From IMG/VR virus record IMGVR_UViG_3300009159_000153, positions 1-36,815 of that record: a stretch of DNA of 36,815 nt, one strand, 5' to 3'. The translations under genes and the position numbers were made by a program. Source of the stretch: a virus. The first letter of the stretch is position 1; the number at the start of each line of letters is the position of its first letter. This document shows positions 1-36,815 of this stretch, piece after piece. The notes beneath the pieces are model-generated. The model was not told the origin of the DNA. It ran no database searches and was given only the letters and a program-made list of their open reading frames with translations.

Positions 1-19
1 GAAATAACTTGCTGGAAAG

Positions 20-45
20 GCCCCTAATTAATTTTAGGGGCTTTT
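20..45 (+). terminator. Intrinsic terminator at left edge
   Basis: An 8-bp perfect stem (GCCCCTAA at 20-27, TTAGGGGC at 34-41) with a 6-nt loop is followed by TTTT. It probably ends transcription of the upstream gene, presumably the major capsid protein, whose stop could be the TAA at 5-7; the upstream coding frame cannot be established from so few bases. Confidence 0.85.
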
Positions 46-70
46 CATTTTAATTTTATAGTGCTATAAT
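42..70 (+). promoter_or_regulatory. Sigma70-like promoter, extended -10
   Basis: TTTTCA (42-47), a 17-nt spacer and TATAAT (65-70) preceded by TG at 62-63 form an extended -10 promoter directly behind the terminator. The predicted start is near 77. It would drive the connector genes from 98 onward. Confidence 0.7.
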
Positions 71-97
71 TTGTATACATACCAAAGGAGTATATAT

Positions 98-496
98 ATG
101 TCATTTGACACACTTAAGGTCAAGGAACTAAAAACATTAGCAGCGGACTTCGCAGTTGACGTGGACGGCCTAAAAAACAAAGCAGATATTATCGCATCAC
201 TTGCAGAAGAAGGAGTAACTTGGTCAGTTTACCAAGGAACACTTAAGAACATAGAAAATGCAAAAGAAGACTCAGATGAAATTCTTCCTAGACTGGATCC
301 AAATCAAAAACTTGATGAAGATATGGTTCTTGTAAAGATGGATCGACCAAACTATAGATATGATGCGCTAGGGTTTACATTTACAATAGAGCACCCATTT
401 GTAGCAATGAAGCCCGATGTGGCTCAAGAAATTTTTGATAAGGAGGAAGGGTTTAGATTGGCTACACCTAGAGAAGTACAGGAGTATTACAACTAA
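98..496 (+). CDS. SAP/Rho-N-like virion-associated protein
   Basis: This 132-residue protein lies between the presumed capsid gene and the head-tail connectors. Residues about 5-38 look like a SAP or Rho-N type small helical domain (LKVKELKTLAADF, then VDGLKNKADIIASL), a fold that often binds nucleic acid. The C-terminal half (VKMDRPNYRYDALGFTFT, ending ATPREVQEYYN) resembles a conserved small protein that follows the capsid gene in actinophages. I chose the ATG at 98 because AAAGGAG (84-90) sits 7 nt upstream; a TTG 27 nt earlier would lie almost on the predicted transcription start and precede the ribosome site. Its exact virion role is unknown. Confidence 0.75.
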   Translation: MSFDTLKVKELKTLAADFAVDVDGLKNKADIIASLAEEGVTWSVYQGTLKNIENAKEDSDEILPRLDPNQKLDEDMVLVKMDRPNYRYDALGFTFTIEHPFVAMKPDVAQEIFDKEEGFRLATPREVQEYYN

Positions 497-505
497 GCCT
501 AACAA

Positions 506-1489
506 ATGGCAGAGATATACCAGAATACAAGCACGGCAGCCACAACAAAGCTTTACGTAAAAGGTGAAGCAGTTACGCCTACCGCATCAGTAATCGTAAA
601 ATTTTATGATATAACTGGTGATCCAGTTGTCTCTCCACAAATTAGTCCTTCAACAATTATTGCTACTGTTACAGCAGAAGCAAGTGAAGTAGATCAGGGC
701 TCATTTAGCGTATACCTTCCAATACAGCATACAACAAGAAACAGAAAGTTTAAATTAATATGGGATTGGCAATACGACTCCGTATCCTATTCAAATACAA
801 CCTACCTTGATGTTATTACTCCGTATGTCGATATACAAGAAGCAGCACAAGAAATGGGACTTGGTTCAGATGCAAATGATCCAAATCATAAAACACATCA
901 GGAATTAAAGCTAGCAGAAAGATACGCAAGAAACATAATTGAAGGGCATACAGGGCAAAAGTTTTATTTGCATGATGATAGATTCTTTACAATAGGAAGT
1001 GATTCAGATACACTTTCAATGCCTAAAAAAATAAATAGGCTACATACCCTATATGCCAATGATGAATTGCTTATAGACAATATCAATAGCATTAACAACT
1101 TAGGCATAGTTGTTGAAAATACAGTAAGTGGATTTGGAATAAGAGCCAATCATTTTTCTGGCGTTAATGACGATGTATATATTGCAAATGGAATGGTACC
1201 GCCTTCAATAAATGACTCTTCCCCAAATATTTTTAGAAGATCAAAGTCGTATAAAGTTTATGCAAGATTCGGCTGGGATTATATTCCAAATGAAGTTAGA
1301 GACGCAGCAGTTGAGCTAATGAAGATGTACTTTGCAAAAGACCGTGTATGGAGAGATAGATACGTTAAAAAGATCTCCACAACAGACTGGGACTTTGAGT
1401 ATTCTTCTGAAGCTTTTAGCGGAACAGGATCTTCTTACGCAGATAAACTTTTAGCAGACTATGTTATAACACAAATGGTACTGGTGTAA
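506..1489 (+). CDS. Head-tail connector (adaptor) with N-terminal beta domain
   Basis: A 327-residue protein in the adaptor position of the neck operon. Residues about 106-200 carry the helical core typical of gp6/gp15-like adaptors (YVDIQEAAQEMGLG, LKLAERYARNIIEGHTG), which dock under the portal. The C-terminus (VRDAAVELMKMYFAKDRVWRDR) fits the closing helices of this family. Residues 1-105 are an extra Ig-like beta region (VSPQISPSTI, GSFSVYLPIQHT) absent from minimal adaptors, as seen in some actinophages. No strong ribosome site lies just upstream; the start follows the previous stop by 9 nt, so translational coupling is likely. The stop overlaps the next start in TAATG. Confidence 0.75.
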   Translation: MAEIYQNTSTAATTKLYVKGEAVTPTASVIVKFYDITGDPVVSPQISPSTIIATVTAEASEVDQGSFSVYLPIQHTTRNRKFKLIWDWQYDSVSYSNTTYLDVITPYVDIQEAAQEMGLGSDANDPNHKTHQELKLAERYARNIIEGHTGQKFYLHDDRFFTIGSDSDTLSMPKKINRLHTLYANDELLIDNINSINNLGIVVENTVSGFGIRANHFSGVNDDVYIANGMVPPSINDSSPNIFRRSKSYKVYARFGWDYIPNEVRDAAVELMKMYFAKDRVWRDRYVKKISTTDWDFEYSSEAFSGTGSSYADKLLADYVITQMVLV

Positions 1490-1914
1490 TGTTTGACGTG
1501 GTTGATGGTTTAATGACCATGAAAATGGATGTCTACCGTCAATCAGAACGGCAGGATCCAAACACTGGTGCAATGGTTAGAGAGTTTTCTTATATTAAAA
1601 CATTAGATTGTTATGCTCGTGGAATTATTACGCAGGGCGGGGCTAAAGGAAATGACAAGCAAAAATTTTCTAACAAATATTCTAATGATCAGTCTATAGA
1701 AGTTAGAACATCTGAAAGACTTACTGCTAGAGATAAAGTTAAGAATATTAGAGATGTCAATGGGAAACCAATATGGTATGAATTAAATTACCCAAATGAT
1801 ACAGATACTGTATTTGATGTTATGGGAACAACCCCAATAGCAGATCCTTTTGGAAATGTTGTTGGATACAATTCTTCATTGGAAAGAGCGGAGAATCAAC
1901 AAATTGGCATCTGA
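1489..1914 (+). CDS. Head-tail stopper / head closure protein
   Basis: 141 residues starting at the TAATG junction with the adaptor. Size, position and the small beta-barrel-like pattern (KMDVYRQSERQDPNTGAMV, a charged middle, then KNIRDVNGKPIWYELN) match SPP1 gp16-like stoppers that close the connector pore and contact the tail. The assignment rests mainly on gene order (adaptor, stopper, tail completion, terminator, major tail protein), because the sequence is divergent. The 3' end overlaps the next gene. Confidence 0.6.
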   Translation: MFDVVDGLMTMKMDVYRQSERQDPNTGAMVREFSYIKTLDCYARGIITQGGAKGNDKQKFSNKYSNDQSIEVRTSERLTARDKVKNIRDVNGKPIWYELNYPNDTDTVFDVMGTTPIADPFGNVVGYNSSLERAENQQIGI

Positions 1915-2695
1915 AATTTTAGCAATTAAAGCAGCAAGCGGATTAGTTAATTTAATGTCTAATAAGCCAGTAAGTGGTGCAATAAAAGACAGCACAGTTG
2001 CTCAGATATCTGCAGCTTTATTTTATAAAACAAATGTTATGGCTAAGCTTGCTGCTAACCCACAGTTTCAATCAGCATTTAGAAGTGTCATATTTGATCA
2101 GGTTCAGATCGACTTTGCAGACTATATAGACGCAAAAGCAAGAACATCTCCAAAATCTTTTCACCATGTTTACGAATGGGGAAGAGTAGGAGATAGCGAG
2201 GCAAGACTATTTAAATTAAATAAGCTTCCTGCAGATGGATTATCATTAAAAATTAATTACGAACTAACTGACTCAAAGTCTTTTGTACCATCTGAAAACT
2301 CTAACAATAAACACGTCTTTGTAAAAAAAGCTTCTGTTATGGAAGAGGGAAAGACTGTAGTCATAAGGCCAAGATTTTCTGAAAGGCTGGTATTTGATGT
2401 AGACGGATACACAATATTTATGCCAAAAGGCGAATCCGTTACTGTTAGAAAACCAGGAGGTGCGGCAACCAAAAACGCCTTCTTTGCACAGTATAGATAT
2501 TTCTTTACTGGACAGCTAGTCAATATGTCTATAAAAAAATCGGGATTCCAGAGATTATTTAATTCATCATTGTCTAGAGCGCTGGGTGTACCAGCACAAG
2601 TTAAATCAGTTAAATATAGTTTCTCACCAAATCAATTGGCAAGTGAAGCTGAGGCTGCAACATCATCAGCATTTGCGAGGTTATCACATGGCTAA
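1904..2695 (+). CDS. Putative tail completion / neck protein
   Basis: About 263 residues if translation begins at TTG 1904, which has GGAG (1890-1893) 10 nt upstream and overlaps the previous gene by 11 nt. An ATG at 1856 is the alternative, but it has no usable ribosome site. The gene occupies the HK97 gp10-like position between stopper and tail terminator. The N-terminal part (AIKAASGLVNLM, VAQISAALFYKTNVMAKLA) is helical, followed by a beta-rich part (SFHHVYEWGRVGD, VVIRPRFSERLVFDVDGY). The phrase around HHVYEWG resembles neck proteins I know from actinophages. Function is inferred from order. It overlaps the next gene by 8 nt. Confidence 0.55.
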   Translation: MASEILAIKAASGLVNLMSNKPVSGAIKDSTVAQISAALFYKTNVMAKLAANPQFQSAFRSVIFDQVQIDFADYIDAKARTSPKSFHHVYEWGRVGDSEARLFKLNKLPADGLSLKINYELTDSKSFVPSENSNNKHVFVKKASVMEEGKTVVIRPRFSERLVFDVDGYTIFMPKGESVTVRKPGGAATKNAFFAQYRYFFTGQLVNMSIKKSGFQRLFNSSLSRALGVPAQVKSVKYSFSPNQLASEAEAATSSAFARLSHG

Positions 2696-3197
2696 TTATA
2701 AATTAGATGCAATGTTTGAAATAAGAAAGTTCCTTTGGAACAGGCTTACATGGTTAGGCATATTCAACGAGGAAGAATATTATTCAGATAATCTAAATGA
2801 GACTCTTGTGCCAATTGTTCCAGTCCAGCAACAACCAGAGATGAATCAGTTTTTAAGCGGTAAGAAGCATATAGTCTACGACAAGATAGGAATGTCTTAT
2901 GAGAATAACTGGATGATATGCTGCGAGCAAATACTGCTAACACTATATTCTCCAGAACTTATCGATATTGTTGAAATAAGAAACTTCCTAACAGATGAAT
3001 TCAGAAGAATGGATGAATCTGCCAGAGATGTGAATAAATGGGCGGGGTTATCAGATAAATTCAAATTCCATAGTATCCATATAGCAGACATATCATCTAC
3101 AGCTCCATCAGAAGAAATCCAAGGATTCTATGCAGCAGATGTCATATTAGAGGTCAAATATTCAAGGATAACAAATGGCCAGGGCAGGTTTGCCTAA
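2688..3197 (+). CDS. Putative tail terminator protein
   Basis: 169 residues, directly before the major tail protein, which is the standard slot for the terminator that caps the tail tube and joins it to the neck. I chose ATG 2688, which overlaps the upstream stop in ATGGCTAA and has GCGAGG (2675-2680) 7 nt before it; the open frame extends further upstream, but only as a shadow of the previous gene. The sequence (ANYKLDAMFEIRKFLWNRL, ICCEQILLTLYSPELIDI, FYAADVILEVKYSRI) shows the alternating helix and strand pattern expected of gpU/gp17-like terminators. Family assignment is positional. Confidence 0.6.
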   Translation: MANYKLDAMFEIRKFLWNRLTWLGIFNEEEYYSDNLNETLVPIVPVQQQPEMNQFLSGKKHIVYDKIGMSYENNWMICCEQILLTLYSPELIDIVEIRNFLTDEFRRMDESARDVNKWAGLSDKFKFHSIHIADISSTAPSEEIQGFYAADVILEVKYSRITNGQGRFA

Positions 3198-3198
3198 T

Positions 3199-3227
3199 TT
3201 GCCTTTTATAATATAGTAGAGTAAAAT
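3199..3227 (+). promoter_or_regulatory. Promoter of the major tail protein gene
   Basis: TTGCCT (3199-3204), a 17-nt spacer and TAAAAT (3222-3227) give a plausible sigma70-like promoter, with transcription starting near 3234. The leader is about 68 nt, unusually long for this window, and carries a palindrome before the ribosome site. An isolated TATAAT at 3207-3212 has no good -35 partner. Confidence 0.5.
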
Positions 3228-3270
3228 TAGAACAGAGGAAAGGGCCTAGCCAGCCAAAATATATATATTA

Positions 3271-3284
3271 ATTTCATATGAAAT
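3271..3284 (+). repeat. 14-bp perfect palindrome in the tail protein leader
   Basis: ATTTCATATGAAAT reads the same on both strands and ends 1 nt before the AGGAGG ribosome site (3286-3291). It could be a dimeric protein site or a weak RNA duplex element. In an AT-rich leader, chance is possible. Confidence 0.4.
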
Positions 3285-3301
3285 CAGGAGGCAATACAAT
3301 T

Positions 3302-4075
3302 ATGGCAACATATCAAAATACAGGAGACGCCCGCAACATTCTTGTTGGAGCATCACCACTATTTTTGTCAGTAGAAGATTCAACCGTAAATGGTTATGAT
3401 AATAGCATGGAAGCAGGGGCAACCCCAGAAAATGCTTTCGTTGCAGATAAAAACCGTTACGTACCAGCATTCTTAGCAGGAGAGTCTTACACAGATACAT
3501 TAAATAAGGTATCTGTAGACACAGCTACTACACAAGCAACAGCTCCGTTTACAGCATCTAACCCAAAAAAGGGTGGAGCATATCGTAACGTAGGTTACAC
3601 AAATAACGGTCTTCAGATCAGCTACCAGCCAACATTCGATTCAGTAACTGTTGATCAGTTGCTCGATACAGCTAAGCTTTTCAAGTCTGCTATGCAGGTT
3701 CAAATTTCAACAGAAATGGCAGAAGGTACTCTAGAAAATATCCTAGCAGTATTTGGACAAAAGGGATCAACGCTAGTAAAGGGTTCTGACGTTGACGTAC
3801 TAGGCTTGGAAGCAGGCGCACTAGGTGCAGCTCCAACAGAGCGTCAACTAATTGCAATTGGACAAGCTCCAACAAGAGATGATTCAGGCGCTAATATAAC
3901 AACAGAGCGTGTATACTATGCACGTCGTGTTTTGTCTGTTGAGCAGTCACAGTTCTCTTTGGCTCGTACAGCAGCAACAACATTCCCAGTGACATTCCGT
4001 CTTCTCCCATCAGGTGAAGCAAGCCACATTGGTTCAGAGTACGGTAAAATTATTGACCGTGTTCTATCAGCTTAA
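3302..4075 (+). CDS. Major tail (tube) protein
   Basis: 257 residues forming the repeating ring of the tail tube. It sits between the tail terminator and the chaperones, has its own promoter and a strong terminator, and starts at ATG 3302, 10 nt after AGGAGG (3286-3291). The sequence begins MATYQNTGDARNILVG and contains a helix-rich middle (VDQLLDTAKLFKSAMQVQI) before a beta C-terminus (FPVTFRLLPSGEASHIGSEY), consistent with actinophage tube proteins. Arginine codons are almost all CGT/CGC (10 of 11 by my count), whereas neighbouring genes mostly use AGA, suggesting selection for high expression. No Ig-like decoration domain is visible at the C-terminus. Confidence 0.85.
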   Translation: MATYQNTGDARNILVGASPLFLSVEDSTVNGYDNSMEAGATPENAFVADKNRYVPAFLAGESYTDTLNKVSVDTATTQATAPFTASNPKKGGAYRNVGYTNNGLQISYQPTFDSVTVDQLLDTAKLFKSAMQVQISTEMAEGTLENILAVFGQKGSTLVKGSDVDVLGLEAGALGAAPTERQLIAIGQAPTRDDSGANITTERVYYARRVLSVEQSQFSLARTAATTFPVTFRLLPSGEASHIGSEYGKIIDRVLSA

Positions 4076-4095
4076 TTATATTAATAATTAATATC

Positions 4096-4121
4096 AAAGC
4101 CCCCAAGAAATTGGGGGCTTT
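4096..4121 (+). terminator. Terminator after the major tail protein
   Basis: AAAGCCCCCAA (4096-4106) pairs perfectly with TTGGGGGCTTT (4111-4121) around a GAAA tetraloop. It should end the abundant tail tube transcript and separate it from the chaperone and tape measure operon. Confidence 0.9.
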
Positions 4122-4125
4122 GCTG

Positions 4126-4154
4126 TTGTACCCTTATAATGATTATGCTATAAT
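4126..4154 (+). promoter_or_regulatory. Promoter of tail chaperone / tape measure operon
   Basis: TTGTAC (4126-4131), a 17-nt spacer and TATAAT (4149-4154) with TGC before it (4146-4148) form a strong extended -10 promoter immediately after the terminator. Transcription would start near 4161, 10 nt before the AAGGAGGA ribosome site (4171-4178). Confidence 0.8.
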
Positions 4155-4182
4155 AATTTAGACGATCCTTAAGGAGGATACA

Positions 4183-4515
4183 ATGGCAACAACAGTATAT
4201 GACGTAGAAGAGATTGAACTACAAAGCGGAGCTAAAGTAAAGCTCAAGCCATTATCAATCAAGCAACTACGAAAGTTTATGGAAGTAATTAAAAAAGTTC
4301 AAGACGCAGAAGACGAAGCTGCAACACTTGGTATTTTGGTAGAAGCATGCGGAGTTGCAATAGAAACTCAGCTACCAGATCTAGTTGCAGACCTAGACAA
4401 GCTAGAAGAAGCATTAGACGTTCCAACAATTAACCGCATCCTTGAAGTTTGCGGAGGAATTAAGATGGACGACCCAAACCTGATAGCGGCAGCAGTACTG
4501 GCTGGTCAGAACTAG
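4183..4515 (+). CDS. Tail assembly chaperone, unshifted product (gpG-like)
   Basis: 110 residues, read from ATG 4183 to the TAG at 4513-4515. It lies immediately before the tape measure gene, the invariant place for the gpG/gpGT chaperone pair that coats the tape measure protein during tail assembly. The sequence is acidic and helical (VEEIELQSGAKVKLKPLS, then IKQLRKFMEVIKKV), typical of the family. The gene has a strong promoter and ribosome site. Near its 3' end a CCCAAAC heptamer allows a fraction of ribosomes to slip into the -1 frame and produce the longer form. Confidence 0.85.
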   Translation: MATTVYDVEEIELQSGAKVKLKPLSIKQLRKFMEVIKKVQDAEDEAATLGILVEACGVAIETQLPDLVADLDKLEEALDVPTINRILEVCGGIKMDDPNLIAAAVLAGQN

Positions 4516-4850
4516 ATTTAGCCGCTTTAGAAGGCCAAGTTTTTCTTCTGGGACACTGGAAGAATTATGAAGAGCTAGAAGAAAATTTATCGATGCCAGA
4601 GTTGGTTCAAACCATAACAGCGATAAACCTAAAAGAGCACAACCAAAGAAAGTTTGCAGCATCACTAAAAGGAATACAATTAGATGATGATGTAGAAGAA
4701 GAAAAAAAAGGTTCTACCTTTGAAGATATCCAAAGAAGAGCACTTGGTATAACAGCATCAGCAGATGATGTTGTTGGATTACAAGGGCCATTCGCAGCAC
4801 AAGCTGGATTTGGAATTGGCGCAGGGTTAGGATATTCTAGGAGTAATTAA
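4183..4850 (+). CDS. Tail assembly chaperone, -1 frameshift product (gpGT-like)
   Basis: A 222-residue fusion is predicted: 99 residues in frame 0 through Asn AAC at 4477-4479, then a -1 slip and 123 residues from 4479 to the TAA at 4848-4850. The -1 frame is closed by TAA at 4461-4463 and frame 0 by TAG at 4513-4515, so the slip must fall between them. CCCAAAC at 4473-4479 has the correct phase (C CCA AAC). The extension contains LAALEGQVFLLGHWKNYEEL and LEENLSMPELVQTI, which closely resembles the T-domain of actinophage chaperones. An ATG at 4593 inside this extension is not needed as an independent start. The stop overlaps the tape measure start in TAATG. Confidence 0.88.
4473..4504 (+). 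promoter_or_regulatory. Programmed -1 ribosomal frameshift site
   Basis: The slippery heptamer CCCAAAC (4473-4479) fits X XXY YYZ in phase with the chaperone reading frame. About 10 nt downstream, CAGC (4490-4493) can pair with GCTG (4501-4504), a short stem that may or may not stimulate slippage. The protein evidence for fusion is stronger than the RNA structure. Confidence 0.85.
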
Positions 4851-7800
4851 TGGCTGACGAACAAATTGTAACCAGTATAGTCGCCAAAGCCGACTTGTCT
4901 AGCCTTGTGTCTGAAGTACACAGGGCTAGTGCTAGTCTCCAGCAACTACAAAGAGAACTCCTTGCATCAAACAAAGCAATATCTTCTTCAACAAAATTAG
5001 CAAATAATCTATTCAGAGATACCTTAACTGGAAGCGGACAGTTCTCCAGCCACTTTGTAAACCTTAATTCTGATGTAGATAAATTTGGTAAAAACTTAGA
5101 TGCTGGTAGACTAAAGCTTAAGAACTATTTCCAAACATTTAGAGAGCACTCTACAACTCAAAAGGGTATGATCAGGGAGCTTGCCAAAGAACAGGTAATG
5201 CTTCAAAATTCAGTACTGCAACCTCTGGGCAGAAATGCTCAAGGTTTAATGCAATACAATGTAATGATTCCTAGAGGCTTAGATGCAATAGCAAATAGCG
5301 GAAAATTAGCTCGCATGGAAATGCAGATTATGAATCGTGCATTATCTGAAGGAGCAGGGTCTTTAATTAACTGGGGTAAAAATACTCAGTGGGCAGGTAG
5401 ACAGCTTACCGTAGGACTCACAGTTCCTCTAACTATGTTTGGAGCGGCAGCTGGAAAAGCATTTAGAGAAGCAGACGCAGAGCTTGTAAGATTAACAAAA
5501 GTTTATGGCGGTCTTGCAGCTACATCCGCTTCAGATTTAAGAGCAATTAGAGAAGAAGTTGTTGAAACAGCAAAAGTTTTATCTAAGACAATGGGTGCAT
5601 CTTTTAAAGAAACTATTGCGCTAGGTGCTGATATCGCGGCAACAGGACAAACTGGTGACGAGCTCCTTGGATCAATTGCAGAAACAACAAGACTAGCAAT
5701 ACTCGGTGAAGTAGATAGACAAGATGCAATGAAAGCAACTCTTTCTATTCAGACAGCTTTTAAGCAAAATACTCAACAACTAACTGAATCAATTAACTTT
5801 CTCAACGCAGTTGAAAACCAAACTTCAACAACTCTTAATGACCTAGTAGAGGCTATCCCAAAAGCTGGACCAGTAATTCAACAGCTTGGAGGAAGTGTTA
5901 AAGATTTAGCTCTCTATTTAACTGCAATGAGAGAAGGTGGAATTAGCGCATCAGAAGGCGCCAATGCTTTAAAGTCTGGTCTAGCATCACTTATTAACCC
6001 AACAAAACAAACAGTTGGCATGATGTCAGATTTTGGCATAGATGTAATGGGAATGGTTGCAAAAAATACTGGAAATACAACTGGCTTGCTTATGGATTTG
6101 CAGAAAGCTCTTGATGGTTTAGATCCATTAAGTAAAGCAAGAGCAATGGAGCAAATGTTTGGTAAGTTCCAATTTGCAAGAATGAGCGCATTGCTTAACA
6201 ACTTAGGAAAGCAGGGTAGCCAGACTCTTCAAGTTTTAGATTTAATGAAAGCAAGCACTTCAGATTTAGCAGCAGTTGCTAGCCGAGAATTAAAAATGGT
6301 TACAGAGTCCGCATCTGGTAAATACAAGAGGGCTATAGAAGGCCTTAAAGCAGAGCTTGCAGATGTTGGAGAAGAGTTTCTTGGAGTTGCTACCAAGCTT
6401 ATAAGCGCAGCTACAAAGATTTTAGATTTCTTTACTAAGTTGCCTGACCCAATTAAAAAGGGATTAACATTTTTAGCTGGATTTACAGCACTGGTTGGTC
6501 CTCTTATTATGTTAACTGGTGTGCTTGCAAACTTCTTTGGATATATAACTAAGGGAGTTGTTCAACTAAGAGCATTCTTTATGAAGGCCAATGGCTGGAA
6601 GATGCTTACTCCAGAAATTATTGCTGCTGAAAAAGCAGCACTTATGGTTGAAAATGCATTTTATTCAGATGCAGCAGCAGCTCAAGTTCTTCACAATGCG
6701 TTACAAAAGCTTGTTTTAGATTATCAAAGTCTACAAGCGGCATCAATGAAAAATGCAGTTCCAGTAAATGGAGGAGTTAGCACTGTTGCTGGTAACCCAG
6801 TGATGGTTGGCGGAAGAAGAGTTGTAGACCCTAACGATCCATATGTTGGAGATCCTAACACTAGAGCAATGTCTCATATTAGACCAAGAGATCTAAATAA
6901 TCCTGCAACTATATTTGGCGGAGTCCCAGGAGCTATCCCAGTTAATAGAGGCATATCAAGAACTCCTCAAATGTACATGCACGATAGGCTTCCAAACATT
7001 GAAGGACTAACAAGCGTAAAGGGAATATCAACAGGAATTGTTCCAGGAGAAGCAGCTAAGTTCCATGCATTAATGGCAACACTAGGAATGCAGACAGAAC
7101 AAGAAGTTGCAATGCTCAAAAAGACAATTGCTATGGGTGGAACTGTAAGCGCAGAGCTGCTAGACACATTTGATGATATTCTGCCTATAACTAAAAGATT
7201 TGCAGATAGTGCCGCAACGCAATCAGCATCTATTGTGCAACAAATGAGAAATGCAGAAATAACAGTTGAGCAAGCTAAGGCAAGAATACTTGCACTTAAT
7301 GCACAGATAGAAGCAGATATGGGCTCTGCAGTAACAGCATATGCCGCTGGTCGAGGAAGAAGAATTGATTTAACAAGAGCTCCTATGATGGACCAACCAG
7401 TTGTTGATGCAAATGGTCAGTTTACATTAAGAGATCTTTATAAGAAAAAAACAAATGCTTCTGTCATGGAAGAATTTGGAAGACTACGTGGTGTTAGAAC
7501 TTTTGGAGCACCATATAGTATTCAGACAACAAGGCTGCCTAAGTTTAACATCGGTGGAGACATAGAATCATTTGGTCCAAGCAAGACTATGGTTTCTGGA
7601 CCTTCTTCAATTGGTTATGATGATAGATTGGGAAGCGTTCCTCTAGGCGGATATGTTTTAAATCAGCAAGCCTCAATGGATCCAGCAAATGCTGCATTAG
7701 TTGCAATGGCTCCATCTACCTACTTAAACGATGGCGGAAGCATAACAGCAGCACTTACTCCACGGGAAACAGTCTTTGGTCCTCAGATACAAAGAATGCC

Positions 7801-10800
7801 TGATCTATATGCAGCAGTGGATGCAGCCAATAACGGATATAGTTTTGGCGGGCAGATAATGAAGGGCGTAAATTCATACGGTAAAAAGATGTCTAAATCT
7901 GCTCAAGCTAGAATGAAAGAACAAAACTTTAAGAGACAGTATAGAGAGTATCTAAAGTTTATTAATAACCCAAGATATGAAGATGATATAAGAGTAAGAA
8001 TGATCATGCTTGACGCCGCTGAATTATCTTATCACAATAAGTTGCCAATTGATAAAGCTATAAATATTGCAACAAGCAATTTTGATAAGGCTAAGGCTCA
8101 AGCTGGCGGAAGCGATGAAAATTTTGTAAAAATAAGAATTAAGCAGGTCCAGGGACTAGAAAGAGATGGCATGGTTCCCCGTGTTAAAGATGCAGAGGGC
8201 TTCGAAAAAGATGGGAAAACGGTATACCCAAGAAGTAGTAGCAAAGCTTTAAACTGGCAACTAAATGACGTTAGAAAAGCAATGCTAGCAAATAAAAAAT
8301 TTGCTGGAGTGCATGATCTTATAGCAGCAATTGCTCCAACAACATTTTTAAATGCATCTGATGGGTCCCCATCTATTGGTGGACTGCACGACAAAGCACA
8401 TTTTGCACGTAAAGATTTAGTTGGGTATACAACCAGTGGTTATATGGGGGTTGGTGCTGTAATACCTGCTGGTATAAATAATGTAATGAGCACACTTGAA
8501 ACTATAGGGTTATCAAGAGATGTTTTAAACTTAAGTTCAGCAGATGCAAAAGAAAACCTTGCCATAGCATTAAAGAAAACAGGTTTGGACAAGTTTGCAA
8601 GCGTAGACGATATATATGCAGCACTACAAGATGATGGGAAAATTAAAAGCAAGGCTGACTGGGAATCTGGCAGAGTAGTAAGAGCAAATAAAGATCAAAA
8701 AAATTCTTTAGGCATGCTTTTAGAAGCAGCAGTAAAAAGATCAAAATGGATATTGGCTGGAAGACCTCCAAGACCAGTTCTTGTATCGGGAGCATGGAAT
8801 TCTGGCGGAATGATTCCAGGTGGTCATATATCAAGAAGCAGAAAAAATTATGGATTTGTATCACCAGCTCTAAGACTATTAGCACCAGCACAACAACTTA
8901 AGATTTTGCAGCAAGCTCGTGAAATGTCAGCTGTAACGCCTGCTGGATATATTCCAGCATCGTATAGTCATTTGCTAACACCAAGCACAGGAAGAAGTTT
9001 CCCAGTTCCTGGAGTTGCTGGGGTTTATCAAAACGAAGAAAAGAAAAAGGTGTTCTTTAAAGCGGTTCCAAATGAACCTAGCTTAACAGCAGAAATGCGT
9101 GGAACAGAAATTGGAAGAATCCTAGGTCTTGAAACTCCAGTTCAAGTTGCAAAATCAATTCGCAATCCACTGGACCCAACTGGCAAGTCTAGATTTCTTG
9201 GAGCAGAGTCAGATTACGATGAAGGCTTCATTAATCCAAATACATCAGTGCCTGGAAAGTTTAGTCAAGATGAAGTTCTGGATCAATTTATTGCTTCTAT
9301 GATTCTTGCAAATAAAGATTTGTCTAGATCAAATGTTCACGGAAGAAGATTGTCAGATGTTGGTAATGGTGGGGTCCTAGCTAAAGCATCTATGAATGAT
9401 GATTTTGCAAAAACTATGCCTTCTATGGAAGAGATGGCGCTGGCAAACTTGTTGCAAGTCAAGGGTGGATCTAGAAAAGATTTTGCTCGTGATACCGCTC
9501 CTATTATTGCAAAGATGACTGCAAAAGAATATGGCGATAAGATTAAAGAAAAGATGGAAGCCGCATATCCACAATTAAAGTCATATATCAAGTCTCTTCC
9601 TAAAAAAGATAGAAAGCCTTATGATGCATTGCTTAAGAGATTTGAAGAAGGAATGGATGTTGATTGGTCTAAGTATCATGCAATGCACGTTAATCCAAAA
9701 TATCTTAATGCTGGAGGCCCAGTTGGTGGAGGCCCTGTTCAAAGAAGTAGATATGCTTATGGACGTAAAAAAGATGGATCTAGAGTATCAGGAAATCCAG
9801 CAAAAAGAGCTCAGCAGGAAAGATTAAAGGCTGAGCGATCAGTAACACCTGTATCTAGATCTGGATATACAGCTTCGGGTAATCCTCAAATGCAAGTACA
9901 ACAAATTCCTTATGTTGGCGGAGCTGGAGTTTTTGGAAACGCATTTGGTGCATCGCAAACTGGACAATCTCAGCAGGCTATAAACACCTTAAGACTTTCA
10001 CAAATTGGTCAGCTTCCAGCAGGAATAACTAAATCTTTTAAATCTTTAACTGACTCAATTAAATTAGGCACAGTAGGATTAAGATACGGAATTATGAATT
10101 CAGGAAAATATCTGAGTTCAGCTTATGCAGATTATGCAAAAGAACGAATAAACTCTGCAAGAACAACTACAAGAACTATTAGAGAAGGAATTTTAAGAGA
10201 GCAGTCTAAGAGGCTGTCTGCCGCATATCCAGGACAAATGATGCCTATGTATATGTCTGGCCCAGGCGCTGGTGTAGGAAACGTTGGAGCAGTTGGCGCT
10301 TGGAAAGACTCTGGAGAAGATGGAGTCAAGAGTCGTAAAGTAGGAACTTATGGCTATAGACGCAGAGAGTTCATGGATGCAAGTGGCAAGATCTATGACA
10401 CAAAGGCTGCAAAAGCCGCAGGAATTGACACTAGGGTAAGAGGCGGAATGGGCATGGGTGCCCAAATGGGTATCGGAATGGCTGGCTCTATGGGCGCCAT
10501 GTCATTAATGCAACAGGAAAAAGTTTTGGGTATGAGCGGGATGACGGCTGGATTAGCTCTTATGGGTGCCACCACTATAATTCCTATGTTGCCATGGAAA
10601 ACAATGGGAAGCGCAGTAAAGTCAACCACAACTTCTGTAGTGGCATCAATTAAAGCTTTTAAAAGTGTTAAAGATGCAATTTCTGCAGTAGGCGCTTCTG
10701 CCAGTAACTTTGTTACAAAGTTTAAAGCCCTTGGTACAGTTCTAGCAATTGTTTTGACAGGGCTTGATGTATGGAAGAAATACAACAATGCTCAGCAAGA

Positions 10801-13800
10801 TGCTGCAATGGGTTTATCTATTACTGCAGATGGTGCCGAACAAGCTGGAATTAAATACTTTAATCTTAATCAGTACCTTTCAGACTATATTGAAAAGCAA
10901 AAATTAGCAAATGCTGCTGCTCAGGGATCAAAAAATAACTCAATCGGTATGCCTGGCATACCTCAGTCTGTAGATGAAATGAAAAAAGCAAAAGAAGAGG
11001 GCAAGGTTCTTAAAGACTTAATTGAATCAATTAATAGAACTTCAAGCACAGGAGAACTTCAAAGATTAATAAATAATCAAAAAGCACAATATGTTGCAGG
11101 AGGATTAAGCGTAGAGCAAGCAAACTCGATGATTTATGGAGCTATTGCTAATAGTAAAAAGGCCTCCCAGGCTTATAAGTTGCTAGCCGATCAAGGCTTC
11201 GGCGCAATTGAAGACAAATCTTCTGCGGCAGAATTTGCTGTTGGCAACTTAGTAAAAACCATAAATGGAAATAAATCATCATTTTCTTTGTGGAAAGACA
11301 ATATTGACTTTCAACCAAGCGATCTGCTTAATCCAATTAGTTTCTCAACGAACCTATTTGATAGCTATGGTCAAACTTTTGCAGATGCTAACGCACAGAA
11401 AAAGGCGGTGGTATCTGGTTTTGAAAGCATGATTGGCATAGTTAACGCAGGCACTCAAGCGCTCATTGGAACAAAAAATGCTCAAGGAGATCTTATTGAT
11501 GAGTTTGAAGCATATCAAACAATGTTGGCAAGCACAGAAAAGAATATACCTGAATTTAATATTCCAATTGGCAAAGATACTTACCAGACTTTGAAAGAGA
11601 TGAGCCCAGAGCTAGAAAAGATTATAAATGAGTTTGATACATTAAAGTCAATTATAGCAAAAACTAAACTGTTTACTTCTGGAATCAGTATTGACTTAAA
11701 GAGTATTGATGCTGATTTAGCTATAAAGCTAGCTGGATTTACTGCAGCAATTGGATCAGGAATTGCTGATTTAACTGCTGCTGGCAATAGTGAAAATACA
11801 TATGGAGCAACTGGTAAAGTATTAAAAAGACTACAAGAATCAATTTTAGCTACCTCTGCTGCTTCACAAAAAGCAGCTGCTGTTTCACAAAGAAACATTC
11901 AAGAAGAAATAAAATTAATTGCTAAAAAAATTAGCCTTATTGAAGATGAAAAAAATAAAAAATTAGAATCTTTAAGAGCAACTCAAGACGCATCTAACTA
12001 TGCATTAGAATTGCAAAAACTTCAAATAGAGTATGCAGACGCTGTTGCTCGTGGAGATGTTTCTGGTGCAGCCAGAGCAAGAATAAACATTGACCAGCTT
12101 ACATCTAATAGACAGGCAGACTTAGCTGAAAAAGCAATACAAGATGAAGCAGCTAGACTAAAAGCTATTGAGCAAAAGAAAATAGATGCAAAGCAAGCTG
12201 CAGCTGATAAAAAAGCAATTGCTTTCCAAAACAGACAAGATAATGCAACAAGTGCTGCTGCAGTTATGGATGTAGTTAAAGGATTTAAAGCAACTTACGA
12301 TGAGATAACCGCTTTAAGAATAACAAATAGCATGATGCCAGAAAGCGAAGCAAAAAGAAAAGCGGAGGGAGAGCTTGTTGGTAAGCTAAGCGACCTGCTT
12401 AAAAAAGTAGGCGCAGCAGGAACTGGATCAAGTGAAACTGCAAAAGCCATAAGAGAATCTTTTGCCCAGTACTTTAATAAAGATGGAACAATAAAGAAAG
12501 TTTATGTTGAATCTCCTGGTTCACCTGCCTCTACAACCAGTGGTGTAACCTCAACAACAATTACCACTCTAAATAAAGATATATTGAAGATCCTTGATAG
12601 AGATGTTGCTTTGGTATCAAGTATGGCTACTCAGATTACTGGAGGTAAAGGCTACTCGATAAAAACAATGACTGAAGAAATTGTTGCTGCACTAAAAGGT
12701 ACCTCTAAAACAGTATATGGCGGAAAATCAAAGGATGTATTCGGTATGGATATGCTTATAAACACATTGCTACCGTCCCAACAAGGAAAGATCAATAAGT
12801 TTGCAAAAGAAAAGGGATATAAAGCAGGACAGCAATTTACTTTAAAAGAGTCTAATGGAATTCTAAAAGAATTCATAGTTTTAAATGATGGAACTGTTAA
12901 GTTTGTAAAAAATACTAGTCCAACATATGCCATCGGCGGTAAGGTTACAGGCCCAGGAACTGGAACATCAGATTCTATTCCAGCAATGCTTTCAGATGGT
13001 GAATATGTAATTAAAGCATCTTCTGTTGCAAAGTACGGCGTAGAGACACTTGATGCATTAAACGCACAAAGGTTGCATAAGGGAGGGCCAGTTGGTCATA
13101 GACACGGAAGAAATTTACCAGGGTCTCTATTCAAATGGAAGTCATATCCTGAAGATATGCCAGATTACTGGAGTGATGGAAGCCCATCAGGAAGCCCTTA
13201 TACTCAAAGATGGGGAGCGCTAAGATACGGTCCTGCTAAGGGTAAAGATATCTGGGGCGGAACAGAGATACCAGGTCTTAGGTTTGACGGAAAAATAGCT
13301 AATCGTTCAGATTACTGGCATCAGATAGCCGAGCAGCCTGTTAAGTATAGTGGACCAGGAATGGGTCTTGACAAGGATCCAATGCGTTACGCAGGCTCTG
13401 GTGCTTCTATGAGCGGAATTGGAAACGGTGTTTATGGCGCTGGTTCATGGCTAACCTTTGCTAATGGCGGCCCAGTAGGCAATAAAAATAAAAACGGTAA
13501 TTGGTTTAGCAGATTTAATCCAGTAAATTCAATATCCTCAATGCTTTCTGGCATGTTTAGCTTTGGTGCATCTAAGGCTGTAAACCAGAATGTTAATGTT
13601 CAGTCTACTATGACTCAGCAAGAAAAAGATAGAGCGCTTCTTCAAACAGCACAGCTTCTTTCTGGATATACATCTGCTTTTAATTTAAAAAATAGCACAA
13701 GCCCAGAAATTGCTGGAAGCCAGAAGCTAGGAACCGCAGCAGACGTATTGGGCGTACTTCCACTTATTGGAGGGCTTAGCAAGATAACTAAATTACCAGG

Positions 13801-16453
13801 TCTTGCTGCAAAATCTAAATTAGTTACACCAGATATTAATCTAACACCAACTGGTCCTTTATCTAGTTTTAATGCTGCTAAGTATGAGGGCAAAAATATA
13901 AGTGCTAAGAACATGCAAAAGTTTTTATCAGATGTGCTTGGAGATGTATCTTTACCAGCAATAAAAGAAGAAAAATTACCATGGAACGTTGCAGGGCAGT
14001 ATGTCCCTAGGTTTGCAGATAAATCTTCTAATTATGAAAATTTGCTTCCGCATATTCTTCTTAATTCAAATCATAAAACAAGTGGTCAAACTGCAGTGCA
14101 TGAAACAATGCATCATTTTGATTTTGAAACGCACAACACATTTAAAAGAACACTTGAAATGTTACGCAAATCTGGTAAATATGATTTAGCAGATAGATAC
14201 GAATCTGTCTATGTAAATGCAGAAAAACAGCAAAAGGGTCTTGGTTTTGCAACCTGGGAAGATTATGCAATTGGCCAAAAAGACATTGATAGCATTGCTT
14301 GGAGTAACGGAGCAGCTGAAGCCTTTGCTGACGAAAATACATTTAAAGCATACCTAAACTTTGTAAATAGCAAGAGCCTAAAAGATAAAATGCTGGCTTC
14401 AAAAATTGGCAATACATACGGTCCAGGCCTAGGAACAGATAATTTAAGAGGATACTTTAAAACTTTTAGAATGTTTGAGCAAAATGCTTTAGCTCTTCCT
14501 TTAAGACTTAATCCACAATTCCTAAAAGGCTTTATAGATAATTCTCCAAATATGCCTGAAAAAACAAAAACTATTTACCAGATGTGGCAAGAAGGACTTC
14601 AAGAATTTAATCCAGCAGCTTATGTATCTAAACCAGAAGAGCTCCCAAATTCTGTACAATATAAAAAATTCAAAGACTATATTACTAGTTATAACCTAGA
14701 TAAAGCCAAGGGATACCATAAAGGCGGTCCAGTAGGACATAAGCATGGAAACTTCTTTAGCAGATTTAATCCAGCAAACGTGTTTGCATCAATTACAAAT
14801 GGCATGTTTGGATTTGGAGCAAGTAAGGCATTTAATAAAAATATATCAGCTCCTAAAATAGATCAATCTGAAACAGATTTAGCGGCATTACAAACAGCAC
14901 AAATGTTAACTGGATACACTTCAGCATTCAATTTAAAAAATAAAACAAGCCCAGAAATTTTTGGAAGTCAGAATCTGGGTGTAGCTGCAGACGTTCTTGG
15001 AGTATTGCCAGGACTTGGGCTGGCATCAAAACTTACAAGGCCTATCACTAAGCCAATCACGTCAAAAATTGCAGTAGATGCTTTTACTCCTATAAAAGTA
15101 AATGCCAAGATTAAAGAAACTTTACTAGGGCCATCTGCATTATCCCCATATGAATCAGCAATGATTAAAGCAGAGAAGCTTGCAAAGGCTGGCAAGTTTA
15201 CGCCAATTGAAAAATTAGGTACTGTTAAATATGAAGATCTTTTGAAAGAAGCTAGAAATCTTACAGAGCATACTGGAACATTTCCAACACCTAAAGGAGA
15301 TTATTCATTTAAATTTAAGCCAGCTCAAATAGATCAGTACCCACCAGAGTCAACTTTTAAAAGCGGAATTTCAGGAATCCAAGAAAATATGTACGGAAAC
15401 GAGTGGGTTGGCCCAATGCACAATATCGAAGTGTATGCTCCAGACGGCTCAGTTGCAGGCAATATAACTTGGGATTCTATAACTGGAACAATTAGATTGA
15501 TAGGAGTAAACCACAACCACCGAAAGCTTGGCATAGCAAGATTTATGAATGAATACGGCGCATCTATTACTAGAATAAAGCATTCTAAGCAAAGAACATC
15601 AGATGGTGTAGGTTACTCCGAAGCAATTGGAGGAATTATGCCTAACATGCCATTCATATCCCCTGGCAAAGTTACTTTAGCCTCCCTGGTATCTAATGCT
15701 GCAAATAGCAGGCTGGCAGCATTGCGTTCAAAATTAATACCTGGAAAACCTTATACTCCTACACCATATTCTGTTCCAAAACCAAGCGAAGCTCAGTTAG
15801 CCTATGATGCACAACATGCAGCTCGTATGGAAAAGCAGAGGCTAGCTATAAAAGCAGCAGATCAAGCGCATTACGAGTCATTAATGGCATGGAGAAAAAA
15901 TCCAAATCGCACATACAATTCGTACCCGTTTGGTCACGGAAGCTATGTAGAAATGATAGATAACAAAGACTTACTTCGCTTGATGAAACAAGGCAACGAT
16001 GTCCCAGCTACTTGGGCTTGGGAAAACCCTTATCTCCCACCGATTGCAAATAGGGCACCACATTCACGCCCAGGGTCAAACATCTGGTCAGAAAATAATT
16101 ATGGGCACACAAGTGATGCAGCTGGCGGATACATAAACAACACTGGATTAAACCTTACTAACTCTATAAGCACTGCATTTTCTAGATTGGGAGTACCTCA
16201 ATTTGAAAATGGAATTAATATGGTTCCTGCAAATATGTTGGCAATGCTTCATAAAGATGAAGCTGTTATCCCAGCCAATATGAACCCATTTAATCCAAAT
16301 GCATCGGCGGCTGTATCAGGTTCAGTATATAATATTAACGTAGAATTAAATGGAACTAATGTAACAGCACAAGATGTTGCAACTCAAATACATAGAGAAA
16401 TGAGATTAAAGGAAATGGCAGCAGGAGTAAATAGAAGGGTTGGTGGGCAATGA
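4850..16453 (+). CDS. Giant tape measure protein with embedded enzyme-like domains
   Basis: 3867 residues. It sets tail length, fills the tube and is expelled during DNA entry. Residues about 172-460 form a TP901/PhageMin_Tail-type core (LTVPLTMFGAAAGKAF, SIAETTRLAILGEVDR). Hydrophobic segments lie near 538-566 and 1864-1917, and a charged coiled coil near 2347-2467. Gly-rich linkers (GGPVG; DGEYVI-type motifs) punctuate the rest. Between linkers are an unassigned region (about 1004-1314), a possible kinase domain (about 1380-1600), a probable zinc metallopeptidase (about 2998-3280) and a probable GNAT domain (about 3471-3607). The C-terminus (MVPANMLAMLHKDEAVIP) is standard for actinophage tape measures. 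The start shares TAATG with the chaperone; the stop overlaps the next gene in ATGA. No frameshift or gap in coding was seen. Confidence 0.93.
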   Translation: MADEQIVTSIVAKADLSSLVSEVHRASASLQQLQRELLASNKAISSSTKLANNLFRDTLTGSGQFSSHFVNLNSDVDKFGKNLDAGRLKLKNYFQTFREHSTTQKGMIRELAKEQVMLQNSVLQPLGRNAQGLMQYNVMIPRGLDAIANSGKLARMEMQIMNRALSEGAGSLINWGKNTQWAGRQLTVGLTVPLTMFGAAAGKAFREADAELVRLTKVYGGLAATSASDLRAIREEVVETAKVLSKTMGASFKETIALGADIAATGQTGDELLGSIAETTRLAILGEVDRQDAMKATLSIQTAFKQNTQQLTESINFLNAVENQTSTTLNDLVEAIPKAGPVIQQLGGSVKDLALYLTAMREGGISASEGANALKSGLASLINPTKQTVGMMSDFGIDVMGMVAKNTGNTTGLLMDLQKALDGLDPLSKARAMEQMFGKFQFARMSALLNNLGKQGSQTLQVLDLMKASTSDLAAVASRELKMVTESASGKYKRAIEGLKAELADVGEEFLGVATKLISAATKILDFFTKLPDPIKKGLTFLAGFTALVGPLIMLTGVLANFFGYITKGVVQLRAFFMKANGWKMLTPEIIAAEKAALMVENAFYSDAAAAQVLHNALQKLVLDYQSLQAASMKNAVPVNGGVSTVAGNPVMVGGRRVVDPNDPYVGDPNTRAMSHIRPRDLNNPATIFGGVPGAIPVNRGISRTPQMYMHDRLPNIEGLTSVKGISTGIVPGEAAKFHALMATLGMQTEQEVAMLKKTIAMGGTVSAELLDTFDDILPITKRFADSAATQSASIVQQMRNAEITVEQAKARILALNAQIEADMGSAVTAYAAGRGRRIDLTRAPMMDQPVVDANGQFTLRDLYKKKTNASVMEEFGRLRGVRTFGAPYSIQTTRLPKFNIGGDIESFGPSKTMVSGPSSIGYDDRLGSVPLGGYVLNQQASMDPANAALVAMAPSTYLNDGGSITAALTPRETVFGPQIQRMPDLYAAVDAANNGYSFGGQIMKGVNSYGKKMSKSAQARMKEQNFKRQYREYLKFINNPRYEDDIRVRMIMLDAAELSYHNKLPIDKAINIATSNFDKAKAQAGGSDENFVKIRIKQVQGLERDGMVPRVKDAEGFEKDGKTVYPRSSSKALNWQLNDVRKAMLANKKFAGVHDLIAAIAPTTFLNASDGSPSIGGLHDKAHFARKDLVGYTTSGYMGVGAVIPAGINNVMSTLETIGLSRDVLNLSSADAKENLAIALKKTGLDKFASVDDIYAALQDDGKIKSKADWESGRVVRANKDQKNSLGMLLEAAVKRSKWILAGRPPRPVLVSGAWNSGGMIPGGHISRSRKNYGFVSPALRLLAPAQQLKILQQAREMSAVTPAGYIPASYSHLLTPSTGRSFPVPGVAGVYQNEEKKKVFFKAVPNEPSLTAEMRGTEIGRILGLETPVQVAKSIRNPLDPTGKSRFLGAESDYDEGFINPNTSVPGKFSQDEVLDQFIASMILANKDLSRSNVHGRRLSDVGNGGVLAKASMNDDFAKTMPSMEEMALANLLQVKGGSRKDFARDTAPIIAKMTAKEYGDKIKEKMEAAYPQLKSYIKSLPKKDRKPYDALLKRFEEGMDVDWSKYHAMHVNPKYLNAGGPVGGGPVQRSRYAYGRKKDGSRVSGNPAKRAQQERLKAERSVTPVSRSGYTASGNPQMQVQQIPYVGGAGVFGNAFGASQTGQSQQAINTLRLSQIGQLPAGITKSFKSLTDSIKLGTVGLRYGIMNSGKYLSSAYADYAKERINSARTTTRTIREGILREQSKRLSAAYPGQMMPMYMSGPGAGVGNVGAVGAWKDSGEDGVKSRKVGTYGYRRREFMDASGKIYDTKAAKAAGIDTRVRGGMGMGAQMGIGMAGSMGAMSLMQQEKVLGMSGMTAGLALMGATTIIPMLPWKTMGSAVKSTTTSVVASIKAFKSVKDAISAVGASASNFVTKFKALGTVLAIVLTGLDVWKKYNNAQQDAAMGLSITADGAEQAGIKYFNLNQYLSDYIEKQKLANAAAQGSKNNSIGMPGIPQSVDEMKKAKEEGKVLKDLIESINRTSSTGELQRLINNQKAQYVAGGLSVEQANSMIYGAIANSKKASQAYKLLADQGFGAIEDKSSAAEFAVGNLVKTINGNKSSFSLWKDNIDFQPSDLLNPISFSTNLFDSYGQTFADANAQKKAVVSGFESMIGIVNAGTQALIGTKNAQGDLIDEFEAYQTMLASTEKNIPEFNIPIGKDTYQTLKEMSPELEKIINEFDTLKSIIAKTKLFTSGISIDLKSIDADLAIKLAGFTAAIGSGIADLTAAGNSENTYGATGKVLKRLQESILATSAASQKAAAVSQRNIQEEIKLIAKKISLIEDEKNKKLESLRATQDASNYALELQKLQIEYADAVARGDVSGAARARINIDQLTSNRQADLAEKAIQDEAARLKAIEQKKIDAKQAAADKKAIAFQNRQDNATSAAAVMDVVKGFKATYDEITALRITNSMMPESEAKRKAEGELVGKLSDLLKKVGAAGTGSSETAKAIRESFAQYFNKDGTIKKVYVESPGSPASTTSGVTSTTITTLNKDILKILDRDVALVSSMATQITGGKGYSIKTMTEEIVAALKGTSKTVYGGKSKDVFGMDMLINTLLPSQQGKINKFAKEKGYKAGQQFTLKESNGILKEFIVLNDGTVKFVKNTSPTYAIGGKVTGPGTGTSDSIPAMLSDGEYVIKASSVAKYGVETLDALNAQRLHKGGPVGHRHGRNLPGSLFKWKSYPEDMPDYWSDGSPSGSPYTQRWGALRYGPAKGKDIWGGTEIPGLRFDGKIANRSDYWHQIAEQPVKYSGPGMGLDKDPMRYAGSGASMSGIGNGVYGAGSWLTFANGGPVGNKNKNGNWFSRFNPVNSISSMLSGMFSFGASKAVNQNVNVQSTMTQQEKDRALLQTAQLLSGYTSAFNLKNSTSPEIAGSQKLGTAADVLGVLPLIGGLSKITKLPGLAAKSKLVTPDINLTPTGPLSSFNAAKYEGKNISAKNMQKFLSDVLGDVSLPAIKEEKLPWNVAGQYVPRFADKSSNYENLLPHILLNSNHKTSGQTAVHETMHHFDFETHNTFKRTLEMLRKSGKYDLADRYESVYVNAEKQQKGLGFATWEDYAIGQKDIDSIAWSNGAAEAFADENTFKAYLNFVNSKSLKDKMLASKIGNTYGPGLGTDNLRGYFKTFRMFEQNALALPLRLNPQFLKGFIDNSPNMPEKTKTIYQMWQEGLQEFNPAAYVSKPEELPNSVQYKKFKDYITSYNLDKAKGYHKGGPVGHKHGNFFSRFNPANVFASITNGMFGFGASKAFNKNISAPKIDQSETDLAALQTAQMLTGYTSAFNLKNKTSPEIFGSQNLGVAADVLGVLPGLGLASKLTRPITKPITSKIAVDAFTPIKVNAKIKETLLGPSALSPYESAMIKAEKLAKAGKFTPIEKLGTVKYEDLLKEARNLTEHTGTFPTPKGDYSFKFKPAQIDQYPPESTFKSGISGIQENMYGNEWVGPMHNIEVYAPDGSVAGNITWDSITGTIRLIGVNHNHRKLGIARFMNEYGASITRIKHSKQRTSDGVGYSEAIGGIMPNMPFISPGKVTLASLVSNAANSRLAALRSKLIPGKPYTPTPYSVPKPSEAQLAYDAQHAARMEKQRLAIKAADQAHYESLMAWRKNPNRTYNSYPFGHGSYVEMIDNKDLLRLMKQGNDVPATWAWENPYLPPIANRAPHSRPGSNIWSENNYGHTSDAAGGYINNTGLNLTNSISTAFSRLGVPQFENGINMVPANMLAMLHKDEAVIPANMNPFNPNASAAVSGSVYNINVELNGTNVTAQDVATQIHREMRLKEMAAGVNRRVGGQ
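5363..6229 (+). other. Tape measure core domain (PhageMin_Tail type)
   Basis: Residues about 172-460. The run from INWGKNTQWAGRQLTVGL through KNLNDLVEA-like helices (here TTLNDLVEAIPKAGPVI) and GSVKDLALYLTAMREGG to FGKFQFARMSALLNNLG matches the conserved helical domain of TP901-type tape measure proteins. The Pfam name is from memory; the match is by motif pattern. Confidence 0.8.
7862..8790 (+). other. Unassigned globular insert in the tape measure protein
   Basis: Residues about 1005-1314, flanked by FGGQIMKG and SGGMIPGGH linkers. It is charged and non-repetitive (YREYLKFINNPRYEDDIRV, LNWQLNDVRKAMLANKKFAG, GLHDKAHFARKDLVGY) and looks like a folded domain rather than tape measure coiled coil. 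I recognise no catalytic motif. Confidence 0.5.
8987..9649 (+). other. Possible HipA/PI4K-like kinase domain in the tape measure protein
   Basis: Residues about 1380-1600. A beta-hairpin leads to KVFFKAVPN, with K1404 as candidate ATP-binding lysine, followed by AEMRGTEIGRILGLETPVQV, which resembles the helix and strand after the lysine in HipA-like kinases. The candidate catalytic loop is NKDLSRSNVH (D1490, N1495) and the candidate metal-binding acid is in KASMNDDFA (D1517 or D1518). Spacing fits an atypical kinase fold, but the motifs are degenerate. An inactive kinase-like fold or an unrelated domain remains possible. Confidence 0.45.
13466..13806 (+). repeat. Tape measure duplicated module, copy 1
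   Basis: Residues about 2873-2986, running from GGPVGNKNKNG through FSRFNP, GMFSFGASKA and GYTSAFNLKN to LGTAADVLGVLP. It immediately precedes the metallopeptidase domain. Over a 34-residue stretch beginning SGYTSAFN it matches copy 2 at 29 positions by my count. Confidence 0.9.
13841..14700 (+). other. Zinc metallopeptidase domain in the tape measure protein
   Basis: Residues about 2998-3280. The helix TAVHETMHHFD gives an HExxH zincin motif (H3084, E3085, H3088). A second helix, NGAAEAFADENTF, places E3157 about 70 residues later as a plausible third zinc ligand. This spacing and the surrounding hydrophobic pattern fit the metallopeptidases found in phage polyvalent proteins. The target could be host protein, cell wall protein or the tape measure itself; the sequence does not say. 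Confidence 0.65.
14723..15052 (+). repeat. Tape measure duplicated module, copy 2
   Basis: Residues about 3292-3401, running from GGPVGHKHGN through FSRFNP, GMFGFGASKA and GYTSAFNLKN to LGVAADVLGVLP. It precedes the GNAT-like domain, so two related stems carry two different enzyme-like cargos. Confidence 0.9.
15260..15670 (+). other. GNAT-like acetyltransferase domain in the tape measure protein
   Basis: Residues about 3471-3607. The strand pair IEVYAPDGSVAGNITW and GTIRLIGVNHNHRKLGIARF matches GNAT motif A, with R3558-K-L-G3561-I-A3563 as the R/QxxGxG/A acetyl-CoA pyrophosphate loop. The following KHSKQRTSDGVGYSEAIG resembles the segment leading to motif B. The substrate is unknown. Confidence 0.6.
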
Positions 16454-17046
16454 GTTTTCAAAACTTAGGAAAAGGATCTGTGCTATATATTGAAGCACTT
16501 GACCCATTTGCAATTAATACTGCAAACAATACTTTTAACTACAAGGGTGAAACAATTACTCCACCAGGAAATGTTTATCCTGCCTATGATGCTCTAACAA
16601 AAACTTGGCCGATACCATACGAGGATAGAGCGGTTTTAAAATTTAGAAGAGTTACAGAGCATAATAGAGACCCACTTGCTATAACTACAAATAGAATTGA
16701 GTCTAGCCAAAGAATGTCAAATGGAACTCTAAGAAAATATTTTATTGCTGATAAGCTAAACATAAGTGCATCTTGGGAAATGCTGCCATCATTTAGAAAT
16801 GAAACAGTAGATGGCGGCTGGGGTGCAGAAGATATAAAGAATTTTTATGAATCAGCTGCAGGAAGAGGATCTTTTAGGATAAAACTAAATCCAACAGTAT
16901 TTAATCCATCCCTAATAACTGCTGATGCTGGAACCTTAGCTGATGATTATACTTATACGGTAATGTTTACCTCATGTGACTTTACTGTCCTTAAAAGAGG
17001 CTTGCAGACCTTCTGGAGCGTATCTATATCAATGGAGCAGGTATGA
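16450..17046 (+). CDS. Minor tail protein (distal tail-like)
   Basis: 198 residues starting in the ATGA overlap with the tape measure stop. The position right after the tape measure is that of the distal tail protein in siphoviruses, which forms the ring joining tube and baseplate. The sequence is beta-rich with charged loops (AVLKFRRVTEHNRDPLAI, KYFIADKLNISASWEMLPS, FTSCDFTVLKRGLQTFWSVS), ending in a strand that resembles the C-terminus of actinophage minor tail proteins. Residues WEMLPS and GGWGAEDIKNFYE look like a conserved core. I see no carbohydrate-binding module. The exact subtype is uncertain. Confidence 0.65.
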   Translation: MSFQNLGKGSVLYIEALDPFAINTANNTFNYKGETITPPGNVYPAYDALTKTWPIPYEDRAVLKFRRVTEHNRDPLAITTNRIESSQRMSNGTLRKYFIADKLNISASWEMLPSFRNETVDGGWGAEDIKNFYESAAGRGSFRIKLNPTVFNPSLITADAGTLADDYTYTVMFTSCDFTVLKRGLQTFWSVSISMEQV

Positions 17047-20000
17047 TAACCGTAAGCGATACAACTAAGAATTTAATTAAGCGGGGGTCATCAATACCAA
17101 TTTCTGCAAGCGCAACAATGGAATATAACTTAAACTCCATGGTTGAATATATAAAAGCAACAACTACCCCAGCAGATATAGTTAATACATATTCAGCTGC
17201 TTTTAAAAAGTTGTTTCCAATAGATACAATATATAAACCTTTTAGACCATTAGCTCCAGGAATTAAATATTTAGTTTATACACAGGATCCTGTAACTAAA
17301 AAACAAACAGACTCACCACGTCAAGATTTGTATGAAAATCCTAGGGATGTAGCTTTTTTGGGCAAGCCTAGACTATATTATCCTGGCTCAGAGATGACGT
17401 ATAAATACTGGCTTGCTCCTAAAAATACAAACATTAGTGTCTCTTTAGAATACTTTTCAAACGAAGCAAAGACTACAGTGAAATTAGTTCCTGCAAATAA
17501 AATTGTTGCAAGGTTTGAAACTAATCACGACACCCCATTATCTTGGACAATAAGTGGAGTCAAAGAAGACAATACAGTAATATCTGTTTCTGGCACTACG
17601 CTTAATTCAAGCGGGGAGGCAGTAATATATTATAATGGAACTGCATGGTCAACAGATGAACCTGATGAATATACTACAACTGAGTATTTAAAGAAAATAA
17701 CTTTAACTGCAACAAACAGAATGAATGGTAAATTACTAGGTGTAATTGAATTAAGTCCAAGGTGGGTAGTATCGTTAGATTCAGATATAGTATCATTTAC
17801 TGTCAATAAAGAAACAACAGCAGATAGCGACTCTATTGTTCCAGTTGGAGTAATTACAGCAAACTATTTAAGCTTATCTTTATTTAGGCAACATGGTGAT
17901 ACATCTAGATCAATTATGGAGTATAACGTAAAAGAGTCTATAGATAATACAAAACTGTATTTATTTAAAAATGCAATTATAAAGCCATATCTTAATATTG
18001 GAGAAGGAGAGTCTTTAGAAAAAGTAACTCAGGGTGTATTTTATACTAACTCATGGACTCTTTCTGAATTTGGAGAAGCTTCTATTGATGCAACTGATGC
18101 AGCAAAAATATTACAAGATACCATGTGCCCACAATTATTAGTTCAAGATTCACCAGTAACTTCAGTCATAAAAAGAGTACTTGATTCTGTCGGTTTTTCT
18201 ACTTATAATATTAATATAAAAATGACTGATGGCAAAGTTGATGATGATTCAATTCCATCTCTATTTTATTGGTGGTGTGACGGTGATAAAACAGTTTGGG
18301 AAGTATTACAAGAATTATGTAGAGATATTCAAATGAACGCATTTGTAGATGAAAATAATATTTTAAACTTTTATAGCAGAAATGTAATTTATGATGCAAC
18401 CACTCCATCAAGTTGGGTGTTTACAGACAAAGAAATTAAGAGCGGAGATGTTGTTGATTATGCACCAAGTATCGCCAGCTTGTCATCAAGAGAAATATTT
18501 TCTGCAAATCAAGTTACCGTTAGATACTCTTCAGCATCTACTTCAGTAAATAGCACCTCTAGCCAGCCTCTTTGGACATCTTCCGATTCGTTTCTTGGAG
18601 CTGGCAGGCTGGCTGACGATATTGTAGATAGCAGCCCAATGTTTAAGCTAATTCCAAATACAGTAAATTCAGAAAGAATTGATAAGGTGTTAGATGCTTT
18701 TAGTGGTTATGTTTTAATTAACGATGAGATTATTGAGTACGACGGGCTTTGGTATCAATATGTACCAGCAGTAGGTGGATCACCAGTTAGAGTTCTAATG
18801 AAAAGCCAATCAGATTTTTGGAAGTATGAAGCTTTGGCAAAACCAGGGTCTAAATATTTTTATCCAACTGGTGAATATAATATTAAAACAAGAAATGCCC
18901 TTGGAACATCTAAGAAAGATCATAAGAAAAGCTTAACCTCTTATGTTAATGGTATAGGTGAAAATGATGCAAATAAATTTAAATCTTATTCAATTAAGCT
19001 GGCAACTCCAGATATTGCAAAAGAAACAGTACCTCCAGGATATATAACAGCACCAGCAAATTCAAAACTTGACAGTATAGCTAAAAGCTTTATAACGGTA
19101 TCAAGTTTAGATAAAGACAAAAAATCATTTAATCTGTTACTAAAGCCATTTAATACAATTAACACAGGATCGTTGTACATGGCTTGTGGAACTAGAATGT
19201 TTTTTGATAGTCAATTGGTAAGCCCATCGCAGGTTGGAGGTATTGCATTTTGCTTAGACTCAACTGGCCAAAATGGTTACTACGTTCTAGTCCGTACTAC
19301 AGCCTATGCTCTTTTAGAAAACGATATAATGATTGTAAAAGTTCAAAATGGAAAGATTACTGTTTTAAAAGATGGTCAGCAAACATCTCCAAAAACTTTG
19401 GCTGGAGTGTATGCAGGTCAATCTTACAATATAGATGTGATTGTTAAATCTCAAACTACATCAGGAACATTGGTTAAAAATACAATTACTGTTTTTATTA
19501 ATGGGTTTAAACTAACAGCAGTTGATGCTGGAAGCGATTCTACAAGCCAATATATTCCACCACTTACTGTTACAAAAAATTTAGCAGTCCATTGCGGTCA
19601 AGGCCAGGTTTACTTTGATTTTCTATACGGGAAGAGTATTGATGAAACTCTTTATAATGAAAGAAATAGAGTGGCGTCATACAAACATGTTGGCTCTTAT
19701 GCAGACGACACAATCTCTATGTTATACGGAGATTTAATTTATAACAATGCAAACACCGTAGCAGATCAAGATGGATCCCTAATTGAGTTTGGAACAACTG
19801 CAAGAGAAATAAGAAAAGTAAAAATTGCTTATGACCCAGACGAAAGGCCCGCTCTGCCTATTATGTTTAGAACTTCCAAAAATCCTTACGCCACAGTTCT
19901 TGATCAAAGGCTCCAGCCATTTTCTGCGGAGACTTATATTTTAAACAACACATCCACCTCGGTTGTTTTGCATGATAGCGATTACACAACTTTCTATGTA

Positions 20001-20339
20001 CTTGGAAATAAGATTAGCCGATCCTCTGCTATAGAATATAAGACGGACCAATCAGAAGATTCCCAAAATAAGGAATCTGTAATCTTTGAGTCTTCATGGA
20101 TTCAGAATGAACAAGATGCAGAAAAACTTGCAAATTGGATTAAATCAAACTCTTTAAATAAGGGTAGGTTTGTTGACATGACAGTTTTCGGTAACCCATT
20201 AATATCTGCTGGAGATATTGTTAGCATAAAGTATCCAATATTGGGGATGTCAGAATCTAGCGCTAAATACCTAGTAACTAAGTGTACTTTAGAATATTCA
20301 GAAGGGATTACTACCACAATTTCGTGTAGAGCTATCTAA
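17043..20339 (+). CDS. Minor tail / baseplate hub protein with concanavalin-like insertion
   Basis: 1098 residues starting four bases before the end of the previous gene. The N-terminal 700 residues include a hub-like part (TDAAKILQDTMCPQLLVQD, VWEVLQELCRDIQMNAFVDE) typical of siphovirus hub and Tal-family proteins that organise the tail tip. Residues about 687-870 form an apparent concanavalin/LamG-like beta sandwich (GGIAFCLDSTGQNGYYVLV, NTITVFINGFKLTAVDAG), a fold used for glycan binding. The C-terminus (DAEKLANWIKSNSLNKGRF, GDIVSIKYPILGM) resumes the hub pattern, so the sandwich seems inserted. It probably contacts the host surface. Followed by a short gap with a promoter. Confidence 0.75.
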   Translation: MITVSDTTKNLIKRGSSIPISASATMEYNLNSMVEYIKATTTPADIVNTYSAAFKKLFPIDTIYKPFRPLAPGIKYLVYTQDPVTKKQTDSPRQDLYENPRDVAFLGKPRLYYPGSEMTYKYWLAPKNTNISVSLEYFSNEAKTTVKLVPANKIVARFETNHDTPLSWTISGVKEDNTVISVSGTTLNSSGEAVIYYNGTAWSTDEPDEYTTTEYLKKITLTATNRMNGKLLGVIELSPRWVVSLDSDIVSFTVNKETTADSDSIVPVGVITANYLSLSLFRQHGDTSRSIMEYNVKESIDNTKLYLFKNAIIKPYLNIGEGESLEKVTQGVFYTNSWTLSEFGEASIDATDAAKILQDTMCPQLLVQDSPVTSVIKRVLDSVGFSTYNINIKMTDGKVDDDSIPSLFYWWCDGDKTVWEVLQELCRDIQMNAFVDENNILNFYSRNVIYDATTPSSWVFTDKEIKSGDVVDYAPSIASLSSREIFSANQVTVRYSSASTSVNSTSSQPLWTSSDSFLGAGRLADDIVDSSPMFKLIPNTVNSERIDKVLDAFSGYVLINDEIIEYDGLWYQYVPAVGGSPVRVLMKSQSDFWKYEALAKPGSKYFYPTGEYNIKTRNALGTSKKDHKKSLTSYVNGIGENDANKFKSYSIKLATPDIAKETVPPGYITAPANSKLDSIAKSFITVSSLDKDKKSFNLLLKPFNTINTGSLYMACGTRMFFDSQLVSPSQVGGIAFCLDSTGQNGYYVLVRTTAYALLENDIMIVKVQNGKITVLKDGQQTSPKTLAGVYAGQSYNIDVIVKSQTTSGTLVKNTITVFINGFKLTAVDAGSDSTSQYIPPLTVTKNLAVHCGQGQVYFDFLYGKSIDETLYNERNRVASYKHVGSYADDTISMLYGDLIYNNANTVADQDGSLIEFGTTAREIRKVKIAYDPDERPALPIMFRTSKNPYATVLDQRLQPFSAETYILNNTSTSVVLHDSDYTTFYVLGNKISRSSAIEYKTDQSEDSQNKESVIFESSWIQNEQDAEKLANWIKSNSLNKGRFVDMTVFGNPLISAGDIVSIKYPILGMSESSAKYLVTKCTLEYSEGITTTISCRAI

Positions 20340-20347
20340 TAACGTAA

Positions 20348-20363
20348 TGGTATAATAAATAAA
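20348..20363 (+). promoter_or_regulatory. Extended -10 promoter, leaderless start
   Basis: TGGTATAAT (20348-20356) ends 6 nt before the ATG at 20363, so transcription should start at or beside the A of ATG. No convincing -35 element or ribosome site is present. Confidence 0.7.
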
Positions 20364-20701
20364 TGGGAATTGAAGTAGGAAAAATTGCGGTCATATTTGA
20401 CGATAGCCCACGCCTTGCCGCAGTCTGGAAGGGTGAGATTAGGGAAACAAGAGCGCTTGAAAACCCTTTTCCATTTTCAAGTGGTGGCTCAGACGGCGGA
20501 GGCCCAGGACCATCTTTCCCTCCAAATGTCAAAAGGCCACAGCTTTCAGACATAGTGTTTAAAGGATTTGAAACTTATGATGATTCTTCTAAAACACAAA
20601 GAGTAAGAGCAAAATTTAGAATTTATAATTCAAGTGATGAGGAAATAGATGGATTCCTTTACACGTTAACAATGTCAGATACACAGGGGGGAAGATCATG
20701 A
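20363..20701 (+). CDS. Small tail-region protein, leaderless
   Basis: 112 residues of unknown function between hub and fibre genes. The N-terminus (VGKIAVIFDDSPRLAAVWKG) and C-terminus (QRVRAKFRIYNSSDEEIDGF) look like small folded parts joined by a Gly/Pro/Ser linker near residues 38-53 (SSGGSDGGGPGPSFPP). The C-terminal strands could be an oligomerisation or attachment domain. Its ATG lies 6 nt after a TATAAT box with no ribosome site, which predicts a leaderless mRNA. It overlaps the next gene in ATGA, so the fibre genes may be translated by coupling from this transcript. Confidence 0.7.
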   Translation: MGIEVGKIAVIFDDSPRLAAVWKGEIRETRALENPFPFSSGGSDGGGPGPSFPPNVKRPQLSDIVFKGFETYDDSSKTQRVRAKFRIYNSSDEEIDGFLYTLTMSDTQGGRS

Positions 20702-21564
20702 TAACTAAATTTGGTAAACGATTTTTAACCAATTTTGTTGCAGGCAATTCAACTTTTGATTCAAAGCAAATGGCATTAGGTATTGCAACTGGATCATCTC
20801 TTGAGTACCCTTTGTCCGATACAAACTCAAGATTAGGATTTGAATTTTATAGAGTTCCAATTAGACAGGGTGGAATAGATGTAGACACATCCGTATCACC
20901 ACCCAAATATACAGTTATCTATTCTGCTACAATTCCTACAAATATTGCAGGTAAGATTAATGAGATAGGAATATACTCAGGAGAATCTTATACGAGAAAT
21001 TTATACGATAGCAAGTTTATATCTAACTTTGAGTTGCCATACAAATGGAACCCTGAGCCAGCATTAGATCAAACCAATTATAGAATTGGAGACAGCTCGC
21101 TGATATTTGGTTCAAATGCGGCGGCTGCTAGAGAGTACACCTATGAACTTGGAAGCCTAGATGTATCTGGATATGATCCATCAGATACATTATGTTTTTC
21201 ATACAAGGCAAATGACGCAAACCTATCATCATTAAAGGTTAGACTGTATAGCTCAGACACTGATTATATGCAGTTTACATTTACTGGACATTCAGTCGGA
21301 TATAATATTAAAAGTTTAAACATGTCTACTGGAGTATCAGTAGGAACATTTAATCCACAAAGTGTTGTTAAGTTAGGAATTGTTGTTACTCCAACATCTG
21401 CTCAAACATATGTATCTATGGATGGATTAAGAATTAATGATGAAGATACGTTTGATCCAGCATATGGATTAATTGCTAGATCTATATTAGATTCAACTCT
21501 GATCAAAGTAAATGGAAGAGAAGCAGCAATAGAATTTAAACTAGACCTATCGTTCGGAGTTTAG
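20698..21564 (+). CDS. Minor tail protein, putative baseplate/fibre adaptor
   Basis: 288 residues beginning in ATGA overlap with the leaderless gene. Residues 1-100 (TKFGKRFLTNFVAGNSTF, KQMALGIATGS, TIPTNIAGKINEIGIYSG) resemble the N-terminal attachment part of tail fibre or collar proteins in which a beta domain ends in an INEIGIY-like strand. Residues about 105-288 form a beta-rich second domain (ESFKA-type strands such as LCFSYKANDANLSSLKVRL, VSMDGLRIND) that could be a concanavalin-like sandwich. It probably links baseplate and fibre. Substrate binding cannot be read from the sequence. Confidence 0.6.
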   Translation: MITKFGKRFLTNFVAGNSTFDSKQMALGIATGSSLEYPLSDTNSRLGFEFYRVPIRQGGIDVDTSVSPPKYTVIYSATIPTNIAGKINEIGIYSGESYTRNLYDSKFISNFELPYKWNPEPALDQTNYRIGDSSLIFGSNAAAAREYTYELGSLDVSGYDPSDTLCFSYKANDANLSSLKVRLYSSDTDYMQFTFTGHSVGYNIKSLNMSTGVSVGTFNPQSVVKLGIVVTPTSAQTYVSMDGLRINDEDTFDPAYGLIARSILDSTLIKVNGREAAIEFKLDLSFGV

Positions 21565-21565
21565 T

Positions 21566-24500
21566 GTGTCAGAACAATATCCAGATTTAGGAATTAGCCA
21601 AAGCCAAGACGGAGACTATTGGGATATAGTTGTTTCAGATCTGGATTTTGAGACAGACTATTCACTGCAAGTAGCCTGGTCCTATTTAGATAAAACAAAA
21701 GGCGCAAGCGAATATTCCGATAGATATAATTTTACAACATCTCAACAAGAAGGCCTGCTCGCTCCTAAATTTGTCTCAGCTGACCTTTATGCAATTAACT
21801 CAATACTTTATATTAACTGGAACGGCAAAGACTCAAGCGGCGCAGAGTATTTAGAATCAATTTTTAAGCAGGTAAACATTTGGATTAAAGGTGGAGACTT
21901 TGGGACAGAGTTTGTTCAATACGCAACGTCTTTTGCAAAATCTGGCCTCATACAAATTAATGCTACACAGAAAACAACATACTGTGTAAAACTTCAAGCC
22001 GAATCAAAAAATGGAGATTTTTCACTTTTCTCAAATGAATTCTGCGTAACAATGCTAAAGCAGCCAAAGGCTGTGTATGATGTAAGACATACATGGGATG
22101 TATCTGGAAACCTATCCCTGTTTTGGAAATTTGACCCTACATTTAAAGATGCCACTAATGATAATACTCTGGCAGATTCATTTGGACTACAGCTACTCGA
22201 TGAAACAAATGATGTAGATGCTACTTGGTGGACGGCTGTAGAAAAAGATAAACTTCCACCGTTAGAACAAAAAATTACTATATCTGCTAACCAGCTACAA
22301 AAAGTGTTTGGTCAGTTTACAGCATTTGAAATAGACTACGCCAGCTTTATTTATGTTAGAGATAAAAATTTACAGACAAGTCTTGTAACTGGGTATGCCC
22401 TAACAAAATATGCAGATCCACTTACTGCTCCAGTTATATCTGCAGTTAAAGCTCCAATGGCATATAACGTTTCTTATACATCGAACTCCGCATTTGATAA
22501 AATTTATATTGAAGAGAGCACAGATTCAGGAGTTACTTGGAGCTCAACTCCGTTTGTTACATCTTCAAATCCAGCTTATATTGCTACAACTAATTCTTTA
22601 GCAAGGCTGGTAAGGGCAAAGTTTTCTAAAAAGCTAGGAGGATTTACTGGCTATAGTAATATTGTAACAGTAACTCCAGACAAAATAGATCCAACGGATA
22701 CTACTGCCCCAACAAATCCAACAAATATTTCTGCAACAGCTACCGTAGATGCAAATGATAAAACTGGATTTAGTCTTCAATCAACAATAACTTTTACAAA
22801 ATCTAACGATACAGATTGTAGAGGGTATAGAATAAGATGGACTACACAAACATCAAATCAAGTTTATGAGTATGGGTATGTAGACAATCCATCAACAGGA
22901 AATTCAGTTTCATTTACTGTTTCGGGGTTAATCCCAAATACAACTTATTACTATCAAGTTGCTTCTGTTGATCAATTTAATAATACTCAGACATATTCAA
23001 TAGCAGGAACTTTTTCAGCACAAGATTCAGTAGCAACAGCAGAAGGATCCCTTGCAAGACTTAAATCATACATATCAATCGGCGGCGCTACTGGAGACCA
23101 GTTTAAATTTGGTACTGGAATATTAGATTCAATTAACACAAGCATTACAACAACACCAGCTACCTCTGCTGCTCCAGCAACTGGATATCACGGTATACTA
23201 TTAAATAAAACGGGAAACAAAAATAATTATTGGCTAACAACAGGACAGTTAAGAGTTGGAACAGATACTCAGTTCATGTATTTCAATGGAACTGATTTAT
23301 ATCTAACTGGTGATATTAATGCTAGGTCTGGAAAGATAAGTGGAAATGTAACAGTAACTAGTGGTGGATCTTTTATTGCCAGAACTGCTGACAATGTGTT
23401 AAATAAAGTTACACTGAACCACCTTGGGCTATTTGCATATGATGCTTCAGGAACAGAAACAACTCAAATTATTTCAAATGCTGCAGTTGGATCTCCAACA
23501 TTTACAACAGTAAAAGCATTAATTGGAAGCTGGTCAGTTGACACAAATACAATTTCAGCAGGAGGAGTTACATTAAATTCAGCAGGATCTATTATTGCAA
23601 CAAACTCTGGATCATATGTTGGAATAAAACCAAGAGTAAGTGCTGGAACAGACATTGTTTTATGGTCTGGCAATACCGAAACACCAGCAATAAATAGTGC
23701 AGCATCTGGACATGCTGGGTTCCAAGTAAATGCCAATGGACAGATGCGAGCAACTGGTGCAATTATATCTGGAGTTGTTACTTTAGAATCTGGATCCTCT
23801 TTGGGAGGCTTAGTCCCAGATTCTTCTAAGGTTTACTATTCAGGAACTGCCCCCGCAGTTCCAACTGGTGGGCACAAGCAAGGAGATTCTTGGGTAGATA
23901 CTGCAAATAGCAATCAGCTAAAAATTTGGAGTGGAACAGCATGGGTAATAACACAAGATTCTGCTGCTGCATTAGCAGTTGCAAATCAAAAAACTAAAAC
24001 AACTTATGGACCAACACAACCAACAAATTCAATTTTAGGTGATGTCTGGTACGATACAAATACTGGAATTAATTATTTTAAAGTTTATAATGGAACTATA
24101 TGGACTAGAATGAAAGATTCTGATATAACTGCAGCAGATACAAAAGCAGCAAGCGCTCTTACTGAAGCCGAAAAAAAATCAACAACAACATCTTCAGCCA
24201 CTGCTCCATTATCTCCTAAAGCTGGAGATATTTGGTTTGATATTAATTTTAATTATTTTAAAGTGTGGAGTACATCTGTAACTCCAGCAGCCTGGGTTAG
24301 ATTAAAAGATGGAGATCTCACTGCAGCTGAAACTGCTATTCAAACGGCCAACCAGAACGCAACGAATGCTTTGGCAAAAGCAGTTAAGTTTGGCGTAGAC
24401 GGATCTTTAGTATCTAACTTAATAACAAAATTAAATGATGGTGGTTCTATCTATTCATCTTATATCCAGAGCGGAACAACATATGCAAAAAGCTCTTATG

Positions 24501-25243
24501 CAAGTACAACACCAGGATTTTTTATTGGATGGGAAAATCAATCAGGAGTAATTTATCCTGCTTTTAATATAGGTAATGATTCTGCATACGTTAAGTATTC
24601 AAATTCTACGCAGGTGCTTGAAGTAAGAGGAACAATTAAAGCCACAGCAGGAGAATTTCTCGGAAATGTAACAGCTGGTGCAGGAGCAATAACAATAGGT
24701 ACCGCTGGAATATCTTCCGCAGGATTTTCAATAAATACATCTGGAGCAGCTACATTCACAAGCGGAACGTTTGCTGGAAATATAACTTCTACTGGAATAA
24801 TAACAGGTGGCACTATAACTGGATCTACTATATCGACATCTGGAAACTTTAACGGATCCCTGAGAATGAATTCGTCAAACAATCAATTAGAATGGCTTGG
24901 AACTAACGCCGCTGTTATTGGAAGAGCATTTGTGTATGCAGGAAATCAAACAATTATTGCTTCTGGTGCTGGCGGAGATTATTCTGCTTTTCCAGCTTCT
25001 GCTGGAATGTTAAATCTTTCATCTTCATCAGTTTCTCTTCAGGTAACTAATGCATCAGGTAATAGCATTGGAGGGCTGACAATAGATTCAGCTTATGCTA
25101 CATTTAATTCTTTGTATGTAAGAAATCTCTCTTCTGCAGTTCTTACTGAGCCAGTTTTTAGAAATATAAGTATGGGTACTGATCCTAAACTAGCATCGGC
25201 TGCAGATGGCATCCGTGGCGACATATATATTCAGTACGCATAG
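21566..25243 (+). CDS. Tail fibre / host-recognition protein with FN3 and GDxWxD repeats
   Basis: 1225 residues, starting at GTG 21566 with CGGAG (21555-21559) 6 nt upstream and 1 nt after the previous stop. FN3-like domains lie near residues 1-60 and about 380-488 (NTTYYYQVASVDQFNN). A middle beta part follows (FNGTDLYLTGDINARSGKI). Three units with the pattern GDxWxD then KxWxGTxW occur at about 756-798, 814-860 and 871-920 (GDSWVDT, GDVWYDT, GDIWFDI). The C-terminus is a Gly/Thr/Ser-rich beta-helix-like stretch (STGIITGGTITGSTISTSGN) and a terminal knob. The composition is that of a trimeric receptor-binding fibre. Confidence 0.8.
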   Translation: MSEQYPDLGISQSQDGDYWDIVVSDLDFETDYSLQVAWSYLDKTKGASEYSDRYNFTTSQQEGLLAPKFVSADLYAINSILYINWNGKDSSGAEYLESIFKQVNIWIKGGDFGTEFVQYATSFAKSGLIQINATQKTTYCVKLQAESKNGDFSLFSNEFCVTMLKQPKAVYDVRHTWDVSGNLSLFWKFDPTFKDATNDNTLADSFGLQLLDETNDVDATWWTAVEKDKLPPLEQKITISANQLQKVFGQFTAFEIDYASFIYVRDKNLQTSLVTGYALTKYADPLTAPVISAVKAPMAYNVSYTSNSAFDKIYIEESTDSGVTWSSTPFVTSSNPAYIATTNSLARLVRAKFSKKLGGFTGYSNIVTVTPDKIDPTDTTAPTNPTNISATATVDANDKTGFSLQSTITFTKSNDTDCRGYRIRWTTQTSNQVYEYGYVDNPSTGNSVSFTVSGLIPNTTYYYQVASVDQFNNTQTYSIAGTFSAQDSVATAEGSLARLKSYISIGGATGDQFKFGTGILDSINTSITTTPATSAAPATGYHGILLNKTGNKNNYWLTTGQLRVGTDTQFMYFNGTDLYLTGDINARSGKISGNVTVTSGGSFIARTADNVLNKVTLNHLGLFAYDASGTETTQIISNAAVGSPTFTTVKALIGSWSVDTNTISAGGVTLNSAGSIIATNSGSYVGIKPRVSAGTDIVLWSGNTETPAINSAASGHAGFQVNANGQMRATGAIISGVVTLESGSSLGGLVPDSSKVYYSGTAPAVPTGGHKQGDSWVDTANSNQLKIWSGTAWVITQDSAAALAVANQKTKTTYGPTQPTNSILGDVWYDTNTGINYFKVYNGTIWTRMKDSDITAADTKAASALTEAEKKSTTTSSATAPLSPKAGDIWFDINFNYFKVWSTSVTPAAWVRLKDGDLTAAETAIQTANQNATNALAKAVKFGVDGSLVSNLITKLNDGGSIYSSYIQSGTTYAKSSYASTTPGFFIGWENQSGVIYPAFNIGNDSAYVKYSNSTQVLEVRGTIKATAGEFLGNVTAGAGAITIGTAGISSAGFSINTSGAATFTSGTFAGNITSTGIITGGTITGSTISTSGNFNGSLRMNSSNNQLEWLGTNAAVIGRAFVYAGNQTIIASGAGGDYSAFPASAGMLNLSSSSVSLQVTNASGNSIGGLTIDSAYATFNSLYVRNLSSAVLTEPVFRNISMGTDPKLASAADGIRGDIYIQYA

Positions 25244-25251
25244 GATAATAG

Positions 25252-28005
25252 ATGTCAGATATTTTTATTAAAAGCACTACGGGCTCTGGTGGTTGGAAAA
25301 AAATAACTAATCTTTTTGTTAAGAGTACTACTGGATCTGGTGGATGGAAGGCGGCAGCTGGCGTATGGATTAAAAATACTACTCAGTGGCTTAAGGTTTG
25401 GCCCCTGTCAGGAATTTTTGCTACAAGAGTTCCATATATTGGATACCTTGCATCAGATGCATATGCAGCCAGAATGCCTAATGCCACTTATCCAGTAGTT
25501 AGAATAGGCGACTCCTATTTTGGAAACAATGCTAACTGGGATTTAAATGGATGGAATGCATCATCATACCAATACAAGTGGAAACTTTACGATCAGAACG
25601 GTACAGACTTATTAACAACCTTAAGAAGCGGAACAACTTGGTCTGTTGTAGCACCAAACTCTACAGGTAGTGGACAAGATCAATTACCATATGCAATATG
25701 GACATCAACAAACTCAGCAAATGCGGATGAGCAATATTTAGCATTTGAAGTTACAGCAAACAATTCATCCAACTCTCAATACAATGGTGTGTCTTTTTCA
25801 ACAAGAGTAAAAGTTATTAGAGAAAGTCCTATAAATTTAACAGCAAGCTTAAGTACAAATAGCCCGTCAGTTGGAACAGCAATAACATATTCATCAACAT
25901 GGGAAGCTGGAGAAGCATACAAACCACGTAGCACGTTTGTACAATGGCATAGAAATTCAACAAACACAACAGTCGGTGGAACTTTTCTTGCAAATGGAGC
26001 ATCTTACACTCCAGTAGAAGCAGACAATGGTAAATATTTATATGTTACAGAAACAAGACAGAACTCTGGAACAGATTATGATCTAGGTATTGCAACTGGT
26101 GTTGAAGTCTCAGTAGTGACTACTAATGTAGTTGCCTCAGCTCCAAGTACATTTACATATTCATTAACAAATGTAAGCTCTGTAACTACGCCTTCTGCGC
26201 CTACACAAACTAGAGTTTCTTCCACATCAAACACAGTTCTTGTTGAAATGGCTGCATCTTTTCCTTCTGATACTGAGTCCTATGATCTTTTGAGTTATGG
26301 TGCTGGATCTAATACGGGGGGAACAATATCTGCACCAATTACTCAAGCAGTAACAACATTAAATCAATATAATTCTTCAGGAAATTTTGTTGCTACTGGA
26401 GGTACATCTGATGCGATTTTAAGCATATCTCCTTCTGCTTCAAATTCTCCAATAAGCACAATGACTTTGGCAAAAGGAAATTCAAGAAAAATAAATGTTA
26501 ATGTCAGCACAACAACTGGAGCCCAAAGCTGGGCTGTAAGCTGGAACTTGTCTGGAGCATCAGGAGGAAATGGCACATATATATCAAACACAAATTCAAT
26601 GCCACTTACCATTACAGTAGGTGGGGCCTCTAATCCAACTGTATCTATAAATAGCGTAACGGCATACTCTGGATTAAATCAGACGGGAGCTACTAGAGCT
26701 GGGACTGCAGGCTCACCGACCTCCTTGTCTTCTATAGCAAAGCCAACTTCAACATCCTCAACTTCTTCTTTAAGCTATACTTACTATGCAAATAATCAGT
26801 TGGCATTAGCTAAAAGAAGAGTTACTCTTCCAAGCAATTTTACTAATAATACAAATGTTTATGTATCAACAAATGGTTTTATTGGAATAGGAACTAGTAC
26901 GTCAACAGGATCAACTCCACCAATAACTGGAGTATTTTTAACACCTATAATGAGAGACCAGGTGCAAACTTTCCTATATCATTATTCAGACTCTACAAAT
27001 TTTTATATAAGATGGAAAGGCACTCAGTATCAAGATGCTACAAAAATATCAGAATATCAAGCAAAATTTTATTATGACTCAGACATAGTTGATGTTAATT
27101 TTATTAGTAACGGGGTAGATTCTTACAGCACTAATGCTGTTTATAATAATAATGTTGTTACCCAAACATGGGCTGAATCTACATTGCAAACATCAGACAA
27201 CTTTGCAGTAGCAGGAATGACTAGAAATACTAGCAGAGATGGAGTAGATGATAACTTTACTTTAATTGCAGCAATAAAGCCAGTCGTTGCTCCAACAATA
27301 CTTACAGCTCCAGTTGTAACACCTAGCACTGGAACTCAAGGAGCCACAACCTATACAACAACTAATGGGACCTGGACAAATACTCCATCATCGTATTCTT
27401 ATCAGTGGAGATACTTTGATCAAGGAAGCGTTTACCCAGCTGCACCAGCAAGTATTGTATCTCCATTTACAAGCACAGGACAAACATACAGGCCTCCAGC
27501 AAACTACAGAACCCTATATGGGTCCGCTTTATATTGTGACGTAGTGGCAACTAACTCAGGTGGATCATCAACTGCCTCACGTTCTGCTGCAGTTACAGTT
27601 AATGCTACAGCTTCACCGTTCTTCCCACCGTTCTTCCCACCGTTCTTCCCACCGTTCTTCCCACCGTTCTTCCCACCATTCTTCCCACCATTCTTCCCAC
27701 CATTCTTTGCATCTGGTCCAGCACAAGTTACAGGAGTAACCTGTTCTTCAGATCGTTATGACGGAGTCCAGATATCTTGGAATGCAGTAGCTGGTGCAAC
27801 TGGATATGACATATGGTACGGCGGGCCACCATCTCCAACATCAACGCCAGACACTAGCGTTGGAGCAGTATCTACTACACTATGGACTAATGCGCCAAAT
27901 GGCACTCAGACTTATTATGTTCGTGCAAAAAATGCTAACGGAAATGGAGCCTGGTCTAGCCCTGGAGTATCTGGAACTAGATTGTATACAGGTGGCGGAT
28001 ATTAA
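25252..28005 (+). CDS. Fibre-like minor tail protein with FFPP repeat stalk
   Basis: 917 residues, very rich in Ser, Thr, Asn and Gly. The N-terminus repeats the phrase KSTTGSGGWK twice before KNTTQWLKVW, a small pattern common at phage fibre N-termini. Residues about 60-480 look like successive Ig-like domains (VTANNSSNSQYNGVSFSTRV). Residues about 500-675 resemble a NIDO-type beta domain (NVYVSTNGFIGIG, NFYIRWKGTQYQD). Another Ig-like unit (about 680-785) leads into eight FFPP-type units (789-820) and a terminal FN3-like domain (821-917, AGATGYDIWYGG, TQTYYVRAKNANGNG). It is probably an exposed tail or baseplate appendage that binds the host surface. The FFPP stretch would be an extended linker presenting the last domain. 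Confidence 0.75.
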   Translation: MSDIFIKSTTGSGGWKKITNLFVKSTTGSGGWKAAAGVWIKNTTQWLKVWPLSGIFATRVPYIGYLASDAYAARMPNATYPVVRIGDSYFGNNANWDLNGWNASSYQYKWKLYDQNGTDLLTTLRSGTTWSVVAPNSTGSGQDQLPYAIWTSTNSANADEQYLAFEVTANNSSNSQYNGVSFSTRVKVIRESPINLTASLSTNSPSVGTAITYSSTWEAGEAYKPRSTFVQWHRNSTNTTVGGTFLANGASYTPVEADNGKYLYVTETRQNSGTDYDLGIATGVEVSVVTTNVVASAPSTFTYSLTNVSSVTTPSAPTQTRVSSTSNTVLVEMAASFPSDTESYDLLSYGAGSNTGGTISAPITQAVTTLNQYNSSGNFVATGGTSDAILSISPSASNSPISTMTLAKGNSRKINVNVSTTTGAQSWAVSWNLSGASGGNGTYISNTNSMPLTITVGGASNPTVSINSVTAYSGLNQTGATRAGTAGSPTSLSSIAKPTSTSSTSSLSYTYYANNQLALAKRRVTLPSNFTNNTNVYVSTNGFIGIGTSTSTGSTPPITGVFLTPIMRDQVQTFLYHYSDSTNFYIRWKGTQYQDATKISEYQAKFYYDSDIVDVNFISNGVDSYSTNAVYNNNVVTQTWAESTLQTSDNFAVAGMTRNTSRDGVDDNFTLIAAIKPVVAPTILTAPVVTPSTGTQGATTYTTTNGTWTNTPSSYSYQWRYFDQGSVYPAAPASIVSPFTSTGQTYRPPANYRTLYGSALYCDVVATNSGGSSTASRSAAVTVNATASPFFPPFFPPFFPPFFPPFFPPFFPPFFPPFFASGPAQVTGVTCSSDRYDGVQISWNAVAGATGYDIWYGGPPSPTSTPDTSVGAVSTTLWTNAPNGTQTYYVRAKNANGNGAWSSPGVSGTRLYTGGGY
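27616..27711 (+). repeat. 12-bp in-frame tandem repeat (FFPP units)
   Basis: Five identical copies of CCGTTCTTCCCA, two of CCATTCTTCCCA and a degenerate last copy lie head to tail in frame. The array encodes repeated Pro-Phe-Phe-Pro. The near identity of units points to recent expansion by slippage, so copy number may vary between relatives. Confidence 0.95.
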
Positions 28006-28019
28006 AATAGTTAATACTA

Positions 28020-28047
28020 TTGACTAATAGTGCCTAAATGGTATAAT
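28020..28047 (+). promoter_or_regulatory. Promoter of small coiled-coil gene cluster
   Basis: TTGACT (28020-28025), a 16-nt spacer and TATAAT (28042-28047) with TGG before it form one of the best promoters in the window. A weak AT-rich inverted repeat (AATAGT 28006-28011, ACTATT 28016-28021) touches the -35 element. Confidence 0.8.
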
Positions 28048-28064
28048 AAACAAGGAGGAGTAAA

Positions 28065-28289
28065 ATGACTACATTAAAAAAAGAAGACAAGATTCAAATT
28101 ATTGAAGCAAGACTCAAGTCTATAGAATATAAAAAGTATAGCCTTGGAATAGATCTTGTTGTTGAAAACAATAAGAGTGAACCAGTAGAAGAAGCTGTTA
28201 CAAATTTAAGTAATGCTATTGAAGAATGTAATAATCAACTGTCTGTTCTAAATTCAGAACTTACAGACGTAAATGCACTAGCCGAGTAG
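28065..28289 (+). CDS. Small coiled-coil protein
   Basis: 74 residues, almost entirely helical and charged (KIQIIEARLKSIEYKKYSL, LSNAIEECNNQLSVLNSEL), suggesting a coiled-coil oligomer. Start ATG 28065 follows AAGGAGGAG with good spacing and a strong promoter. It is the first of three small genes after the fibre genes. Similar short coiled-coil proteins occur beside fibre genes in aquatic phages, where they may be chaperones or minor virion parts. No enzyme motif is present. Confidence 0.75.
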   Translation: MTTLKKEDKIQIIEARLKSIEYKKYSLGIDLVVENNKSEPVEEAVTNLSNAIEECNNQLSVLNSELTDVNALAE

Positions 28290-28295
28290 GTAAAA

Positions 28296-28469
28296 ATGGA
28301 AAAATTAGAATTGATTGTTAATGCGCTGCAAGAAAGAATTGGACAGCTAGTCTCTGGATATGAAACTCAGATTGCAATATTGAGGGCGGAAGTAACAGAA
28401 TTAATAAATGCACAGCAGGAAAAAGAAAGCTATGCTAAATCAATTGATTCTAAGTTAGAGGAGGCATAA
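28296..28469 (+). CDS. Small coiled-coil protein, 57 residues
   Basis: A short gene between two larger ones that fills the gap exactly: ATG 28296, 6 nt after the previous stop, to TAA 28467-28469, followed 1 nt later by the next ATG. The product begins MEKLELIVNALQERIGQLVS and continues as a heptad-like helix (YETQIAILRAEVTELINAQ). The pattern resembles short conserved proteins of marine and freshwater phages near tail genes. Its last codons carry the GAGGAGG ribosome site of the next gene. Function is unknown. Confidence 0.75.
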   Translation: MEKLELIVNALQERIGQLVSGYETQIAILRAEVTELINAQQEKESYAKSIDSKLEEA

Positions 28470-28470
28470 A

Positions 28471-28899
28471 ATGGGCGAAGTCTTTGCAGATGGAGAGCCA
28501 GCAGATCCAAAAAAGCTAGAGAATCTTCAAATTCAGATAGATAAAATAAAAGAAGTATCAGATCAGTCTTATAATTTAAGTAAGACTACAGCAGGTGATT
28601 TTACAACACTTGGAATCCCTAATATAAGATCTGGCATGGTTAGATTTGAAAATGGAATAACTGCCAAAGCAGATCCCGTTTCGGTAGACGTAAACCCTGG
28701 CTGGGGAGATGAGTACACAGATGCTTTTATAGTTGCATCGCCAAAGCTTAAGGATCCAAAAGCCAGCAATATCAGATGGTCAATATCTGGTGAGGTAACT
28801 AATAACGGAACAGCAAAGATAGTTGTCTATTCAGACGTTAAGCTAGGTGCATTTAACTTCCATTGGGTAAGCGTTGGCATTAAGCCGTCCACACTGTAG
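28471..28899 (+). CDS. Putative tail-associated protein with lectin-like C-terminus
   Basis: 142 residues. Residues 1-45 are helical (PKKLENLQIQIDKIKEVSD), then a beta region begins (IRSGMVRFENGITAKADP). The C-terminal strands (TAKIVVYSDVKLGAFNFHW, ending VSVGIKPSTL) resemble the NFHWVAIG-like end of H-type lectin or fibre-tip domains. The architecture of a short coiled coil followed by a beta head suggests a small trimeric fibre. GAGGAGG (28458-28464) lies 6 nt before ATG 28471. The lectin comparison is by pattern only. Confidence 0.6.
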   Translation: MGEVFADGEPADPKKLENLQIQIDKIKEVSDQSYNLSKTTAGDFTTLGIPNIRSGMVRFENGITAKADPVSVDVNPGWGDEYTDAFIVASPKLKDPKASNIRWSISGEVTNNGTAKIVVYSDVKLGAFNFHWVSVGIKPSTL

Positions 28900-28910
28900 C
28901 ATTACAACTA

Positions 28911-28947
28911 TTGACACACCAGCTTAATATGTTACAATTGGTATAAC
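28911..28947 (+). promoter_or_regulatory. Promoter before replication-side operon
   Basis: TTGACA (28911-28916), a 16-nt spacer and TACAAT (28933-28938) with TG at 28930-28931 form a near-consensus promoter. A second -10-like box TATAAC (28942-28947) overlaps downstream. Predicted starts lie between 28945 and 28954, at the edge of a perfect palindrome. Confidence 0.8.
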
Positions 28948-28950
28948 ATT

Positions 28951-28974
28951 AAGCCACGATATCGTGGCTTTTAT
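28951..28974 (+). terminator. 20-bp perfect palindrome with T-tract
   Basis: AAGCCACGAT (28951-28960) and ATCGTGGCTT (28961-28970) are perfect complements, followed by TT. It can fold as a terminator for transcripts from upstream, as a start-proximal hairpin for the promoter at 28911, or serve as a dimeric operator. Confidence 0.6.
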
Positions 28975-28991
28975 ATATATTAAGGGTTTTA

Positions 28992-29792
28992 ATGAGCAAC
29001 GATTTAAAGTGGATGATTTCATCCGACCAACAGTTTCCGTATCAAGACGATAAAATGATTGCCCTATGGTTTAAGGTTATGAAATGGTTTAAGCCAGACG
29101 TTGTTGATTACCTTGGCGATACAGATGATCAAGCCTGCTATAGCAAGTATACAGAAGGAAGATCAGCAGAGTTTTTAAATCTTCATAAGACAGATAGCAG
29201 AGATTTAATTGTTCCTATGATGCGCCATGAAGCAAAGGGTGCAAGAGATTTTTATACAAAGACCAGAGAGATGCTTCCAGAAGCACAGCTATTTTCTGCA
29301 TTGGGAAATCACGATGTTAGAATTTTTAATTATGTAGATGCGAAGTTGCCAGATTATATTAATGAAGTTACCCCCGAAGCTCTTTGGGGACTAGACTCAT
29401 TAGGTTATGAATATATTCATTATAATGAATTGCCAAAGCGTCGCTTTGGAGACATTCACGTTCATCATGGGCTTTCAATTGCATCAACTGGATCCGTTCG
29501 CAAAGATATGGAAGATCTTCAAATTTCATTAATTAGAGGTCACTCTCATAGAATTGCTTCTCATTTAGTTACATATGAATTAAGAAATAATGGAGAAGGA
29601 GAAACACTTCGTGGCTACGAGCTTGGGCACATGTGTGATGAAAAGGGCCCAGGAATGAAATATATGCAGCACCATGATTGGCAAAAGGGATTTGCTATAG
29701 CACATATTGTAAATGATTACCCACATATTCAGATGATCCATGTGGCACCAGATTACTCATGTGTTGTTGATGGGAAGCTATTTACACTATGA
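28992..29792 (+). CDS. Calcineurin-like metallophosphoesterase
   Basis: 266 residues with the ordered motifs of the metallophosphoesterase fold: SDQQFP (D12, Q14) in the place of the usual DxH, YLGDTDD (G42, D43), GNHD (N106-D108), HVHHG (H156-H159) and GHSH (H184, H186). These side chains bind a two-metal centre that hydrolyses phosphate mono- or diesters. The DxQ first motif is a known type of variation among phage members. The substrate might be a nucleotide, RNA or DNA end; the position at the head of the replication-side genes suggests nucleic acid metabolism. Start ATG 28992 has AAGGG 5 nt upstream. The stop overlaps the next start. Confidence 0.85.
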   Translation: MSNDLKWMISSDQQFPYQDDKMIALWFKVMKWFKPDVVDYLGDTDDQACYSKYTEGRSAEFLNLHKTDSRDLIVPMMRHEAKGARDFYTKTREMLPEAQLFSALGNHDVRIFNYVDAKLPDYINEVTPEALWGLDSLGYEYIHYNELPKRRFGDIHVHHGLSIASTGSVRKDMEDLQISLIRGHSHRIASHLVTYELRNNGEGETLRGYELGHMCDEKGPGMKYMQHHDWQKGFAIAHIVNDYPHIQMIHVAPDYSCVVDGKLFTL

Positions 29793-29977
29793 TGAAATGC
29801 AATAAGTGCCAAGGAAGAGTTTTTGTAGATAGAGTATTCTCACAAAAATTACACGTAGAACTTTTCTGCATGATGTGCGGTAAAAGATGGATGATTAATA
29901 AGGATACGAGTGCACTAGGTAAATGGATAGAAAAAAGAGAAAACAGCCAGCTAAAAGCATTCGGTATTTCTTCTTAA
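29789..29977 (+). CDS. Small zinc-ribbon protein
   Basis: 62 residues with two CxxC knuckles, C4-x2-C7 and C27-x2-C30, a compact treble-clef or zinc-ribbon layout (KCNKCQGRVF, ELFCMMCGKRW). The basic tail (GKWIEKRENSQLK) could contact nucleic acid. It starts in an ATGATG overlap with the phosphoesterase stop and overlaps the helix-turn-helix gene by 55 nt. Such proteins are frequent in actinophage replication regions and usually have no assigned role. Confidence 0.75.
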   Translation: MMKCNKCQGRVFVDRVFSQKLHVELFCMMCGKRWMINKDTSALGKWIEKRENSQLKAFGISS

Positions 29978-30405
29978 ATAACAAAATACATAAAGTATTA
30001 AGTCATTCAAGATCTAAAGACCAGATGGTTGCTTGGTGCTATCCTGATAAAAAAAGATTGCTGTATTCTTATTCTCAAGTATTAAAAACTATGGAGAATG
30101 CTTATTCAACTAGTCAGGTAGCTCAAATGCTTGGCAAGCATAAGGTTACTATAGAAGATTATATTTTGGACGGGAAGATAAGGTACCCACAAAAAGTATA
30201 TCCGATAGGTAATCCAGAAAGCACATGGTATAAGTTTATGTATAGTGAATCGGACATTATGGACATTCATGAGTTTATATTAGAATCAGGGTATTCTAAT
30301 AATATGCCTTCAAGAAATGAGATGAGGGCTCTTCTCAAACACAACACTATATTGTATACTAAGACCACTGAAGGAAATTTTGTACCAGTTTGGAAGGCGG
30401 AATAG
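29923..30405 (+). CDS. Excisionase/MerR-like helix-turn-helix protein
   Basis: 160 residues. Residues about 61-100 (YSTSQVAQMLGKHKVTIED, then a GKIRYPQKVYPIG wing) match the winged helix-turn-helix of excisionase and MerR-like DNA-binding proteins. The N-terminal 35 residues are strongly basic (MDRKKRKQPAKSIRYFF). It may regulate phage promoters or help DNA replication. No integrase is seen in the window, so a role in excision is not supported. Start ATG 29923 lies inside the zinc-ribbon gene; the overlap is long but the frame is well conserved in character. Confidence 0.65.
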   Translation: MDRKKRKQPAKSIRYFFLNNKIHKVLSHSRSKDQMVAWCYPDKKRLLYSYSQVLKTMENAYSTSQVAQMLGKHKVTIEDYILDGKIRYPQKVYPIGNPESTWYKFMYSESDIMDIHEFILESGYSNNMPSRNEMRALLKHNTILYTKTTEGNFVPVWKAE

Positions 30406-30407
30406 GT

Positions 30408-30518
30408 ATGAGCAGAGCTGTTGTTTGTGATATTTGTAAGAAAGAAATAGAAGTACGTTGGGGCATATTTGCTCATGACACGTTAACTAGGCATAGAAAG
30501 GCGGCACATAATGGATAG
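30408..30518 (+). CDS. 36-residue C2H2-like zinc finger protein
   Basis: A very short gene fitting between its neighbours: ATG 30408 is 2 nt after the previous stop, and TAG 30516-30518 overlaps the next ATG by 8 nt. The product has C7-x2-C10 (VVCDICKKEI) and H29-x4-H34 (LTRHRKAAH), a C2H2-like zinc site with an 18-residue spacer, longer than the classical 12. Overlapping gene junctions on both sides support reality. It may bind DNA or protein. Confidence 0.65.
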   Translation: MSRAVVCDICKKEIEVRWGIFAHDTLTRHRKAAHNG

Positions 30519-30720
30519 AGGGACTCAGGTTAGAGTTGATTTATCTTTTACCAGAAACCTTGGAAATTTTGAAAGCATTAAGATTGGCATTGGCGTAGAC
30601 GATTTTGTCAGAGACGGCGAAAGCGTAGATGCGGCAACTGATCGTGTGTATAAATTTGTTGAAGATAAGCTAATTCAAAAGACACAAGAAGTGGAAGAGG
30701 AATTGCGTGGCAGTAAATAA
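30511..30720 (+). CDS. Conserved small actinophage protein
   Basis: 69 residues of a type I recognise from actinophage replication regions but cannot assign. The first half has alternating strands (TQVRVDLSFTRNLGNFESI, KIGIGVDDFVRDG) and the second half is a charged helix (DAATDRVYKFVEDKLIQK). The GAAAGGCGG sequence before ATG 30511 is a fair ribosome site. It is overlapped by the next gene at its 3' end. Confidence 0.7.
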   Translation: MDRGTQVRVDLSFTRNLGNFESIKIGIGVDDFVRDGESVDAATDRVYKFVEDKLIQKTQEVEEELRGSK

Positions 30721-31024
30721 GGAACCCTATATCCTTCTTTCTTTATACTCTAATTTATATGAGGGCATGTATAACACAAAGCCAACAATAAATAGATATA
30801 AAGAAAAGTGGGCTATGCAAGATGTTTTAGATAGCATAGGGTTTGAGCGTTCTAAGAATGTACTAGAGTATTATTTTAAGACTGGTAAGAATAGGCATCC
30901 GCTTAATTTTTTCTACAATAACTTTGAAAGAATAGAAGACATGATGATGCAGATTAAAGAAGATAAAGCTAACAGAAGCCGTCTGTTGCAGGAAACAAAA
31001 AAGATGATTGAGGGTAACGAATGA
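30707..31024 (+). CDS. Helicase-adjacent helical protein
   Basis: 105 residues starting at GTG 30707 with GAGG (30697-30700) 6 nt upstream, overlapping the previous gene by 14 nt and the helicase start in ATGA. The product is helical (NRYKEKWAMQDVLDSIGFE, NFERIEDMMMQIKEDKANR). Lying directly before the DnaB-like gene it could assist helicase loading, but I see no AAA+ or known loader motif. The function is unknown. Confidence 0.65.
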   Translation: MAVNKEPYILLSLYSNLYEGMYNTKPTINRYKEKWAMQDVLDSIGFERSKNVLEYYFKTGKNRHPLNFFYNNFERIEDMMMQIKEDKANRSRLLQETKKMIEGNE

Positions 31025-32256
31025 ATACGGAAGCCGAGCTAATCTCAGCGGTATGCAAGAATAAAGACATCAGCACTATACTTGCAGATAACTCAGACGA
31101 CCTATTTGTTTCTCATAAAGACATTTGGGAAGGCCTTAAGTCATATTACTATAAGTTTAGAGCAGTCCCAGAAGTAACAATTCTTCAGGATAAGTTTAAA
31201 GATTTTGAGCCAGTTGAAACTAAAGGTGAGACGGGATACTACTTAGACAAGCTTAAAAATGAATTTGTTGGGAACAAACTTAAGGGTATTCTTTTGCAGG
31301 CAGGCTCATCTTTAAAAGACGATGCTCCATCAAGAGTACTTGGCACAATGCAGTCTCAGTTGGCAAACTTAAGTCGATATACAAATAATGTTAAAGACTT
31401 AGACATTACGGATTTAGATTCAGCAGAAAGACACTATGAGTCAGTAAGAACTCGATCATTAGCAATGGGAGGAAGCCCAGGAATCCTAACAGGCTTTGAG
31501 GCTATTGATAAGGCGTACCCAACTGGAATGGCTCCAGGACATCTAATCGTCGCTATAGGTTGGCCTGGACGTGGTAAGACATGGTTCACGTCATACCTAG
31601 CATGCAAGGCATGGGAGCAAGGATTCAAGCCAATGATTGTATCGCTTGAGATGGCCCCAGAAAATATGCGAGATAGAATTTATACAATGCTAGGTTCTGG
31701 ATTGTTTAGAGCAAGCGATCTTTCAAAAGGTGATATTAATATTGATGATTTTAAAACATGGGGTAAGAAGAAGACTGAAGGAAAGAATAGTTTTATTCTT
31801 GTTTCTAATGAGGGTGCTGGAGAAGTAACACCAGCAACTATTCAAGGTAAGATTGATCAGCATAAACCAGATCTTGTAATTCTCGACTATCATCAATTGT
31901 TTAATGATAACAAGCGAAGCAATTCTGAAGTTGAGCGAAATAGAAATATCTCAAGAGACTTTAAGCTGCTTGCAGTTACAAACGGAATCCCAATCATTGA
32001 TATTACTGCAGCAACTGCAGATGATATTTCAGATCAAAAAGAGCCACCAATGATGAGTCAAGTTGCATGGTCAAAGGCTATTGAGTATGATGCTGACATG
32101 GCTATTGCTATTCACAAGCATGCTAATACAGATTTGATTGAGGTTGTATCTAGAAAAAACAGGCATGGACATGACTTTAGATTTTTCCTTGACTGGGATA
32201 TAAATAGAGGAGTTATCACTCCAATCTATGAAGACCTTCCAGAGTTGAGCAAGTGA
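31021..32256 (+). CDS. DnaB-like replicative helicase
   Basis: 411 residues. The RecA-type core shows Walker A GWPGRGKT (180-187), a switch strand MIVSLEMAPENM, Walker B LVILDYHQL (D289), and the C-terminal SKAIEYDADMAIAIHK and VSRKNRHGHDFRF segments characteristic of DnaB/Sf4 helicases. Residues 1-130 give an N-terminal domain that would recruit primase. It unwinds DNA ahead of the phage polymerase as a ring hexamer, using ATP. Adjacent primase, ssDNA-binding and polymerase genes support this. It begins in ATGA overlap with the upstream gene and ends in GTGA overlap with the next. Confidence 0.9.
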   Translation: MNTEAELISAVCKNKDISTILADNSDDLFVSHKDIWEGLKSYYYKFRAVPEVTILQDKFKDFEPVETKGETGYYLDKLKNEFVGNKLKGILLQAGSSLKDDAPSRVLGTMQSQLANLSRYTNNVKDLDITDLDSAERHYESVRTRSLAMGGSPGILTGFEAIDKAYPTGMAPGHLIVAIGWPGRGKTWFTSYLACKAWEQGFKPMIVSLEMAPENMRDRIYTMLGSGLFRASDLSKGDINIDDFKTWGKKKTEGKNSFILVSNEGAGEVTPATIQGKIDQHKPDLVILDYHQLFNDNKRSNSEVERNRNISRDFKLLAVTNGIPIIDITAATADDISDQKEPPMMSQVAWSKAIEYDADMAIAIHKHANTDLIEVVSRKNRHGHDFRFFLDWDINRGVITPIYEDLPELSK

Positions 32257-32552
32257 CACATCAAAATATTAAAAGGTTTCAAATACAAGTTGAGTTTCTA
32301 GATGATTCTAATATGATTAGGATTAAAAAGCAGTACGAAGATCTACTAACTGGTCAGATGAAAGACTCTGGTTATGCCAGGGTGCTTGACATAGACCCAG
32401 CTTTTTCGGTAGAATTTGACGGACAAACTTGGAAGTTCTTAATGACTATCCACGGAATCTATGTAGGAAAGAAGAAGGCATGGCAATTAGAGGGTATAAC
32501 TCAAGGCAAGTTGATAGCTCGGAATACACCCCCGCCCATATTAAATCAATAA
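32253..32552 (+). CDS. Conserved small replication-region protein
   Basis: 99 residues from GTG 32253, overlapping the helicase stop in GTGA. The sequence (FQIQVEFLDDSNMIRIKKQ, EFDGQTWKFLMTIHGIYVG) has the look of a conserved actinophage protein commonly found beside helicase or primase; I know no function for it. Its 3' part overlaps the primase gene by 73 nt in another frame. Confidence 0.65.
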   Translation: MTHQNIKRFQIQVEFLDDSNMIRIKKQYEDLLTGQMKDSGYARVLDIDPAFSVEFDGQTWKFLMTIHGIYVGKKKAWQLEGITQGKLIARNTPPPILNQ

Positions 32553-33469
32553 TCCAAAGCCTTGGAATTGATATGGTTGGTGAGACGTCTAACGATTATC
32601 TATCATATTGTCCATTCCATTCAAATAGACATACTTCAAGTTTTAGTATTAGTAAAACAAAAGGTGCATACATTTGCTTCAACCCTTCTTGCGGAGAAGC
32701 AGGAACTCTAAGTGATCTAGTTAAAAGAATTTTAAATAAAAATGAGTTTCAGTCTTTAAGGTTTATTGAATCAAAGCAGTCCGAAGCATTAGAAAACTTT
32801 GATGAATCTCTTAAAGACATGCTTGAAGATAAGCCAGACTTCGTAGAGTTTTCAGAAGAAACATTAAAGAGTTTATACAATGGGCTGGTCAAAAGCGATA
32901 AGGCAAAAGAATATTTAAAATCACGTGGAATTAACTTAGAGTCAATGGAACACTTCTCTTTAGGATATTCTGAAAATATGGATATGATAACTGTTCCAGT
33001 GCATAGTCCAGATGGAATTGCAGTAGGAGTTGTTGGCAGATCTATATCTGATAAAAGATTTAAGAATAGCAAGGATCTTCCAAGAAGCAAAACAATGTTT
33101 AATATTCATCGTGCCAAAAAGATTGGCGACAGAGTTATAGTCGTAGAGTCCAGCTTTGATGCAATCCGTGTGCATCAGGCTGGGTTCCCTAATGTTGTGG
33201 CAACCCTTGGAGGTCATATATCTGGAGACAACCTAGGTCTTTTAAATAGATATTTCAATACAGTTATAATCATGACTGATGCAGACAAGGCTGGCAGAGA
33301 CTTAGGCTCAGCAATTGCTTATAAATTAAGCAATAAGAACATCTTGTGGGCATCGCATTCTTATGGTAGAATATATCCAGAGGGTGTAAAAGATGCAGGT
33401 GATATGTCTGATGAGGATATTAAAGCTTGTATAACAAATGCCATATCTAATTTTGAATATAGAACTTAA
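32480..33469 (+). CDS. DnaG-like primase
   Basis: 329 residues counted from ATG 32480, which has AGGAAAG (32465-32471) 8 nt upstream. A CHC2-type zinc site is C44, H47, C66, C71 (YCPFHSN, CFNPSCGE); the last pair is C-x4-C rather than the bacterial C-x2-C. The TOPRIM domain shows VVESSFDAIR (E223) and IIMTDADKAGRD (D267, D269). It makes RNA primers on unwound DNA with the helicase encoded next to it. No separate C-terminal helicase-binding domain is evident beyond a short tail. An in-frame start 51 nt upstream would lack a ribosome site. Confidence 0.9.
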   Translation: MAIRGYNSRQVDSSEYTPAHIKSIIQSLGIDMVGETSNDYLSYCPFHSNRHTSSFSISKTKGAYICFNPSCGEAGTLSDLVKRILNKNEFQSLRFIESKQSEALENFDESLKDMLEDKPDFVEFSEETLKSLYNGLVKSDKAKEYLKSRGINLESMEHFSLGYSENMDMITVPVHSPDGIAVGVVGRSISDKRFKNSKDLPRSKTMFNIHRAKKIGDRVIVVESSFDAIRVHQAGFPNVVATLGGHISGDNLGLLNRYFNTVIIMTDADKAGRDLGSAIAYKLSNKNILWASHSYGRIYPEGVKDAGDMSDEDIKACITNAISNFEYRT

Positions 33470-33478
33470 AAATACGTG

Positions 33479-33506
33479 GTTACAAACGGATATATACCGT
33501 TACATA
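33479..33506 (+). promoter_or_regulatory. Possible control site before ssDNA-binding protein gene
   Basis: An inverted repeat AACGG (33485-33489) and CCGTT (33497-33501) around ATATATA, flanked by two GTTACA copies 20 bp apart, occupies the gap before the gene. GTTACA and TACATA could be weak -35 and -10 boxes with a 16-nt spacer. Both readings are tentative. Confidence 0.3.
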
Positions 33507-33520
33507 CATAAGGAGAAAAA

Positions 33521-34195
33521 ATGGGAATAGTAAAAGGATTGTCAGGAATGACAAAAGCAATGGACAAGGTTACATACACTAGTTCAGAAGATAGCAAAGC
33601 AAAGTGGTTAAAGATTGAAGATGGGGAAGCCGTAAAGATTCGTTTTTTGCAGGAGCTTGATCCAGACTCACCACACTATAATGAAAAAGCAGGTTGCGGA
33701 TTTTTTGCAATTGAGCATACAAACCCTAAAGATTATCGACGTAAAGCACTAGACACAATGGAAGACGAAGGCCGTGACTGGGCTCAAGAGCAGCACCGAA
33801 AAGATCCTAAAGCTGGGTGGGGTGCAAGAAAGCGTCTATACGTTAACGTATTGGTTGATGATGGAAAGAATGAGCCTTATGTAGCAATTCTTTCTCAAGG
33901 CGTAAGCGGTAAAACCATTACACCAACACTAATTGAATATGCAAATGAAATGGGCAGTATCACCAACTTGGTTTGGCGTGTAAAGCGAAGTGGTCTTAAG
34001 ACAGATACAAGCTATACAATCATCCCTTTAGCTAAAGATGAAAAACCGTTTGATTTCTCTGCAGTAGAGCTTTTTGATTTAGAGAAGACAGCAGTTAGAA
34101 ATGTACCATACGCAGAGCAGGAAGCTTTTTACACTGGAGAGTCATCTCCAGAAGAAAGAGAATCTTCTTCAACAAGCAGCAGCGTAGACTGGTAA
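33521..34195 (+). CDS. Single-stranded DNA-binding protein (phage type)
   Basis: 224 residues placed between primase and polymerase. The N-terminal part (KWLKIEDGEAVKIRFLQEL) and the strand-rich middle (KRLYVNVLVDDGKNEPYVA, ITNLVWRVKRSGLKTDTSY) match the OB-fold of gp32-like phage ssDNA-binding proteins, and the tail (SPEERESSSTSSSVDW) is Ser- and acid-rich with a terminal aromatic, like the tails that recruit replication partners. AAGGAG (33510-33515) precedes ATG 33521 by 5 nt. Arginine codons include many CGT/CGA, hinting at higher expression than neighbours. It is followed by a strong terminator. Confidence 0.75.
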   Translation: MGIVKGLSGMTKAMDKVTYTSSEDSKAKWLKIEDGEAVKIRFLQELDPDSPHYNEKAGCGFFAIEHTNPKDYRRKALDTMEDEGRDWAQEQHRKDPKAGWGARKRLYVNVLVDDGKNEPYVAILSQGVSGKTITPTLIEYANEMGSITNLVWRVKRSGLKTDTSYTIIPLAKDEKPFDFSAVELFDLEKTAVRNVPYAEQEAFYTGESSPEERESSSTSSSVDW

Positions 34196-34204
34196 TATTA
34201 AATA

Positions 34205-34235
34205 GTGGAGGCGGTATTGACCGCCTCCACATTAT
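34205..34235 (+). terminator. Terminator after ssDNA-binding gene
   Basis: GTGGAGGCGG (34205-34214) and CCGCCTCCAC (34221-34230) form a perfect 10-bp stem around a TATTGA loop, followed by an AT-rich tract (ATTATTTA). The loop and right arm contain the -35 element of the next promoter. Confidence 0.85.
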
Positions 34236-34251
34236 TTAGTAAAATAGCATA
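34217..34251 (+). promoter_or_regulatory. Promoter nested in terminator, leaderless start
   Basis: TTGACC (34217-34222) sits in the terminator loop and right arm. After 17 nt comes TAAAAT (34240-34245), and the ATG at 34252 follows 6 nt later, the same -10 to ATG distance as at 20363. No ribosome site is present, so a leaderless mRNA is expected. Confidence 0.75.
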
Positions 34252-34458
34252 ATGAGAACATACGATATACCAGATCCATTTGAGACTTTTGTTTTTAATA
34301 AATATAAGAATTATGTCGGAGCAGTATATGATTTCTTTGCTAGAGAATGGCATATGAAATGCGGATGTTGCAAAGAAGATTTATACGCACCAACAAAAAA
34401 GATATTAACTAAAATTAGGTTATATCATACTAGAAATGAATGTACAGGCGGATACTAA
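34252..34458 (+). CDS. Small Cys/His-rich protein, leaderless
   Basis: 68 residues with a probable metal site formed by C37, C39, C40, H59 and C64 (KCGCCKEDLY, YHTRNECTGG). The first 35 residues (DPFETFVFNKYKNYVGAVYD) form aromatic helices. The compact Cys cluster recalls zinc-binding phage proteins; I do not assign a family and see no WhiB signature. It is transcribed from a promoter that leaves no 5' leader and overlaps the polymerase start in TAATG, so it may set polymerase translation by coupling. Confidence 0.7.
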   Translation: MRTYDIPDPFETFVFNKYKNYVGAVYDFFAREWHMKCGCCKEDLYAPTKKILTKIRLYHTRNECTGGY

Positions 34459-36815
34459 TGAGTTTTACACATTTACACGTTCACTCTTATTACTCGCTTA
34501 TGGATGGGCTAAACTCTCCAGAAGAATTGTGTCAGGCAGCTTTAGATGCTGGACAGACAGCAATTGCTATAACAGACCACGGCACATTGTCTTCTCATCG
34601 TGATATGCAGATTGCAGCAAAGAAGCTAGGGGTAAAGCCTATTCTTGGAGTCGAAGCTTATATATCTCCAACAGATAGATTTGATAGATCTTCTAAGACA
34701 GATAAATCAATTCAGGCGTATAATCATATTATTATTTTAGCTAAGAATAAAAAGGGTCTAGAGAATATCAATACCCTACAAGAACTTGCGTGGACAGAAG
34801 GCTTTTATCATAAGCCACGTATTGATAGGGAGGTGCTTAAGGAATATGCGGAAGGTATTATTGTACTCTCTGGATGCCTTAATGGGCTTATCTCTAAGGC
34901 TATCGAGAAAGGCGAGTTCTCTGAAGCTAAGATGGTTCTCAAAGATTTTCAGAAAACTTTCGGTAAAGATTTTTATGTTGAGGTTCAATCTCACAATCCA
35001 GAAGAAATAAACTCAAAGCTTTTAGAGCTTGCAGATGAATTAAAAATTAAAGCGGTGGCAACAGGAGATGCCCACTTTGCTAAAAAAGAAGATAGAGTAT
35101 TAGAAGAGGCAATGCTTATTCTATCAACATCCCCTAAGTCAGACAAAGATGCAGACTTTGAAATGTCTAGAAAAATGCCAGATATGATGGATAGATTTAA
35201 TTACTTATATCCAGACCGCAGAATATCATTTCAAGATTATAATCTATTTATTCAAAGCAGGTCTGAAATTGAGGCGGACTTTAATAAAGCAGGTATTAGT
35301 CGTACAGATATATATGATAATACAATGGAAATTGCTAATAAGATTGAAGAATATGACTTCCATAAAGGATTAGATCTGCTACCTATCCCAAAGACCAATG
35401 CTGACAAGAAACTGTCTGATATGGCCTTAGAAGGCCTTAAAAGACTATCTCTGGACAAAGATCAGGTCTACTTGGATAGAATTGCAGAAGAGTTATCTAT
35501 AATTAAAGATAAGGCATTTGCCTCATATTTCCTAGTTGTAGCCGATATGATTACATGGGCAAAATCAAACAACATTATGGTTGGTCCAGGACGTGGTTCT
35601 GCAGCTGGCTCATTGGTTTGCTACGCTCTTGGTATTACAGATGTAGATCCAATTAAGTATGACCTACTTTTCTTCCGATTTATTAACCCTGAGCGTAATG
35701 ACTTTCCAGATATTGATACCGACTTTGAAGACCGTCGCCGTAAAGAAGTTAAAGATTATTTAAAGAAGAAGTTTAAGCACGTTGCTTCTATTTCCACATA
35801 CACCTACTTTAAAGACAAGGGTGTAATTAGAGATGCTGCCCGTGTGTTTATGGTGCCCCTATCTGATGTTAATCGTGCAATGAAATCAATTGACACCTTC
35901 GAAGACTTTATGGATTCTCCTAATACAAAAGAATTTAGAGCAAAGTATCCAGAGGTAACTTGGCTTGCAGAAAGACTTCGTGGAAAGATTCGAAGTGTTG
36001 GAGTTCATGCTGCTGGTGTTGTGGTTGCAAAAGATGATTTAAGAAAGTATGCACCAATAGAGTCCAGAGCTGATGCTAATGATGAAGTGTCTGGAAGAAT
36101 TCCAGTCGTGGCATACGATATGGATACGGTTGCAGATATAGGTCTTATTAAGCTAGATGCCCTAGGTCTTAAGACTTTATCTGTGATCTCTGATACATTA
36201 AAGTCAATTAAAGATAGATACAATAAAGATATAAATCTTTACGATATTGCTTTAGATGATGAGAATGTATACAAGATTTTTAATGATGGTTACACAAAGG
36301 GTATCTTCCAAGCTGAAGCAACTCCATACACTAACCTACTTATAAAAATGCGTGTAGATAAGTTTGAAGACTTGGCTGCATCAAATGCCTTGGTTAGACC
36401 AGGAGCTATGAATACAGTTGGAGCATCTTATATTAAGCGCAAGCACGGTAATGAAGCAGTTAATTATATCCATCCAATTATGAAACCTTTTACAGAAAAT
36501 ACATACGGGGTGATTATATATCAAGAGCAGGTTATGCAAGCATGCGTACACCTAGGAGGAATGACTTGGTCAGAGGCTGACAAGGTTAGAAAGGTTATTG
36601 GTAAAAAGCAAGATGCAAAAGAACTCAGTCCATTCAAAGATAAATTTATTCAGGGCGCTAAAAAGCATATCAGCGCAGAAGAAGCCGACAATCTCTGGAA
36701 AACATTCGAAGCTCACGCTGGATACTCATTCAATCGTAGTCACGCTGTCGCTTATTCTATGCTTTCTTATTATACCGCTTGGCTTAAGTGCTATTATCCT
36801 TTGGAATTTTTATTC
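34458..36815 (+). CDS. dnaE-like: DNA polymerase III alpha subunit (DnaE-type), 3' end cut by window
   Basis: 786 residues are present and the frame is open to the last base. The N-terminal PHP domain holds HLHVHS (H7, H9), D16, H41, E66, H90, C140, D204 and H206, the nine metal positions expected in proofreading-competent PHP domains. The C-family polymerase core shows GPGRGSAAGSLV, FPDIDTDF (catalytic D418, D420), and YDMDT (D554) as the third acid. Later NTYGVIIYQEQVMQ and GYSFNRSHAVAYSMLSY are standard PolIII blocks. It synthesises the phage genome with the helicase, primase and ssDNA-binding protein encoded upstream. The downstream fingers end, the beta-binding motif and OB domain lie outside the window. 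It starts in TAATG overlap with the Cys-rich gene. Confidence 0.93.
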   Translation, partial: MSFTHLHVHSYYSLMDGLNSPEELCQAALDAGQTAIAITDHGTLSSHRDMQIAAKKLGVKPILGVEAYISPTDRFDRSSKTDKSIQAYNHIIILAKNKKGLENINTLQELAWTEGFYHKPRIDREVLKEYAEGIIVLSGCLNGLISKAIEKGEFSEAKMVLKDFQKTFGKDFYVEVQSHNPEEINSKLLELADELKIKAVATGDAHFAKKEDRVLEEAMLILSTSPKSDKDADFEMSRKMPDMMDRFNYLYPDRRISFQDYNLFIQSRSEIEADFNKAGISRTDIYDNTMEIANKIEEYDFHKGLDLLPIPKTNADKKLSDMALEGLKRLSLDKDQVYLDRIAEELSIIKDKAFASYFLVVADMITWAKSNNIMVGPGRGSAAGSLVCYALGITDVDPIKYDLLFFRFINPERNDFPDIDTDFEDRRRKEVKDYLKKKFKHVASISTYTYFKDKGVIRDAARVFMVPLSDVNRAMKSIDTFEDFMDSPNTKEFRAKYPEVTWLAERLRGKIRSVGVHAAGVVVAKDDLRKYAPIESRADANDEVSGRIPVVAYDMDTVADIGLIKLDALGLKTLSVISDTLKSIKDRYNKDINLYDIALDDENVYKIFNDGYTKGIFQAEATPYTNLLIKMRVDKFEDLAASNALVRPGAMNTVGASYIKRKHGNEAVNYIHPIMKPFTENTYGVIIYQEQVMQACVHLGGMTWSEADKVRKVIGKKQDAKELSPFKDKFIQGAKKHISAEEADNLWKTFEAHAGYSFNRSHAVAYSMLSYYTAWLKCYYPLEFLF

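What the first reader, a model, noticed from the sequence alone, without database searches (positions are those of the whole stretch)
4850..16453. Tape measure protein looks like a carrier of several enzyme domains
Seen: one 3867-residue reading frame with a normal tape measure N-terminus and C-terminus, but with three enzyme-like regions (possible kinase, HExxH peptidase, GNAT fold) and at least one unassigned globular insert in between. Known: tape measure proteins travel through the tail and can enter the cell envelope or cytoplasm, and phage polyvalent proteins deliver mixed enzymatic domains early in infection. Inference: this phage may inject peptidase, acetyltransferase and kinase activities as parts of its tape measure, possibly released by self-cleavage at linkers. 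If all residues contributed at about 0.15 nm each the tail would be near 580 nm, so the inserts probably do not all contribute to length.
Basis: partly seen in the sequence, partly recalled or inferred. Interest (0 to 1): 0.88.

Follow-up and report, generated by a model that had tools for sequence, protein, structure and literature searches.

The report
Phage tape measure carrying swappable enzymes
In this uncultured phage, the long ruler protein inside the tail also carries a kinase-like domain, a metallopeptidase-like domain and an acetyltransferase-like domain, and close relatives carry other enzymes in the same place, which suggests that the ruler doubles as an interchangeable device for injecting enzymes into bacteria.

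Summary
ORF 4850-16453 is one intact 3867-aa tape measure protein (TMP) with a normal TMP N-terminus and a conserved C-terminal anchor. Between them lie a HipA/CtkA-like kinase domain (aa ~1370-1630; K/E/D/N/D invariant in 32 aligned copies), an HExxH zincin-like domain (aa ~3000-3290; HExxHxxD plus a distal E invariant in 9 copies) and a GNAT-fold domain (aa ~3430-3610).

The larger finding is a family. The kinase belongs to the TMP core of this lineage. Behind the old TMP C-terminus (aa ~2744) lies a payload bay: 19 of 23 short relatives end 71-112 aa after that point, while long ones hold different zincins, GNATs, a second kinase, ART-like domains, CHAP, LysM or OmpA. One ~100-aa leader precedes six groups of domains without mutual blastp similarity, plus the GNAT here. 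Against relative L016 the kinase is 95-99% identical, the bay 23-31%, the C-end 84-100%.

Best explanation: polyvalent-type effectors for host take-over, carried on the tape measure and exchanged like polymorphic-toxin cassettes. Delivery, activity and self-cleavage are inferred. Kinase and peptidase had no relative in 84,980 genomes, kinase and payload none in 50,697 phage records.

The parts
4850..16453 (+). Tape measure protein ORF, 3867 aa, carrying enzyme domains
4850..6769 (+). TMP N-terminal region (aa 1-640); hydrophobic pair at aa 541-571
   Evidence: PhageMin_Tail aa 240-438, PHROGs, 31-34% identity to Streptomyces phage TMPs, hhalign prob 100 to Wakanda TMP aa 18-614, hydropathy
7754..7777 (+). 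Seam motif LTPRETVF (aa 969-976), start of the kinase block
7847..8869 (+). Insert 1 (aa ~1000-1340), no assigned fold, itself exchanged between relatives
   Evidence: 18-29% identity at aa 1041-1280 to L002 and L016, against 94-100% at aa 801-960 and 95-96% at aa 1361-1520; 90% to L154
8957..9739 (+). HipA/CtkA-like kinase domain (aa 1370-1630); K1404, E1415, D1490, N1495, D1503
   Evidence: invariant in 32 sequences; fold
9767..12919 (+). TMP stem (aa 1640-2690), weak hydrophobic segments near aa 1893-1972, charged Ala-rich stretch aa ~2250-2550
12938..13075 (+). Seam with LSDGEYVI motif (aa 2697-2742), probably the old TMP C-terminal motif; payload bay begins after it
   Evidence: aa 2697-2744 match positions 1260-1307 of 1379 of TMP family phrog_23013
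13076..13477 (+). Conserved unassigned module (aa 2743-2876), begins HKGGPVGHRHG
13493..13804 (+). Leader copy 1 (aa 2882-2985), before the peptidase
13847..14719 (+). Zincin-like metallopeptidase domain (aa 3000-3290): H3084 E3085 H3088, D3091, distal E3157
   Evidence: weak fold match 6mdw
14744..15049 (+). Leader copy 2 (aa 3299-3400), 63% identical to copy 1, before the GNAT
15137..15679 (+). GNAT-fold acetyltransferase-like domain (aa 3430-3610), motif-A-like HRKLGIA
   Evidence: relatives give sub-threshold Pfam Acetyltransf_10/_1 hits
16175..16453 (+). Conserved C-terminal anchor (aa 3776-3867), with seam motif LHKDEAVI
16450..17046 (+). Next tail gene (198 aa), overlapping the TMP stop; no immunity gene between
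   Evidence: a homologue is found in the 2.5 kb after the TMP in 60 of 60 complete unique relatives, first matched base within 220 bases

Best explanation
The protein is a working tape measure that also serves as a carrier of host-directed enzymes. A kinase domain is built into the core of this TMP lineage. A C-terminal payload bay, lying between two seam motifs, holds one or more cassettes made of a leader plus an enzyme; here leader-zincin peptidase and leader-GNAT. The likely course, inferred: the TMP threads the tail tube in an extended state; on infection it leaves the tail ahead of or along with the DNA, its hydrophobic segments enter the membrane, and the enzyme domains fold in the envelope or cytoplasm. 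There they would modify or cut host proteins at the earliest stage of infection, and the peptidase might release domains by cleavage. [quoted passage not shown] Shown by sequence: architecture, conserved active sites, fold class (kinase, and with moderate scores GNAT), cassette exchange, lack of an adjacent immunity gene. Not shown: delivery, catalysis, targets, cleavage.
For: Kinase catalytic set K/E/D/N/D invariant in 32 of 32 aligned copies, with kinase fold hits of the HipA/CtkA/CotH/PI3K group. In the zincin family, HExxH, D(+3) and a distal E make up 5 of the 13 invariant residues across 9 full-length copies, two near-identical pairs among them (a tenth, truncated copy was left out). GNAT fold, and sub-threshold Pfam GNAT hits in two relatives. 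Swapping: window against L016 is 92-100% identical over aa 1-960, 95-99% over aa 1361-1760, 72-99% over aa 1761-2640, 57-89% over aa 2641-2960, 23-31% over aa 2961-3760 and 84-100% after. Synonymous divergence to L002 jumps along the gene: 0.00-0.10 in the peptidase-leader2-GNAT blocks, 0.21-0.27 just before and 0.17-0.51 just after. Leader: the same ~100 aa stands before HETMH and HEYAH zincins, a HELGH zincin, a GNAT, a kinase with DNHGGN..IDFG, ART-like and unassigned domains. Short TMPs without a bay exist, and the seam before the bay matches the C-terminal end of a TMP PHROG. Peptidase, kinase, GNAT and ART are protein-modifying domains typical of polyvalent proteins (PMC5512222, passages). 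A TMP can carry an enzyme that acts in the host: P23-45 TMP-RNAP fusion (PMC10770324, abstract and passages).
Against: No experiment shows delivery or activity. The window's own inserts hit no curated family model in a meaningful way. The payload model is poor overall (mean pLDDT 48.9); GNAT VIA Z 7.7 lies in the range the tool calls uninformative, and the peptidase fold rests on one row. The kinase Foldseek E-value is 4.4e-3, with no match at or below 1e-3. Two GNAT alleles (L040, L016) lack the usual R-x-x-G-x-G/A pattern, so some copies may be inactive. CHAP and LysM in the bays of relatives, and OmpA in their last ~1270 aa, show that part of the payload concerns the cell wall rather than the cytoplasm. 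The low synonymous divergence of the cassette to L002 is shared by most of the stem (0.00-0.10 over aa 1681-2800), so it shows recombination along the gene rather than transfer of the cassette alone. A metallopeptidase domain in a TMP is not new in itself: the P23-45 paper calls it characteristic of many TMPs.
Confidence: 0.62

Rival explanations
1. Assembly and maturation: the zincin cuts the TMP during tail assembly (as the lambda TMP is trimmed; recalled), and the other inserts are structural or regulatory parts of the tail.
For: The MPTase of phage P1 DdrB is proposed to process its own protein before packaging (PMC5512222, passages). HExxH domains of several kinds recur in the bay.
Against: 23 of 23 relatives of up to 2874 aa have no HExxH and no linker and 23 of the 37 longer ones have no HExxH in the payload, so a built-in protease of this kind is not needed for assembly. 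GNAT, kinase-2 and ART-like alternatives are hard to see as maturation enzymes. Payload alleles change while the next tail gene stays.
Confidence: 0.15
2. Envelope breach: the whole bay is a cell-wall opening device; CHAP, LysM and OmpA act on or bind peptidoglycan and the zincins act as wall peptidases.
For: CHAP at E down to 5.5e-13 and LysM at 1.2e-12 in the bays of relatives, OmpA in 6 of 39 members scanned. Wall hydrolases in TMPs of actinobacteriophages are known (recalled).
Against: GNAT, kinase and ART-like domains would need acetyl-CoA, ATP or NAD, which lie in the cytoplasm. The window carries no CHAP, LysM or OmpA hit.
Confidence: 0.12
3. A polymorphic toxin against other bacteria or phages, delivered by tail-like particles.
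For: Leader plus swapped C-terminal domain is the polymorphic-toxin layout; Sle1-type TMP-like effectors of contractile injection systems have variable C-termini and one has an immunity protein (PMC13277306, section 10 read).
Against: In 60 of 60 complete unique relatives a homologue of the same tail gene follows the TMP, within a few bases in the window-like ones. The window lies in a phage with tail and replication genes.
Confidence: 0.06
4. Neutral mosaicism: payloads are degraded passengers tolerated in a long tail protein.
For: TMP length varies widely in this family (2380-4711 aa); two GNAT alleles look degenerate.
Against: Catalytic residues are among the invariant ones in divergent copies; pN/pS between window and L002 is 0.11 in the kinase block, though counts in peptidase and GNAT are too small to use; reading frames stay open through payloads of up to about 1970 aa, although only uninterrupted ORFs were collected.
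Confidence: 0.05

Closest known systems
Polyvalent proteins of phages and conjugative elements (Iyer et al. 2017, PMC5512222; passages read)
   Same: Large proteins joining zincin MPTase, kinase, GNAT and ART domains, thought to be transferred with the DNA; the zincin shares HExxH, D three residues on, and a distal E.
   Different: Carriers named in the passages I saw are MuF, portal and N4-type RNA polymerase proteins and conjugation proteins; the main text has 0 occurrences of 'tape measure'. Here the carrier is the TMP and cassettes share one leader.
Thermus phage P23-45 gp96, TMP fused to a virion RNA polymerase (PMC10770324; abstract and passages)
   Same: A giant TMP (5002 aa) with an enzyme that acts in the host, and a metallopeptidase domain, which that paper calls characteristic of many TMPs.
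   Different: One RNA polymerase at the N-terminus; no exchangeable C-terminal bay described in what I read.
Sle1-type TMP-like effectors of actinobacterial contractile injection systems (PMC13277306; abstract, section 10, passages)
   Same: TMP-related coiled-coil carrier with variable, swappable C-terminal functional domain.
   Different: Bacterial nanomachine, not a phage; no kinase core described in what I read; partner Sle2; one member with an immunity protein.
Polymorphic toxin systems (Zhang et al. 2012, PMC3482391; search listing only)
   Same: Diverse C-terminal domains exchanged by recombination behind a constant part (abstract start in listing; leader layout recalled).
   Different: No adjacent immunity gene, carrier is a tail protein, target presumed to be the cell being infected.
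Stanwilliamsviridae (Streptomyces phages Wakanda, Angela, Belfort)
   Same: Homologous TMP N-terminus and similar gene order around it; replicative helicase of related Streptomyces phages up to 64% identical.
   Different: TMPs of 2088-2107 aa; no match to the kinase or payload profile.

Membership tests
Siphophage tape measure protein | Homologous TMP N-terminal region and position between small tail genes and distal tail genes | tested here: met
Siphophage tape measure protein | Length sets tail length | not testable with these tools
   uncultured; no microscopy
Polyvalent proteins | Several conflict-type enzyme domains in one very long protein of an invading element | tested here: met
   kinase-, zincin- and GNAT-like domains in one ORF; the zincin by motif, not by fold
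Polyvalent proteins | Transferred into the host together with DNA | not testable with these tools
   inferred from TMP biology
Polyvalent proteins | Sequence membership in the described MPTase, kinase or GNAT clades | tested here: inconclusive
   motif features of a phage-type MPTase are present but no Pfam model of this kind is hit by the window; ART-PolyVal 0.043 in 1 of 39 members scanned
Polymorphic toxin system | Same leader in front of unrelated C-terminal domains | tested here: met
Polymorphic toxin system | Adjacent immunity gene | tested here: not met
   60 of 60 followed by the tail gene
HipA/CtkA-like kinase | Kinase fold of this group | tested here: met
   Foldseek prob 1.00, E 4.4e-3; VIA Z 10.7, rmsd 4.0, 208 aligned
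HipA/CtkA-like kinase | Lys, Glu, catalytic Asp, Asn and metal Asp conserved | tested here: met
   32 of 32 rows; assignment of roles is recalled knowledge
Zincin metallopeptidase | HExxH plus a distal Glu | tested here: met
Zincin metallopeptidase | Zincin fold | tested here: inconclusive
   one row, 6mdw, Z 6.7, rmsd 3.0, 98 aligned
GNAT | GNAT fold | tested here: met
   moderate scores: Foldseek prob 0.92, E 0.032; VIA Z 7.7; BFVD NAT_SF protein prob 1.00, E 1.5e-4
GNAT | Acetyl-CoA binding motif R/Q-x-x-G-x-G/A | tested here: inconclusive
   window HRKLGIA fits loosely; L040 and L016 depart

The most novel reading that the evidence does not exclude
A tailed-phage lineage has turned its tape measure into a general, reloadable injector. 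A constant TMP chassis with a core kinase delivers exchangeable enzymes, each led through the host membrane by a common ~100-aa leader ending in a hydrophobic 'AADVLGVLPxxG' segment. This would be a phage counterpart of polymorphic toxins, aimed at the cell being infected and evolving faster than the rest of the tail.
Probability: 0.38. Interest if true: 0.9.

Novelty: new variant of a known kind. Interest (0 to 1): 0.78.

Why it matters
Tape measure proteins are mostly treated as rulers and DNA conduits. A TMP lineage with a built-in kinase and an exchangeable enzyme bay would give siphophages a route to deliver effectors at the first moment of infection, without virion space in the head. It also gives a way to find new host-takeover enzymes (look in TMP bays), offers a natural chassis for protein delivery by tails, and asks how folded enzymes pass a tail tube or stay unfolded in it. 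Neither the kinase nor the payload was found in 50,697 phage records, so surveys of cultured phages would miss it.

Tried and rejected
Sequence library searches with the window's own domains: Pfam at E up to 1 gave only PhageMin_Tail and nothing in the last 1269 aa at E up to 0.1; PHROGs and NCBIfam gave only chance-level hits and PADLOC none for the window's domains. PDB sequence profiles with the kinase, GNAT and peptidase alignments found no relative that I trust, although two acetyltransferases stand at E 0.68 and 0.81 among the four GNAT rows; a second kinase from L141 found none. Phage records: no match to the kinase or to the last 1129 aa. Prokaryote genomes: kinase (59 stretches matched a pattern, none confirmed) and peptidase (381 stretches, none confirmed); GNAT, leader and insert 1 were not sought in genomes. 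These scans rest on short peptide patterns and can miss remote relatives. The BFVD search of the payload gave three matches at E up to 1e-3, one named NAT_SF. A relation of the stem to the Wakanda TMP stem is weak (hhalign prob 34.6) and is not claimed.

The idea that the leader is a translocation domain was not tested beyond hydropathy: its end stays under the threshold of 1.4 in the window, though it passes 1.6 in L151 and L141. Insert 1 (aa 1000-1340) was modelled with the kinase at low confidence, so I make no fold claim. pN/pS for the peptidase and GNAT alone was dropped: 2 synonymous differences each, with 4 and 1 nonsynonymous. The aa 2743-2876 module has no family hit.

Sampling limits: the search for related loci returns at most 80 loci (80 of 87, 80 of 266). 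The loci were picked by kinase, anchor, payload or leader, so proportions are not population frequencies. Of 102 complete TMP ORFs, 42 identical copies were dropped to reach 60. The 32 kinase rows were chosen by me: 31 from the 57 hits, plus the window. Of the 17 leader loci, 12 were read; the other five lie on contigs already seen. ART-like and kinase-2 labels for relatives are read by eye from motifs; Pfam gives ABC1 and APH at 9e-4 to 5e-3 for L091 and L093, and no ART family, with ART-PolyVal at 0.043 in one of 39 members. Some paper searches list only the best rows of many (20 of 88, 20 of 169, 10 of 765, 15 of 31).

Full report
WHAT IS THERE. The window is a 36,815-base IMG/VR virus record. 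ORF 4850-16453 (+) is open for 3867 aa. Its start is a tape measure protein (TMP) by Pfam and PHROGs and matches 426 of 50,697 phage records by tblastn; the 40 rows listed are all Streptomyces phages at 31-34% identity. The replicative helicase (up to 64%) and primase (up to 47%) point to the same group. The three records I opened, Wakanda, Angela and Belfort, are Stanwilliamsviridae with 2088-2107-aa TMPs in a similar gene order. With 37.7% G+C the host may be a low-GC freshwater actinobacterium; that is inference.

THE CORE KINASE. Aa 1370-1630 gave 57 ORF hits in the first locus set. In 32 aligned copies down to 35% identity, K1404, E1415, D1490, N1495 and D1503 never change (their roles are recalled). 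The model of aa 986-1640 has mean pLDDT 60.7, roughly 50-95 in the kinase part. Foldseek's best PDB match is H. pylori CtkA at prob 1.00, E 4.4e-3; other protein kinases follow. VIA gives CtkA Z 10.7 (rmsd 4.0, 208 residues), then CotH, PI4KII-alpha, Fam20C, HipT and HipA. A viral scan found 266 relatives, of which 80 were kept. Of 153 kinase ORFs in all loci (copies of the same contigs included), 143 also carry the TMP N-terminus; the other 10 are cut at their 5' end. So the kinase is a standing part of this TMP lineage. It was not found in phage records or prokaryote genomes.

THE PAYLOAD BAY. Of 60 complete unique TMPs, 23 are 2380-2874 aa and 37 are 2904-4711 aa long. The seam motif occurs about twice per TMP (1.96 short, 2.24 long; shuffle 0.009) and in the window lies at aa 969, 2714 and 3800, that is, before the kinase block and on both sides of the payload. 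In 19 of the 23 short TMPs the last seam lies 71-112 aa before the end and nothing follows. Two (L079, L086, without the kinase) have about 255 aa between seam and anchor, and two (L075, L137) have no motif match near the end. Window aa 2697-2744 match positions 1260-1307 of the 1379-position TMP family phrog_23013, as if the old C-terminus lay there and the bay had been added behind it. A GG-x-V-G-x-H type linker is found in 25 of 37 long and 0 of 23 short TMPs. HExxH occurs 17 times in 14 of the 37 payloads, with 13 different ten-residue contexts, against a shuffle mean of 0.42. Relatives carry CHAP and LysM above the curated cut-offs, and NlpC/P60, GNAT and SprT-like hits below them; of 39 members scanned over their last ~1270 aa, 6 hit OmpA, 6 CHAP, 5 LysM, 4 ABC1 and 3 APH.

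THE WINDOW'S TWO CASSETTES. Aa 2882-2985 and 3299-3400 are 63% identical leaders. The first precedes a zincin-like domain. Iteration gathered copies with HETMH, HENMH, HEYAH, HEITH and HEGAH; 9 full-length ones, two near-identical pairs among them, share 13 invariant residues: G, L, P, the H, E and H of HExxH, D three residues on, a distal E (E3157 here), A, GN.Y and G. HExxH, that D and a distal E are features Iyer et al. give for phage-type MPTases (passages). The second leader precedes a GNAT-like domain: nearly all of the 50 Foldseek PDB rows shown are acetyltransferases (best prob 0.92, E 0.032), VIA gives NatD Z 7.7 and ESCO1 Z 7.6, BFVD a phage NAT_SF protein at prob 1.00. These scores are moderate. 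The 41%-identical L033 copy lies on the same contig as L154, whose bay gives Acetyltransf_10 at 0.0022, below its curated cut-off.

SWAPPING. Against L016 the window is 92-100% identical over aa 1-960, 18-29% at aa 1041-1280, 95-99% at aa 1361-1760, 57-99% through the stem, 23-31% at aa 2961-3760, then 84-100%. Against L002 the peptidase, leader 2 and GNAT blocks have pS 0.00-0.10, the blocks just before and after 0.21-0.27 and 0.17-0.51; but aa 1681-2800 are as low, so what this shows is recombination along the gene. Seventeen leader loci were found; 12 were read. The 300 aa after the leader fall into six groups with no blastp similarity to each other at E 1e-3: zincin HETMH/HEYAH; zincin HELGH (L204); kinase-2 (L192, L194, L195); ART-like by eye (L193, L202); L191; L196/L197/L203. 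The GNAT after the window's second leader is a further one.

HOW IT PROBABLY WORKS. From papers: TMPs of long-tailed phages are thought to be injected into the envelope, and P23-45 carries a working RNA polymerase in its TMP (PMC10770324, passages); TMP-related effectors with variable C-termini serve contractile injection systems (PMC13277306); a T6SS effector uses a glycine zipper, also seen in some TMPs, to cross membranes (PMC10240207, passages). Inferred: the payload travels inside the tail and acts in the host. ATP, acetyl-CoA and NAD as likely co-substrates speak for the cytoplasm; CHAP, LysM and OmpA in relatives speak for the wall. No adjacent immunity gene is seen: in 60 of 60 relatives a homologue of the next tail gene follows the TMP, so this is probably aimed at the infected cell rather than at rivals.

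LITERATURE. Full-text searches for tape measure with ADP-ribosyltransferase and polyvalent, polymorphic toxin, acetyltransferase and metallopeptidase, kinase domain, toxin domain and effector, polyvalent protein, freshwater actinobacteria, effector domain and domain architecture listed no paper whose title or abstract start describes a phage TMP with exchangeable kinase, GNAT, zincin or ART payloads. Four of these lists were cut, and the library lacks most subscription journals, so absence there is weak. The main text of Iyer et al. has no 'tape measure'.

VERDICT. Observation confirmed; interpretation partly supported and extended. New variant of a known kind: polyvalent-type effectors on a tape measure carrier with cassette exchange.

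Noticed in passing
window 25252-28005 (aa ~789-816): Tail-fibre-like protein with a run of PFFPPFFPPFFP..., about seven units, an odd low-complexity repeat.
   Followed up: no
window 7847-8869 (aa ~1000-1340): A second exchangeable region inside the TMP, upstream of the kinase: 18-29% identical at aa 1041-1280 to L002 and L016, but 90% to L154. Function unknown.
   Followed up: partly
L192, L194, L195 after position 6301: Payload domains with a DxHxGN...IDFG/S motif, a second kinase-like class unlike the core kinase.
   Followed up: partly
L196:6301-8046 and L203:4954-6867: A conserved payload of unknown class (IHST...DTWWxRSPGE) after the leader, with no Pfam hit.
   Followed up: no
window 4183-4850: Two small ORFs (110 and 85 aa) upstream of the TMP in the place of the tail assembly chaperones of Streptomyces phages; a programmed frameshift is likely but was not examined.
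   Followed up: no
L202:6301-8385: OmpA-type domain (Pfam 1.4e-11) after an ART-like payload in a TMP.
   Followed up: no
L003 (IMGVR_UViG_3300027782_000044, 116,500 bases): A much longer contig holds a TMP whose matched part is 100% identical to the window's; it may be a near-complete genome of the same phage, close in size to the 127-134 kb Streptomyces relatives.
   Followed up: no
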